This document shows positions 1 to 64,000 of a stretch of DNA of 64,000 bases, in pieces. Positions within the stretch are counted from its first letter, which is position 1, and each line of letters opens with the position of its first letter. A model generated the notes under the pieces. It did not search any database. It was not told where the DNA came from and was given only the letters and a program-made list of their open reading frames with translations. Origin of the DNA: Limisphaerales bacterium (lineage in GTDB: Bacteria; Verrucomicrobiota; Verrucomicrobiia; Limisphaerales; SXTU01); assembly GCA_009773355.1 (NCBI GenBank), contig WRPG01000041.1, positions 1 through 64,000 of the forward strand. The letters are read 5' to 3'. The position numbers and the translations under genes were made by a program.

Positions 1-1
1 G

Positions 2-487
2 CCGACAGGCCGCGTCATCGGCGTGGACATGACCACCGAGATGCTCCAGCAGGCCCGCGCCAACGCCGCGAAGGCCGGTGTCCGGCACATCGAGTTCCGC
101 CTCGGCGAAATCGAGTCGCTGCCCGTGGACTCGAACTCCGTGGACGTCATCCTGTCCAACTGCGTCATCAACCTCTCGCCCGACAAGCCGCGTGTTTTCC
201 GCGAAGCCTTCCGCGTGCTCCGTCCCGGCGGCCGCCTCGCCATCGCCGACACCGTCCGCACCGCCGACCTGCCGGCCGACATCTTCGCCGACCTCGCCGC
301 GCACTGCGGCTGCGTGGCCGGCGCGGCGTCCGTCGAGGAGCTGGAAGCGATGCTACGCGACGCGGGCTTCGTGGACATCCGCATCCGCCCCGTGGACACG
401 AGCCGCGAGTTCATCCACGAATGGCTGCCCGGCAAGAACCCCGGTGATTACGTGCTCTCCGCGAGCATTGAGGCGGTGAAGCCGTGA
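2..487 (+). CDS. arsM: Arsenite methyltransferase, C-terminal part (cut by window edge)
   Basis: The window opens inside this gene: the frame is open from base 2 with no start codon, leaving 161 residues. It begins with the SAM-binding strand PTGRVIGVDMT, continues with the Rossmann-fold segments LSNCVINL and VLRPGGRLAIAD, and then has GCVAGA with the Cys typical of ArsM/AS3MT enzymes. It ends in the family-typical SASIEAVKP. ArsM moves methyl groups from S-adenosylmethionine to trivalent arsenic in the cytosol, for which conserved cysteines are needed; only the distal ones can be seen here. Other UbiE-like methyltransferases are possible, but the GCVAGA segment and C-terminus favour ArsM. 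Upstream ars genes, if any, are outside the window. Confidence 0.85.
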   Translation, partial: PTGRVIGVDMTTEMLQQARANAAKAGVRHIEFRLGEIESLPVDSNSVDVILSNCVINLSPDKPRVFREAFRVLRPGGRLAIADTVRTADLPADIFADLAAHCGCVAGAASVEELEAMLRDAGFVDIRIRPVDTSREFIHEWLPGKNPGDYVLSASIEAVKP

Positions 488-520
488 GTTCCGATCGCGA
501 AGGAACGCAAAGTTCGCAAA

Positions 521-1516
521 GTGATTAGCTCCAGCACCACACCCATTGGGCAACCACAGCCCGCCAAGTCCAGAACTGCCAAATTCTCGCTCTGGGGATT
601 AGCGGAGGCGTTGGGGACGGTCGCGTTTATCTGCACCCTCGCTGGATTCGCGGGCGAGTGGGCCTGGTTGCTGGAACTGACCACTCACTTCCGCCTTCAA
701 TATTTGGTGCTCCTCACAGGGCTGGGCGCTGTGCTGGCCTTCGGAAAGCGGCTCAAACCCGCCGCCGTGTTCCTCGTCGGAGCGCTGCTGAACGCCATCG
801 TCCTCGCACCCTGGTTGTTCCCGGCCTCGACCCCGAAGCCAGTCGGAAAGACGTTTCGGTTGATGCTTCTGAACGTGAACACCGAGAACACTCACCATGA
901 CCGTGTTCTCGCCGAGGTTCGCCGCTCGCAGCCCGACGTGTTGCTCCTCATGGAAGTGGACAACCGCTGGCTCAGCGCACTCCAAGAATTGACCAATCCG
1001 CTCCCCCACACCCTTCTTGCGCCGCGCGAGGACAATTTCGGCATCGCGCTTTTCAGCCGGCTTCCGTTGAAGTCACCAGACGTGGTGGAGTTGGGGGATG
1101 CCGGAGTGCCATCGATCACCACAGTCATAGAATTCGCCGAGCGGAACTTGTTTCTGGTCGGCACACATCCGCTGCCACCGGGCAACCCGGAAAACGCAGG
1201 ACTACGGAATGAGCAACTGGAGAAGCTTGCCGTCACGGTGGCGGAAAGGAAGCTGCCCACGCTGGTGGTCGGCGACCTGAACGCGGCGCCTTGGTCGCCA
1301 CACTTTCTAAAACTGGAACGGTCGGCATCGCTCCTAGATACCGGCCGAGCGAGCGGGTGGCGTCCGACGTGGCCCACATGGTTTCCGCCACTCTGGGTTC
1401 CGCTGGATCATTGCCTCGTTTCCACCGAATTGGCCGTGTCTTCCAGACACATCGGGAATGGCGTCGGTAGTGACCATTACCCGCTGGTGATAGACCTCGG
1501 TTTCGCCGCCAAGTGA
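521..1516 (+). CDS. Membrane-anchored endonuclease/exonuclease/phosphatase (EEP) family protein
   Basis: The 331-residue protein has three predicted membrane helices (about residues 27-47, 59-76 and 82-100) followed by an EEP domain. Visible active-site motifs are LLNVN (117-121), the metal-binding Glu in LLLMEVD (E145), GTHP (H216), GDLNAAPWS (D252, N254), DHCLV (D296, H297) and the final GSDHYPL (D318, H319). EEP proteins hydrolyse phosphodiester or phosphomonoester bonds. The membrane anchor suggests the domain faces the periplasm, as in EEP proteins of the YafD type. The start is GTG at 521, 33 bases after arsM; the bases just before it (AACGCAAAG...CGCAAAG) belong to a simple repeat found elsewhere in the window. 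The substrate cannot be told. Confidence 0.85.
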   Translation: MISSSTTPIGQPQPAKSRTAKFSLWGLAEALGTVAFICTLAGFAGEWAWLLELTTHFRLQYLVLLTGLGAVLAFGKRLKPAAVFLVGALLNAIVLAPWLFPASTPKPVGKTFRLMLLNVNTENTHHDRVLAEVRRSQPDVLLLMEVDNRWLSALQELTNPLPHTLLAPREDNFGIALFSRLPLKSPDVVELGDAGVPSITTVIEFAERNLFLVGTHPLPPGNPENAGLRNEQLEKLAVTVAERKLPTLVVGDLNAAPWSPHFLKLERSASLLDTGRASGWRPTWPTWFPPLWVPLDHCLVSTELAVSSRHIGNGVGSDHYPLVIDLGFAAK

Positions 1517-1541
1517 AATCGAGAAGCACCCTGCCTGATCA

Positions 1542-2525
1542 CTACTTCGCCTTCGCGACTTCGGCAATCTTCGCCTCCAGCTCGGTCCACTTCTCCTTCG
1601 CCTCGGCGACGGGCACGCCCTTCTTCATGCCGGGGCGCAGGTGGCCGCATTCGTTGAGCCAAGCGTCCTTCACGATGCCTTGCCGCTGCGCGATGAGCTT
1701 GAGCAGTTCCGCGCCGCGCGGATGAACCGACGCGAGAAAGCCCGCGCCGTCCTTGGCCTCCGCGAGCTTGTCCTCGGGGGCCTTGAACGCGCGCAGCACC
1801 TCGCGCGCGATGAGCCAGTGGCCGGTGGCGTTGATGTGGACACCGTCGCCCGCGAGCTTGAAAGCCGGGTCGCGCTCGCGCTCGGCGGCGATGAACTTCG
1901 CCATCGGGAAGTGCGCGTCGAACACCAGCCAGCCTTGGGCGCGCTGGCTCACGAGCCATTCCGAGTAGCGGTCGAGCACGGTGTTGTAGCCCTCAAACGG
2001 CTGTTTGTATTCCGGCAGGCCGGCGGGCAGGAGGCGGGCCTTGATGGGCATGGGGTCGAAGACCGGCGGCGTGATGTGGACGACCTTGGCCCCGATGGCG
2101 GCGGCCTTCTTGCGCAGCAGTTCCATGCCCTCGCGATACTTGGCAAAGCGCTCCTCGCTGAACGGATAATACATCCCGCAGTTCATGCCGTAACAGGCGA
2201 CGATGAGGTCGGGCTTCGCCTTGGCGAGCACACGGTCGAGGCGCTCGTGGACGGTGGGGCGGGGGAACGCGCCGCCCGCATGGCCCGGCTCGCTCAGGCC
2301 GCTGACGGTCTCGCTGGGCAAGCCGATGTTGATGAACTCGACGGCCCGGTCGGGGTGCTCCACGCGGAAGGCGGCTTCCAGAATGTCCACGTAGGCGCCG
2401 CCATAGGTGATGCTGTCACCGAGGAAGACAATGCGCCGGACCCCGTCGAGGTTGGGCTTGTCAGCGGCGGAGGTGGCGGTGATGGCGGCGAGGAACAGGG
2501 CGGCGAGAATGGGCAGTGGCTTCAT
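1542..2525 (-). CDS. Secreted SGNH/GDSL hydrolase
   Basis: The 327-residue protein has an N-terminal signal peptide (MKPLPILAALFLAAITATSA) and an SGNH fold. Block I is VFLGDSIT with nucleophile S38. Block II is IGLPSETVSG near residue 70, and block III is the YGMNCGM segment near 113. Block V is DGVHINATGHWL with the catalytic Asp and His near 226-230. These enzymes are esterases or lipases. In this phylum exported SGNH proteins often deacetylate polysaccharides, which would fit the sulfatase-rich surroundings; that substrate is an inference. The C-terminal ~60 residues are Lys/Glu/Ala-rich. It is convergent with the EEP gene, with 25 bases between the stops. Confidence 0.88.
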   Translation of the reverse strand: MKPLPILAALFLAAITATSAADKPNLDGVRRIVFLGDSITYGGAYVDILEAAFRVEHPDRAVEFINIGLPSETVSGLSEPGHAGGAFPRPTVHERLDRVLAKAKPDLIVACYGMNCGMYYPFSEERFAKYREGMELLRKKAAAIGAKVVHITPPVFDPMPIKARLLPAGLPEYKQPFEGYNTVLDRYSEWLVSQRAQGWLVFDAHFPMAKFIAAERERDPAFKLAGDGVHINATGHWLIAREVLRAFKAPEDKLAEAKDGAGFLASVHPRGAELLKLIAQRQGIVKDAWLNECGHLRPGMKKGVPVAEAKEKWTELEAKIAEVAKAK

Positions 2526-2608
2526 ATGTTTGAGTGGAGTGAGCGTAAGTCCATGCTTCGCACTCAGGCAAGCGCGCGAGCAATTCGACTGAACTCGACC
2601 GCCGCAAG

Positions 2609-2740
2609 GTTTTGGACTGCGGTGGCAGAGCGCAGCGGCGACACCGCTTTGCCTTCCCGCGGAGCGGACACTCGCCTACGACCGCTCCGCGGGATGAAAA
2701 AGCGGCGTGGCGCTCCGTTTCCCGCCGCAGTCCAAGACAT
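2609..2740. repeat. Long imperfect palindrome between SGNH and metallopeptidase genes
   Basis: An inner perfect 13-bp stem (2655-2667 with 2682-2694, TCCCGCGGAGCGG) is enclosed by imperfect outer arms. The left arm starts TTTTGGACTGCGG near 2609 and the right arm ends CCGCCGCAGTCCAAGA near 2737. The same architecture (two nested stems, about 130 bases) recurs with other sequences between other genes in this window. No gene is visible in it. Confidence 0.75.
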
Positions 2741-2770
2741 CGCAGAACTTCGACAGACTTTGGTCTCAGC

Positions 2771-3511
2771 TCACCGCAGCAATCCGCCATTCGCCTTGAG
2801 CCACCTTTCCGCCTCCTCCCAGCGCGGGAATGCCTCGGCCACGTGCCGCCAGTAGCGCGCCGAGTGGTTCATCTCGCGCCGGTGCATCAGCTCGTGGACG
2901 CAGATGTAGTCGCGCACAAAGTCCGGCGTCTGCACCAGCCGCCAGTTCAGCGACACCGTGCCCGCGCGCGAGCAACTGCCCCAGCGCGACCGCTGGTTCC
3001 GCACCGTGACGCGCTGGACGGTGACTTGGAGCGACGTGGCGAGTTCGAGCAAGCGCGGCGGCAGCTCCTTCGCCGCCAGCCGCCAGAGGTGCCGCTCGAC
3101 GGCGGGGCGGAGGTTGGTCGCGGTCTGGCGGAGCGCGACGCTTTGGTCCGCGAACTTCACGGTGCAACCGCTTGCGTGGGTTTCCAGTTGCAGCGCCACC
3201 CGCTCACCGCGAAAGAGAATTTCCGTCCCGTGCTTCCACTCGGTCGCGTGCCGGGAACGCGGCGGCTTGGCGAGCTGTTTCTCCAGCCACGCCGTCTGCC
3301 GCTGCGCGAAGGCGAAGGCCTCGGCGCGGTTGCCGGTGCGCGGCACCGTCACGCGCGCCACGCGCTCGGGCGTGAGCCGCAGGATGTAGCGCCGCGCCTT
3401 GGGATTCCGCACGAACTCGACCGGCAGTTCCGCCCCGCCCACGCGCAACGCCGCCGCCGGTGCGCTCGGACGCACGCGGCGGAGCAGACGGCTGAACAAG
3501 TCGAGTTGCAC
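2771..3511 (-). CDS. YgjP/WLM-type metallopeptidase (M48-like, DUF45)
   Basis: The protein has about 246 residues. Its C-terminal third carries the zinc motif CVHELMHRREMNHSARYW (HELMH, with a third His in NHS), as in YgjP/DUF45 proteins, followed by the usual WRHV...FPRWEEAERWL tail. The upstream RNQRSRWGSCS motif is the other family hallmark. The family is a predicted cytosolic zinc-dependent peptidase, often linked to restriction-modification or DNA repair genes. The frame is open up to 3763, but that would overlap the response regulator and give an Arg/Ser-rich leader typical of a non-coding frame. I therefore chose GTG at 3511 (VQLDLFSRLLRR). The start is uncertain because no clear ribosome-binding site is seen. 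Confidence 0.82.
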   Translation of the reverse strand: MQLDLFSRLLRRVRPSAPAAALRVGGAELPVEFVRNPKARRYILRLTPERVARVTVPRTGNRAEAFAFAQRQTAWLEKQLAKPPRSRHATEWKHGTEILFRGERVALQLETHASGCTVKFADQSVALRQTATNLRPAVERHLWRLAAKELPPRLLELATSLQVTVQRVTVRNQRSRWGSCSRAGTVSLNWRLVQTPDFVRDYICVHELMHRREMNHSARYWRHVAEAFPRWEEAERWLKANGGLLR

Positions 3512-3564
3512 GCGCGGAGAGATTTTGCGGAACCCGGACCGGAGGCGAGCCGAAACAATTCCGC

Positions 3565-3642
3565 GTAGGTGACGACGTGAGGAGTCTCCATCTTCCTTCG
3601 GTGCAAACGCGCTAGTTAGAGACTCCTCACGTCGTCTCCTAC
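3565..3642. repeat. 24-bp-arm inverted repeat, family A (GACGTGAGGAGTCTC)
   Basis: The arms at 3565-3588 and 3619-3642 are complementary at 23 of 24 positions and enclose 30 bases; the core is GACGACGTGAGGAGTCTC. The right arm supplies the TAG stop of the response regulator (3641-3639). A second copy lies at 17087-17162, which shows that this is a dispersed element and not only a local terminator. Confidence 0.85.
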
Positions 3643-4073
3643 ACCGCCATGGCCTTGCCCACGAGCGCCGCCACCTCCGCGCACGCCGCCTCGCTCTTGC
3701 GCTGGTAATGCTGCGCGTTGACGGCGAGGAACGCGCGCTCCTGCTCGCTGAGGGGCTTCGCACTGAGGACGGCCACGGGCACCGACTCCCACTCAGGCCG
3801 GCGGCGCATCCGCTTGAGGAACTCGAAGCCGTCCATGTCCAGCATCATCAAGTCCAGCACCACGTAACCCGGTCGCACCCGCTCCATGAGCGTCAGGGCG
3901 CGCGTGCCGTTCTCCGCGTCCACCACGGTGAGCTGCTGCTGCTCCAGCGCGCGACGGTAGATTTGCCGGATGACGGGGTTGTCCTCCACGACGAGCACGT
4001 AGTGGTCCGCGACAGGGGCAGCGGCTTTGGCTGGGACAGGCATGGCTTTGGTCAGCGTCGGCGGGGCATTCAC
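3639..4073 (-). CDS. Single-domain response regulator
   Basis: The 144-residue protein is a CheY-like receiver domain with a short Ala/Pro-rich N-terminus and no output domain. Motifs are the acidic pair in VVEDN (about 29-33), the phosphoacceptor Asp in VVLDLMMLDMDG, Ser in VLSAK, and a Lys in YQRKSE near the C-terminus. It would take a phosphoryl group from a histidine kinase and signal by protein contact; no kinase gene is next to it. It is divergent from the large hydrolase gene (46 bases between starts), so the two promoters must overlap. Its stop codon falls in the arm of a palindromic repeat. Confidence 0.88.
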   Translation of the reverse strand: MNAPPTLTKAMPVPAKAAAPVADHYVLVVEDNPVIRQIYRRALEQQQLTVVDAENGTRALTLMERVRPGYVVLDLMMLDMDGFEFLKRMRRRPEWESVPVAVLSAKPLSEQERAFLAVNAQHYQRKSEAACAEVAALVGKAMAV

Positions 4074-4119
4074 TCACTGCACGCTCGCCAAGCGCCGCGC
4101 GCTCTGCGATACACCACCC

Positions 4120-6282
4120 ATGAAGCTGTTGTCCATCCTCACGACACTCTCGTTGTCCGTCGCGCTCACCAGCGCGGCGGAGAAGAAGGCCGCTGACGCC
4201 AAGGCCCCCGCCAAAAAGGCCCCGCCCGCCAACTTCCAGCCCAATCCCCGGAAGCTCAACCCGCCTCCCGGCGTTGTCGTGCCCGCCGAGGTGCAGGCGG
4301 AACTGACTGCGGGCGTAGCCACGCTGGGCAAGGAGATTGAAGCCCTCCGCAAATCGCTCGCCGGCAAGCCCGCGTTGCTCGCGCTGTTGCCCGACGTGCA
4401 GGTCTATCACAACGCCGTCCGCTACGCGCTGGAGGACGACATCTTCACGAGCACGAACCAGTTCAACTCTGCCCGCGCGCTGCTCAAGCAGGGCATGGAC
4501 CGCGCCGCCGCGCTCAAGTCCGGCAATGCGCCGTGGAACACCAGGGCCGGCCTGCTCGAAGTGAAGCGCGCCATGGAAGCCGCCGCCGCCGAGGCCGCCG
4601 CGAAGAAGAAGCCGCCCGGCCCCACGCCCGCCCCGCTCACGCACGTCCCCGTCGTGCGCGGCTACGTGTCGAAGATTGACGGCTCGGTGCAGCCTTACGG
4701 GCTGAAGGTGCCGGTGACTTACCTGACCGGCGATGACAAGCCGCGTCGCCTCGACTTCTGGCTGCACGGGCGCGGCGACACTCTCAACGAGATTGCCTTC
4801 ATTGACGGCCAGTCGCGCGCGGGCGGCACGTTCCTGCCGGACGACGCCTTCGTGCTGGACCCTTACGGTCGCTTCATGAACGCCTTCAAGTTCGCGGGCG
4901 AGGTGGACGTGTGGGAAGGCCTCGACCACGCGGCGAAGCACTATCCGATTGACCGCAACAAGCTCGCCATGCGCGGCTTCTCGATGGGCGGTGCGGGCGC
5001 GTGGCACCTCGGCGCACATCACCCGGACAAGTTCGCTTCCGTGAATCCCGGCGCGGGCTTCGTGGACGTGAAGAACTATCAGAAGCTCGGCGACAAGCTC
5101 GACGCCATCCCGTGGTGGGAGCAGAAGCTCTGGAACCTCTACGACCCGCTCGCGTGCCCCATCAACCTCGTCAACTCGACGCTTGTGGCCTACAGCGGCG
5201 AGGACGACGCGCAGAAAGCCGCCGCCGACCTCATGGAAGCCGCGCTGCTCAAGGACGGCGTGAAGATGACCCACATCATCGGCCCCAAGACCGGCCACGC
5301 CTACGAGAAGGAGGCGAAGGTGGTCGTGGCCAAACTCGTGGACGAGGCGACGAATAAACGTCGTGACCGGCCCCCTGAATCCGTGGCGCTTGTCACTCAC
5401 ACGCTGAAGTGGAATCGAGCGCACTGGTTTTCAATTGAAGTGTTAGAAAAGCATTGGGAGCCCGCGTCGGCGTCCGCCAAGATTTTCAGGCGAAACCTTT
5501 TCGTCACCACGAGCAATGTGACGACGTTTCGCCTCGATTATCCAACCAAGGTCATGGCGGATGGGCAGCTTCTCTTTCCGTGGGAGTTAGTTGTGAATGG
5601 AAAGGCAATTCCCTTTCCGAAGGGACTCGAACAAAAGTTGAGGAGAGATTGGCCCGGCGTCTACGTGAGCCAGCGAGGCGGCGAGTGGGTCATGCACCCG
5701 GATGAACCCGGTCCTGGACTCGCCAAACGCCACAACCTCCAAGGCCCCATTGACGACGCCTTCATGGACTCGTTCGTGATGGTGCGACCCACCGGCCAGC
5801 CGTTGAACGCCGCCGTCGGGCAATGGGCGAAGACCGAGCTGGCCGAGGCCGCGTTTCACTGGCGGCGCTACTTCCGCGGCGAGCCGCGCGTGAAGGACGA
5901 CTCCGCCATCACCGACGACGACATCAAGAACAGCAACCTCGTCCTCTGGGGCGACCCGTCCTCGAACAAGCTCCTCGCCCGCATCGCCGCCAAGCTGCCC
6001 ATCCAGTGGAACGGCAAGGAAATCAAAGTCGGCGGCAAGAGCTTCGACGCCACCAAGCACGCGCCCGCGTTCATCTTCCCGAACCCGCTGAACCCGTCGC
6101 GCTACGTGGTCATCAACAGCGGCTTCACCTTCCCGCAGTTCGCCGGCGCGTCGAACTCGTTCCAGACGCCCAAGCTCCCCGACTGGGCCATCCTCGACCT
6201 CAGCGTCCCGCTGCCCGACCGCGTCGGCGGCAAAGGCGTCGTCGCCGCCGACTTCTTCGGCGAGAAGTGGGAAGTGAAGTGA
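4120..6282 (+). CDS. Large secreted alpha/beta hydrolase (prolyl oligopeptidase/esterase-like)
   Basis: The 720-residue protein has a signal peptide (MKLLSILTTLSLSVALTSA) and then a Lys/Ala/Pro linker. A serine hydrolase domain follows: nucleophile S288 in GFSMGGAGAW, likely acid in YSGEDDA (about 361-363) and H393 in KTGHAY. After about residue 430 a second region (430-720) without a recognised name contains a short FGEKW C-terminus and the FPNPLNPSRYVVINSGF segment seen in PVC peptidase/esterase proteins. The ATG at 4120 is preferred over an in-frame ATG at 4027 because it starts the signal peptide. Likely an exported esterase or peptidase; the substrate is unknown. Confidence 0.85.
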   Translation: MKLLSILTTLSLSVALTSAAEKKAADAKAPAKKAPPANFQPNPRKLNPPPGVVVPAEVQAELTAGVATLGKEIEALRKSLAGKPALLALLPDVQVYHNAVRYALEDDIFTSTNQFNSARALLKQGMDRAAALKSGNAPWNTRAGLLEVKRAMEAAAAEAAAKKKPPGPTPAPLTHVPVVRGYVSKIDGSVQPYGLKVPVTYLTGDDKPRRLDFWLHGRGDTLNEIAFIDGQSRAGGTFLPDDAFVLDPYGRFMNAFKFAGEVDVWEGLDHAAKHYPIDRNKLAMRGFSMGGAGAWHLGAHHPDKFASVNPGAGFVDVKNYQKLGDKLDAIPWWEQKLWNLYDPLACPINLVNSTLVAYSGEDDAQKAAADLMEAALLKDGVKMTHIIGPKTGHAYEKEAKVVVAKLVDEATNKRRDRPPESVALVTHTLKWNRAHWFSIEVLEKHWEPASASAKIFRRNLFVTTSNVTTFRLDYPTKVMADGQLLFPWELVVNGKAIPFPKGLEQKLRRDWPGVYVSQRGGEWVMHPDEPGPGLAKRHNLQGPIDDAFMDSFVMVRPTGQPLNAAVGQWAKTELAEAAFHWRRYFRGEPRVKDDSAITDDDIKNSNLVLWGDPSSNKLLARIAAKLPIQWNGKEIKVGGKSFDATKHAPAFIFPNPLNPSRYVVINSGFTFPQFAGASNSFQTPKLPDWAILDLSVPLPDRVGGKGVVAADFFGEKWEVK

Positions 6283-6581
6283 ACGGCGAATGGGGAATGG
6301 GGAATGGGGAAATGGGGCAACGGATGTTCGGACGCACGCGAGCACCCATCACCCTCTTCTCCCTCGCCCCCATCGGGGGAGAGGGCCGGGGTGAGGGGGC
6401 GGGTTGCGGAGTGGAGAGTCAGGCATATCCAAGACCAGCCCACGAAGCCTTTCCTCCCGACCTAGCGACTCGAACTACTCAACGTCTTCCCCCCTCACCC
6501 CAGCCCTCTCCCCCAGTGGGGGCGAGGGAGCCGCGCGCCGACTTCGATTGGCCCACGTCTCAACGCACGCCGCCCAAATTC
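6283..6581. repeat. Intergenic repeat: CCCTCACCC-type inverted repeat plus GGGGAAT tract
   Basis: The 299-base gap holds two things. At 6288-6318 the simple sequence (GAATGGG) is repeated four times. Arms at 6361-6399 and 6490-6528 are complementary at about 36 of 39 positions; each arm is itself a hairpin of the form CCCTCACCC...CCCTCTCCCCC...GGGGG. Related sequences lie at 30222-30361, 55076-55185 and 61299-61380. The downstream frame is open through this repeat, but its composition argues against it being coding. Confidence 0.8.
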
Positions 6582-8936
6582 GTGCCTTGCCTCTCCCCAT
6601 CTTTGTCTTTCCTGAATCTTTGGGTTCTCCTCCTCGCCCTCCCGCTTTCCGCCCAAACCTTCCGCGACCCCGCTGACCAGCCGTTCCGCCGCGCCCCGAT
6701 GTCCGTGGCCGCGCGCAGCGTGGTCATCCCGCTCGCCACAAACGTCCACCTCGCCTTCGACACCGAGACGCTCCGCTCGCACACGGCTTGGCGCGGGCCG
6801 TCGCTGAACTTGCACGGCGCGCCCTACGATGGCGCGGCGGGCCGCTTCCTCGCGGACTTCACCGGCGAATCTCTCTTCACCAACCCGCCGCTCTTCCCGT
6901 GGGCCGGCGGCAAGCCCGCGCGCAACATTCTCACCGACTTCCCGTCGAAGCCGCGCTTCCTCGGCCTCAGCACGCGCGGCGGAGTCCGCACGCTGATGTA
7001 TGAACTGCCGCTCGACGCCGAAGAAACCGTGCGCGTCCACGAGTCGCCTTCCGTGCAGTTCGTGGACGGCATGCCCGTGGTGGTGCGGCGCTTCGAGCTG
7101 TCCGCGAGTTACATGGACCTGGAGTTCACCGCGCACATGGAGGCCGGGCGCATGACCGGCATCGGCCAGAACAACGCTGCCATGGGCATCCTGCGCGAGA
7201 AGGACGTGCTGCTCACCGCGTTCCGGGGCCGCCCGTTGCTCGGCTGGAAGCCCGCAACGGGACAGGCCGACTACGTCGTCGAGCTGCTCCGCGAGAAGGA
7301 TGGTGACGCGGAGACCTTGCAGCGCCATGTGACCGGCGACGAGACGCATGCCGTCGTCCACATCCCAGCGCATCGCGGCGAAATCTCGTTTGAAGTGCTC
7401 TCCGTCGTGTGCGCCGACAAGGCCGAGGCCGAGCGCCTGCTACCCAAGTTGATTCCGGCGAAGGTGGCCCCGCCGGAGTTGGTGCGAGTCTCGGAGCCAC
7501 CCGCCAGCAAGCCGACGAATCAAGCGCCGACGCTGGTAGTCACGAACGCACCGGCGGTGCGCGAGGAAGGCGGCTTTCGCGTCGAGCTGCTCTGGAGCGC
7601 CGGTGTCCAACCGGCGATTCCCTTGCATCCGAACAACCCGCCGGTTGGACACCGGCGCTCCGCACCAGACGCGCCCATCACCGGCATGGACTTCATGCCC
7701 AACGGCGACCTTGCCTTCTGCACCGCGCGCGGCGAGGTCTTCATCCGCAGTGAGCCAGCGAACTCACCCGGCACCAACATTTATCGTCACTTCGCTCGCG
7801 GGCTTATGGAGCCGGCGGGCTTGCGCGTGTTGAGCGGTGAGATTTTCGTCGCGCAGAAGTGCGAGCTCACCCGCCTGCGCGACACGGACGGTGACGGCGA
7901 GGCGGACCTATTCGAGTGCGTGAGCCAGGCGTGGGGCTTCACCGGTGGTGCGCGGCAATTCGCCACCGGCCCGGTCGCGGACAAGGAAGGCCGGCTGCAC
8001 GTTTTCCTCGATGGACGCGGCGCGCGCTGGGAAGTCCCGTTCCGTGGCTGGGACGCGCGGTTCAGCCGCGGAGGAAAAGACTTCGAGGGCTGGGCCAACG
8101 GATTCCTCTCGCCTGGTGGTGCGCTCGCCGTGAACGGCGACGTGTTCGTCACGGACAACGCGGGACCGTGGGTGCCCGCCGCAAAACTCATTCACGTGCA
8201 GGAATCCAAGTTCCAAGGCCACCCGTCCACGCAGCCCGCGCCACAGGAGCAGTTCAAGGAGCCGAAGGAATTCGCGCCGCCCGCCGTGTGGTTTCCGACG
8301 CGGCTGGCGAAGCATGTGGCGGGCATGGCCGTCGCGCCGGAGAGCTGGGGCGCGTTTGCCGGACAAGTGCTTGTGGCTGATGGCGAGGGCGGACTGCTGC
8401 GCGTGAGCTTGGAGCAGGTCAACGGAGAGTGGCAGGGTGCGGCGTGGCCGTTGGTAAAGGGGTTGGGAGCGAATGCCAGCCGCTTGGCGGTGAGCGCGGA
8501 CGGGAAGCTCTATTTCGGCGGTGCGACAACGGACGGGCGCGCGCTTGTGCTGGGTCGCATGAGCCCGGCGGGACCGGCGCGTTGCGAGACGAAGACGATG
8601 AAGGCGCTGGCCGACGGCTTCGAGCTGACCTTTACGCAGCCGGTGGACTCCGCGTCCGCCGCCAAGCCCGTGAGCTACGAGGTCAGCCAGTTCAACTATC
8701 GCCATGAAATTGCCCCCGGCGCGGAGCATGACTTCGACGGCACGGCCAACCGATCGTCGCCGTTGAAGGTGGCGGCGGCGAGCGTCGCTGCCGATGGCTT
8801 GAGCGTGCGGCTCAAGATTCCCGGCCTACGCGCGGGTTTCGTCACGAGCGTCCGCGCCGCCGGCGTGCGCAGCGCGGCTGCCCAACCGCTGCGGAGCGAC
8901 GCGTTCTTCCACACGCTGAATCAGGTGCCGAAGTGA
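6582..8936 (+). CDS. Secreted DUF6797 and beta-propeller protein
   Basis: Starting at GTG 6582, the 784-residue product begins with a signal peptide (hydrophobic core FLNLWVLLLALPLSA). Residues about 30-320 resemble DUF6797 (VHLAFDTETLRSHTAW and DFTGESLF). Residues about 365-640 form a glucose/sorbosone-dehydrogenase-like propeller (ITGMDFMPNGDLAFCT, LRDTDGDGEADL, GGALAVNGDVFVTDN). A C-terminal Ig-like region follows. In Planctomycetes and Verrucomicrobia this architecture is exported and often sits in polysaccharide loci; its activity is not established. No heme motif is present. Residues 338-360 (bases 7594-7661) are encoded by a perfect palindromic element inserted in frame between the two domains. 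The start is uncertain. Confidence 0.78.
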   Translation: MPCLSPSLSFLNLWVLLLALPLSAQTFRDPADQPFRRAPMSVAARSVVIPLATNVHLAFDTETLRSHTAWRGPSLNLHGAPYDGAAGRFLADFTGESLFTNPPLFPWAGGKPARNILTDFPSKPRFLGLSTRGGVRTLMYELPLDAEETVRVHESPSVQFVDGMPVVVRRFELSASYMDLEFTAHMEAGRMTGIGQNNAAMGILREKDVLLTAFRGRPLLGWKPATGQADYVVELLREKDGDAETLQRHVTGDETHAVVHIPAHRGEISFEVLSVVCADKAEAERLLPKLIPAKVAPPELVRVSEPPASKPTNQAPTLVVTNAPAVREEGGFRVELLWSAGVQPAIPLHPNNPPVGHRRSAPDAPITGMDFMPNGDLAFCTARGEVFIRSEPANSPGTNIYRHFARGLMEPAGLRVLSGEIFVAQKCELTRLRDTDGDGEADLFECVSQAWGFTGGARQFATGPVADKEGRLHVFLDGRGARWEVPFRGWDARFSRGGKDFEGWANGFLSPGGALAVNGDVFVTDNAGPWVPAAKLIHVQESKFQGHPSTQPAPQEQFKEPKEFAPPAVWFPTRLAKHVAGMAVAPESWGAFAGQVLVADGEGGLLRVSLEQVNGEWQGAAWPLVKGLGANASRLAVSADGKLYFGGATTDGRALVLGRMSPAGPARCETKTMKALADGFELTFTQPVDSASAAKPVSYEVSQFNYRHEIAPGAEHDFDGTANRSSPLKVAAASVAADGLSVRLKIPGLRAGFVTSVRAAGVRSAAAQPLRSDAFFHTLNQVPK
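7594..7661. repeat. Perfect 23-bp inverted repeat inserted in frame in the DUF6797 gene
   Basis: The arms at 7594-7616 and 7639-7661 are perfectly complementary (core GAGCGCCGGTGTCCAACCGG) around 22 bases. The element keeps the reading frame and codes for a Pro-rich linker containing SAGVQPAIPLHPNNPPVG. A relative with the same outline (GGAGCGCAGGTGTCCAACCTG) lies between genes at 47948-48014. Confidence 0.88.
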
Positions 8937-9255
8937 GTTTGGAGTGAGCCGGCAGAACGCACGGCGGTTGCCCCAGAGGGGCACCTGAAGGTAGTCGGTG
9001 GGAAGCGGTGACCAACGGGAGCAGCGCACCCACCGGTCAGCGACGGATTCAACCCGCGCCCTGGAAGGGCGCATGAGCGCGTTTGGGAAGCGGAGGTTCA
9101 TGCGCCCCGCTGGGGCGCGACTCGCCTCCGCATCGTTTCCGGTGGGGGCGCCTGTCGGCTTCTCACCGGCTACCGTCATTCGCGCTTCCAGCGCGAGCTG
9201 CCGCCACCGCACTTGCCTGTTGTCACCGCCGCTCGCTCCGCTACCTTCACGCGCC
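8937..9255. other. Intergenic stretch with four short hairpins
   Basis: No gene is visible. The stretch holds four short self-complementary units: 8969-8983 (TGCCCCAGAGGGGCA), 9056-9072 (GCGCCCTGGAAGGGCGC), 9102-9118 (GCGCCCCGCTGGGGCGC) and 9181-9195 (CGCGCTTCCAGCGCG). The spacing is irregular. A reading frame runs through it into the next gene but gives an Arg/Ser-rich, non-protein-like sequence. Confidence 0.7.
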
Positions 9256-10431
9256 ATGAAGCCACTACGTTTGCTCCTGCTCGGCTCCGCGCTCGCCGCG
9301 CTGCCGGCCCAAGCTGATTTCAAGTCCGACATCGCCGCCATCCGCCAAGTCGGGGGCGAGGGCAAAGGCAACGTCCCCGCCGCCGCTGCGTGGCAATCGC
9401 TCGCCAAGGGCGGCGCGCAGACGCTCGTGCCGCTGCTCGCCGCGATGGACGACGCGAATGACTTCGCCGCGAACTACCTCCGCTCCGCCGTGGACGCCAT
9501 CGCCGACCGCGAGCTGGCCGCCGGCCGCAAGCTGCCGCAGGCCGAGCTGGAGAAGTTCCTCGCGGACACGAAGCACAATCCCCGCGCGCGGCGGCTGGCT
9601 TACGAGTTGATTGCGCGCGTGTCGCCCGCGACCGGCGAGAAGCTGCTGCCCACATTCCTCAACGACCCGAGCGTCGAACTGCGGCGCGATGCCGTGCAGC
9701 GGCTCATTGACGCGGCGGACAAGGCGCTTGCGGCACAGGACAAGGCCGCTGCGACGAAGGAGTTTTCCAACGCGCTGACCTACGCGCGCGACGAGGCGCA
9801 AATCAAGAAGGTCGCCGGCGAGCTGCGGAAGCTCGGGCAGGAGGTGGACTTGCCGAGGCACTTCGGCTTCCTCACGCACTGGAAGCTCATCGGCGCGTTC
9901 GACAACACCAAGCTCGTGGGCTTCAACACCGCGTATCCGCCGGAGAAGGCGGTGGACCTCGCGGCGATTTACGACGGCAAGCTGGAGAAGGCGCGCTGGG
10001 TGGACGTGGCGACGCCGAACGACTACGGGATGGTGGATTTCAACAAGCCCTTCGGCGACCTCAAGGGCGTGACCGGCTACGCGTTCACCGAGTTCAACGC
10101 GGCGGCGGCGCGCCCGGCGGAGTTGCGGCTGGGCTGCAAGAATGGCTGGAAAATCTGGTTCAACGGCAAGCTGCTCTTCGGGCGCGACGAGTATCATCGC
10201 GGCGCGCGCATTGACCAATATCGGCTGCCAGTCGAGCTGAAGGCGGGCAAGAACACCATCCTCGTGAAAGTCTGCCAGAACGAGGATGTGAAGGACTGGA
10301 CGAAGGAATGGGAGTTCCAGCTCCGCGTGTGCGATGCGACCGGCACGGCGATTTTGGCGAAGGATAGGCCGCCGACGCCGAAGGGGCCGGTGAGCGCGAA
10401 GAAGGCGGAGGGGAAGAAGGAGGCGAAGTAG
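9256..10431 (+). CDS. Secreted HEAT-like helical protein with C-terminal carbohydrate-binding-like domain
   Basis: The 391-residue protein starts with a clear signal peptide (MKPLRLLLLGSALAALPAQA), which decides the ATG at 9256. Residues 20-210 are alpha-helical with HEAT-like pairs (PTFLNDPSVELRRDAVQRL). Residues 220-370 are beta-rich and resemble the galactose-binding or PA14-like modules of PVC proteins (GCKNGWKIWFNGKLLF, then LKAGKNTILVKV). The C-terminus is Lys/Pro-rich. It is probably exported and non-enzymatic; no catalytic motif is seen. It follows the DUF6797 gene on the same strand after a hairpin-rich gap. Confidence 0.75.
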   Translation: MKPLRLLLLGSALAALPAQADFKSDIAAIRQVGGEGKGNVPAAAAWQSLAKGGAQTLVPLLAAMDDANDFAANYLRSAVDAIADRELAAGRKLPQAELEKFLADTKHNPRARRLAYELIARVSPATGEKLLPTFLNDPSVELRRDAVQRLIDAADKALAAQDKAAATKEFSNALTYARDEAQIKKVAGELRKLGQEVDLPRHFGFLTHWKLIGAFDNTKLVGFNTAYPPEKAVDLAAIYDGKLEKARWVDVATPNDYGMVDFNKPFGDLKGVTGYAFTEFNAAAARPAELRLGCKNGWKIWFNGKLLFGRDEYHRGARIDQYRLPVELKAGKNTILVKVCQNEDVKDWTKEWEFQLRVCDATGTAILAKDRPPTPKGPVSAKKAEGKKEAK

Positions 10432-10457
10432 CTAGTTGGTCCACTCGACTGCGTCGC

Positions 10458-10814
10458 ATGAGCTCCGAAGACGTCAAAAAGCGCCGGTGGCGAATCATTG
10501 CTACGGCTTGCCTTGTCGGTTATGTCGGGACGCATTTCGCACTGTCACGAATTTCATGTGCGCTGGTGCAACGTGACTGGGGCATGCGGGACAGTTTTAT
10601 CTACCTGCCGGTAAAGCCGGATTTAGTGGCCGACCACGAGCGTCCGTTGCTCTACATCCACCATGCGTTGAGATGCTTCTTCCTTCCGATTTGGAAACTC
10701 GACCATTACCTCCTCGGTGGACCATGGCCAATGTGGAGTATGCCATTGAGAGATTTGGGACAGAATTTCTCACCCACAACCGGCCGGCCTATCGTCGCTG
10801 CGACCGGTCTCTAA
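10458..10814 (+). CDS. Hypothetical protein with one membrane helix
   Basis: This 118-residue protein is not recognised. It has a basic N-terminus (KKRRWR), one hydrophobic segment (about residues 12-30) and an aromatic-rich rest (LRCFFLPIWKLDHYLLGGPWPMW). The ATG at 10458 is 26 bases after the preceding gene, and the stop is one base before the DUF433 gene, which suggests a transcriptional unit. Codon composition is less GC-rich than its neighbours, so it may be a recent arrival. Confidence 0.5.
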   Translation: MSSEDVKKRRWRIIATACLVGYVGTHFALSRISCALVQRDWGMRDSFIYLPVKPDLVADHERPLLYIHHALRCFFLPIWKLDHYLLGGPWPMWSMPLRDLGQNFSPTTGRPIVAATGL

Positions 10815-10815
10815 A

Positions 10816-11097
10816 ATGAACGAACGCATCTCCATTCATCCACGCATCTGCCATGGGCAAGCCTGCGTGACCGGCACCCGGATTCCCGTGCATCAAGTCG
10901 TTCGGATGTTCGCGCAAGGCGACAGCATGGAACAATTGCTCGCCGCCTTCCCTTCGCTCACTCGGGAGGATGTGCTGGCTTGCTTGGATTACGCGGCTTC
11001 GCTCGCCGAGACGGCGGGACCGGCTTCGCACGCGACTCTGTTGCGGACTTGGGACAATCCAGCCGACGACGTTTTCAATGAGTTGCTCACCAAGTGA
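10816..11097 (+). CDS. DUF433 family protein (VapB-like antitoxin fold)
   Basis: The 93-residue protein matches DUF433: ISIHPRICHGQACVTGTRIPV, then VVRMFAQGDSMEQLLAAFPSLTREDV and a short helical tail. The domain is a small winged-helix/ParB-related DNA-binding unit that is often the antitoxin of a DUF5615 (PIN-like) toxin. No DUF5615 gene lies on either side, so this copy is solitary or has lost its partner. It starts one base after the stop of the hypothetical membrane protein. Confidence 0.85.
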   Translation: MNERISIHPRICHGQACVTGTRIPVHQVVRMFAQGDSMEQLLAAFPSLTREDVLACLDYAASLAETAGPASHATLLRTWDNPADDVFNELLTK

Positions 11098-11157
11098 CCC
11101 TTTCCCGTGCTAGCTCTCGCCCACCACGTATCGCACTTCGTTTGAATCCAATTTCCC

Positions 11158-12372
11158 ATGAAACCTAATTCCACCTCCGCCCTCGTCGCCGTCCTGTTCG
11201 CCTCGGCATCGTTCACTTCTGCCGCCGACTGGCTCCAGTTCCGTGGCCCCGGCGGCACGGGGATTTCGCCTGAGGCCAACCTGCCCGTGCAGCTCGGCGA
11301 GAAGTCCGTCGCGTGGAAGGCCGCGTTGACCGGGCGCGGGTTGTCCAGCCCCGTCATCGTCGGCGACCGCGTGTTCCTCACGGCGTGCAGCAGCACGGAA
11401 CAGGACCGGTTGCATGTGATTTGCCTCAGCGCGAAGGACGGCAAGAAACTTTGGGAACGCCAGTTCTGGGCCACGGGCCGCACGATGTCGCATCCCAAGA
11501 CCAGCGTCGCGGCCAACACGCCGTGCAGCGACGGCAAGCGGCTCTTCTGCCTCTTCTCCTCGAACGACGTGCTCTGCCTCGACCTCGATGGCAACGTGCT
11601 CTGGCTGCGCGGCCTCGGGCGCGATTACCCGAACGCGAGCAACAGCCTTGGCATGGCCGCGTCGCCCATCGTCGTGGGCGACACGCTCGTGGTGCCGGTG
11701 GAGAACGACAGCGAGTCGTTCAGCGCCGGCCTCGACGTGGCCACGGGCGCGAACCGCTGGAAGCGCGACCGGCCCAAGCTCGCCTGCTGGGCCACGCCCG
11801 TGCTAGTGCCCGACGCGAAGTCCGGCCAACCGCTTGTCGTGTTGCAATCCGGTCCCGGCCTGAGCGTCGTGGACGCGCGCACGGGCCAGGAGGCGTGGTA
11901 TTTCACCGACGGCGCTTCGACGATGTCGTCGAGCGTGTTTGCCAACGGCGTCCTGTATGTGCCCTCGAAAGGCATGGCTGCGATGAAGCCCGGCGCGGCA
12001 GGCGTGCATCCAGAAACGGTCTGGCACAACAACCAGCTCTCGCCCGCCACCGCCAGCCCGGTCGTGTTGGGCGACAAGCTCTTCACGCTGAATTCCGCCG
12101 GCATCTTGACCGCAGCGGACATCAAGGACGGCAAGCGTCTCTGGCAGCTTCGCACCACAGGACCGCACAGCGCCACGCCCGTCGGCTTCGGCAAGCACCT
12201 CTACCTCGTGAACGAGAAGGGCCTCGTGCAGGTCGTGGACACGAGCGCGCCGGAAGGTGCGGTGGTCAGCACGCTGGATTTGAAGGACACCATCATCGGC
12301 ACGCCGAGCATCGCAGGCGGCGCGGTGTATGTGCGGAGTGACAAGGCGCTGGTGAAGCTGGGCGGGTCGTGA
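11158..12372 (+). CDS. Secreted PQQ-like beta-propeller repeat protein
   Basis: The 404-residue protein has a signal peptide (about residues 1-22) followed by DWLQFRGPGGTGIS, the standard opening of PVC outer-membrane-assembly-like PQQ propellers. Blades repeat the outline S(P)V(I)VGDRVF...L(D)xxxGxxLW (VICLSAKDGKKLWERQFW, LDLDGNVLWLRGLG, TAADIKDGKRLWQLRTTG). There are seven or eight blades. Proteins of this type act as exported scaffolds or quinoprotein-like enzymes; the calcium and PQQ ligands of true dehydrogenases are not evident. It ends in VRSDKALVKLGGS. The gene stands 60 bases downstream of DUF433. Confidence 0.88.
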   Translation: MKPNSTSALVAVLFASASFTSAADWLQFRGPGGTGISPEANLPVQLGEKSVAWKAALTGRGLSSPVIVGDRVFLTACSSTEQDRLHVICLSAKDGKKLWERQFWATGRTMSHPKTSVAANTPCSDGKRLFCLFSSNDVLCLDLDGNVLWLRGLGRDYPNASNSLGMAASPIVVGDTLVVPVENDSESFSAGLDVATGANRWKRDRPKLACWATPVLVPDAKSGQPLVVLQSGPGLSVVDARTGQEAWYFTDGASTMSSSVFANGVLYVPSKGMAAMKPGAAGVHPETVWHNNQLSPATASPVVLGDKLFTLNSAGILTAADIKDGKRLWQLRTTGPHSATPVGFGKHLYLVNEKGLVQVVDTSAPEGAVVSTLDLKDTIIGTPSIAGGAVYVRSDKALVKLGGS

Positions 12373-12390
12373 GGGTCATCATCGCGTGCC

Positions 12391-12837
12391 ATGCCGATTC
12401 CTGCACTTGATGGAAACGGGTTGCTGCCCGCTGGAATTCACAATTGCTCGCTGGAGGAAGTCCGAGCGCGATTCGGGCGGTTTCAAGGTTCGGACATGCG
12501 TTCACGATTGTTTGTGCGACTGGAAGAACTTCATGCCGCGATGGCCCGCAGCGAGTTGTTCGCATCGCTGATTGTGGATGGCAGCTACGTCACGGCCAAG
12601 CCCTCCCCCAACGACATTGATGTCCTGCTGTCGCTGCGCCTGGGGCATGACTACACGCGCGACTTGAACATGAGCGATTATGCGCTGGTCTCCCGTCCGC
12701 TTGTGCGGAAGCAATTCGGCTTCGATGTTCTGGTTGCGACCGAGGGGTCTCCGGCGTATGAAGAATACGTTCAGTTCTTCGCCCGAGTCCGGGGTTTGCC
12801 AGACTTACGGAAAGGACTGCTGCGAATCGCATTATGA
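12391..12837 (+). CDS. DUF6932-like protein with nucleotidyltransferase motif
   Basis: The 148-residue protein has an N-terminal PIPALDGNGLLPAGIHNCSL segment, typical of DUF6932, and a nucleotidyltransferase-like signature IVDGSYVTAKPSPNDIDVLL (G-S ... D-x-D, residues about 66-85). Such minimal transferases (the MNT group) may transfer AMP to a partner. Here the following 69-aa gene overlaps by four bases (ATGA), so the two are translated together. That pairing recalls toxin-antitoxin modules, but activity is an inference. It starts 18 bases after the PQQ gene. Confidence 0.7.
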   Translation: MPIPALDGNGLLPAGIHNCSLEEVRARFGRFQGSDMRSRLFVRLEELHAAMARSELFASLIVDGSYVTAKPSPNDIDVLLSLRLGHDYTRDLNMSDYALVSRPLVRKQFGFDVLVATEGSPAYEEYVQFFARVRGLPDLRKGLLRIAL

Positions 12838-13043
12838 GCCACGAAGAAGCAGTTCTCGGCCAAACCATTGAGCAGTTGGAGCGCATGAATTCCGCGCTGG
12901 CTCACCTCCGGACGGAGGTCCTGCCCAAGAACCCGCGCATGTTTGCCGTGATGGCTGAAGGTCCGCTGGAGGAAATCCGCCGGCTGCACGCGGAGATAAC
13001 CCAACAAACCGAGGCGCTCACGGCTGTTCCAGCGGCGGCATGA
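12834..13043 (+). CDS. Small helical protein coupled to the DUF6932 gene
   Basis: The 69-residue protein is not recognised. It is almost entirely helical and charged (EEAVLGQTIEQLERMNSALAHL, then EEIRRLHAEITQQTEAL), which suggests a coiled coil or small partner subunit. It overlaps the DUF6932 gene by four bases at its start and the DUF1501 gene by four bases at its end. Both overlaps support it being a real gene. Confidence 0.65.
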   Translation: MSHEEAVLGQTIEQLERMNSALAHLRTEVLPKNPRMFAVMAEGPLEEIRRLHAEITQQTEALTAVPAAA

Positions 13044-14506
13044 ACCCCCTCCTCGAACACCAAGACCTCCTCACCCGCCGCCAGCTCTTCGGGCGCGGCG
13101 CGACGGGTTTGGGCGTCGCCGCTTTGGCCTCGTTGCTCAAGCAGGACGCAGGCGGCGCGAGCCCGGCCCATTCCGCACTCCGCACTCCGCACTCCGCATT
13201 TCCAAACTTCGCCGCCAAAGCCAAGCGCATCATCTACCTGTTCCAAAACGGCGCGCCCACGCACGTGGACTTGTGGGACTACAAGCCTCGCCTCGCCGAG
13301 CTTCACGGCAAGCCGGTGCCCGAGGAATACATCGCCGGCAAGCGCTTCAGCACCATGACCGGCAAGGCCGATGGCAAGCTCATGCTCCAGCCCGTCGAGC
13401 CGTTCGCGCAGCACGGGCAGAGCGGCGCGTGGGTGAGCCGCTTCATGCCGTTCACGGCGGCCATCGCGGACAAGATCTGCTTCATCAAGTCCATGCATAC
13501 CGAGGCCGTGAACCATGCGCCCGGCATCACCTTCCTGCTCACCGGCTCGGAGATGCCCGGCCGCCCGAGCCTCGGCGCGTGGATGAGCTACGGCCTCGGC
13601 GTCGAGACACAGGAATTGCCCGGCTACGTGGTGATGACCTCCATCAGCAAGGACACGACCTGCGGCCAGATTTTCTACGACTTCTACTGGGGCAGCGGCT
13701 TCCTCCCGACGCGCTACAGCGGCGTGAAGTTCCGCGGCACTGGCGAACCGGTGCTTTACCTGAGCAACCCCGACGGCATGTCCGCTCAAGTGCGGCGCGG
13801 CCTCCTCGACGACCTGGCGCAGCTCAACGAGCTGAAGCTCCGCGAGTTCGGCGACCCGGAAATCGCCACGCGCATCGCGCAATACGAGATGGCCTACCGG
13901 ATGCAAACCAGCGTCCCGGAACTCACCGACCTCTCGAAGGAACCGCAGTCCACGCTCGACCTCTACGGGCCGGGCGCGAAGCAGCAAGGCACCTTCGCCT
14001 ACAACTGCCTCATGGCCCGCCGGCTCATCGAGCGCGGCGTGCGTTGCGTGCAGGTCATGCACGCCGGCTGGGACCAGCACAACTCCCTGACCACCGAGCT
14101 TTACAACCAGTGCCGCGACACCGACCAGCCCAGCGCCGGCCTCGTCCTCGACCTCGCGCAGCGCGGCCTGCTGGAAGACACGCTCGTCATCTGGGGCGGC
14201 GAGTTCGGGCGCACGCCCTTCATCCAGGGCGACATCAAGGAACGCAAGCGCTGGGGCCGTGACCATCACCCTTACGCCTTCACGATCTGGATGGCCGGCG
14301 GCGGCATCAAGCCCGGCATCACCTACGGCGAGTCGGACGACCTCGCGATGAACGTGGCGAAAGACCCCGTCCATGTGCATGACCTTCAAGCCACGCTGCT
14401 GCACCTGCTGGGCATTGACCACGAGCGCCTGACCTTCAAGTTCCAAGGCCGCAACTTCCGCCTGACCGACATCCACGGCCAAGTGGTGAAGGGGGTTCTG
14501 GCGTAG
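13040..14506 (+). CDS. DUF1501 domain protein, TAT-type export signal
   Basis: The 488-residue protein belongs to DUF1501, exported alkaline-phosphatase-superfamily-like proteins abundant in Planctomycetes and Verrucomicrobia. It has the twin-arginine-like start LLTRRQLFGRGATGLGVAALASLL, then IIYLFQNGAPTHVDLWDYKP, the HAGWDQHN segment, GGEFGRTPF and GRDHHPYAFTIWMAGGGIKPG, all typical of the family. The biochemical role is unknown. Residues about 42-54 (HSALRTPHSAF) come from a simple DNA repeat between signal and domain. Its ATG overlaps the 69-aa gene, so a secreted protein is coupled to two cytosolic ones. Confidence 0.88.
   Translation: MNPLLEHQDLLTRRQLFGRGATGLGVAALASLLKQDAGGASPAHSALRTPHSAFPNFAAKAKRIIYLFQNGAPTHVDLWDYKPRLAELHGKPVPEEYIAGKRFSTMTGKADGKLMLQPVEPFAQHGQSGAWVSRFMPFTAAIADKICFIKSMHTEAVNHAPGITFLLTGSEMPGRPSLGAWMSYGLGVETQELPGYVVMTSISKDTTCGQIFYDFYWGSGFLPTRYSGVKFRGTGEPVLYLSNPDGMSAQVRRGLLDDLAQLNELKLREFGDPEIATRIAQYEMAYRMQTSVPELTDLSKEPQSTLDLYGPGAKQQGTFAYNCLMARRLIERGVRCVQVMHAGWDQHNSLTTELYNQCRDTDQPSAGLVLDLAQRGLLEDTLVIWGGEFGRTPFIQGDIKERKRWGRDHHPYAFTIWMAGGGIKPGITYGESDDLAMNVAKDPVHVHDLQATLLHLLGIDHERLTFKFQGRNFRLTDIHGQVVKGVLA
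13171..13200 (+). repeat. CCGCACT simple repeat in frame in the DUF1501 gene
   Basis: Seven-base-spaced units (CCGCACT, three copies with a diverged fourth) encode HSALRTPHSAF just after the export signal. A related tract (TCCGCGCTCCGCGT) is in frame in rlmN at about 20719-20749, and its reverse appears at 61270-61293 between genes. Confidence 0.75.
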
Positions 14507-14507
14507 C

Positions 14508-15245
14508 TCAAGGATCCCAGAGCCAGCGCGGGTCGGGGTTGGCGAGGCTGGAAGTTCCGTTGGTCCAATACTGCAAGCCCACCTTGCTGGCCTTCATGCT
14601 CTCTGCGTGGCTGTCCACGAAGCCCGTCATCGCCTGTCCACCGTGGCGATTCATGATGCGCGTCTCGTCGTTGGGCGCCATGTAGAGCGTGTCGTTGGGC
14701 GTGCGGAAATGAACCCAGGAGGCGGTCCGGCCAATCCACTGATCGGGATCAGTCTGAGTCGGGTTCGTGATGTGCTGGGAATCGGCGAAGTGGATGGTGC
14801 CGGCGGGTTGGAGCACCTTCGAGTAACGCATGGTGTTGAAGGCCAGATTCAAGTTGATGCCGATGTTCAGCCGCAGCGTAGGAGCGTTGCCCGGGCAATC
14901 GTAAAGGTTGGTTGCCATCGTGTAGCGCAGCATGAGATCCGGCCAGCCCTTGCTGCCGTTGCCGTTCACACCGCCAACCACCACCGGGCCAGTCACCACC
15001 GGGCTGTAGAGGATGCCATAGGGCAGCATCTGGTCCTCCCAGTCGTCGGAATACAGCCGGGCCGCGAGGCTGATTTGCTTGACCTGGTTGATGCACTTGG
15101 TCCCCTTGGCCTTCGCCTTGGCTTTGCTGAGTGCGGGGAGGAGCATGCCGGCCAGAATCGCGATGATGGCGATGACGACGAGCAGTTCAATCAGCGTGAA
15201 CGCACGGCGCGCACGGAGGCTGGCGAGATGAAACGAGCGACTCAT
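14508..15245 (-). CDS. Type II secretion/pilin-like prepilin (H-X9-DG-like family)
   Basis: The 245-residue protein has a class III signal: basic leader, then [27 protein letters not shown], which the prepilin peptidase would cut before Phe. The domain carries the [19 protein letters not shown] stretch found in PVC pseudopilins, and ends with a GFVDSHAES motif related to H-X9-DG. Dozens of such pseudopilins occur in each Planctomycete/Verrucomicrobial genome; their cargo is unknown. An in-frame GTG/ATG extension to 15302 is possible, but ATG 15245 places the signal correctly. The preceding lipoprotein gene (minus strand) ends 60 bases upstream. Confidence 0.85.
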
Positions 15246-15305
15246 GGTCGAATCGGTTTGCGGATGCTGCGGCAAAATAGCGGGCGTGAAAGGCATTGGC
15301 AAAGC

Positions 15306-15617
15306 TCACTTCGGCTGTCCGCCGGGCTGAAGCGACACCAAACCGGACTGGCGATCCAGCGCGTATCGGAATCCGGGTGGCGGCGGTGGAATCCGCGCGA
15401 TGACTTTTTCCGTCACCAGCTCGTTGAGGTCATTGGGCAGCCGGTTCCTGGCCTTCTGGAAGTTGCGGATGCCTTCATTCAGGTAGCCGAGGTTGTTCTC
15501 CGAGCTGCCGAACTCGGGTGGCTGCGGCGGGCCGGCAGCCGGCGCGGCTTCTTTCTTTCGGCAGGCGGGCAGGAGCAGCAGCGCGGCCAGAACGGCAAGC
15601 AGTGGGCGGGCTTTCAT
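15306..15617 (-). CDS. Small lipoprotein of unknown function
   Basis: The 103-residue protein starts with a lipoprotein signal (MKARPLLAVLAALLLLPAC, lipobox LPAC), followed by a Lys/Glu/Pro spacer and a small helical domain (NEGIRNFQKARNRLPNDLNELV). It ends in a Pro-rich part (IPPPPPGFRYALDRQSG). The NDLNELV plus PPPGFRYALD pattern is common in PVC proteins beside pseudopilin genes. It is upstream of the pseudopilin on the same strand. ATG 15617 is preferred over GTG 15626. Confidence 0.7.
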   Translation of the reverse strand: MKARPLLAVLAALLLLPACRKKEAAPAAGPPQPPEFGSSENNLGYLNEGIRNFQKARNRLPNDLNELVTEKVIARIPPPPPGFRYALDRQSGLVSLQPGGQPK

Positions 15618-15707
15618 GATTCTCACGCACTCTTAAGGACGCGGCGGGTGACAGTCCGGTTCAATGTCTCCGCTTGAATGGGCCGCCGTCGCGCGCGTCG
15701 GCTTTTC

Positions 15708-17081
15708 ATGCTCCTGGTTCAAAACGGCCGCGCCTCGTTCACCTGCCAGGGTGTGTCGCGGCGGTCGGCGTTGAAGGCGGGGTTTCTCGGCGCGCTGGGC
15801 CTGAGTTCGGCGGATCTGCTGCGCTTGCAGGCGCAGGGCGCGGCGAAGCGGAGCAACAAGTCGGTCATCCTCCTCTGGCTCGATGGCGGGCCGAGTCATC
15901 TGGAAACCTACGACCCCAAGCCCGAGGCGACGAGCGCGTATCGCGGACCGTGGGGCGCGATCGAGACGAACGTCTCCGGCATCCGCATCTCGGAGCAGCT
16001 TCCGCTGCACGCGAAGCACGCTGACAAGATGGTTTTCCTCCGCTCGGTGCATCACAAGAACGGCGACCACTTCGCCGCCGGGCATTGGATGCTCACGGGC
16101 CGCTACGGGTCGCACTCGACGGACAAGGAGCAGAAGTTCCCGTCGGTCGGGGCGTATGTGTCGCGCGTGCGCGGGGCGAACGCGCCGGGCGTGCCGGCTT
16201 ACGTGGGCTTGCCGGCGGCGCAGAGCATTTACCTGTTCCCCGGCTACCAAGGCGCGGCGTATCTGGGGCCGGCGTTCAACCCGTTCGATGTCAACACGGC
16301 GCAGAAGTATCTCGCGGCGAGCCACACGGGGCCGGTGCAGAAGCCGCAGTGCCTGGAGAACTTCACGGGCGACGCGGCGCGCACGCAGTCGCGTGTGGAC
16401 TTGCTCACGCAGCTCGACGGCTTCCGGCGCGGGCTGGACCGGGGGCGGTTGATGGATGCGATGGACCAGTATCAGCAGCAGGCGGTGGACATGGTCACGG
16501 GCAATCGGGCGCGCGAGGCGTTCGACATCGAGAAGGAGGACGCCAAGACGCGCGACCGCTACGGACGGGGGCCGTGGGGGCATTACACCTTGCTGGCGCG
16601 GCGGCTTGTCGAGTCAGGCGTGAGCTTCGTGACGGTGGACATGCCGCATTGGGACGACCATTCCAGCATCGCGAAGGGCCACGGCTACAAGCTCCCGGTG
16701 CTCGACCGCGCGGTGGCGTCGTTGCTCGAAGACTTGGGCGAGCGCGGGATGCTCAACGACGTGATGGTGATGGTGATGGGCGAGTTCGGGCGCACGCCGA
16801 AAATCAACGAAGGCCAGCCGGGCATCCCCGTTCCGGGCCGCGACCACTGGGGCGACGTGTTTTCCGTGATGCTGGCCGGCGGCGGCTTGAAGACGGGTCA
16901 GGTCATCGGCGCGTCGAGCACCAACGCCGAGTTCCCCGTCGAGCGTCCGCTCACGCCGGGCGACGTGCTGGCGACGGTCTATCACTTCCTCGGCATTGAC
17001 CCCGAGCACACGTTTAACGACTTCACCGGGCGGCCCGTGCCCATCCTCGACGGCGGCCAGCCGATTCGGGAAATCATCTGA
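15708..17081 (+). CDS. DUF1501 domain protein
   Basis: This 457-residue protein is a second DUF1501 member, of the subgroup that opens with GVSRRSALKAGFLGALGLSSADLLRLQ. Landmarks are SVILLWLDGGPSHLETYDPKP, FPSVGAYVSRVRG, VTVDMPHWDDHSS, VMGEFGRTPKIN and FNDFTGRPVPILDGG. It is exported, probably by TAT; the role is unknown. ATG 15708 fits the family N-terminus better than ATG 15678. It is 91 bases from, and divergent to, the lipoprotein gene, and is followed by a family A palindrome. Confidence 0.87.
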   Translation: MLLVQNGRASFTCQGVSRRSALKAGFLGALGLSSADLLRLQAQGAAKRSNKSVILLWLDGGPSHLETYDPKPEATSAYRGPWGAIETNVSGIRISEQLPLHAKHADKMVFLRSVHHKNGDHFAAGHWMLTGRYGSHSTDKEQKFPSVGAYVSRVRGANAPGVPAYVGLPAAQSIYLFPGYQGAAYLGPAFNPFDVNTAQKYLAASHTGPVQKPQCLENFTGDAARTQSRVDLLTQLDGFRRGLDRGRLMDAMDQYQQQAVDMVTGNRAREAFDIEKEDAKTRDRYGRGPWGHYTLLARRLVESGVSFVTVDMPHWDDHSSIAKGHGYKLPVLDRAVASLLEDLGERGMLNDVMVMVMGEFGRTPKINEGQPGIPVPGRDHWGDVFSVMLAGGGLKTGQVIGASSTNAEFPVERPLTPGDVLATVYHFLGIDPEHTFNDFTGRPVPILDGGQPIREII

Positions 17082-17086
17082 GCCGC

Positions 17087-17162
17087 GTAGGAGACGAGGT
17101 GACGAGTCTCTGACTCGTTCCCCGTTTGTAGTTCAAGGCGAGACTCCTCGGGTCGTCTCCTG
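17087..17162. repeat. Inverted repeat, family A, second copy
   Basis: The arms at 17087-17110 and 17140-17162 are variants of the element at 3565-3642 (GTAGGAGACGA...GAGTCTC facing GAGACTCCTC...TCGTCTCC). It starts 5 bases after the DUF1501 stop. Confidence 0.78.
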
Positions 17163-17285
17163 CTGTTCGAGGTTCATCCTCCCGATGAAGGCTTTTTGTT
17201 TGCCGCGAGCCATGCACCTCTCTAGCGTCGCCCTCGCTGCTGGCGGGCAAACCCCAACTCCGGCTCCCCTGTGGCAACCGTTGCT

Positions 17286-19484
17286 ATGAACCACAAACCA
17301 CTGACGACCGCTGAACTCGCCGAACTGACTGCCGGACTGCACCGCCTTTCGCGCAACCTCTGGTGGACTTGGAACCAGGAGCCGCAGGAAATCTTCCACG
17401 ACCTCTCGCCGCGCGGCTGGACGAACCTCTACCACAACGCCGTCGCCATCCTCCACGAGGTCTCCGACTACGAGCTGCGGATGCGCCTGCAGGAGCCGGA
17501 GTTCGCCGACCGCGTGCGCACGGTGCTCAAGAACTTCGACGCCTATCTCGCCAGCAAGGACACCTGGGGCGCGCAGAACGCGCCGGAGCTGCTGAAGAAC
17601 CCCGTCGCCTACTTCAGCGCGGAGTTTGGCTTCCACGAGACGCTGCCCATCGCGGCGGGCGGCCTCGGGATGCTGGCCGGCGACCACGCGAAGGCGGCGA
17701 GCGACCTCGGCCTCGGCTTCGTGGGCATCACCCTGTTTTACCGTGAAGGCTATTTCCAGCAGACCGTCAACGCGGACAACTGGCAGACGGAGTATTACGC
17801 GCATCTCAAGCCGCAGAACCTGCCCATCGAGCCGGTGCTCAACGCCAACGGCGACCCGCTGGTCTGCTCGGTGAAGGTCGCCACCAGCACGGTGAGCTTC
17901 CGCGCGTGGCGCGCGAACGTGGGCCGCTGCCCGGTGTATCTGCTCGACGCGAACCTGCCCGAGAACGAGCCGCACCAGCGCGATCTCACGCTGCGCGTCT
18001 ATGGCGGCGACAGCACCACGCGCGTGATGCAGGAGATTCTGCTCGGCGTCGGCGGCGTGCGCCTGCTCCGCGAGCTGGGCCTGCAACCCTCGACGTTCCA
18101 CATGAACGAGGGCCACGCGGCGTTCCTGACGCTGGAGCTAGCGCGCGAGAAGATGGCCGAGGGCAAGCCCTTCGCGCAGGCCTGGGCCGAGACGAAGCAG
18201 CAGTGCCTCTTCACCACGCACACGCCGGTCGAGGCCGGCCACGACCGCTTCAGCAGCGAGCTGATGAGCTTCGCGGCGATCAAATTCAGCACGAACCTCA
18301 AGCTGTCGCATCAGGAGCTGATGGCCTTGGGCCGTGTGAATCCGTCCGAGGAGCGCGAGCCGTTCTGCATGACGGTGCTGGCGCTCAAGGGCAGCCGCGC
18401 CGCCAACGGCGTGAGCGAGCTGCACGGCGCGGTGAGCCGCGAGATGTGGCAATGCCTCTACCCTGGCAAGCAGGTGGATGAAGTTCCCATCGGCCACGTC
18501 ACCAACGGCGTCCACGTCGCCGGCTGGATGAAGGGCACCGTGCGCCGCTTCTGGCGCAAGAAGCTCGACACCGCGCATGAGAACCCGGACACCTCGACGA
18601 CGGAGACGACTCGTTTCTGGAAGAGCAAGCCGGCCATTGACTGGGAGCGCGAAATCAACTCGCCGGAGTTTTGGTCGCGCATGGCGGACCCCGCGTTCAT
18701 CTCCGACGAGGAGCTGTGGTCGCTGCGCTACCGGCTGCGCCGCGAGCTGATCGAGTTCTCCCGCCGCCGCCTGCTGATCCAGGGCCAGCGCCTCTCGCAG
18801 GGCGACTTCATCACCTTCGATCACATGCTGAACCCCGACGCGTTGACCATCGGCTTCGCGCGCCGGTTCGCCACCTACAAGCGCGCGCCGCTCATCTTCC
18901 AGCAGTTCGAGAACATCGTGAAGCTGGCGCACGACAAGCAGCGGCCGGTGCAGTTCATCTTCGCCGGCAAAGCCCATCCGCGCGACGACGAGGGCAAGCG
19001 CTTCATCCAGCACATCATCCACCTCAGCAAGTTCAGCGACCTCAAGGGCCACCTGTTCTTCCTCGAGAACTACGACGTGCATGTCGCCCGCCAGATGGTT
19101 TCCGGCTGCGATGTCTGGCTCAACAACCCGCGCCGCCCGCTCGAAGCCTCCGGCACCAGCGGCATGAAGTGCGGCTGCCACGGCTGCCTCAACATGAGCA
19201 TCATGGACGGCTGGTGGCGCGAGGGCTACGACGGCACCAACGGCTTCTCCATCGGCGACGACACGCATCCCGCGAGCATCGAGGAGCAGGACCGCCGCGA
19301 CAGCGCGAACACCTTCAAGGTGCTCACCGAGGAGGTCATCCCGTGCTTCTACAACCGCGATGCCACGGGCATCCCGCGCCAGTGGCTCGGCAAGGTCCGC
19401 CGTGCGATGACCACGCTGGTGCCGCAATTCAGCACTTGGCGCATGGTGCAGGAATACACGAAGAAGTTTTACCTGCCGAAGTAG
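17286..19484 (+). CDS. glgP: Alpha-glucan phosphorylase (GT35)
   Basis: The 732-residue protein has an N-terminal DUF3417 region (LHRLSRNLWWTWNQEPQEIF) and GT35 landmarks: NPVAYFSAEFGFHETLPIAAGGLGML (split here), LFTTHTPVEAGHD, and the PLP-binding Lys in GTSGMK (about K628) followed by the IMDGWWREGYDG segment. It releases glucose 1-phosphate from glycogen or maltodextrin using phosphate and pyridoxal phosphate. This length and DUF3417 match the short bacterial subclass. After the PLP Lys the sequence is CGCHGCLN, with three Cys where relatives usually have a Gly/Asn-rich stretch. ATG 17286 is preferred over GTG 17271. No other glycogen gene is adjacent. Confidence 0.93.
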   Translation: MNHKPLTTAELAELTAGLHRLSRNLWWTWNQEPQEIFHDLSPRGWTNLYHNAVAILHEVSDYELRMRLQEPEFADRVRTVLKNFDAYLASKDTWGAQNAPELLKNPVAYFSAEFGFHETLPIAAGGLGMLAGDHAKAASDLGLGFVGITLFYREGYFQQTVNADNWQTEYYAHLKPQNLPIEPVLNANGDPLVCSVKVATSTVSFRAWRANVGRCPVYLLDANLPENEPHQRDLTLRVYGGDSTTRVMQEILLGVGGVRLLRELGLQPSTFHMNEGHAAFLTLELAREKMAEGKPFAQAWAETKQQCLFTTHTPVEAGHDRFSSELMSFAAIKFSTNLKLSHQELMALGRVNPSEEREPFCMTVLALKGSRAANGVSELHGAVSREMWQCLYPGKQVDEVPIGHVTNGVHVAGWMKGTVRRFWRKKLDTAHENPDTSTTETTRFWKSKPAIDWEREINSPEFWSRMADPAFISDEELWSLRYRLRRELIEFSRRRLLIQGQRLSQGDFITFDHMLNPDALTIGFARRFATYKRAPLIFQQFENIVKLAHDKQRPVQFIFAGKAHPRDDEGKRFIQHIIHLSKFSDLKGHLFFLENYDVHVARQMVSGCDVWLNNPRRPLEASGTSGMKCGCHGCLNMSIMDGWWREGYDGTNGFSIGDDTHPASIEEQDRRDSANTFKVLTEEVIPCFYNRDATGIPRQWLGKVRRAMTTLVPQFSTWRMVQEYTKKFYLPK

Positions 19485-19638
19485 CCTTCCGCTCTTACTC
19501 GTAATCCTAACCTTAATCCTGCTCCTCCTCAGCGAGCGGGCGGGAAAGAGATTTAGAGCAAGACAAGACTACGAAGTAAGAGAATCCCCGAAGCTGCAAG
19601 CAGGTTGAGGTCGCCGTGGTGTGGAGCAACGTCCCGGC

Positions 19639-20196
19639 ATGAAATGCCCCGTTGACGATGCACCCTTGCGCGAAGTGGAGCGCGGCGGATTCAAGCTGGC
19701 GTGTTGTTCGCAGTGCACCGGCCTGTGGCTCACCCGCGACACGCTCAAGCAGGTCTTCGCCTCCCACCACCGGCCCGAGAAGCTCGACGAGGCCGAGTGC
19801 CAGCCGCCGTTGCTCAAGCCCGGCCCGGCGCGCCAGCGGCTGTGTCCGGGCTGTCACTACCAGCTCGCGCCGCGCTGGCTGCACGGCATCGAGATTGATG
19901 TCTGCGAGAAATGCCAAGGCCTCTGGCTCGACGCGGGCGAGTTGCGGCAGATCATCGCCAACAGCCGGCGGCACAAGCTGGCTTCAGCCGGAGTAAGTGC
20001 GTCGGCTCCGGATCAACAGGCCGCTGCGGGCAACCGCGAATCCCGCTGGCATGACGGCATTGATGTCCCGCTTTACGACGTGGATTTCCTAAGTCCGCTC
20101 GGCGAGATGCTTGGCGAGCTGGCCAGCAGTGGTGCGGACGCCGCAAAGCCGGTCGTCGAGTTCCTCGGCGAGGCGTTGTCATTGCTCGACTGGTGA
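19639..20196 (+). CDS. TFIIB-type zinc-ribbon protein
   Basis: The 185-residue protein has two zf-TFIIB domains. The first is MKCPVDDAPL...CSQCTGLWLTRDTL (residues 1-40), the second CPGCHYQL...VCEKCQGLWLDAGEL (residues about 70-110). Each has two Cys pairs and the GLWLD signature. The C-terminal 70 residues are low-complexity, then VPLYDVDFLSPLGEMLGELASSG. Proteins of this family are of unknown function, presumably zinc- or nucleic-acid-binding. The stop is 15 bases before rlmN, so they may share a transcript. Confidence 0.82.
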   Translation: MKCPVDDAPLREVERGGFKLACCSQCTGLWLTRDTLKQVFASHHRPEKLDEAECQPPLLKPGPARQRLCPGCHYQLAPRWLHGIEIDVCEKCQGLWLDAGELRQIIANSRRHKLASAGVSASAPDQQAAAGNRESRWHDGIDVPLYDVDFLSPLGEMLGELASSGADAAKPVVEFLGEALSLLDW

Positions 20197-20211
20197 GTCA
20201 GGCTGCCCGCA

Positions 20212-21369
20212 GTGACTGACATCAAATCCCAGACGCGCGAGGAACTGGAAGCCCGCTTGAAAGAGTGGGGCGAGCCAGCCTACCGCGCCGGGCAGGTGCT
20301 CGACTGGCTTTACAAGCGCCGCGCCGCGAACTGGGACGCGATGACAAACCTGCCCAAGCCGTTGCGCGCAAAGCTCGCTGAGAGCTTCTCGCTCCGCGTC
20401 CTCGAGCTTGTCCGCAAACAGGGCGCGAAGGACACGACGCAGAAGTTCCTTTGGCGGCTGCCCGACGGCGCGCTCATCGAGAGCGTGCTCATCCCCGCCA
20501 ACCCCGCGCTCTACGGCGAGGCCAGCGACCGCCACACGCTCTGCGTCTCCACGCAGGTCGGCTGCGCCTACGGCTGCAAGTTCTGCGCGAGCGGCCTCGA
20601 GGGCTGGAAACGAAACCTCAGCCCGGAGGAAATCGTGGAGCAGGTGCTGGCGGTGGAGCGGTGGCACGAGGCGAACGCGGAAACAAGTTCCTCGTCCACG
20701 GAAACCAGTGCGGCTTCCGTTCCGCGCTCCGCGTTCCGCGCTCCGCGTTTGATCAACAATTTGGTCATCATGGGCATGGGCGAGCCGCTGGCGAACTATG
20801 ACAACCTGCTCAAGGCCCTTCGCCTCCTGAATGCGCCGTGGGGCGGCGGCATCGGCGCGCGGAAGATCACCATCTCCACCAGCGGCCTTGCCCCGCAGAT
20901 CCGCAAGCTCGCCGCCGAGCCGGAGCAGTTCCGCCTCGCCCTCTCGCTCCACGGCGCGACGGACGAGGTCCGCGCCCGCATCATGCCCGTGAACCGCAAA
21001 TACCCGCTGGCCGAGCTGACCGCCGCACTGGAGGCTTACCAGCGCCGCAAGGACCAGCTCATCACCTTCGAATACATCCTCATCGCCGGGGTGAACGACA
21101 GTCGCGATCAAACTAAACCACTCGCCGCCCTCGCCTCCCGTCTTCGCGCCAAGGTGAACCTGATTCCCTACAACACCGTGGAAGGTCTCGAATGGGCGCG
21201 CCCCGAGGAATCAGTGTGCGAAGCCTTTCTCGCCGCGCTGGAAGACCTCGGCGTCACCGCCACGCTCCGTCGCGAGAAGGGCGGGGACATTGACGCGGCG
21301 TGCGGGCAGTTGCGATTGAAGACCGAGCGTGAACGGGCGGGAATGCCGCCTTCCCAGCGAGTCCGCTGA
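20212..21369 (+). CDS. rlmN: 23S rRNA (adenine-2503-C2)-methyltransferase
   Basis: The 385-residue radical-SAM enzyme methylates A2503 of 23S rRNA and A37 of some tRNAs. It has the cluster motif CAYGCKFC (C118, C122, C125), VIMGMGEPLANYDN, the HGATDEVRARIMP segment and the C-terminal Cys in AACGQL (C364), needed for the methyl-Cys mechanism. The start is GTG 20212. Residues about 157-178 are a Ser/Thr/Arg-rich insertion encoded partly by a CCGCGTT/CCGCGCT simple repeat between the iron-sulfur loop and the GMGEP strand. The enzyme should tolerate it because the loop is on the surface in known structures. Confidence 0.95.
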   Translation: MTDIKSQTREELEARLKEWGEPAYRAGQVLDWLYKRRAANWDAMTNLPKPLRAKLAESFSLRVLELVRKQGAKDTTQKFLWRLPDGALIESVLIPANPALYGEASDRHTLCVSTQVGCAYGCKFCASGLEGWKRNLSPEEIVEQVLAVERWHEANAETSSSSTETSAASVPRSAFRAPRLINNLVIMGMGEPLANYDNLLKALRLLNAPWGGGIGARKITISTSGLAPQIRKLAAEPEQFRLALSLHGATDEVRARIMPVNRKYPLAELTAALEAYQRRKDQLITFEYILIAGVNDSRDQTKPLAALASRLRAKVNLIPYNTVEGLEWARPEESVCEAFLAALEDLGVTATLRREKGGDIDAACGQLRLKTERERAGMPPSQRVR

Positions 21370-21464
21370 TCCGCTGGCCGCGTCGCTTTGCCTGCCGCTG
21401 ACCGCGCGCCCGCCACCATTTTTCGACGTGTTCAAGGAGCCTGCGGTCTGCCAGACTCGCCGCC

Positions 21465-22349
21465 ATGAAAACACCCGTCTTCCTGCTTGCTTCGCTAAGT
21501 CTGCTGGTTGCCGCCCCGGCTTTCGCCGCCGACACGCCGACCATCAAGCCCACCATTGCCAACGTCCCCTACGCCACCGCCCACGAGCGGCAGGTGCTGG
21601 ACATTTACGCGCCGCCCGGCGCGAAGAACCTGCCCGTCATCTTCTGGGTTCACGGCGGCGGCTGGCAGGCCGGCGACAAGACCAGCGTGCAGCTCAAGCC
21701 GCAGGTGTTTGTTGCCAAGGGCTTCGTCTTCGTCTCGACCAACTACCGGCTGCTGCCGCACGTCGAGATGCTCACGATCTTCCAGGACGTCGCGAAGTCG
21801 CTCGGCTGGGTCCACAAGCACATCGCCAAGCACGGCGGCGATCCGAGCCGCATCATCGTCGGCGGCCATTCCGCCGGCGCGCAGCTCGCCGCGCTGATGT
21901 GCGTGGATGACCGCTACCTGAAGGCCGAAGGCGTGCCGTTCTCCGCTCTCAAGGGCTGTGTGCCCGTGGACGGCGACACCTATGATGTGCCCGCGATGAT
22001 CGAGACCGCTGAGACGCGCCTGCGCGTGCATGGCATGCCGATGCCCAAGCAGGGGCACCGCATCAAATTCGGCAACACCCCGGAGCGCCACCGCGATTAT
22101 TCCGCCGTCACGCATGTGGCGAAGGGCAAGGGCATCCCGCCGTTCCTCCTCCTCTACGTCGCCGACCACCCGGACACCAGCATCCAAGCCCGGCGCTTCG
22201 AGGCCGCGCTGAAGCAAGCCGGCGTTGCCACGAAGGCCTTCGGCGCGCGGGAATCCAACCATAACAAGCTCAACAACAACCTCGGCGTGCCGGAGGATCC
22301 GGCGACGACGGAGCTGTTCGCGTTCGTGGCGGAGAGCCTGAAGAAGTGA
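21465..22349 (+). CDS. Secreted alpha/beta hydrolase (esterase)
   Basis: The 294-residue protein has a signal peptide ([20 protein letters not shown]) and a BD-FAE/esterase fold: oxyanion motif [10 protein letters not shown] (about 62-71) and nucleophile elbow GGHSAGAQ near residue 133. The catalytic His is probably near the C-terminus in ESNHNKL. Exported esterases of this type remove acetyl or feruloyl groups from polysaccharides; the substrate is an inference. It lies 95 bases downstream of rlmN. Confidence 0.87.
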
Positions 22350-22377
22350 TCCGGCCGGCAACGGCCCGAACCGGCGC

Positions 22378-23427
22378 ATGAAACCGTCCGTTTCCTTCGT
22401 CGTGCGGCTGGCCGCAACGGCGGGGCTGGCCTCCGGGGCGTTTCCACTGCGCTCGGCGGAGGCCCCAGCCCAGGCGCTGGCTCCCCTGCTGGTGGACCAA
22501 TCGGGGCAGGCCGTCACTTCGTCAGCCGCGTGGATGAAGCGGCGCTCCGCCATCCGCGCGGAATGGCAGGCCTTCCTCGGCGAGTTCCCCAAGGCGAAGG
22601 CGCCGTTGAAGGCCGAAGTTCTCTCCACTGAAACGCTTCCCGAGTTCACCCGCCAGCTCGTGAAGTATCAGGTCGAGGACGGCGTGTTCACCGACGCCTA
22701 CGTGCTCACGCCGCGAAACGTCACCGGCAAGCAGCCCGGTGTCGTCGTGTTCCACCAGACGGTGAAGTCGCAGGCGCAGCAGGCCGCCGGCGTGGACGCC
22801 TCCAATCCCGAACTCATGCACGGCGTGCAGCTCGTGAAGCGCGGCTACGTGGTCATCTGCCCGCGCTGCTTCATCTTCGCCGACGGCGCGGGCTACGCCG
22901 ACTGGGTGAAGCGCATGCAGGAGCGTCATCCGGGCTGGACGGGCATGGCGCGCATGACCTGGGACGGCCTCCGCGCGGCGGACTACTTGGAGTCGCTGCC
23001 TCAGGTGGACCGTGAGCGCATCGGCTGCCTCGGCCACTCGCTGGGCGCGAAGGAAGTGCTCTATGCCGCCGCGTTCGACGAGCGGTTCAAGGTCGCTGTC
23101 TTCAGCGAAGGCGGCATCGGCCTGGCCTTCAGCAACTGGGACGCGCCCTGGTATCTGGGTCCGCGCATCCGGCAGCCCGGCTTCGCGCGGGAGCACCACG
23201 AACTCCTCGCGCTCATCGCCCCGCGTCCGTTCCTGCTGCTGGCCGGCAACTCCGCCGACAATGATCAGAGCGCCGCGTTCACCGAAGCCGCGCGACCGGT
23301 TTATGAACTGCTCGGGGCGAAGGAGAACGTCCGCCTGCTGAACCATCGCCAAGGCCACCGCTACCCGCCGGAAGCGCAGGCGGCCGCCGAGGAGCTGCTG
23401 GACCGGCACCTCAAACCGAAGCGTTGA
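22378..23427 (+). CDS. Secreted alpha/beta hydrolase (acetylxylan-esterase-like)
   Basis: The 349-residue protein begins with a signal-like hydrophobic segment (residues about 5-22) and has the nucleophile elbow CLGHSLGAKEVLY (Ser near 222). The acid is in LAGNSADNDQS and the His in NHRQGHRYP near the C-terminus. This is the large dienelactone-hydrolase/acetylxylan-esterase-like group common beside sulfatases in marine Planctomycetes and Verrucomicrobia. It starts 28 bases after the previous esterase, so the two are probably one operon. Confidence 0.85.
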   Translation: MKPSVSFVVRLAATAGLASGAFPLRSAEAPAQALAPLLVDQSGQAVTSSAAWMKRRSAIRAEWQAFLGEFPKAKAPLKAEVLSTETLPEFTRQLVKYQVEDGVFTDAYVLTPRNVTGKQPGVVVFHQTVKSQAQQAAGVDASNPELMHGVQLVKRGYVVICPRCFIFADGAGYADWVKRMQERHPGWTGMARMTWDGLRAADYLESLPQVDRERIGCLGHSLGAKEVLYAAAFDERFKVAVFSEGGIGLAFSNWDAPWYLGPRIRQPGFAREHHELLALIAPRPFLLLAGNSADNDQSAAFTEAARPVYELLGAKENVRLLNHRQGHRYPPEAQAAAEELLDRHLKPKR

Positions 23428-23551
23428 GGCAGGCGGCAGCGAGCCGGTTCAATGCGCTCGGGCGAGTCGTCAATGCGTGGGGTGGACGCCGTGGCTGTGC
23501 GGGGTTGAGCAGGGCGGTGTCTGAGGCGCGACCCGAGGTGAGGGAACCGGG

Positions 23552-23629
23552 TGTCAAACGAATGGGGACAAGCGAATACTGAGAAGAAGAATTCTTCCGC
23601 TTGATTCGTTTGTCCCCATTCGTTTGACA
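23552..23629. repeat. 26-bp-arm inverted repeat (GAATGGGGACAAGCGAAT family)
   Basis: The arms at 23552-23577 and 23604-23629 are nearly perfect complements around a small palindrome (GAAGAATTCTTC). A second copy lies at 55203-55265. The region 23640-23698 adds the CCGTGTTCATC/CCGTGGTTAA simple repeats seen elsewhere. The rest of the 271-base gap holds nothing I recognise. Confidence 0.87.
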
Positions 23630-23698
23630 AAGATTGGTCCGCGCTTGTGGTTACAAATCCGTGTTCATCTGTGTTCATCCGTGGTTAATTCTCCCTCC

Positions 23699-25114
23699 AT
23701 GAAGCCGCTGCGTCCCGCCCGCTTTGCGCTCCTTTGCGCCCTCTGCGTCTTTGCGTTGCGTTCGCCCGCCGCGCCGAGGCCGAACGTGCTCCTGCTCATG
23801 TCCGACGACTTGGCGAACACGCTCGGCTGCTACGGCCATCCGCTCGCGAAGACGCCGAACCTCGACGCGTTCGCGAAGCGGGCCATGCTGTTCGAGCGCG
23901 CCTATTGCCAGTTCCCGCATTGCAACCCGTCGCGCGCGTCGCTGCTCTCCGGCCTGCGCCCGCACACCACGCGTGTCACGGACAACGCGGACAACCTCTA
24001 CCAGAACATCCCCGGCGTGATGACGCTGCCGCATCACTTCCGGCGCAACGGCTACGCCACCGCGCGCTGCGGCAAGATTTTCCACCTCGGCGTGCCGACG
24101 GGCACGGAGAGCATGGATGACCCGCAGGCGTGGGACTTCGGCACGCCGTTCAAGGACGAGCGGCCTTACCCGCCGAAGCGCGAGAGCGCCGTGAAGGTCA
24201 CCACTGGCAAGAAGCAGGGACTGCCGTGGACCGAGACCACCGGCACGGACGACGACCTCGTGGACGGGAACTTCGCCAAGACCGCCGTCGAGTGGCTGGA
24301 GAAGCGGGACAAGTCGAAACCCTTCTTCCTCGCGGTCGGCTTCCATCGCCCGCACCTGCCGCTGGTCGCGCCCGCGAAGTATTTTGACCTGTATCCGTTC
24401 GACAGCATCAAGCTGCCCACCGAGCCAGCCGACGACGAGGCGGACATCCCTGCGCCCGCGCGCAACGGCTCCGTGCCCGGCTACACCATCAACACCACGC
24501 CGGAGCAGCGGCGTGCAGCCATCCGCGGCTATCTCGCGACGGTGAGCTTCATGGACGCGCAGGCGGGCCGCGTGCTCGACGCGTTGAAGCGTCTCAGTCT
24601 CGCAGACAACACCATCGTCATCTTCGCCGCCGACCACGGCTGGCATCTCGGCGAGCACGGGCTGTGGCACAAACGCAGCCTTTTCGAGGAAAGCGCGCGC
24701 GTGCCGTTCCTCGTCCATGCGCCCGGCGCGAAGGGCAATGGGCGGCGCACCACCAGCCTCGCCGAGCTGCTCGACATCTACCCCACGCTCTGCGACCTGA
24801 CCGGCGTGCCCGCGCCCGCGAGCTTGCAGGGCAAGTCGCTCCGCCCCGTGCTGAACGACCCGAAGGCGGTGCTGCACGAAGGCGCGTTCACCCAAGCCCG
24901 GCGCGGCGCGAACGCGGAGCACTGGGGCCGCAGCGTCCGCACCGCCCGCTGGCGCTGCACGGAGTGGGACGAGGGCCGGAACGGCATCGAGCTTTACGAC
25001 CACGACGCCGACCCGCGCGAGTTCACCAACCTCGCCAACGACCCAAAGCACGCGGTGGTGCTGAAGGAGCTGCGGACAGTGCTCGCGGCGAAGCTGCCGC
25101 CCATAACGAAATGA
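23699..25114 (+). CDS. Sulfatase, iduronate-2-sulfatase-like
   Basis: The 471-residue type I sulfatase has the maturation motif C75-N-P-S-R79 in FPHCNPSRASLLSG; C75 would become formylglycine. Metal ligands are the SDD pair (35-37), and the ADHGWHLGEHG segment follows the second Asp/His site. The signal peptide core (FALLCALCVFALRS) is encoded by a TTTGCG simple repeat shared with five other sulfatases here. It removes sulfate esters from polysaccharides outside the cell; the subfamily by the KFDLYP-like and WHLGEHG pattern is iduronate-2-sulfatase-like. Its stop overlaps the next sulfatase start (ATGA). Confidence 0.92.
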   Translation: MKPLRPARFALLCALCVFALRSPAAPRPNVLLLMSDDLANTLGCYGHPLAKTPNLDAFAKRAMLFERAYCQFPHCNPSRASLLSGLRPHTTRVTDNADNLYQNIPGVMTLPHHFRRNGYATARCGKIFHLGVPTGTESMDDPQAWDFGTPFKDERPYPPKRESAVKVTTGKKQGLPWTETTGTDDDLVDGNFAKTAVEWLEKRDKSKPFFLAVGFHRPHLPLVAPAKYFDLYPFDSIKLPTEPADDEADIPAPARNGSVPGYTINTTPEQRRAAIRGYLATVSFMDAQAGRVLDALKRLSLADNTIVIFAADHGWHLGEHGLWHKRSLFEESARVPFLVHAPGAKGNGRRTTSLAELLDIYPTLCDLTGVPAPASLQGKSLRPVLNDPKAVLHEGAFTQARRGANAEHWGRSVRTARWRCTEWDEGRNGIELYDHDADPREFTNLANDPKHAVVLKELRTVLAAKLPPITK

Positions 25115-26547
25115 AATCCCAAATCCCAAACTCCAAGCTCCAAAAAAGCTCCAAGTTCCAAGCTCCAAGCCAAGCGACGCGCCCGCCGCTTCACCGGTTC
25201 TTTGGTGCTAGGTGCTTGGTGCTTCTTTGGAGCTTGGGATTTGGGATTTGGAGCTTCGCGGCCCAAGCCGCGCCGCGTCCGCCCAACTTCATCGTCATCC
25301 TCGCTGACGACCTCGGGGCGAAGGAACTGGGTTGCTACGGCAGCACGCGGCATCAGACGCCGCACCTCGACCGCATGGCCGCCGAGGGCTTGCGCTTCGA
25401 GACATTCTTCGCCACGCCGCTGTGCACGCCGACGCGCGTGCAGCTCATGACGGGGCAGTATGGCTTCCGCACTGGCTATCTGGGCATGAACAACAAGGCG
25501 TTCATCCCCGCGCCCGGCTCGCCGGAGACGGACATCGGCAGCCGCTTCACTTTCGCGGACCTGCTGAAGTCGCGCGGCTACGCGACGGCGCAGTCGGGCA
25601 AGTGGCAGTTGTCCGGCAAGCTGCCCACGCTCGTCCGCGACGCGGGCTTCGACGAGTATCGGATGTGGGCTTACGAGCACAATCTGCCGCCCGGCGTGAA
25701 GCATCCCGGACGCGAGCCGAACAACGGCCAGCACTCGCGCTACTGGCATCCGAGCATCGTGCAGAACGGCGAGCATCTGCCGACGAAGCCCGGGGACTTC
25801 GGCCCCGACTTGTTCAACGACTTCGTCATGGACTTCGCGCGCCGGCACCGGGAGCAGCCGTTCTTCATCTACTACACGTCGGTGCTTACGCACGGCCCGC
25901 GCGTCGAGACGCCCGACCCGGCCAAGCCCGGCGTGCGCGTGCCGGCGAGCCTTAAGTCCAACCTCGAATACTTCGACCACCTGATGGGCAAGCTGCTGGC
26001 TGCGCTCAAGTCCGACGGCCTAGCCGCGAACACCTACGTCTTCCTCGTCGGCGACAACGGCACCGCTGGCGACGGCAAGGGCACGCCGACCGAACTCGGC
26101 GCGCGCGTGCCGGGCATCATGTGGGGCGCGGACGTGAAGCACGGCGTAGTGTCGCGCGCGGTGGCGGACTTGACGGACATCTTCGCCACGCTCGCAGACT
26201 TGTCGGGAGCGACTCTGCCGAAGGACCGCGTGTTCGATGGCAAAAGCTTTGCGTCCGTGCTGCGCGGCGAGAAGCCGCGCCATCGCGACTGGATTTACAG
26301 CCATCTCGATGACGGCCGCGTGCTGCGCGACGAGCGCTGGCTGCTGGAAATCCCGTTTGGGAACAAGGACGGCAAGCTCTTCGACTGCGGCACGAGCCGC
26401 GACGGCACCGGCTACCGCAACGTGATGGACTCGACTGTGCAGGAAGTGAAGGCCGCGCGCGCCCGCTTCGCCGCCGTGCTGGCGCAGATGCCGGAGCCGA
26501 AGGCGCGGGTGCTCACGCCGGAGGAGACGAAGGGGAAGAAGCAGTAA
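25111..26547 (+). CDS. Sulfatase (arylsulfatase-like)
   Basis: The 478-residue sulfatase has C105-T-P-T-R109 in TPLCTPTRVQLMTG, metal site ADDLG (65-69), and the second site in VGDNGTAGDG. The KWQLSGK segment and GIMWGADVKHG are typical of S1 sulfatases. Its N-terminal 50 residues are unusual: they are encoded by a simple repeat palindrome (AAATCCC units on one arm, GGGATTT units on the other), and the right arm makes the hydrophobic segment CLVLLWSLGFGIWSFA that acts as the signal core. The start ATG overlaps the previous stop. Confidence 0.9.
   Translation: MKSQIPNSKLQKSSKFQAPSQATRPPLHRFFGARCLVLLWSLGFGIWSFAAQAAPRPPNFIVILADDLGAKELGCYGSTRHQTPHLDRMAAEGLRFETFFATPLCTPTRVQLMTGQYGFRTGYLGMNNKAFIPAPGSPETDIGSRFTFADLLKSRGYATAQSGKWQLSGKLPTLVRDAGFDEYRMWAYEHNLPPGVKHPGREPNNGQHSRYWHPSIVQNGEHLPTKPGDFGPDLFNDFVMDFARRHREQPFFIYYTSVLTHGPRVETPDPAKPGVRVPASLKSNLEYFDHLMGKLLAALKSDGLAANTYVFLVGDNGTAGDGKGTPTELGARVPGIMWGADVKHGVVSRAVADLTDIFATLADLSGATLPKDRVFDGKSFASVLRGEKPRHRDWIYSHLDDGRVLRDERWLLEIPFGNKDGKLFDCGTSRDGTGYRNVMDSTVQEVKAARARFAAVLAQMPEPKARVLTPEETKGKKQ
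25114..25255. repeat. AAATCCC/GGGATTT inverted simple repeat in frame in a sulfatase
   Basis: AAATCCCAAATCCCAA at 25114-25129 faces TTGGGATTTGGGATTT at 25234-25249, with further imperfect pairing of CTCCAAG- and GCTTGG-type units between. It codes for about the first 48 residues of the sulfatase. Confidence 0.82.
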
Positions 26548-26597
26548 CCAGTGTTTAGTTTTCAGTGTCCAGTAGTCAGTCAGCCAAACGACCCGCC

Positions 26598-28307
26598 ATG
26601 AACTTGAACCACGAACCTGCCACGGAGCGCGGCATTCATGCCGCAGAGATGCACGGACGGAGCAAGACACTCGAACGTCAATTCGCGTGGGCGAGTTTCT
26701 GCGGCCTGAAGGCCAGGCTCCGATTGCCGCGTCGCCTGTGGTTCGCCGTCCTGCTCGCGGCCTTCCTACTGAACACTGAACACTGCTTTCTGAATACTTT
26801 CTCCGCGCAAGCCGCCGAGCCGCGTCCTAACATCCTCTTCATCATCTTCGACGACTGGGGCTGGCGCGATGCGGGGGCCTACGGCTCGACCTGGGTGAAG
26901 ACGCCGAATTTCGACCGTGTGGCGCGCGAGGGCGTGCTGTTCAAGCACGCCTTCACCTCGAACCCGAAGTGCAGCCCGTGCCGCGCGAGCATTCTCACGG
27001 GCCGCAACACCTGGCAGCTCAAGGAGGCCGTCTCGCACGGCGGCTATTTCCCCGAGGGCTTCGAGGTGTATCCCGACCTGCTGGAAAAGGCCGGTTACAA
27101 CGTCGGCCTCACGGGCAAGGGCTGGGGGCCGGGCGACTTCAAGACGCTCGCCCAGCGCACGCGCAACCCGGCTGGGCCAAGCTTCGACAGGCTGACGCAG
27201 GCGGTGCCGGCGTCGGGCATCGGACGCAACGACTACGCCGGCAACTTCGGCGAGTTCCTCCAGCAGCGTGACAGGGCGAAACCGTTCTGCTTCTGGATGG
27301 GTTTCGTGGACCCGCACCGCGCCTACGAGTGGAACTCCGGCGTGCGCCTCGGCAAGAAGCCCGAGGACGTGAAGGTGCCCGCCTATCTGCCGGACACCGA
27401 CATCGTGCGCCGGGACCTGCTGGACTACTCGGTCGAGGTCGAGCACGCCGACGCGCAAATCGGCAAGGCGCTCAAGGTGCTGGAGGCCGCCGGGCAGTTG
27501 GACAACACGCTCATCGTCGTCACCTCGGACCACGGGATGCCGTTCCCCTACGTGAAGGGCCAAATCCACGAGGATGGTTTTCATCTGCCGCTCGCGATGC
27601 GTTGGGGCAAGGCCATCAAGCCCGGCCGAGTGGTCGAGGACTTCATCAACGTCCGCGATTTCGCGCCGACTTGGATGGAACTCGCCGGCCTCAAGCCGCA
27701 CGCGCAGATGACCGGCAAGAGCCTCGTGAACTTGCTCAAGTCCGACAAGTCCGGCTGGGTCGAAAACCGCGACACGATGCTCGCGGGCAAAGAGCGCCAC
27801 GACATCGGCCGCCCGAACGACCTCGGCTATCCCGTCCGCGCCCTGCGCACGCGCGACTTCCTCTACGTCCACAACTTCCACCCCGACCGCTGGCCGGTGG
27901 GCAACCCCGAGACCGACTTCGGCAACTGCGACCCCGGTCCGTCGAAGGAAGTCCTCAAGCTGCTGGGCGGCCACTTCTACGAACTCTGCTTCGGCAAGCG
28001 CCAGCCCGACGAACTCTACGACCTCCGCCGCGACCCGCAGGCCGTGAACAACCTCGCCGGCGACCTCGCGCACCGCGAAAAGCTGGACGACCTCCGCTAC
28101 CGCATGATGCAGATGCTCCGCGAGGAGCAGGACCCGCGCGCCCTCGGCGACGCCGCCATCTTCGACACCTACAAGTATGTCGGCAGTCGCAACAAAGGCT
28201 ACGAGACCTGGCTGAAGGCGCAGGAGGAGAAGCTTGCCGGTGAGCTGAAGGCGAAGCTCGAAGCCCCTCCAGCGAAGAAGGCGGGCAAGAAAGCCAGGGA
28301 AAAATAG
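26598..28307 (+). CDS. Sulfatase with C-S-P-C-R motif
   Basis: The 569-residue sulfatase has C125-S-P-C-R129 in NPKCSPCRASILTG. The fourth position is Cys instead of Ser/Thr, which still fits the minimal C-x-P-x-R rule for formylglycine formation. Metal sites are IIFDDWG (near 85) and SDHGMPFPYVKG. The latter and the DPHRAYEWN segment match heparan-N-sulfatase-like members. The leader is long: the hydrophobic core (VLLAAFLLNTEHCFLNTF) includes a repeat-derived ACTGAACACTG tract at 26769-26785. The start is uncertain (ATG 26598 or an ATG 54 bases later). The upstream gap (26548-26597) carries the complementary CAGTG simple repeat. Confidence 0.88.
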   Translation: MNLNHEPATERGIHAAEMHGRSKTLERQFAWASFCGLKARLRLPRRLWFAVLLAAFLLNTEHCFLNTFSAQAAEPRPNILFIIFDDWGWRDAGAYGSTWVKTPNFDRVAREGVLFKHAFTSNPKCSPCRASILTGRNTWQLKEAVSHGGYFPEGFEVYPDLLEKAGYNVGLTGKGWGPGDFKTLAQRTRNPAGPSFDRLTQAVPASGIGRNDYAGNFGEFLQQRDRAKPFCFWMGFVDPHRAYEWNSGVRLGKKPEDVKVPAYLPDTDIVRRDLLDYSVEVEHADAQIGKALKVLEAAGQLDNTLIVVTSDHGMPFPYVKGQIHEDGFHLPLAMRWGKAIKPGRVVEDFINVRDFAPTWMELAGLKPHAQMTGKSLVNLLKSDKSGWVENRDTMLAGKERHDIGRPNDLGYPVRALRTRDFLYVHNFHPDRWPVGNPETDFGNCDPGPSKEVLKLLGGHFYELCFGKRQPDELYDLRRDPQAVNNLAGDLAHREKLDDLRYRMMQMLREEQDPRALGDAAIFDTYKYVGSRNKGYETWLKAQEEKLAGELKAKLEAPPAKKAGKKAREK

Positions 28308-28322
28308 AATGGAAGCCGGCTG

Positions 28323-28982
28323 TCACTTCGCCGCCGCCAGCGGCTTCTCGACCTGCCAGACTTTCACGTCCGCGATGGACACCGATTCGCCGCGCGTGAC
28401 GAAGCGATAGCCGGTCTTGTCCACGTCGAGTTCGGGATGGCTGCCCTCGAGCTTCGCGCCGTTGTCGGCCCGCACGAAGACCTTCGCCCCCTGAATCTCG
28501 ACGAGCACCGTGTGCCACTTGCCGGCCTCGAACTTGCCCGCCGCCTTGCCCAGCGCGACGGCTTTCGACGCCGGGTCTTTCTTGTCCTTGTCCTTGTTCA
28601 GCGTCAGGCCGTCCTCGGCGATGCCGATGCGGAAGAGGTGCCCCTTCGCGTGGTTCCAGCTCACGTTAAAACCCTTCGCGCCATCGAGCCGGAACGAGAA
28701 GCGCAGAATGGAATCGCGGTTCGGCTGGCCGAGCGTGAGCACGGCGGCGTGCTCGTCCGACGCCTTCTCCTTGCCGACGAGCGCGCCCTCGCGCACCTGC
28801 CAGTCGCCCTTGTTCGCGGTCCAGGCCTTGCCCAAGGCCGGCGCGGCGAAGGTCTCGTCCACGACGAGCTTGCCGGCCCGTGCGTGCAGCGGCTTGAGGT
28901 CGGCGTTCTTTTCCGCGAGGCAGAGCGTGGCGGACAAGGCAAAGGCCAGCGGGGCGGTGAGGAAGATGGTCTTGGTGTTCAT
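28323..28982 (-). CDS. Secreted DUF1080-like (concanavalin-fold) protein
   Basis: The 219-residue protein has a signal peptide (FLTAPLAFALSATLCLA). Its beta-rich domain opens VVDETFAAPALGKAWTANKGDWQVREGALVG and continues with SFRLDGAKGFNVSWNHAKGH and KWHTVLVEIQGAKVFVR (longer runs split). This outline matches DUF1080/3-keto-glycoside hydrolase-like modules, small jelly rolls that bind or cut carbohydrates. No catalytic residue can be named. It is downstream of the GDPD gene on the same strand and convergent with the preceding sulfatase. Confidence 0.78.
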   Translation of the reverse strand: MNTKTIFLTAPLAFALSATLCLAEKNADLKPLHARAGKLVVDETFAAPALGKAWTANKGDWQVREGALVGKEKASDEHAAVLTLGQPNRDSILRFSFRLDGAKGFNVSWNHAKGHLFRIGIAEDGLTLNKDKDKKDPASKAVALGKAAGKFEAGKWHTVLVEIQGAKVFVRADNGAKLEGSHPELDVDKTGYRFVTRGESVSIADVKVWQVEKPLAAAK

Positions 28983-29035
28983 GTTGATTTTGTTCGCCCA
29001 GCCAGACGCCGGGACGCAGGCGAAGGTTGCCGCCG

Positions 29036-29986
29036 TCACGGGGCGAGGAAAAACTTCCGCTTCGACGCGGGCACCAGCCTGGTCCCGTAGAGCATCGGCC
29101 CGAGATGCGCGGGAATGTCCGTCTCGATGAGGTCAGCGCCGCGTTGCTGGAAGGCGCGATAGCCCGGCTCAAGCTGCTTGAGGTCGGCCACCTCCTTGCG
29201 GATGAACTGCCGGTCTAGATTGCGCGAGGTGCCGATCATGCAGTGCGCGCCCTTCGCGTGGATCAGCTCATACAGGCCCTTGTCCTCCGGCGGGACGTGC
29301 CCGACGAACGCCACGACGTTCCGCCACGGGATGCCCAGCGTGTCGAACTCCGCAGCCTTCGCGCGGTTGGGAATCATCACCTCCATCATCACGTTGGGGT
29401 TCGCCGCGTGGCACGCCTGCGCGTCCTTGAACGTGTTCACGATCAGCATCGCGTGGCCTTCCGCCTTGTGCTCCTCGATCTTCTTCACGCGCACGGCCAC
29501 CGGCACATCCTTTTGGTCCAGCACGAGGACGGTCTTGCCGCGCGCCCATACGAGCGCCTCGTCCAGCGTGGGCATCTGAAACTCCGTGAGGTTGCCCTCG
29601 GTGTCCTTGAGGCGAAGCTGCTTCAACTCCGCCAGTGTGAAGTCCGTCACCTTGCCCTTGCCGGTGGAAGTCCGCTCCAGCGTCGCATCGTGAAAGACCA
29701 CGATGGCCCCGTCCTTCGTGTAACGCGGGTCCACCTCCAGCATCGCGAAGGTGCGCTGCAACGTGCGCTCGAAGGTGGGGATGCAATTCTCGGGAAAACC
29801 TTTATCTGGACCGCCGCGATGCCCGCTGACCAACGGCATCGGCTCCCCGGTGAACTTGAACAAAGCCTGCAAGCCCTGCGCCGTCTGCGCCTCAATCCGG
29901 TGCAGCTTGGATGCGGGGCCATCCGCCGCCAAGGGCTGGCCACAGACGACGAACAGGCAGGCAAGGAGCGCGGGAATGTGTTTCAT
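29036..29986 (-). CDS. Secreted glycerophosphodiester phosphodiesterase
   Basis: The 316-residue protein has a signal peptide (HIPALLACLFVVCGQPLAA). The GDPD domain shows SGHRGG (first catalytic His), FPENCIPTFERTL, the metal pair LEVDPR, and FHDATLERTSTGKG (second His). It hydrolyses glycerophosphodiesters to an alcohol and glycerol 3-phosphate in the periplasm. The canonical E-x-D pair is intact. ATG 29986 places the signal correctly; an in-frame ATG at 30007 would add seven residues. It precedes the DUF1080-like gene by 53 bases, so they likely share a transcript. Confidence 0.92.
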   Translation of the reverse strand: MKHIPALLACLFVVCGQPLAADGPASKLHRIEAQTAQGLQALFKFTGEPMPLVSGHRGGPDKGFPENCIPTFERTLQRTFAMLEVDPRYTKDGAIVVFHDATLERTSTGKGKVTDFTLAELKQLRLKDTEGNLTEFQMPTLDEALVWARGKTVLVLDQKDVPVAVRVKKIEEHKAEGHAMLIVNTFKDAQACHAANPNVMMEVMIPNRAKAAEFDTLGIPWRNVVAFVGHVPPEDKGLYELIHAKGAHCMIGTSRNLDRQFIRKEVADLKQLEPGYRAFQQRGADLIETDIPAHLGPMLYGTRLVPASKRKFFLAP

Positions 29987-30007
29987 GGCGTGCTTCGCAA
30001 TGCTCAC

Positions 30008-30361
30008 ACGTTCGCCAGCATCGTGTCACGCCCTCCGCGCAGCCCGTTTCAACGCAAAGACGCAAGGGCGCAACGACGCGGAGCCAAGAGGCAAGTTCAA
30101 CCACAGAGACACGAAGAACACAGAGGTTTGCCTGCGTGGCCCTTCTCTGTGTCCTTCGTGCCTCTGTGGTTCAATTCGGTTCGAGGTTGGTTGCGCCTCC
30201 GCGCCTGGGCAGTCGTTGCTTTTCTCCCTCACCCTCGCCCTCTCCCGCTGGGAGAGGGAAGCGCTCCGACGCCGGCTCGTGTCACCGTTCGCATCCGGCA
30301 GCCGAGACGCGGACGAGCTGGGCCTCCTCTCCCAGCGGGAGAGGAACGAGGTGAGGGAGAA
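30008..30361. repeat. Repeat-rich intergenic stretch
   Basis: The first 354 bases of the 30008-30520 gap contain no gene. Three repeats are visible. AACGCAAAGACGCAAGGGCGC lies at 30052-30072, the same tract that encodes several sulfatase signal peptides. An inverted repeat of 27-base arms lies at 30099-30125 and 30145-30171 (CCACAGAGACACG facing CGTGCCTCTGTGG). A CCCTCACCC-type inverted repeat lies at 30222-30257 and 30326-30361. Confidence 0.8.
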
Positions 30362-30435
30362 CGGCCGCGCCGGAGTTTTGCGCCGCCGGATGCCGGGGCC
30401 GGCTGCGGGTGGTGCTGCGCACACACCCGCGCTCC

Positions 30436-30479
30436 GAAAGCAAGAAACCGCCGCCCCGGCGTGGGCCGGAGCGGCGGTT
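30436..30479 (-). terminator. Likely terminator of the RCC1/HYR gene
   Basis: Hairpin arms at 30446-30460 and 30465-30479 (AACCGCCGCCCCGGC against GCCGGAGCGGCGGTT) pair at 14 of 15 positions. On the minus strand it begins 42 bases after the stop of the RCC1/HYR gene and is followed by TCTTGCTTTC, a modest T-rich run. Confidence 0.6.
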
Positions 30480-30520
30480 AGCGAGGGGATGCCCAGCGCA
30501 CGCCGGGGGTGGCAGGCAGC

Positions 30521-31627
30521 TTACTTCCCCTGACTCTTGGGCACCGAGACGGTCACGGTGCTGGTGCTGGTGTTGCCGGCGGCATCGCTCGCTTCAAAGA
30601 GGATGGTGTAGATGCGGCCGTTGCCCTTGCCCGAACGCTCGGCGCGCAGGCTCACCGTGCCGTTGCCCGTGATGACGATGTCGCCCGCCGTGTCGCCGTC
30701 GCCGAGGCCGTTGTCCGGCTCGTTGCTCGTGACAGAGAGGATGCGGCCGGTGACTTCACTGACCGCTTCCGTCGCGGCCCCACTGACGGTGACGGACACC
30801 ATCTTGTGGTTGGGCGGCCAGAGGACGGCGGTGGAGGCCGTGAGGCTGGTGATGACGGGTGCGGTGGTGTCGCGCACGGTGACGGTGAAGCTCCCCGTGG
30901 CAGGGTTGCCGGCGGCATCCGTGGCGCTGGCATTCACAGTGGTGGTGCCCAGCGGGAAGGTGCTGCCGGAGGCGGGATTTAAGGTCACAGCCACGCTGCC
31001 ATCCACGTCATCCGTGGCGGAAGCGGTGTAGGTGGCCGTGGCCCCGGCCGGGCTGGTGGCTTCGACCACGCTGTTCCCGGGCAGCGCGAGCACCGGCGGG
31101 GTGCTATCGGCCGGGGCGGTCAATGCCACGGTGTGCAAAAAACCCGCCGCAATGGCGGTCACCCCGCTCAAGCCGGCTGGCACGGTTGTTTGACCCAAGC
31201 CGTTATAGCCCCACGCCACCACCGAGCCATCGCTCCGCAAGGCCACGGTGTGATACACACCCGCCGCAATGGCGGTCACCCCGCTCAAGCCGGCCGGCAC
31301 GGTCGTTTGACCAAAGCCGTTGTAGCCCCACGCCACCACCGTGCCATCGCTCCGCAGCGCCACGGTGTGCTGTTGACCCGCCGCAATGGCGGTCACCCCG
31401 CTCAAGCTGGCCGGCACGGTCGTTTGACCATCGCCGTTGAGTCCCCACGCCACCACCGTGCCGCCCGCAGCGGCGTTCACACTCGGGGCGGCTGGCAGCA
31501 AGGCCACCAGCGCGAGCGCGGCGGCGGCGGTGAGGGTGAGTTGTTTCAGCCGTGCCGGAAGGCTCCGGGGGGCTGTGGTGCGACACGCCGGGACGGCGGC
31601 ACAATGGGACGGGGCGGTGGTCTTCAT
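30521..31627 (-). CDS. Secreted RCC1-like repeat protein with HYR-type domains
   Basis: The 368-residue protein has a long basic leader, then a hydrophobic signal segment (LTLTAAAALALVALLPAAPSVNA). Three 39-residue RCC1-like units follow (VVAWGYNGFGQTTVPAGLSG, ITAIAAG.., HTVALRSDG), then two HYR/Ig-like domains (TPPVLALPGNSVVEATSPAG and the ATDAAGNPATGSFTVTV end). A VLWPPNHKMVSVTVSG module with conserved LWPPNHK comes last, ending FEASDAAGNTSTSTVTVSVP. Such surface proteins are probably adhesins or scaffolds. The three RCC1 units are nearly identical in DNA. It is upstream-flanked by a family B palindrome. Confidence 0.8.
   Translation of the reverse strand: MKTTAPSHCAAVPACRTTAPRSLPARLKQLTLTAAAALALVALLPAAPSVNAAAGGTVVAWGLNGDGQTTVPASLSGVTAIAAGQQHTVALRSDGTVVAWGYNGFGQTTVPAGLSGVTAIAAGVYHTVALRSDGSVVAWGYNGLGQTTVPAGLSGVTAIAAGFLHTVALTAPADSTPPVLALPGNSVVEATSPAGATATYTASATDDVDGSVAVTLNPASGSTFPLGTTTVNASATDAAGNPATGSFTVTVRDTTAPVITSLTASTAVLWPPNHKMVSVTVSGAATEAVSEVTGRILSVTSNEPDNGLGDGDTAGDIVITGNGTVSLRAERSGKGNGRIYTILFEASDAAGNTSTSTVTVSVPKSQGK
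31143..31463 (-). repeat. 117-bp tandem repeat, nearly three copies, inside RCC1/HYR gene
   Basis: Units start at 31143, 31260 and 31377 (each opens CCGCCGCAATGGCGGTCAC on the plus strand), with exact 117-base spacing, and code for 39-residue RCC1-like units. DNA identity is high, which points to recent expansion. Confidence 0.88.
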
Positions 31628-31789
31628 ACGATCCTTGGGACTGACCGGGCGTGGCCCCCGTCGCTCGACAGAGCGATTGTTGACGCCACCCTCGACGTGA
31701 GGAGACTGACCGCGATGCGATGGCCGTGTCCAAGCAATACGCTTCCCTCGCATGGGGATAATCCTGAGGGAGCGTGGCTGCGACGCGGG

Positions 31790-31865
31790 GTAGCTCGACA
31801 TTCCAATGTCGAGTGCGGAGGGGTTCCGGGCACCCGCAGTTCTCGACATTGGAATGTCGAGCTAC
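31790..31865. repeat. Perfect 24-bp inverted repeat, family B (CTCGACATTCCAATGTCGAG)
   Basis: The arms at 31790-31813 and 31842-31865 are perfect complements, and each arm is itself a 9-bp palindrome around a CC (or GG) centre. A second copy lies at 46464-46538. It ends 4 bases before the sulfatase stop at 31870. Confidence 0.92.
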
Positions 31866-31869
31866 GGGT

Positions 31870-33309
31870 TCACTTCGCGCCCTTGCTCTTCTTCCCCTTC
31901 TTCGCGGGCGCGCCGGGTTCGGGGCCGTCGTTGTCGGCTTTGCCGCCGCCCCAGAGGGGTTTCACATTGGCCTTGTTCCACTCGTCCCACTTGGCTTGCA
32001 GTTCCTTCACCTTGTCCGGCTGCGCGGCGGCGAGGTCTTTGGTTTCGCCGAGGTCGTCGCGGAGGTTGTAGAGCTTGGCGGCGCTCACCGGCTCGCCGCG
32101 TCCGCTGCGCGTGTCGGCGGCGGTGTCGTAGCGCACGAGCTTGAAGTCGCCGGCGCGGATGGCCATCTGCTGGCCGAAGCGCCAGTAGAGGGCGTCGTGC
32201 GGCGCGCCGGTCTTCCCGCCGCCGAGGAAGGGCAGCAGGTTCACACCGTCGAGGTTCGGAGTCCCGGCTTTAGCCGGTTCCGCCGGGCCGCCTGAAGGCG
32301 GGACTCCAAACTTCACGCCCGCCGCAGCGAGCGCGGTGGCGGTGAGGTCGAGCTGGATGGCTGGCTGGTCGAAGACGCCGGGCTTCACCCGGCCCGGCCA
32401 TGCGACGATGAACGGCACGCGGACGCCGCCCTCGAGCGTGGTGCGCTTGGAGCCGCGCAAGGGGAGGTTCACCGAGCCGTTGACGGTGACGCCGGGCATG
32501 TTCGGCCCGCCGTTGTCGCTGATGAAGCAGACGAGCGTGTGCTCGGCCTGGCCGGTCTCGGCGAGCTTGGCGCGCACCTTGCCGATGGCGTCGTCCATCG
32601 CGAGCATCATGGCGGCGTAGGTGCGGCGGGTCTTGTCGGCGATGTTGGGGAACTTCGCGAGCCGGTCGTCGGTGGCGTGCATCGGCGTGTGGACGGCGTT
32701 GAAGGCGAGGTAGAGAAACCACGGCTTCCCGTTGTGCCGCTCGACGAACGCGCACGCCTCGCGCCCGAAGGCGTCAGTGGTGTAGTCCATTTCCTTCACC
32801 TGCTCGGTGCCGCGCAGAATGCCGGCGGAGGCGAAGAAACTGTGCGCGCCGCCGAGGAAGCCGAAGAACTCGTCGAAGCCGCGCTTCTGCGGGTGCATCG
32901 CCGGCAGGCTGCCGAGGTGCCATTTGCCGACGGCACCGGTGGTGTAACCGGCGGCCTTGAGGCGGTCGGCGATGGTCTTCTCGGTGAGCGGCAGGCCGGC
33001 GTTGCCAGCCGCAGGATTGAATTCGTGGCCAAAGCGCACTTGATAGCGGCCCGTGAGCAGCCCCGCGCGTGTGGGCGAGCAATACGGCCCGCTCACGTAG
33101 CCGCTGGTGAAGCGCACACCGGCCGCCGCGAGCGCGTCGAGGTGCGGCGTGGGGATGTCCTTGCAGCCGTGGAAGCCCACATCCGCATAACCCATGTCAT
33201 CGCCGACGATGAAGAGGATGTTGGGCTTGCGGTCGGCGGCGGCGAGCGCCGTGACCGAAACGAACAGCGCAGCGAAAAAGGCGCGGCACCAGCGGGTGGG
33301 TGAAATCAT
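31870..33309 (-). CDS. Sulfatase (arylsulfatase A/GALNS-like)
   Basis: The 479-residue sulfatase has C77-S-P-T-R81 in PYCSPTRAGLLTG, metal site VGDDMGYAD (35-43), HWLG-type KWHLGSLPAMHP and a second site in ISDNGGPNMPG. This matches the N-acetylgalactosamine-6-sulfatase-like S1 group. Its signal peptide (FFAALFVSVTALAAA) is ordinary. Residues about 334-352 (KFGVPPSGGPAEPAKAGTP) are encoded by an imperfect palindrome inserted in frame in a late loop. The Lys-rich C-terminus (KKGKKSKGAK) is odd but also seen in neighbours. ATG 33309 fits the signal. Confidence 0.92.
   Translation of the reverse strand: MISPTRWCRAFFAALFVSVTALAAADRKPNILFIVGDDMGYADVGFHGCKDIPTPHLDALAAAGVRFTSGYVSGPYCSPTRAGLLTGRYQVRFGHEFNPAAGNAGLPLTEKTIADRLKAAGYTTGAVGKWHLGSLPAMHPQKRGFDEFFGFLGGAHSFFASAGILRGTEQVKEMDYTTDAFGREACAFVERHNGKPWFLYLAFNAVHTPMHATDDRLAKFPNIADKTRRTYAAMMLAMDDAIGKVRAKLAETGQAEHTLVCFISDNGGPNMPGVTVNGSVNLPLRGSKRTTLEGGVRVPFIVAWPGRVKPGVFDQPAIQLDLTATALAAAGVKFGVPPSGGPAEPAKAGTPNLDGVNLLPFLGGGKTGAPHDALYWRFGQQMAIRAGDFKLVRYDTAADTRSGRGEPVSAAKLYNLRDDLGETKDLAAAQPDKVKELQAKWDEWNKANVKPLWGGGKADNDGPEPGAPAKKGKKSKGAK
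32255..32310. repeat. In-frame imperfect palindrome in sulfatase gene
   Basis: The arms at 32255-32277 and 32288-32310 pair at 19 of 23 positions around 10 bases. The repeat encodes the peptide FGVPPSGGPAEPAKAGTP. The reading frame and all sulfatase motifs are intact. Confidence 0.8.
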
Positions 33310-33399
33310 AGGGGGAGAGACGGTGGAGTGGTGGACGGAGGTTAATCGAATTCTGCGCGCCTGCTTCAATCTTCAGCCATCGCAGGGCACGCTCCCGGC

Positions 33400-34935
33400 T
33401 CAAGGCTGCTTCTTCCCCGCCGGAGCGCCATCGTAGCCTTTGGGCTCCATGCGTGGGCGTTCGGTGGGCGGGGGCGGCGTCACTCCGGCGGCACGCATCA
33501 CGCGATGCAGCGCGGCGATGGTCTCGAAGGAGGGCTTGAAGTTGCCGGGGCGGAAACCCTCGGCGATCAGCAGGGGCGTCCAGCCGGCCTTGTTCTTCTG
33601 GTTCCAGAGGGAAATCTTCGCGCCCTTGCTGGCGAGCAGGTCCACGATCTTCGGCAGGCTCTTGTAGGCGGCGCCGTGCATGGCGGTCTCGCCGTTGGCG
33701 TCCACGGTGTTCACGCCTGCGCCGAGGGAGAGCAGATATTCCACGGCGGCCACGCACTCGGGTTCGGTGCCGGCCTCCTCGGTGGGCGCGTGGCAGCCGA
33801 GGCCGGCGGCGGCCATCAACGGCGTGGCCCCGTCCTTGTTCGGCAAAAGCGGATTTGCCCCCAGCTCGACGAGCAGCTTCATCAACGGCAGGTCGGCGGT
33901 CCGGGCGGCGAGCAGGAAAGGTGTCGCCCCGACCATGCCGAGCTTGCCGCGACCCGAGGTGCCCTTGGTCAGCCGCGCGTTCACATTGGCCCCGTGCGCA
34001 ACCAGCTCCCGCACGAACTGAAGGCTGCTCAGATTCCCGGACCCGGTGGGCGGCGGATGGCCGGACGCGTCGTCGCCGCGGTTCGGCTTGCGGACCCAGG
34101 TGAGCGTGTGCAACGCGGTGAAGCCGGAACGCTGGTCGTTGGGGTTCGCGCCGGACTTCAGCAGGACCACGGCGAGTTCGAAGTGGCCGTTCTCCACCGC
34201 GAGGATCAACGCGCTCGTGCCATGGTCGGGAGCCTTGCCGCCACCCTTCTCCGTCGTGATCGCCTCGTTCGCGTCCACGCCCGCCTTGAGCAGAGACTGC
34301 ACGACGCCGATCCGGCCCTCGCGCACGGCGAAGAGCAACGGCGTGAAGCCGGACTTCAACCGCGCGTGAAGGTTCGCCCCCGCCTTGATGAGCACTTCGA
34401 CCGCGGCGGTGTGGCCTTCCGCCGCCGCCCACATCAACGCGGTCTGGTCCTTGCGATCCTTCGCGTCCACGGCGGCTCCGCGTGCGAGCAGCGCCTTCAG
34501 GGGACCGGGCTGGCCGGTGCGTGCGGCGGTCATCAGGACGGTTTCCCCGCCGCGCAGAGTGGTGTTCGGGTTCGCGCCGGCGGCAAGCAGCGTCTCGACC
34601 ATCGCCCCCCGGCCGTTCACGCAGGCCAGCGAGAGCGGCGAGACGCCGTAACGGTTGGTGGCCTTCGGACTGGCCCCGGCGGCGAGCAGGAGCTTCGTCG
34701 TGTCCAACTCGTCGTGATAGGCCGCCCAGTGCAGCGCGGTCATGCCGTCCACCTGGGCCGCGCTGGCATCGGCGCGCTCCTTGAGCAGCGTGCGGACGCG
34801 CGGCCAGTCGGCCTTTTCAGCGGCATCGGCGAGCGGCGAAGACGCGGCCAATCCCGACGGCACGAGAACGAACAGCGAAAGCGCCAGCACGCAGAGCAAG
34901 GAGCGCGGCTGTGGTCGCAGACCCAGCCGCAGCAT
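33400..34935 (-). CDS. Secreted ankyrin-repeat protein
   Basis: The 511-residue protein has a signal-like segment (LLCVLALSLFVLVPSGLA) and about nine or ten ankyrin repeats of about 33 residues, such as MTALHWAAYHDELDTTKLLLAAGA, QTALMWAAAEGHTAAVEVLIKAGA, and the late MHGAAYKSLPKIVDLLASKGAK. Ankyrin repeats bind proteins. The export signal indicates a periplasmic or surface role. The gene is downstream of a DUF1592-DUF1552 pair, a neighbourhood that recurs in this phylum. The ATG at 34935 and the first ~11 codons lie inside a palindromic element (34900-34987). Confidence 0.88.
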   Translation of the reverse strand: MLRLGLRPQPRSLLCVLALSLFVLVPSGLAASSPLADAAEKADWPRVRTLLKERADASAAQVDGMTALHWAAYHDELDTTKLLLAAGASPKATNRYGVSPLSLACVNGRGAMVETLLAAGANPNTTLRGGETVLMTAARTGQPGPLKALLARGAAVDAKDRKDQTALMWAAAEGHTAAVEVLIKAGANLHARLKSGFTPLLFAVREGRIGVVQSLLKAGVDANEAITTEKGGGKAPDHGTSALILAVENGHFELAVVLLKSGANPNDQRSGFTALHTLTWVRKPNRGDDASGHPPPTGSGNLSSLQFVRELVAHGANVNARLTKGTSGRGKLGMVGATPFLLAARTADLPLMKLLVELGANPLLPNKDGATPLMAAAGLGCHAPTEEAGTEPECVAAVEYLLSLGAGVNTVDANGETAMHGAAYKSLPKIVDLLASKGAKISLWNQKNKAGWTPLLIAEGFRPGNFKPSFETIAALHRVMRAAGVTPPPPTERPRMEPKGYDGAPAGKKQP

Positions 34936-34987
34936 GTGGAGAACGCCAAAACCGCTGCGGCTGGTGCTGCGCACACAGCCGCGCTCC
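34900..34987. repeat. 34-bp-arm inverted repeat overlapping the ankyrin gene start
   Basis: The arms at 34900-34933 and 34954-34987 agree at 30 of 34 positions; the mismatches are two swapped dinucleotides. The core is GGAGCGCGGCTGTG. A single related arm (GGTGCTGCGCACACACCCGC) is at about 30412-30431. The left arm encodes ankyrin residues 2-12. Confidence 0.85.
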
Positions 34988-35012
34988 GGTTGCATGGCGA
35001 CAATCCGATGCA

Positions 35013-36362
35013 TCAAATCCCCAGCGGCGCAAACAGCTCGTCCATCTTGCCGTTGCTGTCGGCGAACTTGTCGAGGCGCACGCCGACTTTGTCGAGCAGG
35101 GTGAGGTGCAGGTTCGCCAGCGGGGTCGGCTGGTCGTAGCGGAGGTGGCGTCCGCCCTTCATCCCGCCCGCCGCGCCGCCGGCAACGAGGATGGGCAGGT
35201 TGATGTGATCGTGGACGTTCGGGTTGCCCATGCCGCTGCCGTAGAGGTAGAGCGAGTGGTCGAGCAGCGAGCCGTTGCCCTCCTTCGTGGCCTTGAGCTT
35301 GCCGAGGAACTCGGCGAAGAGCGAGACGTGGAACTGGTTGATCTTCGCCATGCGCGCGACTTTCTCCGGGTCGTTGCCATGGTGCGAGAGCGGGTGGTGC
35401 GGGTCGGGCACGCCAATCTCGGGATAAGTGCGCCCGCTCGTCTCGCGCGCGAGCTGGAAAGTGATGACGCGCGTGACATCGCCCTGCAAGGCGAGCACCT
35501 GCAGGTCAAACATCAGCCGCGCATGATCCGCGTAGGCGGCGGGCACGCCGACCGGGCGGTCGAGGTCCGGCAGCGGATTGTCCGCGACGTCGGCCTCGGC
35601 CTTCTGGATGCGGCGCTCCACCTCGCGGACGGTTTCGAGATAGTGGCTGACCTTGGCGCGATCCGCCGGGCCGAGTGTGCGTTCGAGGCGGGCGATGTCG
35701 TCCTTCACGAAATCGAGCAGGCTGGCGCGCTTGCGGAGCGCGGCGCGACGCTCGGCCTTGCTGCCGCCTTCGCCGAACAGGCTTTCAAACACGAGCCGCG
35801 GATGCGCCTCGGCGGGGAGCGGCGTGGTGGGCGACGACCACGAGAGGTTGTTCTGATAGACGCAGGCGTAACCGTTGTCGCACTGGCCCACGGTCTGGAG
35901 CATGTCCATCGCCATTTCCAGCGAGGGCAACTGCGTCTCCTGGCCGATCTGCCTGGCGGCGATCTGGTCCACCGTCGTGCCGAGATAGTAGTCGGTGCTC
36001 TCGGTGTGCTTCGCCTTCGCGCAGCTCAGGAAGGAGGAGTTCGAGGTCGCGTGCGTGCCGGGGTAGGCGTTCTTGATCTCCAGGTTGGTGACGACGTTGA
36101 CGTGCTCTTTCACCGGCGCGAGCGAGCTGAGGATGGGCGACAGCTCGCCGAGCTTGTCCTTGCCCGGCGGCGTCCAGCGCGGGAGGTCCGCGCCCATGGG
36201 CATGAAGACGAAGCCGAGCCGGCGGATGGGATTCGCGGGTGTTTTCGCCAGGGCGGTTCCGGCGGGAACCATCGCGTCCAGCAACGGCAGGGCGAGCGTC
36301 GCGCCCATGCCGCGCAGGAATGTCCGGCGGGGCAGGGCCATGCGGGTGGTGAACGTGCTCAT
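35013..36362 (-). CDS. DUF1552 domain protein
   Basis: The 449-residue protein matches DUF1552: TAT-type start (LPRRTFLRGMGATLALPLLDAM), LGFVFMPMGADLPRW, then the KEHVNVVTNLEIKN, HATSNSSFLSCAKAK and SLEMAMDM segments and the LYLYGSGMGNPNVHDHINLP strand. It is exported, and its function is unknown. In Planctomycetes and Verrucomicrobia it is almost always beside a DUF1592 gene, as here: its start overlaps the stop of that gene by four bases (ATGA). The pair is thought to act together; that is an inference from co-occurrence. Confidence 0.92.
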   Translation of the reverse strand: MSTFTTRMALPRRTFLRGMGATLALPLLDAMVPAGTALAKTPANPIRRLGFVFMPMGADLPRWTPPGKDKLGELSPILSSLAPVKEHVNVVTNLEIKNAYPGTHATSNSSFLSCAKAKHTESTDYYLGTTVDQIAARQIGQETQLPSLEMAMDMLQTVGQCDNGYACVYQNNLSWSSPTTPLPAEAHPRLVFESLFGEGGSKAERRAALRKRASLLDFVKDDIARLERTLGPADRAKVSHYLETVREVERRIQKAEADVADNPLPDLDRPVGVPAAYADHARLMFDLQVLALQGDVTRVITFQLARETSGRTYPEIGVPDPHHPLSHHGNDPEKVARMAKINQFHVSLFAEFLGKLKATKEGNGSLLDHSLYLYGSGMGNPNVHDHINLPILVAGGAAGGMKGGRHLRYDQPTPLANLHLTLLDKVGVRLDKFADSNGKMDELFAPLGI

Positions 36363-38701
36363 AGGCTTTTCCTCATCTTAAACGGCGGGCTGTTCACAAT
36401 TCCAAGGACAATCGCGGAGAAGCGGAACTCCTCCTTCTGCGCCGCGCGCACGATCTCGCGCACCGCCGGGGCGTCGTAGTGCTCGACGCCGCGCCCGAGC
36501 GCGAACGTGAGCAGCTTCTCGGTGAGCGTGCTGGCGAAAACATCCGGGCGCTGGAGCAACCCCGCCTCCAGCCCGGCCACGCCGGTGAACTGGCTGCCGT
36601 CGGGCAGGCCGCCGGAAGCGTCCACCGGCTTGCCTTCCTCGGTCGTCCGCCAGCGGCCCACCGCGTCGAAGTTCTCCAGCGCGAAGCCGACGGGGTCCAT
36701 GAAGTCGTGGCAGCTCGCGCACGCGGCGTTGGCGCGGTGCTTAGCCAGCCGCTCGCGCACCGGCAGGCTGGCGGAGACGAAGTTGTCGTCGAGCGAAGGC
36801 ACATCCGGCAATGGCGGAGGAGGCGGCGTGCCGACGAGGTTTTCCAGAATCCATTTGCCACGGATCACCGGCGACGTGCGCGTGGCGTAGGAGGTCACGG
36901 TCAGGATGCTGCCGTGACGCAGCAGCCCGCCGCGCTGGCTCTCCGGCCCCAGCGCGACGCGGCGGAAGCGCGTGCCATAGACATGCGGAATCCCGTAATG
37001 CTTCGCGAGCCGCTCGTTCAGGTAGGTGTGGTCCGACTTCAACAGGTCGAGCACGCTGCGATCCTCGCGCAGCACCTCCTCGAAGAGCAGTTCCGTCTCG
37101 CGGCGGAAGGCCTGGCGCAGGTTGTCGTCGAAGTCCGGGAAGAGCCGCCCATCCGGCGTGATGGAATCGAGATTGCGCAGGTGCAGCCATTGCCCGGCGA
37201 AGTTGCGCACGAGCGATTGCGCGCGCGGGTCGGCAAGCAGGCGGCGCGTCTGCTGCGCGAGCACCTGAGGGCGGCTGAGTTCACCCCGGCTGGCCGCGTC
37301 GAGCAATTCGTCATCCGGGATGCTGCTCCACAGGAAGAAGGACAGCCGCGAGGCCAGGTCCAGATCACTGACGCGATACGGCGTCTTCGGGGCAAGGCCG
37401 GTCGGCTCCCGCTCGACGCGGAACAGAAACTCGCGGCTCACGAGCACGGCGCTCAATGCCGCTTCAATCCCCGCGTCGAAGTCCATCTCCGCCCGCGCGT
37501 CACGGAAGAACTGCATCGGTCGTGTCAGGTCCGCATCGGTCACGGGCCGCCGCCAGGCCCGGCGCGTCAGCGCGGCGAGAATCTGCTGGGCGCACCCCTC
37601 CTCCTCGCCCGGCGACTTCGGCTGGGCGACGAAAATCCGGCGGCGGCTCGGCGTGTCACCTGGTTCCTTCGCTCCGAATGGGCCGGTGATGGACACCTGA
37701 TAGATGGCCGGCGAGAGGCGCGGATGCCGGTGCATGTTGAAGTGCGCGTTGTAGGGCTGGCGCAGCGTCTCCAGCAGCGAGGAGGGATTCTTGAGGAACG
37801 TGACGCCGAGTTCATGCCGGCCGGCCTTCACGGGCAGGCGGAGCGTCAAGTGAGCATCCACGTTTTCGAAGCCTTTCCCGGCGGGCGGAGGCTTCACAGT
37901 GAACGACCGGACGCGCTCGCGGTCCAGCAGCACTTCGAGTTCATGCGCTTCCCGGAGGCCCTCGACGCTTTCATTGCGGTCGCGCGCCAGACGGACTTGC
38001 AGCTCGTATTCGCCGTCCTGCGGAAACGTGTAGGCGATCAACGCCCCACCGCGCGTGCCCGGTGGCAGCCCGTCCACGCGCTCCTCCTGCGTGATGTCCG
38101 GCCGGATGCGAATCGTGTCCCCGCCGGGCGCGCGCCGGGCACCGCCGACCGCCAGCCGGCTGATCTTCTGCGCCGCGCTGATGTAGCGGTCCAGCAGCGT
38201 GGGCGACAGCTCGCCGACGGTCACATTGTCGAAGCCGTGGCTCGCCTCGTCCGCCGGCAGCAGCGCGGCGGCGTCAATCTCCAGCGCCAGCAGGTCGCGG
38301 ATGGCGTGCTGATACTCCGTGCGGTTGAGCCGGCGGAGCGTGTCGGTGCGGCCGGGATTGAGGTTCGCCGCCGCCGCGCGGTCGAGGGTCGTTTCAAGCG
38401 CCGACAGGACGGTGACGAAAGTTTTTTCCTCAGGGCGCGGCTTGCCCGCCGGCGGCATCTGGCGCGTGCGCAACCGGCGAGCCACCTTTTCCCAGGCCTC
38501 CGGGTGCCGGCTCGCGTCCTCGGACAAAATCTTCTCCAGGTTCAAACCACCCTTCGTCACATCACCACCGTGGCAGTCCACGCAATACCGGGCCACCACG
38601 TCGCGGACTGGGCCAGCAGTCGCTTGCTCGGCTCCTGGCGCATCGGCTGCCAGGCTTAACGCCAAGGTCGCTGCGAGCGCCCAGTTCAGCCGGTGGTTCA
38701 T
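36359..38701 (-). CDS. DUF1592-type c-type cytochrome protein (DUF1587/1595/1592/1588/1585)
   Basis: The 780-residue protein has a signal peptide, then one heme c site (C40-V-D-C43-H44) in a cytochrome-like domain. The PVC domain string follows: DUF1587 (RRLNRTEYQHAIRDLLAL), a carbohydrate-binding-like middle, DUF1595 (ILAALTRRAWRRPVTD), DUF1592 (DLDLASRLSFFLWSSIPDDE), DUF1588 (LRHGSILTVTSYATRTSPV) and DUF1585 (TLTEKLLTFALGRGVEHYD). The role is unknown; oxidoreductase or polymer processing has been proposed. Met at 38701 gives the signal peptide MNHRLNWALAATLALSLA. It is translationally coupled to the DUF1552 gene. Confidence 0.93.
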   Translation of the reverse strand: MNHRLNWALAATLALSLAADAPGAEQATAGPVRDVVARYCVDCHGGDVTKGGLNLEKILSEDASRHPEAWEKVARRLRTRQMPPAGKPRPEEKTFVTVLSALETTLDRAAAANLNPGRTDTLRRLNRTEYQHAIRDLLALEIDAAALLPADEASHGFDNVTVGELSPTLLDRYISAAQKISRLAVGGARRAPGGDTIRIRPDITQEERVDGLPPGTRGGALIAYTFPQDGEYELQVRLARDRNESVEGLREAHELEVLLDRERVRSFTVKPPPAGKGFENVDAHLTLRLPVKAGRHELGVTFLKNPSSLLETLRQPYNAHFNMHRHPRLSPAIYQVSITGPFGAKEPGDTPSRRRIFVAQPKSPGEEEGCAQQILAALTRRAWRRPVTDADLTRPMQFFRDARAEMDFDAGIEAALSAVLVSREFLFRVEREPTGLAPKTPYRVSDLDLASRLSFFLWSSIPDDELLDAASRGELSRPQVLAQQTRRLLADPRAQSLVRNFAGQWLHLRNLDSITPDGRLFPDFDDNLRQAFRRETELLFEEVLREDRSVLDLLKSDHTYLNERLAKHYGIPHVYGTRFRRVALGPESQRGGLLRHGSILTVTSYATRTSPVIRGKWILENLVGTPPPPPLPDVPSLDDNFVSASLPVRERLAKHRANAACASCHDFMDPVGFALENFDAVGRWRTTEEGKPVDASGGLPDGSQFTGVAGLEAGLLQRPDVFASTLTEKLLTFALGRGVEHYDAPAVREIVRAAQKEEFRFSAIVLGIVNSPPFKMRKSL

Positions 38702-38744
38702 CGCGGGAGTGGTAGCACCGGTGCGACGTGCAATCAACCGGCAC

Positions 38745-40145
38745 CTATTTCTTCTCCTGCTTCGCCTTGGCCTTGCCCGGCGGGCGGTCGCGCAGCGGCC
38801 AGTCGGGGTGGTCGGTGCGGGCGGACTTGAAGATGCCCTCGGCCTTGGCGACCAGCTCGGGCTTGCTCGCGGCGAGGTCGGTCTTTTCGCCGGCGTCAGT
38901 TTTGAGGTCGTAGAGTTCGGTCTTCGCGCTGAGGCCGTTCTTCACGGCCTTCCAGTCGCCGAAGCGCGCGGCCTGGAGCGACGCGCCCTCGTGCAGTTCC
39001 CAGTAGAAGTAATCGCGCGGCGGGGCCGCGCCGCCCTTGAGGAAGCTCACGAGGGAAAGGCCGTCGGGCTTGAAGCCGGTGGGCAGCTTCGCGCCGGACA
39101 GTTCCGTCGCGGTGGGGAGGAAATCCCAAAAGGCCCACGGCTCGTGGCTCACGCGGCCGGCGGGCACGGTGCCCGGCCAGCGGGCGAGGGCCGCCTGCCG
39201 CAGCGCGCCTTCGTAGAGGCCGCGCTTGAAGCCGCGCAGGCCGTTGCTCGCCTGCTCGAAGAGCTTGCCCTGCGGCGACTGCGGGTCGAAGGACGAGCCG
39301 TTGTCGCCTGCGAGCATCACGAGGGTCTGGTCGTCGAGGTTCAGCTCCTTCAGCAGCGCGAGCAGCCGGCCCACGTCGGAGTCGAGGCGCGTGACCATCG
39401 CGGCGTAGTTCTTCTGCACCTCGGTCCACGGCTTGTCCCGGTAGATGCCCTGGTCGTTGATCTGAAACGTGCCGTGCGGGAGCGTGATGGAGTAGTAAAG
39501 GAAGAATGGCCGGTCCTTGTTCGCCTTCACAAACTTGAGCGTCTCGTCGGCGATGAGGTTCTGCGCGTAGGTGGCACCTTTGCCCTCGATCTGCTTGTTG
39601 CCGTCATTGCCCGACAGCTCGACCCGCCGGTCGTCGTTGTAGAGGTAGGTCGGGAAGTAGCTGTGCGCGTGGCGCTGGCAGTTGTAGCCGAAGAAGTGGT
39701 CGAAGCCGTTCTTGAGCGGGCTGCCCGTGGTGTCGAACATGCCCATGCCCCACTTGCCCACGCACGCGGTGGCGTAGCCGGCGGACTTGAGAATCTGCGC
39801 GACCGTCACCGTGCCGGCGGGCAGCGGCTTCTGGCCCTCGGGCTGAACTTCGCGGTTCGCACGGATGGGCGAGTGGCCCATGTGCAGGCCGGTCATCAGC
39901 GAGGTGCGGCTTGGCGCGCACACGCTGGTGCCGCAATAGCCCTGCGTGTAGCGCGTGCCCTCGCGCGCCATGCGGTCGAGGTGCGGCGTCTGGATGAGCT
40001 TCTGCCCGTAGCAGCCGAGGTCGCCCTGCGCGAGGTCATCGCTCAGGATGAAGATGAGGTTGGGCCGGGCGGGTGCGGCGGCAAGCGATGAGTGCTCCGC
40101 GACGCAACACGACAGGAGCAAAAGCAGCGTGGAGAAATGGCGCAT
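38745..40145 (-). CDS. Sulfatase (arylsulfatase)
   Basis: The 466-residue sulfatase has C76-A-P-S-R80 in [13 protein letters not shown], metal site [11 protein letters not shown] (35-45), [14 protein letters not shown] and the second site in LAGDNGSSF. The signal peptide is [17 protein letters not shown]. The CAPSR group with [13 protein letters not shown] resembles Bacteroidetes and PVC arylsulfatases acting on marine polysaccharides. A downstream Lys-rich tail ([10 protein letters not shown]) is like that of the neighbours. It lies 26 bases after the next sulfatase in the same operon. Confidence 0.92.
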
Positions 40146-40171
40146 GATGGGAGTGGCAAGTGGGGCTGAAT

Positions 40172-41596
40172 CTACTTCGCCTTTTGCTTGGCGACGGGAC
40201 GGGGAGGCGACGTGGGGTCTTCGGTCGGGCTGCCGTGCCAGAGCGGGGCGATGTTCGCCGCGTTCCAGGCCTCCCACGCGCGGGCGAGCTCGGTGACGCG
40301 CGCGGGCTGCTGCGCGGCGAGGTTGGTGGTCTCGCCGATGTCCTTCGCCAGGTCGTAGAGCTGCCAGCCGCTCTGGGTCTTGGCGTCGAAATCGCGCCAG
40401 TCCACGAGCTTCCAGTTGCCTTTGCGGATGGCCCGCTGCGGACCAAAACGCCACGCCAGCGACTCGTGCGGAGGCGACTGCTTCTCGCCCGTGAGATGCG
40501 GCAGCAGGTTCACGCCTTCCACGGCAGACTCGGCCTTGGTGCCGGCGACGGCACAACTCGTGGGCAGGATGTCGAGGGATGAAACCGGGTGGTCGAACTT
40601 GGTGCCGGCGGGCAGCTTGCCGGGCCAACTGACGAAGAACGGCACGCGGATGCCGCCTTCGAGGGTCTGGCCCTTGTCGCCGCGCAAGGGCGTGTTCACG
40701 CCGGTGTTGTAGGCGAGGAACGGCGCTCGGCCGGAGCCGCCGTTGTCGCTGAGAAAGAAGACCAGCGTGTCCTGCTCGCGTCCCGTGCTGCGCAAGTGCG
40801 CGCGCAGCCGCCCGACCGAGTCGTCGAGGCCGAGCAGCAGCGCGAGATAGCCGCGCCGCGCGGGATTCGTCACGTCGGCGGGGATGCGGGCGCGCACGCG
40901 CTCGCCGATTTCCAGCGGGGTGTGGACGGCGTTGTAGGCGAGGTAGAGGAACCAGGGTTTCTGCCGGTGGCGGTCCATGAAGCTGATGGCTTCGTCGGTG
41001 AACAAATCGGTCGTGAACCCGTTCAGGTGCTGCACCTCGCGGCCACGGTAAATCAGGTCGTGCGAATGCGCGGAGCCGAACTTGGGCGTGGCGTCCGCGT
41101 GCAGGATGAAATTATGCCCGCCGACGAGGAAGCCGAAGAACTCGTCGAAGCCGCGCGACTGCGGGTGATGCGCGGGGCTGAAGCCTTGGTGCCACTTGCC
41201 GACGAGCGCAGTGGCGTAGCCCGCGCGGCGGAGCTGGTCGGCGATGGTCTTCTGGTCCAGCGGCAGGCCCAGCTTCGCCTCGTCGCCGACGTGCGGATTG
41301 AACTCATGGCCGAAACGCGTCTGGGCGCGTCCGGTCAGGAAGCCCGCCCGCGAGGGGCTGCAATACGGCGCGCTGACATAACCGGCGGTGCAACGCACGC
41401 CGCTGGCCGCGAGCGCGTCAAGGTGCGGCGTCGGCACAGCCTTGCCCCCGTGGACGCCGAGGTCGGCATAGCCCAGATCATCGGCGATGATGACGAGGAT
41501 GTTGGGCTGCTTCGGTTGCGCCGCGCCCGAGGATCGCAGGGGAAAACCGGCGAGCATGAGCAGCAGCGCTGCAAGGAATAGTTTCGGCATCGCCAT
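40172..41596 (-). CDS. Sulfatase (GALNS/arylsulfatase-like)
   Basis: The 474-residue sulfatase has C79-S-P-S-R83 in [13 protein letters not shown], metal site IADDLGYAD (37-45), [21 protein letters not shown] and [12 protein letters not shown]. It is closely related in outline to the sulfatase at 31870-33309 (RFGHEFNP and FDEFFGFL are shared). The signal peptide is [22 protein letters not shown] 41596 is preferred over the upstream ATG at 41632. It is probably co-transcribed with the next sulfatase and the P450 gene upstream. Confidence 0.92.
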
Positions 41597-41671
41597 GCTG
41601 GACGCGGTCAGGCGTGGGTTTGTTACTTGCAATCCGGGCTGCGAAAACAGGGGTTCAGGCAGCGCCGGGCC

Positions 41672-42829
41672 TCACGCGGTTCGCGGAGTGAAACGCACCG
41701 TCAGCGAATCGTAGCCGATCGAGCGCTCGTAGCGCGCTTCCTTCTCCACATGTTCATGGGCCTCCAGCACCGTGACCTTCGCCACGCGCTCCACCAGTGT
41801 CTGCAACAGGCTGCGCACGATCAGCCGCGCGTGCGGCGCGCCGAGGCACAGGTGCGTGCCGAAGCCGAACGAGATGTGCGGGTTGGGCTTGCGGTCGAGC
41901 CGGATTTCCTCCGGTGCCTCGAACACAGTCTCGTCAAAGTTCGCCGAGGCCCAGCCCATGGACGCCCGCCCGCCCGCCTTCACCGTCACGCCGTGAACGT
42001 CGGTGTCCACCGGGCAAACGCGCCCGATGTGCGTCAGCGGCATGAAGACGCGGAAGAACTCCTCGCCCGCGTGGACGATGCGGCGCGGATCCTGCCGCAG
42101 GTATTCGAGCGCCTCGGGATGCTGGCCGAAGTAGCCGATGATGCAGGAGATGCTGTGGATGATCGTGTCGCGCCCGCCGGCAAAGGTCAGGTTGCCAAAG
42201 CCCATCATCTCCTCGCGCGTCAGCCGCCGGCCGCGATAGGTCGCCTTGGTCAGCGCGCTGAAGAAGTCCTCGCCCGGGTTCGCCTCGGCGCGGTCGAACT
42301 GCGCGTGGAGGTAGTCTTCCAGCGTGTTGCCCTTCTTGAACGGCCCGCCGCTGACCTTGAAGACATGGATGCCCCAGCCGATCCAGACATCCGCCTCGGA
42401 CTCCGGCATGTTCAGCAGATACGTCAGCGCGCGCGACTGGATGGGCAGCGCAAAGTCGTTCACCACCTCGATGGACTCGCGGCCCAGCGCATCGCCGAGC
42501 ATCCCCGCAATCAGGACCTCCACCTTCGCGACCACTTCTGGCTGCTTGGAGCGCTGGAAGAACGGCTCGACGAGGGCGCGATACTCCGTGTGCTCCGGCG
42601 GATTGGTCTCGATGGGCAACTGGCGCATCGTCCGCACCGCCTCCTCCGACGGGATGGGCACGCGAAACGGCGCGTCCGAACTGAACTTCTGCCAGTCCTT
42701 CGCCGCCTCGCGCACATCGGCGTGGCGCAGAATCATGGCGATCGGCTCGCCTTGGAACGGGCATTGGAGGACGCCGGCGTTCTTCCGGGCTTCGCGAAAT
42801 GGATCGTGTGGTTGAGACGTGCTGGACAT
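41672..42829 (-). CDS. Cytochrome P450
   Basis: The 385-residue protein has the heme loop FGFGTHLCLGAPHARL (Cys328), a K-helix E-x-x-R in GEEFFRVFMP, and an I-helix AGGRDTIIHS region (residues about 212-225) with D-T but no second Thr. The N-terminal ETNPPEHTEYRALVEPFF motif is typical of bacterial class I P450s such as CYP101-like enzymes. It would be a soluble monooxygenase needing a ferredoxin and reductase, neither seen here. ATG 42829 precedes MSSTSQPHD. The upstream start at 42946 runs through repeat-like DNA and is unlikely. Confidence 0.93.
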   Translation of the reverse strand: MSSTSQPHDPFREARKNAGVLQCPFQGEPIAMILRHADVREAAKDWQKFSSDAPFRVPIPSEEAVRTMRQLPIETNPPEHTEYRALVEPFFQRSKQPEVVAKVEVLIAGMLGDALGRESIEVVNDFALPIQSRALTYLLNMPESEADVWIGWGIHVFKVSGGPFKKGNTLEDYLHAQFDRAEANPGEDFFSALTKATYRGRRLTREEMMGFGNLTFAGGRDTIIHSISCIIGYFGQHPEALEYLRQDPRRIVHAGEEFFRVFMPLTHIGRVCPVDTDVHGVTVKAGGRASMGWASANFDETVFEAPEEIRLDRKPNPHISFGFGTHLCLGAPHARLIVRSLLQTLVERVAKVTVLEAHEHVEKEARYERSIGYDSLTVRFTPRTA

Positions 42830-42930
42830 GCGCCGCACTTTCGGACATTCGCCCCCGGCCTTCAAGGAAACAGGAGCGGATGACAGGAGGTGGGCGCATC
42901 CTGACATTGTCCCCGAAGGGAAAGGGCCGA

Positions 42931-43028
42931 GGAGCGCGGCGTTCACGCCGCTTCAGCGTCCGGAGTCCGCCGCCAATCGTTTCGCCACTGCCGCTCGAAC
43001 GCTGAAGCGGCCCAGAGGGCCGCGCCCC
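42931..43028. repeat. Inverted repeat between P450 and PanB-like genes
   Basis: The arms at 42931-42959 and 42999-43028 share GAGCGCGGC...GCCGCTTCAGCGT against ACGCTGAAGCGGC...GCCGCGC. It lies upstream of both divergently transcribed genes. Confidence 0.75.
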
Positions 43029-43084
43029 GGGGGGGCGGGCCGATGGAGATTGATCGCCGCCGCCGTTTTCGCAACGCTTTGCCC

Positions 43085-43903
43085 ATGCTCCGACCGCGCA
43101 AAAAATACACCGTCCAAGATCTCCAGCAGCTCAAGGGCAAACGCTGCCTCACGCACATCCATGTGAAGTCGCCCGAGGAGGCCGCCGCCGCCGAGGCCGC
43201 CGGCGTGGACTTGATGAGCTGTCCGTTCGATTCCCCCGAGGCCCAGGCACGCCTGCCCCGGCTTGTCGCCGCCGCGCCGAACAGCTTCATCTCCGGCTCC
43301 ACGCCGCACGGGCTGGCCTCGCCCGAGGAGGCCATTCGCGTCGGCTTCCGCGCGCTCGAACTCGGTGCCAGCTCGGTCTACTGCTCCGCCAGCCCGTTCC
43401 TCATCGAGGCGATGGCGCGCGAACGGATTCCGGTCGTCGGGCATCTCGGGATGGTTCCGCGCCACGTCACCTGGACGAACTACCGCGCCATCGGCAAGAC
43501 GGTGGCGGAGGCGAGGCAGCTTCACCAGCGCATGAAGGAGCTGGAGAGCGCCGGAGCCTACGCGGCCGAACTTGAACTGGCCCCGCACAACCTCGCCACT
43601 TGGCTCTGCCAGCAGACCAGCCTCATCCTCATGTCGCTCGGCTCCGGCAGCGGGTGCGACACGCAGTTCCTCTTTTCCGACGACATCCTCGGCGACTACG
43701 AGGAACGCCTGCCACGCCACGCCAAGGCCTACCGCAACTTCCTGGAGGAGCATCGCCGCCTGCAACGCGAGCGCATCGCGGCCTTCGGCGAGTATATCGC
43801 CGACGTGAAAGAAGGCCGCTTCCCCGAGCGCTGCCACCTTGTGGAGATGGAGGAAAAGCTCCTGCGGGAAGTGATCGGCTCGGTCGGAAAGCCGGCGGTT
43901 TGA
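43085..43903 (+). CDS. PanB-like protein (ketopantoate hydroxymethyltransferase family)
   Basis: The 272-residue protein has the PanB-type start KKYTVQDLQQLKGKRCLTH and a TIM-barrel pattern. Family-like segments are VVGHLGMVPRHVTWTNYRAIGKT and LGSGSGCDTQFLFSDDILGD, which resemble the VMGHIGLTPQ and IGAG..CDGQ motifs of PanB. However, the metal-binding DYD-type motif near the start is replaced by CPFDSPEA. Canonical PanB makes ketopantoate for coenzyme A. This divergent copy may have another substrate in the PEP-mutase/PanB superfamily. No panC or panD is adjacent. ATG 43085 is preferred to ATG 43043. Confidence 0.75.
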   Translation: MLRPRKKYTVQDLQQLKGKRCLTHIHVKSPEEAAAAEAAGVDLMSCPFDSPEAQARLPRLVAAAPNSFISGSTPHGLASPEEAIRVGFRALELGASSVYCSASPFLIEAMARERIPVVGHLGMVPRHVTWTNYRAIGKTVAEARQLHQRMKELESAGAYAAELELAPHNLATWLCQQTSLILMSLGSGSGCDTQFLFSDDILGDYEERLPRHAKAYRNFLEEHRRLQRERIAAFGEYIADVKEGRFPERCHLVEMEEKLLREVIGSVGKPAV

Positions 43904-44151
43904 CCGGCCAATCTCGAAGCAGACAGGGGCCACGCACCGGTTGCTGGACGTGGTGTTTGTCATCTGATGACGCTGCGCTGCTCCTTCCCGCTCCGCCGCT
44001 AACGGGGAGAACCAACCGCCCGCCAACTGCCACGACTTCGGCCCCTGAACCCGTGCCGGCGATTTGCAATCGCCGCGTCGCGGATGGACTGATCGAAGCC
44101 GCCTCGAACTGCCGCTCCCCACGGACGGCGGTTGCAAACCGCCGGCACGGG
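43904..44151. repeat. Intergenic stretch with inverted repeat overlapping a stop codon
   Basis: The gap contains an inverted repeat with arms 44048-44075 and 44126-44153 (AACCCGTGCCGGCG and CGCCGGCACGGGTT cores, with GATTTGCAATC and GGTTTGCAACC centres). The right arm includes two bases of the TAA stop of the minus-strand gene. I see no gene in the rest. Confidence 0.8.
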
Positions 44152-44730
44152 TTAAGTCCGGCGCTGCCGCCAGACCTCGACGATGTGGTATGGCCCCGGC
44201 TCACCACGCATGGGCTGGCCGAGCACCTCCAGCGTGGGCGCGAGGGCGAAGGCTTCCTCGGCGGTTTCCAAGAGGAAATAGCGGTTGATCGGGACTTCGG
44301 CAGCGAGCCCGTTGCATGACAATGGAGAGTGTCCAAAAAACGAGTGGTCAAGCTCCCATGACACGACATCGTAGCCAAGCTTCGCAAAGGAACTGTCCAT
44401 GGGGATCGGCTTCACCGTGGGAATGGAATAACTTTGCCGGGAGCCAAGAACGTAACGCACTGGATATGTCCAATAGGCGAACAGATCACACTGCGGATGC
44501 AACTCGGCCTCCATAATGCTCCATGCCAATTCCGGGGTGTCGTAAACCCGCATCCCATTGTCTCGCCAGTCGAAAAGCTCATCAAATCCCTGCGGCACGC
44601 TGCACTGGGCGACGCTGCAAATGGAATCAACACCTGCCGGTTTGGCATTGCGCCATTCTGGGCGCTCTGCCTTGGGCCGAGCGAAGTAGCCAATGAGCGT
44701 CGGCTCCGGGATGTCCGCCGTGGCTTTCAC
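44152..44730 (-). CDS. Hypothetical protein, translationally coupled to a frameshifted sulfatase
   Basis: This 192-residue protein is not recognised. It is aromatic and acidic (FAYWTYPVRYVLGSRQSY, GYDVVSWELDHSFFGHSPLS), with no signal peptide, membrane helix or catalytic motif. Lower GC and unlike codon use suggest transfer. It starts at GTG 44730, overlapping the sulfatase C-terminal stop by GTGA, and ends in the arm of a palindrome. The last residues VEVWRQRRT are basic. Confidence 0.6.
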   Translation of the reverse strand: MKATADIPEPTLIGYFARPKAERPEWRNAKPAGVDSICSVAQCSVPQGFDELFDWRDNGMRVYDTPELAWSIMEAELHPQCDLFAYWTYPVRYVLGSRQSYSIPTVKPIPMDSSFAKLGYDVVSWELDHSFFGHSPLSCNGLAAEVPINRYFLLETAEEAFALAPTLEVLGQPMRGEPGPYHIVEVWRQRRT

Positions 44731-45332
44731 TTGTTCTTCCCGCCCGAGGTGACGAACTCCTCGCGGCTGAGGAACCCGTCTTTGTTCGTGTCGAACTGCG
44801 GGAAGCGGGCGGGGGCCTTGTCGGGGTCGGGCTGGTTGGCGAGGAATTCCTCGCGGGAGAGCTTGCCGTCCTTGTTCTTGTCGCGGGAGTCGAACATGGC
44901 GTTGCGGTCCTGCTTGCCCTTCGCGGGCGCGGCCTTCGCATCAGCCTGCTTGGCAGCGGCGGCGCTGATTTGCGGCTTGGCTTCGGGATGTTTCGCCAGC
45001 AGCGCGCGGAGTCGGGCGATGACTTCGGGCTGCTCGGCGGCGAGGTTCTTGGTTTCCAACGGGTCGGCTTGGTAGTCGTAGAGTTCCAGTTCGGCGGTGG
45101 CGGCCGGCGCGCCCGGCTTCTTCCATTCGACGAGGCGGTGGCGCTCGGTGCGGATGGCGCGGCCCAGCACGCTGCCCTTGTCCGGCGCGCTGCGCGGATA
45201 GACGTGGATGGCGTGGTCGCGGTGCGGCGCGGCGGGGTCGCGCAACGTGGCGGCGAAGCTGCGTCCGTCCAGACCGGCGGGGGCGCAGGCCGGCGAGTTC
45301 CGCGAGCGTGGGATAGATGTCCACGGTCTCAA
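44727..45332 (-). CDS. Frameshifted sulfatase, C-terminal part with two EF-hands
   Basis: This frame continues the sulfatase C-terminal sub-domain. The homologous part begins at about 45290 (PAGLDGRSFAATLRDP) and runs through IRTERHRLVEWKKPG and YDYQADPLETKNLA. It then adds two canonical EF-hand loops, DKNKDGKLSREEF and DTNKDGFLSREEF, and ends GGKNK. EF-hands bind Ca2+ and are an unusual extension for a sulfatase. The N-terminal part is in another frame. Sequence upstream of 45290 in this frame is not protein-like. Whether this is a pseudogene, sequencing error or programmed shift cannot be told from one copy. Confidence 0.8.
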   Translation of the reverse strand: MRPWTSIPRSRNSPACAPAGLDGRSFAATLRDPAAPHRDHAIHVYPRSAPDKGSVLGRAIRTERHRLVEWKKPGAPAATAELELYDYQADPLETKNLAAEQPEVIARLRALLAKHPEAKPQISAAAAKQADAKAAPAKGKQDRNAMFDSRDKNKDGKLSREEFLANQPDPDKAPARFPQFDTNKDGFLSREEFVTSGGKNK

Positions 45333-46407
45333 CGAGCGAGGCAGTCTTCGCGCCAGCCTTCACGCCGGGGCCGGCGACAAGCACGGGGATGCGCGCGGCC
45401 TGCTCGTAATTCGTGTGCTTGCACCAGATGCCGTGGTCGCCGAGGTGCCAGCCGTGGTCACCCCACAGGACGACGATGGTGTTCGCTGCGAGACCGAGCT
45501 TGTCCAGCTCCGCGAGCACGCGGCCCGCCTGCGCGTCCATGTAGCTCGTCGCGGCATAGTAGCCGTGGATGAGCGTGCGCTGGAGGTCGTCGGGCAGCGT
45601 GCCCTTCGCCGGCATGTCCTTGTAGTTGCGCAGCTCGCCGCCGGATTGCGGCGCGTAGCTGGGCGCGCCGACGGGCGGCGTCTGCGGCTGCGCGAGCTTG
45701 AAGGTGTTGCGGTCATACAAATCCCAATACTTCTTCGGCGCGACGAAGGGCAGGTGCGGCTTGAGGAAGCCGACGGCGAGGAAGAACGGCTCGCCGGCTT
45801 TCGCCTTCGCCGCGCGGAGGCGTTCGATGGCCTCGTCGGCAATCATCCCGTCGCCATACTTGTTGTCCGGCACGTCGGCGGATTCGTAAGCCGCGCCGCG
45901 CGGGCCGAGCTTTGTGTCGCGCGCGCCCTCGGTGCTTTCCTTGAGCGCGTAGCCGCCGGCCTTGGACCGCCAGGACGGCACGCTCCACGAGTCCGCGTCG
46001 TCAATGTTCCCGTGGCCGGTGTGGAAAATCTTCCCCAGCCCCTCGGTGCGGTAGCCGTGCCGCTTGAAGAACTGCCCCACCGTCACCGCGCCCGGCGCGC
46101 CTTTGCGGAAGTGCGTGGGCAGGTCGTAGATGCCAAGCGTCTGCGGGCGCAGGCTGGTCATGAGCGAGTTGCGCGAGGGCGAGCAGACGGCCTGGTTGCA
46201 GAAGGCGCGGTTGAACTGCACGGCGCGCGCGGCGAGGCGGTCGAGGTTGGGCGATTTCGCGAGCGCGTCGCCGTAGCAGCCGAGCGCGGGCTTGAGGTCG
46301 TCCACGCAGATGAGGAGGACGTTGGGCCTGGCGGCGGCGAGGGAGTTCAACGCAAAGGCGCAAAGGACGCTGAGGAGTGCAAAGAGGGCGGAACGCAATG
46401 GCTTCAT
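44941..46407 (-). CDS. Frameshifted sulfatase, N-terminal catalytic part
   Basis: The first ~372 residues are a complete sulfatase catalytic core: signal peptide (ALFALLSVLCAFALNS, from the CGCAAAGG repeat), CVDDLKPALGCYGD, C75-S-P-S-R79 in AVCSPSRNSLMTS, WGDHGWHLGDHGIW. It is iduronate-2-sulfatase-like and close to the gene at 48046-49551. At about 45281-45290 the frame changes: the homologous paralogue has two more bases here (CCTGCCCGCGCCCGCC against CCTGCGCCCCCGCC). Downstream, this frame yields an Arg-rich sequence to 44941 that is not real protein. The correct continuation is in the 44727-45332 frame. Confidence 0.85.
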   Translation of the reverse strand: MKPLRSALFALLSVLCAFALNSLAAARPNVLLICVDDLKPALGCYGDALAKSPNLDRLAARAVQFNRAFCNQAVCSPSRNSLMTSLRPQTLGIYDLPTHFRKGAPGAVTVGQFFKRHGYRTEGLGKIFHTGHGNIDDADSWSVPSWRSKAGGYALKESTEGARDTKLGPRGAAYESADVPDNKYGDGMIADEAIERLRAAKAKAGEPFFLAVGFLKPHLPFVAPKKYWDLYDRNTFKLAQPQTPPVGAPSYAPQSGGELRNYKDMPAKGTLPDDLQRTLIHGYYAATSYMDAQAGRVLAELDKLGLAANTIVVLWGDHGWHLGDHGIWCKHTNYEQAARIPVLVAGPGVKAGAKTASLVETVDIYPTLAELAGLRPRRSGRTQLRRHVARPRRAAPRPRHPRLSAQRAGQGQRAGPRHPHRAPPPRRMEEAGRAGRHRRTGTLRLPSRPVGNQEPRRRAARSHRPTPRAAGETSRSQAANQRRRCQAG

Positions 46408-46463
46408 CGGCTCAGACTTTAACCACGGATGGGCACGGGTGAACACGGATTTTGTGACCGGTT

Positions 46464-46538
46464 GTAGCTCGACATTCCAATGTCGAGGGCTGCTCGCATG
46501 GCCAGCACCGCCAACTCGACATTGGAATGTCGAGCTAC
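46464..46538. repeat. Inverted repeat, family B, second copy
   Basis: The arms at 46464-46487 and 46515-46538 are perfect complements and identical to the copy at 31790-31865 apart from the 27-base spacer. It lies between divergent genes. The preceding bases (46419-46450) carry the ACCACGGATGGGCACGG simple repeat. Confidence 0.92.
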
Positions 46539-46589
46539 GTCTGCGCGTCGGAACTTGCCGAAACAGAACTCAACCGCCAATCATCGCCC

Positions 46590-47942
46590 ATGCTTACACG
46601 CCGTCTATCCTTCCTGCTCCGCAGCCTCGTGCTCGCCTCGTTGGCCCTCGCCGTCACCGCCTCCGCCCAGAAGGCTCCCTATGACGTGTTCCCGCCGGCG
46701 GACGCGCCTTACTTCCGCGTGCGCTACGAAGCGCCGGCGCAGCCCAAGCCGGGCGAACTGATTTTCCCGGTCAACTACACGGTTTGGATTCCGCCGGGCG
46801 TGAAGGCGTTGCGCGGCGTCGTGGTGCATCAGCACGGCTGCGGTGAAGGCTCGTGCAAGTCCGGCCTCACCGGCGCGTTCGACCTGCACTGGCAGGCGCT
46901 GGCGAAGAAGCACGACTGCGCGCTGCTCTCGCCCTCGTATGAGCAGCCGGACAAGGCCGACTGCCAGATGTGGTGTGACCCGCGCAACGGCTCCAGCGCC
47001 GCCTTCCAGAAATGCCTCGCGGACCTCGGCGCGAAGGCCGGCCATCCCGAGTTGGCGCGCGTGCCATGGGCGTTGTGGGGGCACAGCGGCGGCGGGCATT
47101 GGGCCGGCGGCATGACGCTGCTGCATCCGGAGCGCGTCGCCGCCGCGTGGCTCCGCTCCGGCGTGCCGCTGCTCAAGGCGGACCCCAACCGCGCCGGCAT
47201 CAAGGCCCACACCGTGCCGGACGCCGCGCTGCGCGTGCCCATCATGTGCAACCCCGGCACGAAGGAGGGCGTGACCGACAAGACCAACCGCTTCGCCGGC
47301 GTCTGGCCCGCGAACGAGGCGTTCTTCACCGAGGTGCGCGGCAAGGGCGGCCTCGTCGGCGTGGCGGTGGACCCGCTCACCGCCCACGAATGCGGCAACC
47401 AGCGTTACATGGCCATCGCGTGGCTCGACGCGTGCCTCGCCGTGCGGCTGCCGAAGCGATCCGGCGCGCCACTGAACCCGATGCCCACTGACAAAGCGTG
47501 GCTCGCGCCGCTGCTCGCGAAGGAGGCCGTGCCCGCCGCGAAGTTCACGGGCGACACGAAGCTGGCGGTCTGGCTCCCGAACGAGACCGTCGCCCGCGCG
47601 TGGATGCACTACGTGAAGGACACCGCGCTGCCCGACACCACACCGCCGCCCGCGCCCACGAACCTGCGCGTGACCGGCAATCAGCTCACCTGGCAGGCCG
47701 GGGCGGATTTGGAGAGCGGCCTCGCGGGCTTCATCATCGAGCGCGACGGCAAGGAAATCGCGAAACTGCCCGAGCAGCCGAAGAACCCGTTCGGTCGTCC
47801 CATCTTCCAAGGCCTGCAATACAGCGACACGCCCACGCAACCGCTCGTGCCGATGACCTTTACGGACAAAACCGCCGAGCCGGGCAAGCAGCACACCTAC
47901 CGCGTCATCGCGGTCAACACGGTGGGGCTGAAGTCGAAGTAG
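46590..47942 (+). CDS. Secreted alpha/beta hydrolase with C-terminal fibronectin-type region
   Basis: The 450-residue protein has a signal peptide ([19 protein letters not shown]). The hydrolase domain carries the nucleophile elbow [15 protein letters not shown] (Ser near 167) and a likely oxyanion segment [15 protein letters not shown] with a Cys pair. After about residue 350 comes a linker ([14 protein letters not shown]) and a fibronectin type III-like region with [16 protein letters not shown] at the end. Probably an exported esterase; six Cys suggest disulfides. The gene is divergent from the frameshifted sulfatase. Confidence 0.82.
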
Positions 47943-47947
47943 CGGGT

Positions 47948-48014
47948 GGAGCGCAGGTGTCCAACCTGCGCGTTCAGTGAGTAACACAACGCGCAGGATA
48001 GACTCCTGCGCTCC
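47948..48014. repeat. Inverted repeat between convergent genes (GGAGCGCAGG family)
   Basis: The arms at 47948-47974 and 47988-48014 (GGAGCGCAGGTGTCCAACCT against AGACTCCTGCGCTCC) pair at most positions. It starts 6 bases after the hydrolase stop and could also serve as a terminator for either gene. It has the same outline as the in-frame element at 7594-7661. Confidence 0.82.
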
Positions 48015-48045
48015 GTCGCGCTCATTCGTGGCAAGGAACTACTCC

Positions 48046-49551
48046 TTACCGCTTCGCTTTGCCAGCAGGTGAGCCGCCGGGCGGCACAGCCTCCGGATGC
48101 CGCGCGAGGATGCCCCGGAGTTGCGCAACCACAGCGGGCTGGGCCGCCGCGAGGTTCTTCGTCTCGCGCGGGTCTGTCTCGTAGTCGTAAAGCTCGAACT
48201 CCGCCGCGTCCGCTGGGGCTCCGGGCTTCTTCCATTCGACCAGCCGGTAACGCTCGGTGCGAATCGCGCGGCCCATGCGCTCGCCGCGCGGGTAGGCGTG
48301 ATACGCGTGGTCGCGGATGCGGCGGGCGGGATCGCGGAGGACGGGCACGAGGCTGAGGCCGTCGCGCGGTTGCGGGCCGGCGGGCGCGGGCAGGCCGGCG
48401 AGTTCGGCGAGCGTGGGGAAAACGTCCACGGTCTCGGCGGGCTGCCGCGTGGCGGAGCCGGGCCGGGTGACGCCGGGAGCGACGATGAGCAGCGGGGTGC
48501 GGTTGGCCTGCTCGTAGTTCGTGTGCTTGGTCCAGTAACCGTGGTCGCCGAGATGCCAGCCGTGGTCGCCCCAGAGGACGATGAGCGTGCTCTGCGCGAG
48601 GCCGAGGCGGTCCAGCTCGTCGAGCACGCGGCCAAGCTGCGCGTCCATGTAGCTCACGCAGGCGTAGTAGGCGTGGATGAGTTCGCGCTGCGTCTTTTCC
48701 TCGAGCAGGTTTTCCACGGAGAGCGGGTCGTAATTCACAATCTCGCCGCCGACCTTGCCCGCGTATTTCGGCGCGCCCTCGGGGTCGCGTTGGTCGGAGG
48801 CGAGGGCGAACTTCGCGGGGTCGTGCAGGTCGAAATACTTTTTTGGCGCGGTGAGGGGCAGGTGCGGCTTCACGAAACCGAGCGCGAGGAAGAACGGCGT
48901 GCCGCGCTCCTTCGCCGCGCGCAGACGCTGGATGCCCTCGTCCGCGATGCGCCCGTCGGCGTAGGCGCTGTCGGGCACATCGGAAATCTCGGTGGCCGCG
49001 CCGCGCGGGAGTTTGCTGATTTCGCCGAGGCGCTGGTTGGTGAAGAATGCTTCCTCGCGCGTGAGCTGGCCATTGGCGGAGTTCCTCGGGTCGAGATACT
49101 CGACGACCTTTTCCTTCACACTCGGCACGGACCACGAGGCGTCGTCGTCGCGGTTGCCGTGGCCGGTGTGGAGGATTTTTCCCACGGCCTCGGCGCGATA
49201 GCCGTGCCGCATGAAGTGCTGCGTCATCGTCACGGCGTCCGGCACGGCGTCGCGGAAGTTCCGGTTCAGGCTGTAAATGCCCAGCGAAGTCGAGCGCGAG
49301 CCGAGCAGCAGGTTGTTCCGCGACGGCGCGCAGACGGACTGGTTGCAAAACGCGAGGTCGAAGCGCATCCCGCGCGCGGCAACGCGGTCAATGTTCGGTG
49401 ACTTGGCGAGCGGGTCGCCATAACAGCCGAGCGCGGGCTTGAGGTCGTCCACGCAGAGCAGGAGGACGTTGGGTTTGGTCGCGGCGAAGAGGTTCAACGC
49501 AAAGACGCAGAGAGCGCAGAGGAGCGCAGAGAAGAACAGGCGAAGCTTCAT
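48046..49551 (-). CDS. Sulfatase, iduronate-2-sulfatase-like
   Basis: The 501-residue sulfatase has C74-A-P-S-R78 in SVCAPSRNNLLLG, metal site CVDDLKPALGCYG, and the second site WGDHGWHLGDHGYW. The signal core (FFSALLCALCVFALNLF) comes from the CGCAAAGACGCAGAG repeat. It is the closest paralogue of the frameshifted sulfatase at 44.7-46.4 kb and shows the intact LAELAGLPAPAG junction there. It is the last gene of a five-gene operon, its start overlapping the 129-aa gene by ATGA. Confidence 0.93.
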   Translation of the reverse strand: MKLRLFFSALLCALCVFALNLFAATKPNVLLLCVDDLKPALGCYGDPLAKSPNIDRVAARGMRFDLAFCNQSVCAPSRNNLLLGSRSTSLGIYSLNRNFRDAVPDAVTMTQHFMRHGYRAEAVGKILHTGHGNRDDDASWSVPSVKEKVVEYLDPRNSANGQLTREEAFFTNQRLGEISKLPRGAATEISDVPDSAYADGRIADEGIQRLRAAKERGTPFFLALGFVKPHLPLTAPKKYFDLHDPAKFALASDQRDPEGAPKYAGKVGGEIVNYDPLSVENLLEEKTQRELIHAYYACVSYMDAQLGRVLDELDRLGLAQSTLIVLWGDHGWHLGDHGYWTKHTNYEQANRTPLLIVAPGVTRPGSATRQPAETVDVFPTLAELAGLPAPAGPQPRDGLSLVPVLRDPARRIRDHAYHAYPRGERMGRAIRTERYRLVEWKKPGAPADAAEFELYDYETDPRETKNLAAAQPAVVAQLRGILARHPEAVPPGGSPAGKAKR

Positions 49552-49937
49552 GCTTGAAACGGTGGGTAAACCGTCACGGCGATCGTCGCCCTGAGTGCCG
49601 TGACGCGGGCCAAGGTTGCGGGTGAAATCTTGAGCGCGAGGGCTGGCTGCGTGTTGCCCGAAGCGATTCCGATGTCGAAAGTTCTTCGGCTGGCTTCGCT
49701 CCAAAGCCTAGCCACATTGGGCGGCATTGCCTCGAGCAGGTCGCAGAAGCGCGCGAGCAGTTGCTCCGGCGTCCGACGCGTGGTGACCAACTCCAACGCG
49801 GTTAGGAACTCCGCTCCCTGGCGGCCGCAGTAGAGCACGCTCACTTTCCTGTTCCCAAAGGACTTCACAAATCCGGTGAGGTCAGTTTTTGAATGCACTT
49901 CCAAATCCACGTTCAGAAACTGTGGTGGCGCGCTCAT
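49548..49937 (-). CDS. Uncharacterised 129-aa protein, copy 2 of a pair between sulfatases
   Basis: This protein is not recognised. It is soluble, has no signal and shares roughly three quarters of its residues by eye with the 131-aa gene at 51388-51783 (for example APPQFLNVDLEV, RKVSVLYC, RRTPEQLLARFCDLLEAMPP, RTFDIGI, LARVTAL). The alternating pattern suggests an alpha/beta fold. ATGA overlaps at both ends couple it to the sulfatases before and after, although it should stay in the cytosol while they are exported. Confidence 0.75.
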   Translation of the reverse strand: MSAPPQFLNVDLEVHSKTDLTGFVKSFGNRKVSVLYCGRQGAEFLTALELVTTRRTPEQLLARFCDLLEAMPPNVARLWSEASRRTFDIGIASGNTQPALALKISPATLARVTALRATIAVTVYPPFQA

Positions 49938-51391
49938 TGGGCTTTCTGTTTGGCCTTCTTCTTGCCATCGGCTTTCGGTGCGGGGGCTTGTGCGCCGAGC
50001 GCGGGGCCGTTGTCCGGCGGCATGGACTGGTGCCAGGCGAGCAGCGATTTGGTGAGGCGCGCGACGGTGTCCGGCTGCTGCGCGACGAGGTTCTTAGTCT
50101 CCGCGCGGTCGGTGGCGAGGTTGTAGAGCTGCGGCTGGGAGCCGTCGTAGTCGCAGAGGAGTTTCCAATCGCCTTCGCGCATGGCGAGGTCGGGCAGGCG
50201 GTCAGGCAGGTTTGGGCCGGCGGTTTTGCGGTCGGGCGGACGACGCCAGAAAATCGGCGCGGCGCGGGAGCTGGTGCTCTTGCCCAGTAGCACCGGCGAG
50301 AGGTTCTCGCCGTCGAAGGCCACATCGGCGGGCTTGGCAACTCCGGCGATGGACAGCAGCGACGGCGCGAGGTCGAAGGCCGCGAAGACGGAAGCTTCGT
50401 TGTGCGTGCCGGCTTTGCCCTTCTCGATGAGGCCCGGCCCCCATGCGATGAGTGGCGAGCGTGTGCCGCCTTCGTAAAGCGTCGTCTTCGTGCCGCGGAA
50501 CGGGCCCGCGCTGCCCGCGCCCGGCTCGGGGCCGTTGTCGGAGCAGACGAGGATGAGCGTGTTGTCGCGCAGCGCGGGCGTGGCGCGGACGTGGTCGAAG
50601 AGCTTGCCGAGCTGGCGGTCCATCGCTTCCAGCACGGCGAGGTAGAGGCCGCGCTTGCCTTCGCGCCACTGGTCCACGGGCGGCCAAAACGGACTGTGGA
50701 CGTCGTCGGGCCAGAGGTTCACGTAGAACGGTTTCCCGGCGGTGGCGGCGCGGTTCATGAAGGGAATCGCCGCGTCCACGAAGCCGCTGGTGATTTGCGA
50801 GCGCTGCATCCAGGTGACGAGCTTGCCGAGCCGCTCGGCGTCGGCCCAGATGCGGCCGGGCTGGGTGTCGCCGGGCTTGAGCGTGAGTGGCAGGAGCTTC
50901 GCGCCCATGCCCTCGAAGTTCGTGAGCGACTCGTCGAAGCCGTAATCTGAAATCGGCGGTGCGTCGTCCACGTCGCGCTGGCCGCCGAGGTGCCACTTGC
51001 CGAAATGACCGGTGGCGTAGCCGCTCTGCTGGAGCAGGCGCGCGAGCGTGGGGGCCTTCGGATCAAGCCACTGCGCGACGCCGCGACGCTCGTTGTCCGC
51101 GCGGTTGTTGAGGAACGACGTGATGCGCCAGCGGTGCGGATATTGCCCGGTCACGAGCGCGCACCGCGACGGCGAGCAGATGGGCGCGTTGACGTAGAAC
51201 TGCGAGAAGCGGAGGCCCTCGGCGGCGAGGCGGTCCACATTGGGCGTCTTCGCGTCCTTGTTCCCGAAGCATGAGAAATCGCCCCAGCCCATGTCGTCAA
51301 TGAACACGAGGATGATGTTGGGGCGCGGGGCGGCGTTGGATTGGCCACAAAGAACGCAAAGGAGCGCAAAGAGGGCGACGGCCGGTTTCAT
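49934..51391 (-). CDS. Sulfatase (arylsulfatase A-like)
   Basis: The 485-residue sulfatase has C72-S-P-S-R76 in PICSPSRCALVTG, metal site FIDDMGWGDFSCFG (30-43), KWHLGGQRDVDD and CSDNGPEPGAG. The signal peptide core (VALFALLCVLCGQSNA) derives in part from the ACGCAAAGGAGCGCAAAG repeat. The subfamily differs from the sulfatases on both sides (one iduronate-type). The Lys-rich tail (KADGKKKAKQKAQ) recurs in this window. ATGA overlaps join it to the 131-aa gene (upstream) and the 129-aa gene (downstream). Confidence 0.93.
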   Translation of the reverse strand: MKPAVALFALLCVLCGQSNAAPRPNIILVFIDDMGWGDFSCFGNKDAKTPNVDRLAAEGLRFSQFYVNAPICSPSRCALVTGQYPHRWRITSFLNNRADNERRGVAQWLDPKAPTLARLLQQSGYATGHFGKWHLGGQRDVDDAPPISDYGFDESLTNFEGMGAKLLPLTLKPGDTQPGRIWADAERLGKLVTWMQRSQITSGFVDAAIPFMNRAATAGKPFYVNLWPDDVHSPFWPPVDQWREGKRGLYLAVLEAMDRQLGKLFDHVRATPALRDNTLILVCSDNGPEPGAGSAGPFRGTKTTLYEGGTRSPLIAWGPGLIEKGKAGTHNEASVFAAFDLAPSLLSIAGVAKPADVAFDGENLSPVLLGKSTSSRAAPIFWRRPPDRKTAGPNLPDRLPDLAMREGDWKLLCDYDGSQPQLYNLATDRAETKNLVAQQPDTVARLTKSLLAWHQSMPPDNGPALGAQAPAPKADGKKKAKQKAQ

Positions 51392-51783
51392 AATTTGGAC
51401 GGATAGACGGTAATGGCGATGGTTGCGCCAAGTGCCGTAACTCTCGCCAATGTCTTGGGCGAAATGCGCAACGCGAGGTGTGGCTGCGCGTCGCCAGATT
51501 GGATGCCGATGTCGAACGTTCGCTGATTCGCCGCTCGCCAAAGGTTCGCCGCGCTGGGCGGCATCGCTTCGAGCAGGTCGCAGAAGCGCGCGAGCAGTTG
51601 CTCCGGTGTTCGGCGCATTGTGACCAACTCCAGAGCGGCGAAGAACGCCGCTCCCTGGCGGTCACAGTAGAGCACGCTCACTTTCCTGGTTCCGAAGGAT
51701 TTCGCAAATTCGGCGAGGTCAGCTTTTGAAAGCACTTCCAAATCCACGTTCAGAAACTGTGGTGGCGCGGGTTCTGGCTTCAT
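51388..51783 (-). CDS. Uncharacterised 131-aa protein, copy 1 of a pair between sulfatases
   Basis: This is the paralogue of the gene at 49548-49937, with a four-residue longer start (MKPEPAPPQFLNVDLEV). The conserved block RRTPEQLLARFCDLLEAMPP is the longest identical stretch. Features are the same: no signal, no membrane segment, no known motif; two Cys (YC and FC) are conserved in both copies. Overlaps of four bases at each end fix the start at ATG 51783. Its position within a sulfatase operon is the only hint of function. Confidence 0.75.
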   Translation of the reverse strand: MKPEPAPPQFLNVDLEVLSKADLAEFAKSFGTRKVSVLYCDRQGAAFFAALELVTMRRTPEQLLARFCDLLEAMPPSAANLWRAANQRTFDIGIQSGDAQPHLALRISPKTLARVTALGATIAITVYPSKL

Positions 51784-53249
51784 TGCTTCTTGGCCTTGGC
51801 TTTTCCCTGCTTGGGCTGGTCACCGATTTCGGCCTTGGGGCCGTAGCTGTTCGGGTCGCTCAAGCGGCGCGGCTCGGCGAAGTGCTTTTGCTGGTCGCCC
51901 TGGGATTTCATCCATGCGTCGAGGTCGGCGCGGAGGGCGGTGAGCTTCGCGACGTGCTGCGGGTCGGCGGCGAGGTTGCGCTGCTCGGCGGGGTCGGTGG
52001 CGAGGTCGTAGAGTTCCTCGGCGGGGCGGGCGTGGTAGCGCTTGAGGAGGGCGGCGGCCTGCGGGTCGGTCTGCGCGGCGGTTTCCCACGTGGAGAAGAA
52101 GGCGCGCTGGCCGAGGCGGCCGGCGACGAGGTCAATGTGCGTGGTGAACGCGAACTCGGGGTGCAGGTTGCGGATGTATTTCCAGCGGTCGTCGCGCACG
52201 GCGCGGGCGGGATAGACATTGAAACGGTTGTCGTTGGCGTGCGTGGTGAAGATGCGGTCGCGGTGCTGGCTGGCCTGCCCGCGCAGCACGGGGAGGAAGG
52301 AGCGGCCGTCAATGTTCGCGGGTGCCTTGCCACCGGCGGCTTCGAGCAGCGTGGGCAGGAGGTCCACCCATTGCACCATCGCGTCGGTGCGGACGCCGGG
52401 TTTTACCACGCCAGGCCACGCGACGATGAGCGGCACGGCCACGCCGGACTCGTAGAGGTTCCACTTGCCGAACGGCCACTGCGCGCCGTGGTCGGCGGTG
52501 AAGAGCAGGAGCGTCTCGTGCGGCAAAGTTGCCTTCACCGCATCGAGCACAAGGCCAAGGTCGGTGTCGGCTTTGGTGACGGCGGCGGCGTATTTCGCGC
52601 GCCAGACGCGGGTGGCGGGGGTGTCAATGCTGCCGGCGGGCAGCGGGAGTTTCGCGGGGTCGTAGCCGGAGGTTTCCTCCGGCCACGGGACGTGCGGCCA
52701 GTTGCTGCCAATCATCAGACAGAGCGGCCTGGCGCCGGTGCGCGGGCGGGACTTCAGCCACGCGACGGCGTTGGTGATGGCCGCGTGCTCGTGGAAAGTG
52801 TCATTCGCGAAATGGTCGAAGCCGTAGTCCGCCGTGTGCCGGTAGTGCGAGACCTTGCCGAACGCGACGACTTCGTAGCCCAGCGCCTTGAGATACGCCG
52901 GCCATTTCTTCAGCTCGGCGCGCGGCTTGGAGTGGTTCGCCTCCGCGCCGTTGCGGGCGGGCATCAGGCCGGTGAGCAGGGCCGCGCGGCTGGGCGCGCA
53001 GCTTGGCGAGGCGACGTAGGCGCGCGTGAAGGTCATCCCCGCGTCCGCGAGCCGTTGCATGTTCGGCGTGCGGATGCCTTGGCCACCGTAGGGCGTGGAG
53101 TCGAGCTGCCCCTGATCGTCGGTGAGGAAGACGACGAAGTCGGGGCGCGCGGCGGCGAAGCCATTCAACGCAAAGGCGCAGAGGGCGCAGAGGAGCGCGG
53201 AGAAAACAGCCAAGCGGATGGCTGTTGGGCTGGACGGGGCAATTGTCAT
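51780..53249 (-). CDS. Sulfatase (heparan-N-sulfatase or arylsulfatase type)
   Basis: The 489-residue sulfatase has C84-A-P-S-R88 in SPSCAPSRAALLTG, metal site LTDDQGQLDSTPYGG and FTADHGAQWPFGKWNLYE. WPHVPWPEE and the DWRKY-like RDDRWKYIRN segment point to the sulfamidase-like group. The signal core (LAVFSALLCALCAFALNGF) is encoded by the CGCAAAGGCGCAGAG repeat. ATG 53249 is chosen; the frame extends to 53396 but without protein-like sequence. It is the first gene of the five-gene operon; its stop overlaps the 131-aa gene. Confidence 0.92.
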   Translation of the reverse strand: MTIAPSSPTAIRLAVFSALLCALCAFALNGFAAARPDFVVFLTDDQGQLDSTPYGGQGIRTPNMQRLADAGMTFTRAYVASPSCAPSRAALLTGLMPARNGAEANHSKPRAELKKWPAYLKALGYEVVAFGKVSHYRHTADYGFDHFANDTFHEHAAITNAVAWLKSRPRTGARPLCLMIGSNWPHVPWPEETSGYDPAKLPLPAGSIDTPATRVWRAKYAAAVTKADTDLGLVLDAVKATLPHETLLLFTADHGAQWPFGKWNLYESGVAVPLIVAWPGVVKPGVRTDAMVQWVDLLPTLLEAAGGKAPANIDGRSFLPVLRGQASQHRDRIFTTHANDNRFNVYPARAVRDDRWKYIRNLHPEFAFTTHIDLVAGRLGQRAFFSTWETAAQTDPQAAALLKRYHARPAEELYDLATDPAEQRNLAADPQHVAKLTALRADLDAWMKSQGDQQKHFAEPRRLSDPNSYGPKAEIGDQPKQGKAKAKKQ

Positions 53250-53459
53250 GAATGAGCGAAGTCTCCCGCACGCTGGAAACGGCGTCCAGCGCCACGTCAT
53301 GCGGCGGAACCACTTTTGGCTATCGGCATTCCACCGGCTACGCATCGTAGGACAGCGCGTCCCGCCTGTCCGACCGATTTCGAATCTCCCGCTCAAGCGG
53401 TTTACGCTGAATGGATGTCAGGCCAGAGGCACTGACCTACTTTGGCCTTCCCCGGAGCG
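53250..53459. other. Intergenic stretch with one short hairpin
   Basis: No gene is visible. A hairpin with arms GGACAG at 53350-53355 and CTGTCC at 53366-53371 surrounds CGCGTCCCGC. It is upstream of the sulfatase operon and downstream of the sulfatase at 53460-54932, so a promoter for the operon is expected, but no clear boxes are seen. Confidence 0.5.
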
Positions 53460-54932
53460 CTAATTCTTCCCCAGGTCATTATCCCGCACGGCACGGAGCT
53501 TGACGGCGAGCTTGGCCTTGAACTCCGCCACCACGCCCGCGAACTCAGGCTTTCCGGCGAGGTTGGTGTATTGCTTCGGGTCTTTGACCATGTCGAACAG
53601 CTCCACGCCGAGCGAGGCGTCCTCGGCGTATTGGAGGTATGCCCACTTGTCCTCGCGCAGCAGGAAACCCTTGCTGGACGGCGCGACGCTGAAGGCGGCT
53701 TCGCGCACGGAATGCTTCGGATCGTCGAGCAAGCGGGAGATGTTCTTGCCCTGGAGGCGCGCGGGCACTTCGAGGCCGCACAGGCTCGCGACGGTCGGAT
53801 ACAGGTCGAGCAGCTCGACGAGCGAATGGCACACGGCGGGTTTCTTCCCCGGCACCTTGATGATGAGCGGGACCATCGCGGACTCGTCGCGGAGGCTGAC
53901 CTTGGCCCAGAAGTCGTGCTCGCCGAGATGATAGCCGTGGTCGCTGGTGAAGATGACGATGGTGTTGTCCGCCTGGCCGGACTGCTCCAGCGCGGCGAGC
54001 ACCTTGCCCACCTGCGCGTCCATGTAGCGGACCGCGGCGTAGTAACCGCCGACGGCCTTGCGCTGGCGGCGCTCGTCCATCTTCATGTTGAGGCTGGTCT
54101 TGTAGTTGATGCCGGCCTTGGGGATGTCGTCCCAGTCGCCGGGAATCTTCGGTGGCAGGGGCAGCTTGTCGTAGGGTTTGAACGGCGCGTGGTAATTCGC
54201 CGGTGCGACGAACGGCACATGCGGACGCACAAAACCGACCGCGAGGAAGAACGGCTTGCCCGCATGCTGCTGAATCAACTCGATGGCCTTCGTCGCCGTT
54301 TTGCCATCCGAGTGAACCGAGTCGTCGCCCTCGGCCTCGACCACGACGAACGTGTTTCCGCCCACGACGGGGCGCTTGCCGTCGGGATTGCCTTCGAGCG
54401 TCTCGCCGACGCCCTTGGCCTTCCACTCGGGGCCGGGGCTGTTGAACTTCTCCGTCCACGACGCCGGGTCGTCCGCGCCGTCGCCGTGGTTCGTCTTCTC
54501 CGGGTCGCCGCCCTCCTCGATGCCGCCAGGCACGCCCATGTGGTAGATCTTGCTGACGCGCGCGGTGTAATACCCGTTGTTCTTGAAATGCTGCGTCCAC
54601 GTCGCGCGCTCGCCGATGGCCGGGCGCGGGCTGGTGTAGCCGAGCACGCCCGTCGCGTGTGGGTAGTAGCCCGACATGAACGACGCCCGCGACGGCCCGC
54701 AATAAGTCCCCTGGCACAACGCCCGCGTGAACCGCGTGCCCTGCGCCGCGAGCCGGTCAATGTTCGGCGTCTTGCAGAGGGTGTTGCCGTAGCAGGAGAG
54801 CGCGGTGGCGGTCAGGTCATCGGAGATGATGAAGAGGACGTTGGGTTTGGCGGCGGCGAAGGAACTCAACGCAAAGACGCAGAGGACGCCAAGAAGCGCA
54901 GAGCAGAAGGCCAAGGCCCGGACGGATTTCAT
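53460..54932 (-). CDS. Sulfatase, iduronate-2-sulfatase-like
   Basis: The 490-residue sulfatase has C78-G-P-S-R82 in QGTYCGPSRASFMSG, metal site ISDDLTATALSCYG and TSDHGYHLGEHDFW. VGFVRPHVPFVAP and the choline-sulfatase/iduronate-type RDNDLGKN end are visible. The signal core (FCSALLGVLCVFALSSF) is from the CGCAAAGACGCAGAGG repeat. Residues about 135-190 are an insertion rich in Gly/Asp (EEGGDPEKTNHGDGADDP). The start is ATG 54932. It is separated by 210 bases from the next operon. Confidence 0.92.
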   Translation of the reverse strand: MKSVRALAFCSALLGVLCVFALSSFAAAKPNVLFIISDDLTATALSCYGNTLCKTPNIDRLAAQGTRFTRALCQGTYCGPSRASFMSGYYPHATGVLGYTSPRPAIGERATWTQHFKNNGYYTARVSKIYHMGVPGGIEEGGDPEKTNHGDGADDPASWTEKFNSPGPEWKAKGVGETLEGNPDGKRPVVGGNTFVVVEAEGDDSVHSDGKTATKAIELIQQHAGKPFFLAVGFVRPHVPFVAPANYHAPFKPYDKLPLPPKIPGDWDDIPKAGINYKTSLNMKMDERRQRKAVGGYYAAVRYMDAQVGKVLAALEQSGQADNTIVIFTSDHGYHLGEHDFWAKVSLRDESAMVPLIIKVPGKKPAVCHSLVELLDLYPTVASLCGLEVPARLQGKNISRLLDDPKHSVREAAFSVAPSSKGFLLREDKWAYLQYAEDASLGVELFDMVKDPKQYTNLAGKPEFAGVVAEFKAKLAVKLRAVRDNDLGKN

Positions 54933-55265
54933 GCGGAGGAGCTTAACCACGGACCCGTCCTCCGTAGCAAGACTGCGGAGGGTGGATGAGCTCGGCTTGC
55001 CACGCCGAAGTCAGCGCAGGCGGGATGGACACGGATTTGTTGGCCGCGAAAGGGCGTAGAGGGCGCAAAACCTCCTCCCTCTCCTCCTCGGTCGAGGAGA
55101 GGGCCGGGGTGAGGAGTCGAGTTCCGCCCTGCGCTGCTTCCCCGCCTCGAACGGGGAAAGGGATTGAGGGTGAGGTGTCGAGTCATTCAACCCCGGAATC
55201 AGTGTCAAGCGAATGGGGACAAGCGAATCCCAAGGCTGAATTCGTCTGACCCCATTCGTTTGCCA
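54933..55265. repeat. Repeat-dense intergenic stretch upstream of the defence cassette
   Basis: Three repeats follow each other. A 43-base unit at 54943-54985 (TTAACCACGGACCCGTCC...) reappears inverted at 61166-61208 with 41 of 43 identical. CCCTCACCC-type hairpins lie at 55076-55185 and include TTGAGGGTGAGGTGTCGAG, also inverted at 61299-61320. A copy of the GAATGGGGACAAGCGAAT inverted repeat lies at 55203-55265. No gene is visible. Confidence 0.85.
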
Positions 55266-55470
55266 TTGTCGGTTAGTTCGGGTGCTGTTCTGCGCTCCAC
55301 GTCTGCCAGACTGAGGAGTCGAAAACTATTCCTCGCGCTTGTCCCTTGCGGGCGGCGCGGCTAGTGTCAGCCCGTTAGCAGGAAAACAAACACGACCAGA
55401 AACAACTTTTTACAAAACCAATTCGCGTAGCTTCGGCTGCTGTCTGCATCGAAACCTAGGAAATTTCACG

Positions 55471-55603
55471 CAAGAGACAGCGCTTGAGATGCGCCCCACC
55501 GGGGGCGCATTGAAAGCGTTCTCTTGTGGGCCCTCCTAGGTGCCTGATGCGGGACGCAAGTAAGTGCGTCCCTTTTGATTACAGGCACCAGAGTTCCCAC
55601 AAG
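55471..55603 (+). promoter_or_regulatory. Two nested long hairpins sharing CTTG, upstream of the methyltransferase
   Basis: Hairpin 1 (55471-55526) stacks CAAGAGA with TCTCTTG-like TCTCTTG, CGCTT with AAGCG, and ATGCGCCCC with GGGGCGCAT around loop ACCG. Hairpin 2 (55523-55603) stacks CTTGTGGG with CCCACAAG, GGTGCCTG with CAGGCACC, and GGGACGCA with TGCGTCCC, followed by TTTT. They share the four bases CTTG at 55523-55526, so only one outer stem can form completely. The pair begins 185 bases before the methyltransferase start. The stretch just before (55376-55470) is AT-rich for this genome. Confidence 0.75.
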
Positions 55604-55655
55604 GACAGTCACCATACAGGGCTGATTCGCACGCGAGCGAACAATTTGGCCCTGG

Positions 55656-57017
55656 ATGACTCGCCCCAAGCAGGTCGGTTTTCGGAATCATCCCACCTAC
55701 ACGGTCGCAGAACTTTTCTGCGGCTGCGGTGGATTCTCGCGCGGCTTTGAGCTGGCGCGGCGGTTTCGCGTCGTCTTCGGTAACGACGTAAAAGAATTCG
55801 CGCTCCGCACCTTCGAGTTCAACCACACGCACGATGGCACGGCTCCGGTCGTTTTACGGCAGGACATTCGCACGGTTCCTGATGGCGACATCGCTCGCCT
55901 GCTCGAATCAAAAGGCGTTTCCAGTCTCGACTGCCTGATTGGCGGTCCACCCTGCCAGGGATTCTCCCAGATGCGCCGGAGCGAGGCACGACGCGGCTCC
56001 AAAATCGTCGGTTTCGGTGGCTACAACAAGTTGGACCAAGACGCTCGCAACGACCTCGTCCTCCGCTTCCTGGAGGTGGTCGCCGCACTGAAGCCGAAGG
56101 TCGTCGTGATTGAGAACGTCCCCCAGTTTCTGAGTCATTTCCATGACGGCAAGCGGGGGGGCATCGCGCAGCAGGTTGAAGAGGTGCTTCAGGAGCTGGG
56201 ATATCAAGTGGCGTGCGGCATCCTGAACGCCGCTGACTTCGGCGTGCCACAGTTGCGCCTTCGTGCGGTTATCATCGCATCCCGACTCGGTGCGATTGCC
56301 CTGCCGGTCCCCACTCATGGCGAACCGGACGAGCTGAGTGGCTGGAAAGGTAAGCCGTGGGTCACGGTGCGGGAGGCCATTGAAGATTTGCCTCCCGACC
56401 CGCCGCTGCATGAGCCGCTCGGCAACAGTGAAGCGAGTCAGTTTGTCAAACCGGCGGGGAACCCGTTTACGAAACAGATGCGCCGCTCAGGTTCGTTCCC
56501 GCTGAACCACGTCACTCGCCGATACAAACCACGCATCCTCGAAATCATTGCGCAGATGCGCCCCGGCGAGACATGGGACGAGGCGAGCGAACGGATGCGC
56601 AAGCGGTTCGCCGTCCTCATCGAAAAGGCGGTCACAAAAGGCGAAAGCGAAGCCCAAGCACGACGCCGACTGGAAGCTGAGGGGACAATCCAGCGAGTCT
56701 TTTACAAGCGGTATTACTGGAGCGCCTACACTCGGCTGGATTGGAGCCGGCCGGCCTTGACGATTACGGCAAACGCAAACTTTCTTGGCTCCGGACGGTT
56801 CACTCACCCGGAGTTAAATCGCGGCATCACGATGAGGGAAGCTGCACGCCTACAGTCTTTCGACGACGCGTTCACTTTCGTGACATCTGCCAGCGAGAAG
56901 CGGCTCACCGAGAATATCGGCGTTGGGATGGACATGATTGGCGAAGCCGTCCCGCCACTCCTCGCCAAGGCACTCGCCGACACCATCGCCGTCCACCTCG
57001 ACAAGCACAGGAGGTAA
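55656..57017 (+). CDS. DNA (cytosine-5-)-methyltransferase
   Basis: The 453-residue enzyme has all C5-methyltransferase motifs in order: I (AELFCGCGGFSRGF, 18-31), IV with the catalytic Cys100 (GGPPCQGFS), VI (ENVP, 153-156), VIII (QLRLRAVIIA), a long variable target-recognition region (about 205-380), IX (TMREAARLQSF) and X (GEAVPPLLAKALA). It would methylate cytosine in an unknown site. Its last two codons (AGG AGG) and stop (TAA) form the ribosome-binding site of the next gene. The three-gene set resembles a restriction-modification cassette of the LlaJI/McrBC-like sort. ATG 55656 is the first usable start. Confidence 0.93.
   Translation: MTRPKQVGFRNHPTYTVAELFCGCGGFSRGFELARRFRVVFGNDVKEFALRTFEFNHTHDGTAPVVLRQDIRTVPDGDIARLLESKGVSSLDCLIGGPPCQGFSQMRRSEARRGSKIVGFGGYNKLDQDARNDLVLRFLEVVAALKPKVVVIENVPQFLSHFHDGKRGGIAQQVEEVLQELGYQVACGILNAADFGVPQLRLRAVIIASRLGAIALPVPTHGEPDELSGWKGKPWVTVREAIEDLPPDPPLHEPLGNSEASQFVKPAGNPFTKQMRRSGSFPLNHVTRRYKPRILEIIAQMRPGETWDEASERMRKRFAVLIEKAVTKGESEAQARRRLEAEGTIQRVFYKRYYWSAYTRLDWSRPALTITANANFLGSGRFTHPELNRGITMREAARLQSFDDAFTFVTSASEKRLTENIGVGMDMIGEAVPPLLAKALADTIAVHLDKHRR
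57009..57015 (+). promoter_or_regulatory. Strong ribosome-binding site made from the methyltransferase end
   Basis: AGGAGGT at 57009-57015 is a near-perfect anti-16S match, six bases before ATG 57022. It is formed by the last two Arg codons (AGG AGG) of the methyltransferase plus the first base of its stop, so translation of the ATPase is coupled tightly to it. Confidence 0.85.
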
Positions 57018-57021
57018 AACT

Positions 57022-58527
57022 ATGAGCAACGCATCCACCATCGCCCTTGAAGCGCTCAAGAAGCTGCGTGAAAAGGAAGGGCCGACCGCCATGTTCCCGG
57101 CCGACAAGGTCTGGCTGTTTGCCTCCGAGAAACCAGACAGTGCCTACCGCCCAGGAGCCATCAATTGGCTGCGCACCAATGGCTACATTGAACAGACCGG
57201 ACGGATGGCGAACGCCGTGACCGAGGCGAGAGCAGGTAGTAAAACCCCCGAATACCGCTTCGGCCCACGGTTCAATAACGGCAATGCTAAGAATCGGGGA
57301 ACAAGCGGTCAGAGTATTGCATCCGTCGTGGATGCGTTCGCGCTTGCTTGCGATGGCCAACTTCAGACCTCTCGAACATTGCTGCTTCGGTTCGTGGCTT
57401 CGTTGCTCGCCAAACGCTTCGTCATCCTCACCGGACTTTCCGGCTCCGGCAAAACGAAGCTCGCGCAGGCGTTCGCCCGTTGGATTACGCCGGCCAGCCC
57501 GGAGTGCTTCGCTGTCGTCCCGGTAGGGGCGGACTGGACGAGCAACGAGCACATTCTCGGCTATCCCGACAACTTGAACGGCGGCTATGTCCAGCAGACG
57601 GCGCTCAAGCTCATCTTGCAGGCTGTGAAGCATCCGGACCTCCCGCATTTCCTCATCTTGGACGAGATGAACCTGTCCCACGTCGAGCGCTACTTCGCCG
57701 ACCTGCTCTCGCTCATCGAGTCAAACGAGAAAATTTGGCTCCACCACGACGACGAGGCCAAGCGCGGCATCCCCGCCCAGCTCGCGCTGCCGGAGAACCT
57801 GTTCGTCATCGGCACGGTGAACGTGGACGAGACGACCTACATGTTTTCACCCAAAGTGCTCGACCGGGCCAACGTGCTGGAGTTCCGCGTGTCGGAGTCC
57901 GACATGGTGGAGTTTCTCGACCACCCGGTTGCGCCAGACCTTGCCAAGCTCGCCGAGCCGGGAACGAACGGCGCAGCCTTTGGGAAGGGGTTCGTCGTCG
58001 CCGCCTCACAGCAGCACGACGCGGCTCTCAGCGAGGAGCAGCGGGCGCAGTTGAAGGCGGAACTGATGCTGTTTTTCAACGCGCTGGGCGAACACAACGC
58101 GGAGTTCGGATTCCGGGTGGGGAAGGAGATTGCGCGTTTCGTGCATTTTCACGAGGCGTTGTCGGGCGGTTCGCTCGACTTCCGCGCCGCGATGGACGCT
58201 CAGATTGTGCAGAAGCTGCTGCCCAAGCTCCACGGCTCGCGGAACAAGATGACCGGTCTGCTGTGGACGTTGACAGCCTTGTGTCAGGAGAACCACGCGT
58301 GGAAAGCCGAGCCGGATGAAACGAAGCGGGCCGAGGCGTTCCAGAAGTTCATGAAGGAGGTTCACGCCGCTGTTGAGGCCGGTGATGAGAAATTTGACCC
58401 GGGGCAGGTGGCGGCCAAGCTGCGCGCCGCTGGCAAGGAAGCCCACTACCCATTGAGCTTCGACAAGCTCGCCCGGATGTGGCGCGTCCTGGAGGCGAAC
58501 GGTTTCGTGAGCTTCGCGGAGGCATGA
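57022..58527 (+). CDS. McrB-like AAA+ NTPase
   Basis: The 501-residue protein has an N-terminal winged-helix-like segment (residues 5-85, ALEALKKLREKEGPTAMFP). Next comes an AAA core: Walker A GLSGSGKTKL (138-147), Walker B FLILDEMNLSHVERYF (210-225), sensor GTVNVDETTYMFSPKVLDRANV (264-285, split). The McrB signature MNxxDR is replaced by VNVDETT. This AAA_5-like group usually precedes a DUF2357 nuclease, as here. It probably loads or translocates the nuclease on DNA by NTP hydrolysis. The gene is one base from the next. Confidence 0.9.
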   Translation: MSNASTIALEALKKLREKEGPTAMFPADKVWLFASEKPDSAYRPGAINWLRTNGYIEQTGRMANAVTEARAGSKTPEYRFGPRFNNGNAKNRGTSGQSIASVVDAFALACDGQLQTSRTLLLRFVASLLAKRFVILTGLSGSGKTKLAQAFARWITPASPECFAVVPVGADWTSNEHILGYPDNLNGGYVQQTALKLILQAVKHPDLPHFLILDEMNLSHVERYFADLLSLIESNEKIWLHHDDEAKRGIPAQLALPENLFVIGTVNVDETTYMFSPKVLDRANVLEFRVSESDMVEFLDHPVAPDLAKLAEPGTNGAAFGKGFVVAASQQHDAALSEEQRAQLKAELMLFFNALGEHNAEFGFRVGKEIARFVHFHEALSGGSLDFRAAMDAQIVQKLLPKLHGSRNKMTGLLWTLTALCQENHAWKAEPDETKRAEAFQKFMKEVHAAVEAGDEKFDPGQVAAKLRAAGKEAHYPLSFDKLARMWRVLEANGFVSFAEA

Positions 58528-58528
58528 T

Positions 58529-60979
58529 ATGCCGGGACTCACTCCCAGGCCCGATGAGACGGTTGAGTGCCGGTCGTCCGATGGGCGACTGGTCGCACTC
58601 GTTGAACTCGTGCCTGAGGATGACTGGCAGGCAGCCGTTGCTGAACTCGCACCGTTGGTCCGGCTCAGTAGCCAAGAAGCCAAGGCGCAAGGAGAGCAGC
58701 CGGTTCAACTGCGCGAGAATGGCCGCTACGAATACGTGGTGCGCCCGGTGTCCGCCGCCCAGGGACAGGGTTTAAAACTGGTGGGCAATCTGGTCAGGAG
58801 CCGGAAGCGGCGCGAATCTGACCGAGACATTGGGCGCATCGAAACCGGCTCCCACTGCGGCCTGCTTCGGCTCGACATTGAGGAGGAAGGCCGTCCCGGC
58901 GAGCGCATTGCCACGGGATATGTGGAAGTTCGTTCCATCAAGGTGGGCTATCGCGACGAGTATCAGCGGATGCTGGAGTTCATTTCTGCGCAATCCAGCC
59001 AATTGCTTTTCGACGCCCGCGCCTCCGCACAGATGCCCGTTGCCCCGAAGTGGACTCGCGAGGCACCGCTGCTTCAGCAGCAAATTGAATTTCTCCGAGA
59101 AACACTCGCCTCCCGTAGCTTTGATGCCTCACTGCGGCGCATTGAGTCCTTCCCGCACCAGCAATTGCGGACGGTTACGGAGCAGCGGAGCGTCTCGCGC
59201 CCGTTTCGGCCCGGCCAGAACTTCAACCGGCAAGTCTCCAGCGGCGGGCATCGCGTGGCGCTGCTGAGTTCGCACCCACTTGCCGTGCGGTTGGCTGGCG
59301 GCGTGAGCCAGCCCAGCCTCCCCGCCCGCGCCATCGTCCAGCGCAAGCGCGACGTCACGGACACGTCTGAAAACCGGTTCGTGAAACATGCGGTGACACA
59401 GTTCCGCGATTTTCTCGTCCACGCCGCACAGGTGCTCGGGCACGAACTGGACGAAAGCTGGGTGCCGGTGCGCAACAGCGCCAAGAGCATGGCGACAAAG
59501 CTTGATGAGGTTCTGTCGCGCAGCTTTTACCGGGAGATTTCACCCCTGCGAATGTTGCCTCTCGGCAGCCCGGTTTTGCAGCGCAAGCCCGGCTATCGGG
59601 AGTTGCTGCAACTTTGGCAGCGGTTCAACGACAATTCGCAGGTGACCTGGAAGGGCGGCGAAGAGGTTTACCATGCGGGCAAGCGGGATGTGGCGACGCT
59701 CTACGAATACTGGCTGTTCTTCCAACTGCTCCGCTGGTTCTGCGGCAAGTTCAACCCCAATGGCGGTGTGCCGGCGTCGAAGCAACTCATTGAGCCGGCA
59801 AGCAAGGGGCGCTTCAACCTGCGGCTGCAACGCAACTGGACGCTCGGGCCGTTTGAAGGAGTTTACACGCGCAACCAGCGCAAGCTGTGCGCAAGATTCC
59901 ACTACAACCAGCGGTTCACCTTCATTGCCGGGCGTAACCAGGCGGGGAGTTGGACGCGTGCGATGCACCCGGACTACACGCTCACCTTTTGGCCCGCCGA
60001 CTACACGCCGGAGGAAGCCGAGCGGCAGGAACTCGCCGTCCACATCCACTTTGATTCCAAATACCGCGTGGAATCGCTTGAGGACTTGTTTGGCAAATCA
60101 TCGGAGGATGCAGATGCCGAGGAGCCGGCAGCGCGTGGAAAGGGGAATTACAAGCGTGCGGACTTGCTCAAGATGCACGCTTACCGCGATGCGATTCGCC
60201 GCTCAGAGGGAGCTTACATTCTTTATCCAGGCAGCGATGCCGACCGAAAAGGCCAAGAACAGCGGGCGAGTGAATTCCGGGGCTTCCATGAAATCCTGCC
60301 GGGGTTGGGCGCGTTCGCCATCTCGCCGGGGCCGGATGGAAAGCCCAAAGGCATGGAACACCTGAACCGGTTCCTCGATGAAGTGCTAGAACACCTGAGC
60401 AACCGCACGACGAGCCGCGAGCGCGTCAGCTATCACTTGCAGGAGGCGTATGGAGCGGAGGCGCTGGCGGAAGCTCCAGTGGAATACAAAATCAAAACGC
60501 CACTACCCGAACGGGACGCCGAGACGGGCGAGCGGTTGGTCCCACCGTCCGAGCATTCGGTGTTGGTTGGCTGGTATGAGAACGCGGACGTCCAACATCT
60601 GGAGTGGATACGCAGCAGTGGCTTCTACAACTTCCGTGCCGGTGACCGCAGTGGTTCCATCCGCATTGAGCCACGCATCGCGGGAGCGAAACACCTGTTG
60701 CTTCACACGCACGGAGGACAAGCGCACCCAGGCCTGTGGCGCATCAAACGCAGCGGCCCCCGGCTGTTCACCGCCGAGGAGTTGCTTCGGCTTGGCTATC
60801 CGCCAGCACTCAACCCAAAGGCCGATGCCATCTATGCGGTTTATGACGTGGAGCCGGACGATGCTTACGTGGGGTGGAAGTGGGATTACGCCAGCCTTCG
60901 CGGTAAGAAGGAGGGCCGACAGAGCGCGCAGCCATTCGCAGTGAGCCTCGCCGATGTGCTCGCGGTTCACCGAATCTGA
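58529..60979 (+). CDS. DUF2357 nuclease, PD-(D/E)xK type (McrC-like)
   Basis: The 816-residue protein has a beta-rich N-terminal part (about 1-290) matching DUF2357. A PD-(D/E)xK-like nuclease follows with D482 in HPDYTLTFWP, then VHIHFDSKYRVES (D509, K511). The next helix, KRADLLKMHAYRDAIRRSEG, is usual in McrC-like/PDDEXK_7 enzymes. A distinctive C-terminal domain (about 640-816) ends in a DVEPDDAYVGWKWDYASLRG segment. It is the predicted cutting subunit that works with the AAA protein, likely sparing DNA methylated by the partner methyltransferase. Confidence 0.88.
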   Translation: MPGLTPRPDETVECRSSDGRLVALVELVPEDDWQAAVAELAPLVRLSSQEAKAQGEQPVQLRENGRYEYVVRPVSAAQGQGLKLVGNLVRSRKRRESDRDIGRIETGSHCGLLRLDIEEEGRPGERIATGYVEVRSIKVGYRDEYQRMLEFISAQSSQLLFDARASAQMPVAPKWTREAPLLQQQIEFLRETLASRSFDASLRRIESFPHQQLRTVTEQRSVSRPFRPGQNFNRQVSSGGHRVALLSSHPLAVRLAGGVSQPSLPARAIVQRKRDVTDTSENRFVKHAVTQFRDFLVHAAQVLGHELDESWVPVRNSAKSMATKLDEVLSRSFYREISPLRMLPLGSPVLQRKPGYRELLQLWQRFNDNSQVTWKGGEEVYHAGKRDVATLYEYWLFFQLLRWFCGKFNPNGGVPASKQLIEPASKGRFNLRLQRNWTLGPFEGVYTRNQRKLCARFHYNQRFTFIAGRNQAGSWTRAMHPDYTLTFWPADYTPEEAERQELAVHIHFDSKYRVESLEDLFGKSSEDADAEEPAARGKGNYKRADLLKMHAYRDAIRRSEGAYILYPGSDADRKGQEQRASEFRGFHEILPGLGAFAISPGPDGKPKGMEHLNRFLDEVLEHLSNRTTSRERVSYHLQEAYGAEALAEAPVEYKIKTPLPERDAETGERLVPPSEHSVLVGWYENADVQHLEWIRSSGFYNFRAGDRSGSIRIEPRIAGAKHLLLHTHGGQAHPGLWRIKRSGPRLFTAEELLRLGYPPALNPKADAIYAVYDVEPDDAYVGWKWDYASLRGKKEGRQSAQPFAVSLADVLAVHRI

Positions 60980-61481
60980 TTTGAGGATTTAGCCGGAACG
61001 GACGCCGGCACCCGGAAACTCTGTCGCCTCTGTAGGGCTTGCTGATTCTTGAGGACGTTGAACCCAGGGCTTCACCCAGGGCTATTGTCTGGCCGCGCTT
61101 GCAGCGCTCCGGCATTCCGCCTTCGTCAGACTTCGGCGCGACGGGCACCACGTATCGGTGGGCATCCACCCTCCGCAATATTGCTACGGAGGACGGGTCC
61201 GTGGTTAAACTGCTTTGCGCCCTTTTGCGGCTAAAAGGATTTCGACACCTCACCCAAGCCAACGCGGAGTTTGGAATGCGGAGCGCGGAATGGAAAAGCG
61301 ACACCTCACCCTCAATCCCTCTCCCCGGTCGAGGCGGAGAGGGAGGATGAAGATGACCCCTCACTCCGGCTCTCCCCCGCGAAGCTGGTAGGGCCGACCT
61401 GCCGGTCGGCCGGCGTGAATCCCAGCTTGGCTGAGGCCGCGCGGCAACGCGGCCCTACCATGTTGCGGAGAGAGTTGGGCT
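60980..61481. repeat. Repeat-rich gap downstream of the defence cassette
   Basis: No gene is visible. Elements are: GGGCTTCACCCAGGGC-type direct repeats at about 61065-61085, the inverted copy of the 54943 unit at 61166-61208, the GCGCCCTTTTGCGGC simple repeat at about 61218-61232, a CCGCACT-type tract at 61270-61293, a CCCTCACCC-type hairpin at 61299-61380, and an inverted repeat with arms TGGTAGGGCCG at 61386-61396 and CGGCCCTACCA at 61450-61460. Confidence 0.8.
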
Positions 61482-62576
61482 TCAGCTCACCTTCCGCAGC
61501 TTGGTGATGCGGCCGGTGTTGACCCACTCGGCGACGAAGATGTTGCCGGCGGCGTCGAAGCAGGCGTCGTGGGGGTGGAGGAACTTGCCGGAGACCCAGC
61601 CTTCGCCCTTCTCCTCGCGCCGGAGCTTCATGCCGTCCTTGAGCACGGCGGCGCGCCACGCGGGGTCTTCACCGAGGTGGGTGATGACCTTGTCGTCCTT
61701 GTCGAGGAGCGTGATGCGGGCACTGAGGTCGGGGACGAGGAGCACGTCTTTGAACGAGTCGAGGTTCGCGGGGAGGATGAAGCCGTCGAGGGTTTTAAGA
61801 TGCTTGCCTTCGAGCGACCACCATTGGAGGCGCTTGTTCGCACGGTCGGCGACGACGACGGACGGAGCGCGGCCGGGGCGGTCATCCATCCAGATGCCGT
61901 GCGGGGTGTTGAACTGGCCGGGACCGGTGCCCGGCTCGCCGAACTTCGCGAGCCACTTGCCGGCCTTGTCGTAGCGGTGGATGCGCCAGGAGCCGTAGCC
62001 ATCGGCGAGGTAGAAGCCGCCGTCGGGGAGGAAGGCGTAGTTGGTGGGCATGAAGGCGTCGCGGCCCCAGCGCTTGATGGGCTTGGTGTCCTCGTCCTTG
62101 AGATAGACGCCGGAGTCCATGGGCGCGTATTTCTGCCAGACGGTCTCGCCCTTGAGCGTGAGCTTGGCGAAGCTCTTGACCTGCTGGTAGGCGGTGACCC
62201 AGAGGAACTGCTCCTTGCCCTCGGTGCGGACTTCGAGGCCGTGGCCGCCGCCTTGGAACTGCTGGCCGAAGGCGCGGATGAACTTGCCCTGCGCGTCGAA
62301 CACGAAGATGGACGGGTGGTCCTTGAGGTTCTCGCGCCCCTCGTGAATGACGTAGAGGTTGTTGTCGCGGTCCACGGCGACGTTGTGGGTGGTCTGCCAA
62401 GAGAACTTATCCGGGAGCTGTGCCCAGTTGTGCAGCACCTCGTAGCGGTGCGCGCCCGTGCCGATGACGAGCTGTTTGTCGGACTTCTGCGCCGTGAGCA
62501 CGCGCGGCGCGGCGAGGGCAGCGGCGGTGGTGGCGACGGCGGAGACGAAACGGCGGCGGGAGATGGAGGGCTTCAT
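61482..62576 (-). CDS. TAT-exported NHL-type beta-propeller protein
   Basis: The 364-residue protein starts with a TAT signal (ISRRRFVSAVATTAAALAAP). Its NHL/6-bladed propeller has regular blades such as HNVAVDRDNNLYVIHEG, TNYAFLPDGGFYLADGYGSW, PHGIWMDDRPGRAPSVVVAD and HPHDACFDAAGNIFVAEW. The H/N...D repeats at blade openings are typical. It may be a binding scaffold or an oxidoreductase-like propeller, as in PVC peptidyl-alpha-hydroxyglycine-lyase-like proteins. ATG 62576 is preferred over 62594. It ends RITKLRKVS. Confidence 0.85.
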   Translation of the reverse strand: MKPSISRRRFVSAVATTAAALAAPRVLTAQKSDKQLVIGTGAHRYEVLHNWAQLPDKFSWQTTHNVAVDRDNNLYVIHEGRENLKDHPSIFVFDAQGKFIRAFGQQFQGGGHGLEVRTEGKEQFLWVTAYQQVKSFAKLTLKGETVWQKYAPMDSGVYLKDEDTKPIKRWGRDAFMPTNYAFLPDGGFYLADGYGSWRIHRYDKAGKWLAKFGEPGTGPGQFNTPHGIWMDDRPGRAPSVVVADRANKRLQWWSLEGKHLKTLDGFILPANLDSFKDVLLVPDLSARITLLDKDDKVITHLGEDPAWRAAVLKDGMKLRREEKGEGWVSGKFLHPHDACFDAAGNIFVAEWVNTGRITKLRKVS

Positions 62577-62664
62577 AAAGGAATCGAAATGCATTTCTGC
62601 GCTGAGTTCGGGCCGAGTTTAGACGGTCGCGCGGCCAACGCAATCACGCAGCGAGCGGTGAGAC

Positions 62665-63549
62665 TTACTCCTGCTTAGTATCCGGCCACAGCTCGGCGCT
62701 GAGGCGGTCGCAGAAGCGGATCAAGTCGCGCTGCTCGGGCGTGTCGGGGCAGTCGGGCTGGAAGAAGGCGACGCCGGGCATGGCGGGGAAGCGGCGCTTC
62801 AGCTCCCCGGCGTGCTCGTGAAGCCACTTCTGCTTCAGGTGCTCGCCGCGATGGCTTTTCTCCGCCGTGATGTGGCCGAAGCTGAAGATGGTTTTCTCCA
62901 GCACCTTCGCCTCGGCGAACTTCTCGCAACGACGAAGCGCGCCGTCCCAGGTCGTGCTGTGGCCGGGCTTCACGCTGTGGGTGTAGCCCTCGATGATGAT
63001 GAGGTCCACCGTGCCGTCGCGGGCCAGCTCGAAGAGCGCAGGCGTCGGTTCGGTGCTCCAGATGGCGATGAAGACGTCAGGGCTTTCCTTGCGCCCGGCG
63101 CGCAACCCTTCGGCCAGCCACTTCTCGTTGTCGGGTTGCGCGGGCGGCACCCACTCGTCAATCGCGATCCCGGCGGAGATGAACTTCGACGTGGTGGTCT
63201 TGCGCGGATGCGCGCGTCCGTTGCGGGAACACGCGTGCTGCCAGTAGTCCGGGCCTTTGGCGGTGGGATGGTTGAGTCCGTAAGCCCAGTCGAGCGCGGT
63301 CATACCGACGGAGTCCGCGAGTTGCGGGTCCAGCCAGCCGCTGGCGTCCACGGTCATGTGCGCGTAGAGACTCGTGTCGCGATGCCAGAGGCGCGGCTGG
63401 AACCACACGCGATACGGCGGCTGCGGACGGCGGGCGAGCTTGGGCGGTGCGGATGCACCGGCGGGCGGGGAATCCGCGGCGTGAACGATCGCACCAGCGA
63501 GGAGGCTGGTGCCGAGAAAGGTGCGGCGGGATGGATGGAACTGGCTCAC
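62665..63549 (-). CDS. Exported protein of unknown function (TIM-barrel-like)
   Basis: This 294-residue protein is not recognised. It has a TAT-like signal (HPSRRTFLGTSLLAGAIVHA). The core has an alternating pattern suggesting a barrel, with conserved-looking acidic motifs YAHMTVDASGWLD, AGIAIDEWVPP and IIIEGYTHSVKPG, and the end AFFQPDCPDTPEQR. IDEW and IIIEG at strand ends are reminiscent of glycoside hydrolase catalytic acids. It starts at GTG 63549, overlapping the next gene's stop by GTGA, so the two are coupled. Confidence 0.65.
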   Translation of the reverse strand: MSQFHPSRRTFLGTSLLAGAIVHAADSPPAGASAPPKLARRPQPPYRVWFQPRLWHRDTSLYAHMTVDASGWLDPQLADSVGMTALDWAYGLNHPTAKGPDYWQHACSRNGRAHPRKTTTSKFISAGIAIDEWVPPAQPDNEKWLAEGLRAGRKESPDVFIAIWSTEPTPALFELARDGTVDLIIIEGYTHSVKPGHSTTWDGALRRCEKFAEAKVLEKTIFSFGHITAEKSHRGEHLKQKWLHEHAGELKRRFPAMPGVAFFQPDCPDTPEQRDLIRFCDRLSAELWPDTKQE

Positions 63550-63998
63550 AGCTTTGCGAAGAGAACCGACAGAACGACCAGCATCACAAACCAAGTGAGC
63601 CAGGAGCGTAATCTCGCTTCGCGCCGGGCCAGCAGCACAAATCCGCCGAGCAGCCAGACCAGCCAGAGGCCCAGCCCAGTGATTTCCGCCCGGAAGGAGC
63701 GCTCATCCTCACTGAAGCGATACCGGAAAGACTCGGAGAGGGCCAGATAGCCGAAAGTTCCGTAAGCCACGAGCGCTACCACCGCCGCTCCCACGCGAAG
63801 GCGTGCCGGAAGATTTGCCAGCCAACCCCAAACAGTTGCCCACGCGACGCACAGCCCCGCAAGGCTGGGCACGCTTCCGAGGAACAAGATGTGCGGAAGC
63901 AGGTTCAACAAGTCGTCACCGGACACCACGAAGTCCCCGGCCACTGCGAGCGCGTTCAAGACGACCAACCACGAAACCAGCGCCACCACCCATCCCAC
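63546..63998 (-). CDS. Integral membrane protein of unknown function (may be cut at window edge)
   Basis: The visible 150 residues contain four predicted membrane helices (about residues 2-22, 33-55, 65-88, 107-127), with a basic short loop ARREARLRSW and a last hydrophobic run WLTWFVMLVVLSVLFAKL. The first codon in view is a GTG at 63998, two bases from the window edge, so the true start may be outside. No family is recognised. Its stop overlaps the start of the exported protein. Confidence 0.6.
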   Translation of the reverse strand: MGWVVALVSWLVVLNALAVAGDFVVSGDDLLNLLPHILFLGSVPSLAGLCVAWATVWGWLANLPARLRVGAAVVALVAYGTFGYLALSESFRYRFSEDERSFRAEITGLGLWLVWLLGGFVLLARREARLRSWLTWFVMLVVLSVLFAKL

Positions 63999-64000
63999 AC

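What the first reader, a model, noticed from the sequence alone, without database searches (positions are those of the whole stretch)
48046..53249. Five-gene operon alternating secreted sulfatases with a duplicated small protein
Seen: sulfatase, 131-aa protein, sulfatase, 129-aa protein, sulfatase, all on the minus strand, with every one of the four junctions an ATGA 4-base overlap. The two small proteins are roughly three quarters identical, yet the sulfatases beside them belong to different subfamilies, so the block did not arise by simple tandem duplication. The small protein has no export signal. Inference: either it is needed in fixed ratio with the sulfatases (maturation, chaperone or holding factor before export), or it is a selfish gene that inserts at stop/start junctions without harming coupling.
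Basis: partly seen in the sequence, partly recalled or inferred. Interest (0 to 1): 0.75.

Follow-up and report, generated by a model that had tools for sequence, protein, structure and literature searches.

The report
Patchy accessory gene inside sulfatase operon
A small non-secreted protein from a patchily distributed family sits twice between secreted sulfatase genes here, but close relatives run the same sulfatases end to end without it, so it looks like an inserted passenger or local recruit and not a required sulfatase helper.

Summary
In detail: sulfatase A, 131-aa protein, sulfatase B, 129-aa protein, sulfatase C, minus strand, four ATGA overlaps. The small proteins are 77% identical, the sulfatases about 28-33%. 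Both small genes have low third-position GC (0.67, 0.71; window median 0.88) but are under purifying selection.

The helper inference is not supported. The genome has about 68 sulfatases and only these two small genes. The family is sporadic (20 of 320 genomes of the order). Only this species and one congener have it beside sulfatases; elsewhere its neighbours include rhamnose genes, a PIN toxin, a MarR regulator and ThiF. Two congeners and one more distant relative join orthologous sulfatase A directly to the next sulfatase by ATGA, and none of the three has the small gene anywhere. In the sister species the second junction holds an unrelated gene.

So the small gene most likely entered an existing ATGA junction and was duplicated with recombination between copies. 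Profile comparison links it remotely to DUF4279, a domain reported in immunity proteins; an orphan immunity-like role is my best functional guess, weakly held.

In passing: signal peptides of these sulfatases are encoded by one arm of a dispersed palindromic repeat.

The parts
51780..53249 (-). sulfatase A, PF00884, CAPSR motif, first gene of the operon
   Evidence: orthologues at 82-87% in G001, G006, G002, G012
51388..51783 (-). small protein copy 1, 131 aa, no export signal, remote DUF4279 relative
49934..51391 (-). sulfatase B, PF00884, CSPSR motif
   Evidence: orthologue at 86-87% in G001 only within the genus, others below 50%
49548..49937 (-). small protein copy 2, 129 aa; the same junction in sister species G001 holds an unrelated 364-aa gene
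48046..49551 (-). sulfatase C, PF00884, CAPSR motif, last gene of the operon
   Evidence: 89-91% in G001, 62% homologue directly after sulfatase A in G006 and G002
51780..51783 (-). ATGA overlap sulfatase A / small1; the same position is an ATGA overlap sulfatase A / sulfatase in G006, G002 and G012 (empty site)
51388..51391 (-). ATGA overlap small1 / sulfatase B
49934..49937 (-). ATGA overlap sulfatase B / small2
49548..49551 (-). ATGA overlap small2 / sulfatase C

Best explanation
The small genes are accessory cargo and not sulfatase partners. A gene of a patchy, horizontally moving family of about 130-aa cytosolic proteins entered a sulfatase operon whose genes were already joined by ATGA overlaps, in the lineage of the window species and its congener G001. 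It kept the overlap on its upstream side and made a new one downstream, so it is expressed by translational coupling to the sulfatases. It is now present twice in this species, with signs of recombination between copies. Shown: the arrangement, the empty ATGA site in relatives, the patchy distribution, the unrelated contexts, the low GC3, purifying selection, and a remote profile match to DUF4279. Inferred: direction of change (insertion and not loss), transfer between species, and function. Best functional guess: an orphan immunity-like protein that binds and neutralises an incoming toxin, because DUF4279 has been reported in immunity proteins of polymorphic toxins. No toxin is seen beside it here.
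For: Empty site: in G006 and G002 (same genus) sulfatase A (84-87%) runs by an AAATGA overlap straight into a sulfatase C homologue (62%), and in G012 by CAATGA into a sulfatase B-like gene, with no small gene; no family member anywhere in those genomes. Own genome: two copies only, both here, against about 68 sulfatases, 11 in this window. Distribution: 20 of 320 genomes of the order, 3 of 388 sampled across the phylum besides the window's own. Contexts away from sulfatases: periplasmic sugar-binding protein, RhaM, FGGY kinase, PIN toxin, MarR regulator, rubrerythrin, phosphosulfolactate phosphatase, ThiF. GC3 0.67, 0.71 and 0.64 (G001) against 0.84-0.89 for the flanking sulfatases; dS 0.66-1.03 between small genes against 0.43-0.46 for the sulfatases; dN/dS about 0.15-0.27. 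Mosaic: copies 1 and 2 share most changes in the 5' half, copy 2 and G001 in the 3' half, change-point p = 0.001. DUF4279: hhalign probability 91.7% over 86 columns, against at most 0.8% for 60 column shuffles and 0.4% reversed. DUF4279 as immunity domain: PMC13304343.
Against: The gene has been kept beside sulfatases in two species over considerable divergence and evolves under constraint, which fits a local benefit too. Only two genomes carry this arrangement, so insertion is inferred from parsimony; loss in G006, G002 and G012 is not excluded. Lower GC3 and higher dS could reflect weak codon bias in a short, lowly expressed gene and not foreign origin. No polymorphic toxin lies in the neighbourhood, no member passes the Pfam cut-off for DUF4279 (best 14.4 against 25 bits), and the predicted structure was unusable (mean pLDDT 42.9).
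Confidence: 0.6

Rival explanations
1. The small protein is a dedicated cytosolic helper of these sulfatases (maturation, chaperone or pre-export holding factor) and is coupled to them to keep a fixed ratio.
For: Tight translational coupling at four junctions, one copy per neighbouring pair, retention beside sulfatases in G001, purifying selection.
Against: Orthologous sulfatases A and homologues of C run without it in G006 and G002, B-like without it in G012, and those genomes have no copy at all. About 66 other sulfatases in the genome have none. Homologues lie elsewhere in other genomes. In G001 an unrelated gene takes the second slot.
Confidence: 0.1
2. A selfish mobile ORF whose ends are ATG(A) and (A)TGA and which inserts into ATGA overlaps, regenerating the overlap on both sides.
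For: Exact insertion at an ATGA that is an overlap without insert in three relatives; two copies at two such junctions; G179 has ATGA on the upstream side, G317 on the downstream side.
Against: Most of the other family members are free-standing or separated by gaps, without overlaps. In G001 the upstream side is an 11-bp gap. ATGA overlaps are the commonest tight junction in the clade, so selection for coupling after insertion suffices. No recombinase or end structure is known.
Confidence: 0.1
3. A lineage-specific recruit: foreign in origin, but now doing a job tied to this polysaccharide-degradation operon (for example sensing or regulation), as also suggested by members beside rhamnose genes in other genomes.
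For: Retained and constrained in two species; members in the f7 family genomes lie between a sugar-binding protein and rhaM, and one precedes an FGGY kinase.
Against: Other members sit beside unrelated genes; the three rhamnose-side cases in family f7 are related genomes, so they may be a single event; no sensor or DNA-binding domain was found.
Confidence: 0.2

Closest known systems
DUF4279 (Pfam PF14106), reported as immunity domain in polymorphic toxin systems
   Same: Profile match over the C-terminal two thirds, similar length, cytosolic, sporadic distribution
   Different: No member passes the Pfam cut-off; N-terminal part (FLNVDLEI..) not aligned; no toxin gene beside the window copies
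Type I sulfatases (PF00884) in multi-gene clusters of PVC bacteria
   Same: Cys-type CxPSR motif, signal peptides, clusters of unlike sulfatases, large repertoire (about 68 in this genome; high sulfatase numbers in the PVC group are described in PMC6388578, abstract seen)
   Different: Alternation with a cytosolic accessory gene
Immunity-gene arrays with recombination between non-identical paralogues (T7SS immunity genes, PMC9484751)
   Same: Two non-identical neighbouring copies with a mosaic pattern
   Different: Copies are separated by sulfatases, and no cognate toxin is known; resemblance only, from the abstract

Membership tests
DUF4279 (PF14106) | score at or above the Pfam gathering cut-off (25 bits) | tested here: not met
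   best 14.4 bits, E 0.047, one of 21 members
DUF4279 (PF14106) | profile-profile similarity above controls | tested here: met
   91.7% over 86 columns; shuffles at most 0.8%, reversed 0.4%; the DUF4279 profile was built from 8 members in this order
DUF4279 (PF14106) | same three-dimensional fold | tested here: inconclusive
   AlphaFold model of mean pLDDT 42.9 from a 3-sequence alignment
immunity protein of a polymorphic toxin | gene directly after a toxin gene | tested here: not met
   upstream genes are sulfatases; among other members only a PIN toxin beside the G173 copy
immunity protein of a polymorphic toxin | neutralises a toxin | not testable with these tools
   needs an experiment
sulfatase maturation or helper protein | co-occurrence with sulfatases across genomes | tested here: not met
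type I sulfatase (large genes) | PF00884 and CxPSR/CxAxR-type active-site motif | tested here: met
integron gene cassette (some homologues) | attC site and array | tested here: inconclusive
   attC-like hairpins near the G075 and G165 genes, but counts close to shuffled controls and no array; none in window or G001

The most novel reading that the evidence does not exclude
The small gene is a minimal mobile ORF that spreads by entering ATGA stop/start overlaps, restoring a coupled junction on both sides, and so hides inside operons at no cost to its neighbours.
Probability: 0.07. Interest if true: 0.75.

Novelty: new member of a known kind. Interest (0 to 1): 0.35.

Why it matters
It is a clear before-and-after case of an accessory gene entering a translationally coupled operon: the uninterrupted ATGA junction survives in three relatives. 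It warns against reading tight coupling as proof of functional partnership. It also names a patchy small-protein family, remotely related to DUF4279, that is not in Pfam, NCBIfam, PHROGs or PADLOC. The passing observation, one arm of a dispersed palindromic repeat serving as the signal-peptide core of secreted enzymes, may deserve more attention than the finding itself.

Tried and rejected
Simple tandem duplication of a sulfatase plus small gene: rejected, the sulfatases are only about 28-33% identical. Phage origin: no match in phage records or PHROGs, and a viral-contig scan with one member found nothing. Plasmid link: a single distant hit on a Spirosoma plasmid. Anti-phage defence family: no PADLOC hit. 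Known structure: no significant PDB sequence match. Integron cassettes: looked likely from GTTAGGC/GCCTAAC motifs beside some homologues, but the attC scan was inconclusive. Single-crossover delivery of [small + sulfatase B] into [A - small - C] would explain the alternation, but the mosaic pattern (3' half of copy 2, not copy 1, matches G001) does not fit it simply; left open.

Full report
Observation. The five-gene block is exactly as described. Reading the minus strand: sulfatase A (53249-51780), small1 (51783-51388), sulfatase B (51391-49934), small2 (49937-49548), sulfatase C (49551-48046), with ATGA at each of four junctions. The large proteins are Pfam Sulfatase members with CAPSR or CSPSR motifs and hydrophobic leaders, about 28-33% identical to each other. 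The small proteins are 76.6% identical and have no hydrophobic leader. ATGA overlaps are common in this clade: 5 of 13 tight same-strand junctions called in the window and 13 of 46 in fetched relatives.

Distribution of the small protein. The window genome (6.16 Mb in 162 contigs, 95% complete) has two copies, both here, against about 68 sulfatases, 11 of them in this window. A profile of nine members finds the family in 20 of 320 genomes of the order and in three others among 388 sampled across the phylum. There is one copy per genome in most. One distant homologue lies on a Spirosoma plasmid. None was found in phage records. The distribution is sporadic: of eleven genomes in the genus only G000 and G001 have it.

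Context of homologues. Only G000 and G001 have the gene beside sulfatases. Elsewhere the neighbours include a periplasmic sugar-binding protein and rhaM (G103, G279; G283 has the sugar-binding protein and ThiF), an FGGY kinase (G317), a PIN toxin (G173), a MarR-type regulator (G114), rubrerythrin (G257) and phosphosulfolactate phosphatase (G231).

Empty sites. Sulfatase A has close orthologues. In G006 and G002, same genus, it runs by an AAATGA overlap directly into a sulfatase 62% identical to C. In G012, another family, it runs by CAATGA directly into a sulfatase B-like gene (45%). None of these genomes has a family member. So the ATGA junction after sulfatase A exists without the small gene, and the small gene occupies that junction in G000. 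In G001 the order is A, 11-bp gap, small, ATGA, B, 9-bp gap, 364-aa gene with an HExxH motif, ATGA, C. The second slot thus holds different genes in the two species. Insertion is the more economical reading; loss is not formally excluded.

Evolution of the copies. Sulfatases A, B and C differ between G000 and G001 by dS 0.43-0.46; the small genes differ by dS 0.66 (copy 1 to copy 2), 0.71 (copy 2 to G001) and 1.03 (copy 1 to G001), with wide bootstrap ranges. dN/dS is about 0.15-0.27, so the genes are constrained. GC3 is 0.64-0.71 against 0.84-0.89 for the flanking sulfatases and a window median of 0.88. Shared changes group copies 1 and 2 in the 5' half, and copy 2 with G001 in the 3' half (change-point p = 0.001), which points to recombination or gene conversion. 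A protein tree pairs copies 1 and 2 with weak support, 0.75.

What the protein may be. No member passes a Pfam cut-off; the only repeated lead is DUF4279 at E 0.047. A profile of 21 members against a profile of eight DUF4279 proteins from the same order gives 91.7% probability over 86 columns; 60 column-shuffled controls reach at most 0.8% and the reversed profile 0.4%. DUF4279 has been reported in immunity proteins of polymorphic toxins (PMC13304343). This makes an orphan immunity-like protein the best guess, but there is no toxin beside the window copies, and the structure model failed. I hold the functional guess at about 0.35 and the statement that this is accessory cargo and not a dedicated sulfatase partner at about 0.85; 0.6 is for the composite statement.

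Mechanism in plain terms. Shown: an overlap junction without insert in relatives, and the same junction with the small gene here. Inferred: a gene arrived by recombination, and selection kept or restored overlaps on both sides so that ribosomes finishing a sulfatase restart on the small gene and then on the next sulfatase. Not shown: how the second copy was made. Recombination between the copies could move the sulfatase between them, which may explain the alternation.

In passing. Five matches to a 29-base motif lie in the window, none expected by chance, and all five lie in leaders of sulfatases, including A and C. Ten occur in the genome and 43 in seven of eleven genomes of the genus. Of the 32 copies I could inspect, nine are single arms 10-19 codons after an ATG in long ORFs and encode a signal-peptide core such as ALLCALCVFALN; none of these nine has an opposite arm nearby. 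Most of the others are arms of palindromic elements of 89-129 bp. One of the nine is not a sulfatase (L102). A dispersed repeat arm therefore seems to have been used as signal-peptide sequence. I searched the literature only briefly and found nothing on it.

Verdict. The anatomy is real and tidy. The helper reading fails on comparative evidence, and the insertion half of the second reading is supported. Interest is modest.

Noticed in passing
window 49493-49521 (-), 53164-53192 (-), 54865-54893 (-), 46346-46374 (-), 23732-23760 (+): Dispersed repeat CTCTGCGNYYTCTGCGTCTTTGCGTTGAA encodes the signal-peptide core of five sulfatases. Elsewhere in the genus it mostly occurs as two opposite arms of an 89-129 bp palindrome; the nine single-arm copies seen all lie in leaders of secreted enzymes, one of them not a sulfatase.
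   Followed up: partly
L010 5851-6945 (G001, between sulfatases B and C): 364-aa protein with HExxH motif (LMLHEAGHILGLC), no Pfam match, occupies the junction that holds small2 in the window genome.
   Followed up: partly
window 44727-46446 (-): A further sulfatase reads in two overlapping frames (44941-46446 and 44727-45332) while its G001 and G003 orthologues are single 560-aa frames: a frameshift or sequencing error. The second frame ends in EF-hand-like motifs.
   Followed up: partly
window 44152-44730 (-): 192-aa protein without a hydrophobic leader or Pfam match, ATGA-coupled to the sulfatase frame above, also so placed in G003 (L097 1704-2282): another cytosolic gene tied to a sulfatase by 4-base overlap.
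   Followed up: partly
window 55656-60979 (+): C-5 cytosine methyltransferase, AAA ATPase (PADLOC PDC-M26A hit) and DUF2357 + PDDEXK_7 protein in a row: a McrBC-like restriction or defence locus next to the operon.
   Followed up: partly
window 23699-54950: Eleven sulfatases in 64 kb, about 68 in the genome.
   Followed up: partly
L049 3148-3222, L048 5621-5681: attC-like hairpins near small-gene homologues in G165 and G075, at about chance level; possible integron cassettes.
   Followed up: partly

Follow-up and report, generated by a model that had tools for sequence, protein, structure and literature searches.

PcaI, a restriction-modification system from Pectobacterium, consists of a methyltransferase (M.PcaI), an AAA+ protein (PcaIA) and a DUF2357 protein (PcaIB). 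It restricts unmethylated DNA, its methyltransferase being protective, its target is CCNGG, and restriction of both phages and plasmids has been shown experimentally (PMC8989522). LlaJI, encoded on the Lactococcus plasmid pNP40, combines two methyltransferases with McrB-like and McrC-like subunits and confers phage resistance (PMC1459862). Classical McrBC reads methylcytosine, and a clade of McrB proteins carrying an NxD motif is often associated with methyltransferases, no member having been characterized (PMC11090510). The latter study, Bell et al. 2024, centres on the CoCoNuTs and left the methyltransferase-associated NxD group for later. Here we describe an operon of this kind, together with the RNA that precedes it, in a 64,000-nucleotide stretch of DNA from a Limisphaerales bacterium (contig WRPG01000041.1; hereafter the window).

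Organization of the operon

Three intact, co-directional open reading frames between positions 55656 and 60979 encode a C5-methyltransferase, a McrB-type AAA+ protein and a DUF2357/PD-(D/E)xK nuclease, separated by gaps of 4 bases and 1 base, respectively, as the original prediction had described (Table 1). The methyltransferase is complete, also as claimed there, with the full domain and the PPCQ motif. The inverted repeat that flanks the operon has no copies in the assembly other than its two arms (E <= 0.001). No reverse transcriptase of a retron or diversity-generating element was noticed when the open reading frames around the cassette were inspected by eye, and two-component genes were not seen in the operon.

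Table 1. Features of the operon, its leader and its flanks (window coordinates)
Feature	Position	Strand	Evidence or remark
Left arm of 52-bp inverted repeat	54937–54988	+	92% complementary to 61163–61214
Leader RNA core	55421–55577	+	Fold z = -6.6; covariation; model R1, 170.9 bits
Leader 3' part	55578–55655	+	Alternative pairing to the pseudoknotted fold; hairpin 55617–55654
C5-cytosine DNA methyltransferase, 453 aa	55656–57017	+	Pfam DNA_methylase (PF00145) 7e-50; TIGR00675 dcm 161.6 bits, above cut-off; PPCQ
McrB-type AAA+ protein (probable GTPase) with the NxD motif, 501 aa	57022–58527	+	AAA_5/AAA_22; McrB match in PDB; fold match
AAA N-terminal region, likely DNA-recognition module	57022–57366	+	Variable; no Pfam match
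McrC-type nuclease, 816 aa	58529–60979	+	Pfam DUF2357 5e-39, PDDEXK_7 7e-24; McrC fold match
Nuclease C-terminal domain, aa 656–816	60494–60976	+	EVE/YTH-like modified-base-reader fold (predicted), from structure only
Right arm of 52-bp inverted repeat	61163–61214	-	Complementary to 54937–54988

The cassette is probably a restriction-modification operon of a known, little-studied McrBC-like kind, whose three-gene type is already known from PcaI. It has three features of PcaI/LlaJI-type systems: a C5-methyltransferase in the same operon, a McrB-like AAA+ protein with a divergent N-terminus and a DUF2357/PD-(D/E)xK subunit. Compared with PcaI, the composition is alike, with one C5-methyltransferase and McrB-like and DUF2357 PD-(D/E)xK subunits. 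LlaJI also has 5mC methyltransferase genes followed by a McrB-like R1 and a PD-(D/E)xK R2 subunit in similar orientation, but it differs in its two methyltransferases, its asymmetric target and an R2 about half as long. A lone methyltransferase would fit a symmetric target, such as the CCNGG of PcaI; the asymmetric site of LlaJI goes with two. E. coli K-12 McrBC shares the AAA fold and the DUF2357-PD-(D/E)xK partner but, unlike the window operon, it is methylcytosine-dependent, has no methyltransferase, and its McrC has no counterpart of the predicted C-terminal reader domain. By analogy with PcaI, which has the same three parts, and with LlaJI, the proposal of a compact restriction system with a protecting methyltransferase appears well supported. 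The further claim that it is unlike textbook McrBC or LlaJI holds only in part: PcaI also has one methyltransferase and the variant AAA motif belongs to a published clade, but no NxD member has been characterized.

Among the relatives of the cassette, the AAA and nuclease genes are adjacent in essentially all complete loci, and a C5-methyltransferase homologue lies shortly upstream on the same strand in about 12 of 40 loci. In Paenibacillus, LlaJI-like pairs of methyltransferases are found upstream. The three-gene order, sought in other genomes, is kept on a Caballeronia plasmid, where a 55%-identical methyltransferase heads AAA and DUF2357 genes and the operon adjoins a very-short-patch-repair gene, of a kind typical of 5mC systems. 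Most relatives found, for example in Dyadobacter, have no detectable upstream methyltransferase, so that the AAA-nuclease pair may also work as a stand-alone modification-dependent nuclease.

The AAA+ protein and the nuclease

The AAA protein matches the Pfam families AAA_5 (8e-6) and AAA_22 (5e-6), McrB is its sole sequence match in the PDB, and fold comparison of its model with McrBC (6ut6) gave a Z score of 15.1 over 181 residues at 21% identity. The expected Walker A and B motifs (GLSGSGKT and ILDEMN) and the VNVDETT sequence are all present. An alignment of 26 AAA proteins shows no variation at N267 and D269 of GTVN[VI]DETT, and an interpretation of VNVDETT as a degenerate McrB motif was ruled out, since it is the NxD signature of the published McrB clade and is invariant in the relatives. 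Assigned by this motif, the protein would belong to the NxD clade, with which the operon shares NxD in place of NxxD, the association with a DNA methyltransferase and extra domains in the McrC partner, including an N-terminal β-sandwich (PMC11090510). The N-terminal region of the AAA protein, with 5–21% identity to relatives versus 57–69% in residues 116–300, is likely the DNA-recognition module. The winged helix previously proposed there was not confirmed, residues 1–95 having pLDDT values mostly below 50 in the structure model and residues 1–115 matching no Pfam family.

The nuclease is built of a β-rich N-terminus, the DUF2357 domain (residues 101–363), the PD-(D/E)xK domain (residues 390–570) and a C-terminal domain. 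The residues pointed out earlier were found as P481-D482 and D509-S-K511, and an alignment of 27 nuclease sequences has D482, D509 and K511 in every one. Fold comparison of the model with McrC (6hz4) gave a Z score of 7.3. Foldseek returned no significant match for the whole nuclease, the EVE/YTH and McrC matches coming only from a second aligner. Of the best 50 structural matches, 49 cover the C-terminal region and nearly all are YTH, EVE-type or McrB N-terminal domains. The C-terminal domain matched YTHDC1 (Z 8.3), MJECL36 (8.1), the S. marinus McrB N-domain (7.9) and VcaM4I (7.6), and many YTH/EVE chains scored 7.3–8.3, on a model of moderate confidence; sequence searches with this domain gave no match. 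The C-terminal 160 residues are thus predicted, from the structural model, to form an EVE/YTH-like modified-base reader; such a domain could mean that the system acts on modified DNA. The original prediction had missed both the additional domains of this 816-aa protein and the leader RNA.

A structured leader RNA

A leader RNA of about 235 nt (55421–55655) lies directly 5' of the methyltransferase gene. Its core is composed of a UUCG hairpin, helix P1, helix P2 with a pseudoknot-forming loop, a long P3/P4/P5 arm and, ahead of a U-rich tract, the terminator-like hairpin P6. In an alignment of 14 copies, 94.6% of the cells are paired, compared with 36–53% if the partners are slid, double changes occur in 24 of the 46 pairs, and the pseudoknot as well as most helices show compensatory changes. 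The core is a structured RNA with a covariation-supported pseudoknotted fold. The minimum-free-energy fold, whose energies exclude the pseudoknot, is related, although not identical, to the covariation-based one. Such a folded RNA was an unexpected part of the operon.

The 3' part of the leader can re-pair with the core as an alternative to the pseudoknotted fold, CAGGCACC (55582–55589) with GGTGCCTG (55539–55546) and CCCACAAG (55596–55603) with CTTGTGGG (55523–55530). The alternative helix reaches 7 bp or more in 21 of the 22 copies, compared with 17% of shuffled sequences; its covariation is weak, since pairing with the strands of other copies is nearly as long. The last hairpin finishes at the start codon of the methyltransferase gene, and conservation in an alignment of 16 extended leaders reaches the start codon. 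Promoter-like sequence 5' of the leader is weakly conserved.

A known RNA family was rejected as the identity of the leader, given that Rfam yielded no match to it in the window at E <= 5 (weak matches fall outside the element) and no plausible match at E <= 1 for six other loci with copies. The literature, as partially covered, gave no account of such a leader, and none is mentioned for PcaI in the available part of its description (PMC8989522). Transcription-attenuating leaders and riboswitches, as a general class, resemble it in their 5' position, pseudoknotted core and terminator-like hairpin; the window leader differs from them in having no Rfam match and in heading not only several types of restriction system but also genes for surface and secreted proteins.

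Of 387 Verrucomicrobiota genomes sampled, 29 carry the core. A single metagenomic bin contains about 14 copies, at least 10 of which head restriction-modification genes of differing types, and two of its leaders are 97% identical while their upstream DNA and genes are unrelated. Type I-like, II, III-like and ISP restriction systems are all headed by the leader. It is not restriction-specific, because related cores also head glycosyltransferase, acyltransferase and secreted-protein genes. Where the gene behind a copy is readable, the copy lies in sense orientation and leader position in nearly every case, and most such copies have the terminator-like hairpin.

A dispersed repeat of the host genome was rejected, the leader being single-copy at full length in its own genome, where a second match (25.7 bits) lies at this very locus on the opposite strand. 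Specificity for the methyltransferase-AAA-DUF2357 cassette was likewise rejected, as only one (L007) of 49 related loci has the leader, and so was a phage-borne leader: two viral contigs match a conserved stretch of 19 nt at places that overlap phage-like genes, and they fit the model poorly or not at all. One of these matches is on the strand opposite to its phage-like gene. Ten genomes with nuclease relatives gave leader matches only in G615 and, weakly, in G613, both labelled Verrucomicrobiota bins, which makes for a weak test of phylum specificity.

Discussion

The locus is probably a PcaI/LlaJI-like restriction operon expressed via a cis-acting leader RNA common to restriction systems. 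The methyltransferase would mark host copies of a probably symmetric site with 5-methylcytosine. The AAA protein would form a McrB-like, NTP-driven (probably GTP) ring, with DNA recognized by its variable N-terminus, and the DUF2357 protein would dock on this ring as in McrBC, activate it and cut DNA without the host mark; restriction of unmodified DNA is what we infer by analogy with the described systems. The EVE/YTH-like domain of the modelled nuclease may read the base state, so that host DNA is spared or, alternatively, the range of targets is broadened. Transcription would probably start at the 5' end of the leader, the pseudoknotted core closing with the terminator-like hairpin, and the leader would most likely set the output of the operon in cis, perhaps by attenuation, the same leader being used by unrelated restriction systems of the phylum, possibly with one signal for all copies.

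Alternatively, the AAA-nuclease pair could be a Type IV modification-dependent enzyme that reads modified phage DNA through the EVE/YTH-like domain, the methyltransferase being a separate or even antagonistic neighbour. The reader-like C-terminal fold, the relatives without a detectable methyltransferase, as in Dyadobacter, and the reading of methylcytosine by classical McrBC (PMC11090510) are consistent with this. We nevertheless regard it as improbable: a 5mC methyltransferase 4 bases upstream would mark the host for attack, LlaJI and PcaI act on unmethylated DNA with the same parts, and the Caballeronia operon has the same gene order.

The leader itself admits two other explanations. The first is a conserved recombination or mobility module, at which accessory genes are swapped and gene conversion keeps the copies alike. 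Identities of up to 97% between copies of one bin, amid unrelated upstream DNA and genes, are consistent with it, as is the inverted repeat on either side of the cassette, which is absent elsewhere in the assembly. We consider it unlikely, given that the compensatory changes, present in most helices as well as the pseudoknot, indicate selection acting on the folded RNA strand, and that nearly all copies with a readable gene have the sense orientation and leader position, mostly with a terminator-like hairpin. A trans-acting small RNA gene that stops with the terminator-like hairpin and is no more than a neighbour of these genes would explain why the core ends in a hairpin and a U-rich tract in most copies; it is improbable, considering that several copies per genome each head a different gene and that extended copies are conserved up to the start codon.

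The cassette adds a member to the methyltransferase-associated McrB clade, whose NxD members are uncharacterized so far, and its structural model suggests a modified-base reader within the nuclease of a restriction-modification system. Weightier than the protein cassette is the leader, as a candidate new structured RNA class to characterize. The usual view of restriction systems is that each is controlled singly, by C-proteins, promoter methylation or antisense RNA. We tentatively propose, at somewhat less than an even chance, that in Verrucomicrobiota a common leader RNA of a new class subjects restriction-modification systems that are otherwise unrelated, along with some surface genes, to a single control at the RNA level, the window operon being one member of the regulon. 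If so, the cell could raise or lower its DNA-defence arsenal together, and one leader before Type I-like, II, III-like and ISP systems would provide a testable common control point for restriction.

Operon layout and surroundings

The three ORFs lie where the original prediction had placed them, with gaps of 4 and 1 bases, and each is supported by Pfam. Plausible ribosome-binding sites for the AAA and nuclease genes (AGGAGG and GGAGG) are found inside the 3′ ends of the preceding genes. The start codon of the methyltransferase gene directly adjoins a hairpin, and inspection of the sequence there revealed no obvious ribosome-binding site. A 52-bp inverted repeat, its arms 92% complementary, surrounds the operon; no further copies were found in the assembly at E ≤ 0.001, and the repeat may delimit a stretch that was inserted or can invert. 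Three neighbouring sulfatase-like genes, recognized by eye, lie nearby on the minus strand; such genes are typical of polysaccharide-degrading Verrucomicrobiota or Planctomycetota.

Coordinates of the features (window positions unless a locus is named)
Feature	Position	Strand	Remarks
Leader RNA	55421-55655		core 55421-55577
C5-methyltransferase ORF	55656-57017	+	Pfam, NCBIfam
AAA protein ORF	57022-58527	+	Pfam
DUF2357 nuclease ORF	58529-60979	+	Pfam
Inverted repeat arms	54937-54988; 61163-61214
Acido-Lenti-1 RNA match	61063-61108		just 3′ of nuclease gene; below threshold (23.6 bits; gathering 37; E 0.04)
Sulfatase-like genes	49934-54950	−
Very short patch repair endonuclease	L166 6142-6525		adjoins Caballeronia operon
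Fused methyltransferase	L007 482-2911		runs on into Mrr-type endonuclease domain (AspBHI N-domain match weak)

AAA protein and nuclease

A sequence search of the AAA protein against the PDB matched McrB only. Its predicted model, mostly above pLDDT 70 in residues 96-501, can be superposed on McrB of E. coli (Z 15.1, 181 residues, 21% identity), with many other AAA+ proteins scoring alike. The VNVDETT motif replacing MNxxDR is present as predicted, but it is not peculiar to this protein: a large McrB branch carries NxD instead of NxxD, is frequently linked to DNA methyltransferases and has complex McrC partners, none of its members having been characterized at the time of that study (Bell et al. 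2024, PMC11090510). N267 and D269 are invariant in 26/26 aligned proteins. The first 115 residues are only 5-21% identical to relatives, compared with 57-69% for residues 116-300, and this segment therefore reads as a swappable module, as would be expected for target recognition. It may be a winged helix, as originally proposed, or another fold: it matched no Pfam family, and the model of residues 1-95 is mostly below pLDDT 50.

The nuclease contains the Pfam domains DUF2357 and PDDEXK_7. The residues proposed as catalytic are present as P481-D482 and D509-S-K511, with D482, D509 and K511 invariant in 27 sequences; the structural model is poor around the active site (residues 514-594). The predicted N-terminus is β-rich, in agreement with the immunoglobulin-like β-sandwich of NxD-clade McrC proteins (PMC11090510), and McrC (6hz4) is matched by residues 139-617 at Z 7.3, with a poor rmsd. 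For residues 656-816 the structural matches are to YTH, EVE-type and McrB N-terminal domains (Z 7.3-8.3), tentatively suggesting a C-terminal reader domain, which stays a fold-level prediction because the sequence profile search of this region supported no such domain.

Relation to known systems

The three genes very likely form a functional restriction-modification system in the style of PcaI and LlaJI. PcaI (Pectobacterium; PMC8989522) consists of one C5-methyltransferase, one AAA+ and one DUF2357 protein, which restrict unmethylated DNA, mark CCNGG through the methyltransferase and defend against phage; LlaJI comprises two C5-methyltransferases together with the subunits R1 and R2 (PMC1459862). 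Among 40 genome loci, the AAA-nuclease pair stays together on every contig that is unbroken and of sufficient length. A C5-methyltransferase homologue lies upstream on the same strand in about 12, two of which (Paenibacillus) have a LlaJI-like methyltransferase pair; at others, such as Dyadobacter, no upstream methyltransferase was found. Caballeronia plasmid pSBC2-5 carries a methyltransferase 55% identical to that of the window, followed by AAA and DUF2357 genes. At the related locus L007, only a C-terminal remnant of the AAA gene precedes the DUF2357 gene, and the methyltransferase is the fused one listed above; the locus as a whole is either a rearrangement of the cassette or an artefact of assembly.

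The leader RNA

The sequence surrounding the methyltransferase start (280 nt) folds much better than shuffled sequences (z = −6.6). This leader, which matched no Rfam family, occurs once in the host assembly, precedes the L007 C5-methyltransferase at 84% identity and is found elsewhere in Verrucomicrobiota: covariance model searches located it in 29/387 genomes of the phylum and 26/150 of one family. The fold supported by 14 aligned copies consists of a UUCG hairpin, P1, a hairpin with a pseudoknot-forming loop, a long arm made up of P3-P5, and a hairpin resembling a terminator. Paired cells amount to 94.6%, with double changes in 24 of 46 pairs, against 36-53% for slid partners, a comparison somewhat biased toward the structure, since the window sequence and this alignment were used to draw it. 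An alternative pairing of GGTGCCTG with CAGGCACC, beyond the terminator, is found in 21/22 copies and is compatible with a switch; its covariation support is weak because strands taken from different copies can pair over nearly the same length.

Where the gene behind a copy could be read, the copy is almost always sense-oriented and directly 5′ of an ORF. Besides restriction and modification genes, leader copies head glycosyltransferases, acyltransferases, secreted TSP3/Ig-type proteins and RadC. In 16 leaders with an extended 3′ part, a subset selected partly with the genes already seen, conservation reaches the start codon or nearly so, and 15 of them head restriction or helicase-type defence genes. 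In two genomes (G297 and G284), several copies each (L059, L060, L070, L071, L107) head members of a recurring family of large secreted proteins that start MAKAFLQKRWS. At L128 (G429 contig 112), a leader-like element lies ~300 nt 5′ of a CRISPR-like array, with ORFs resembling, by eye, Cas1 and the Cas9 C-terminus.

Restriction and modification genes behind leader copies
Gene	Loci	Basis
C5-methyltransferase	window, L007, L120, L179	Pfam
Complete Type ISP enzyme	L121	Pfam
ResIII protein	L138, L151	Pfam
PLD-helicase	L139, L156	Pfam
HsdR-like helicase	L146	Pfam
N6/N4 methyltransferase	L147, L149, L165, L175, L176, L181, L186, L189	Pfam
HsdM-like protein	L162, L178, L182, L183	Pfam
HsdR N-terminal domain	L177	Pfam
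EcoRI-type methyltransferase	L135; L137	Pfam; similarity

The 9-Mb bin holding L007 (G615), which may be mixed, contains about 14 copies. The first gene could be read behind 13 of them and is a restriction gene in 10 cases, excluding the truncated L189, which also heads one; by chance this would have p < 1e-13, taking estimated totals of ~60-150 such genes among 6000-8000. Many further methyltransferase loci in the bin have no leader. The bin is unusually methyltransferase-rich (N6_N4_Mtase, 17 matches; N6_Mtase, 31; some being fragments of one gene). Its leaders tend to resemble copies in the same genome, two being 97% identical with upstream DNA 43% identical and unrelated downstream genes; for leaders from elsewhere, the nearest neighbours form a mixture that follows gene type in part. 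This pattern could reflect either shared regulation or the spread and homogenization of a leader module.

The protein operon alone adds one more member to an already-known group of systems; its distinction comes from the leader RNA and, tentatively, from the reader-like domain.
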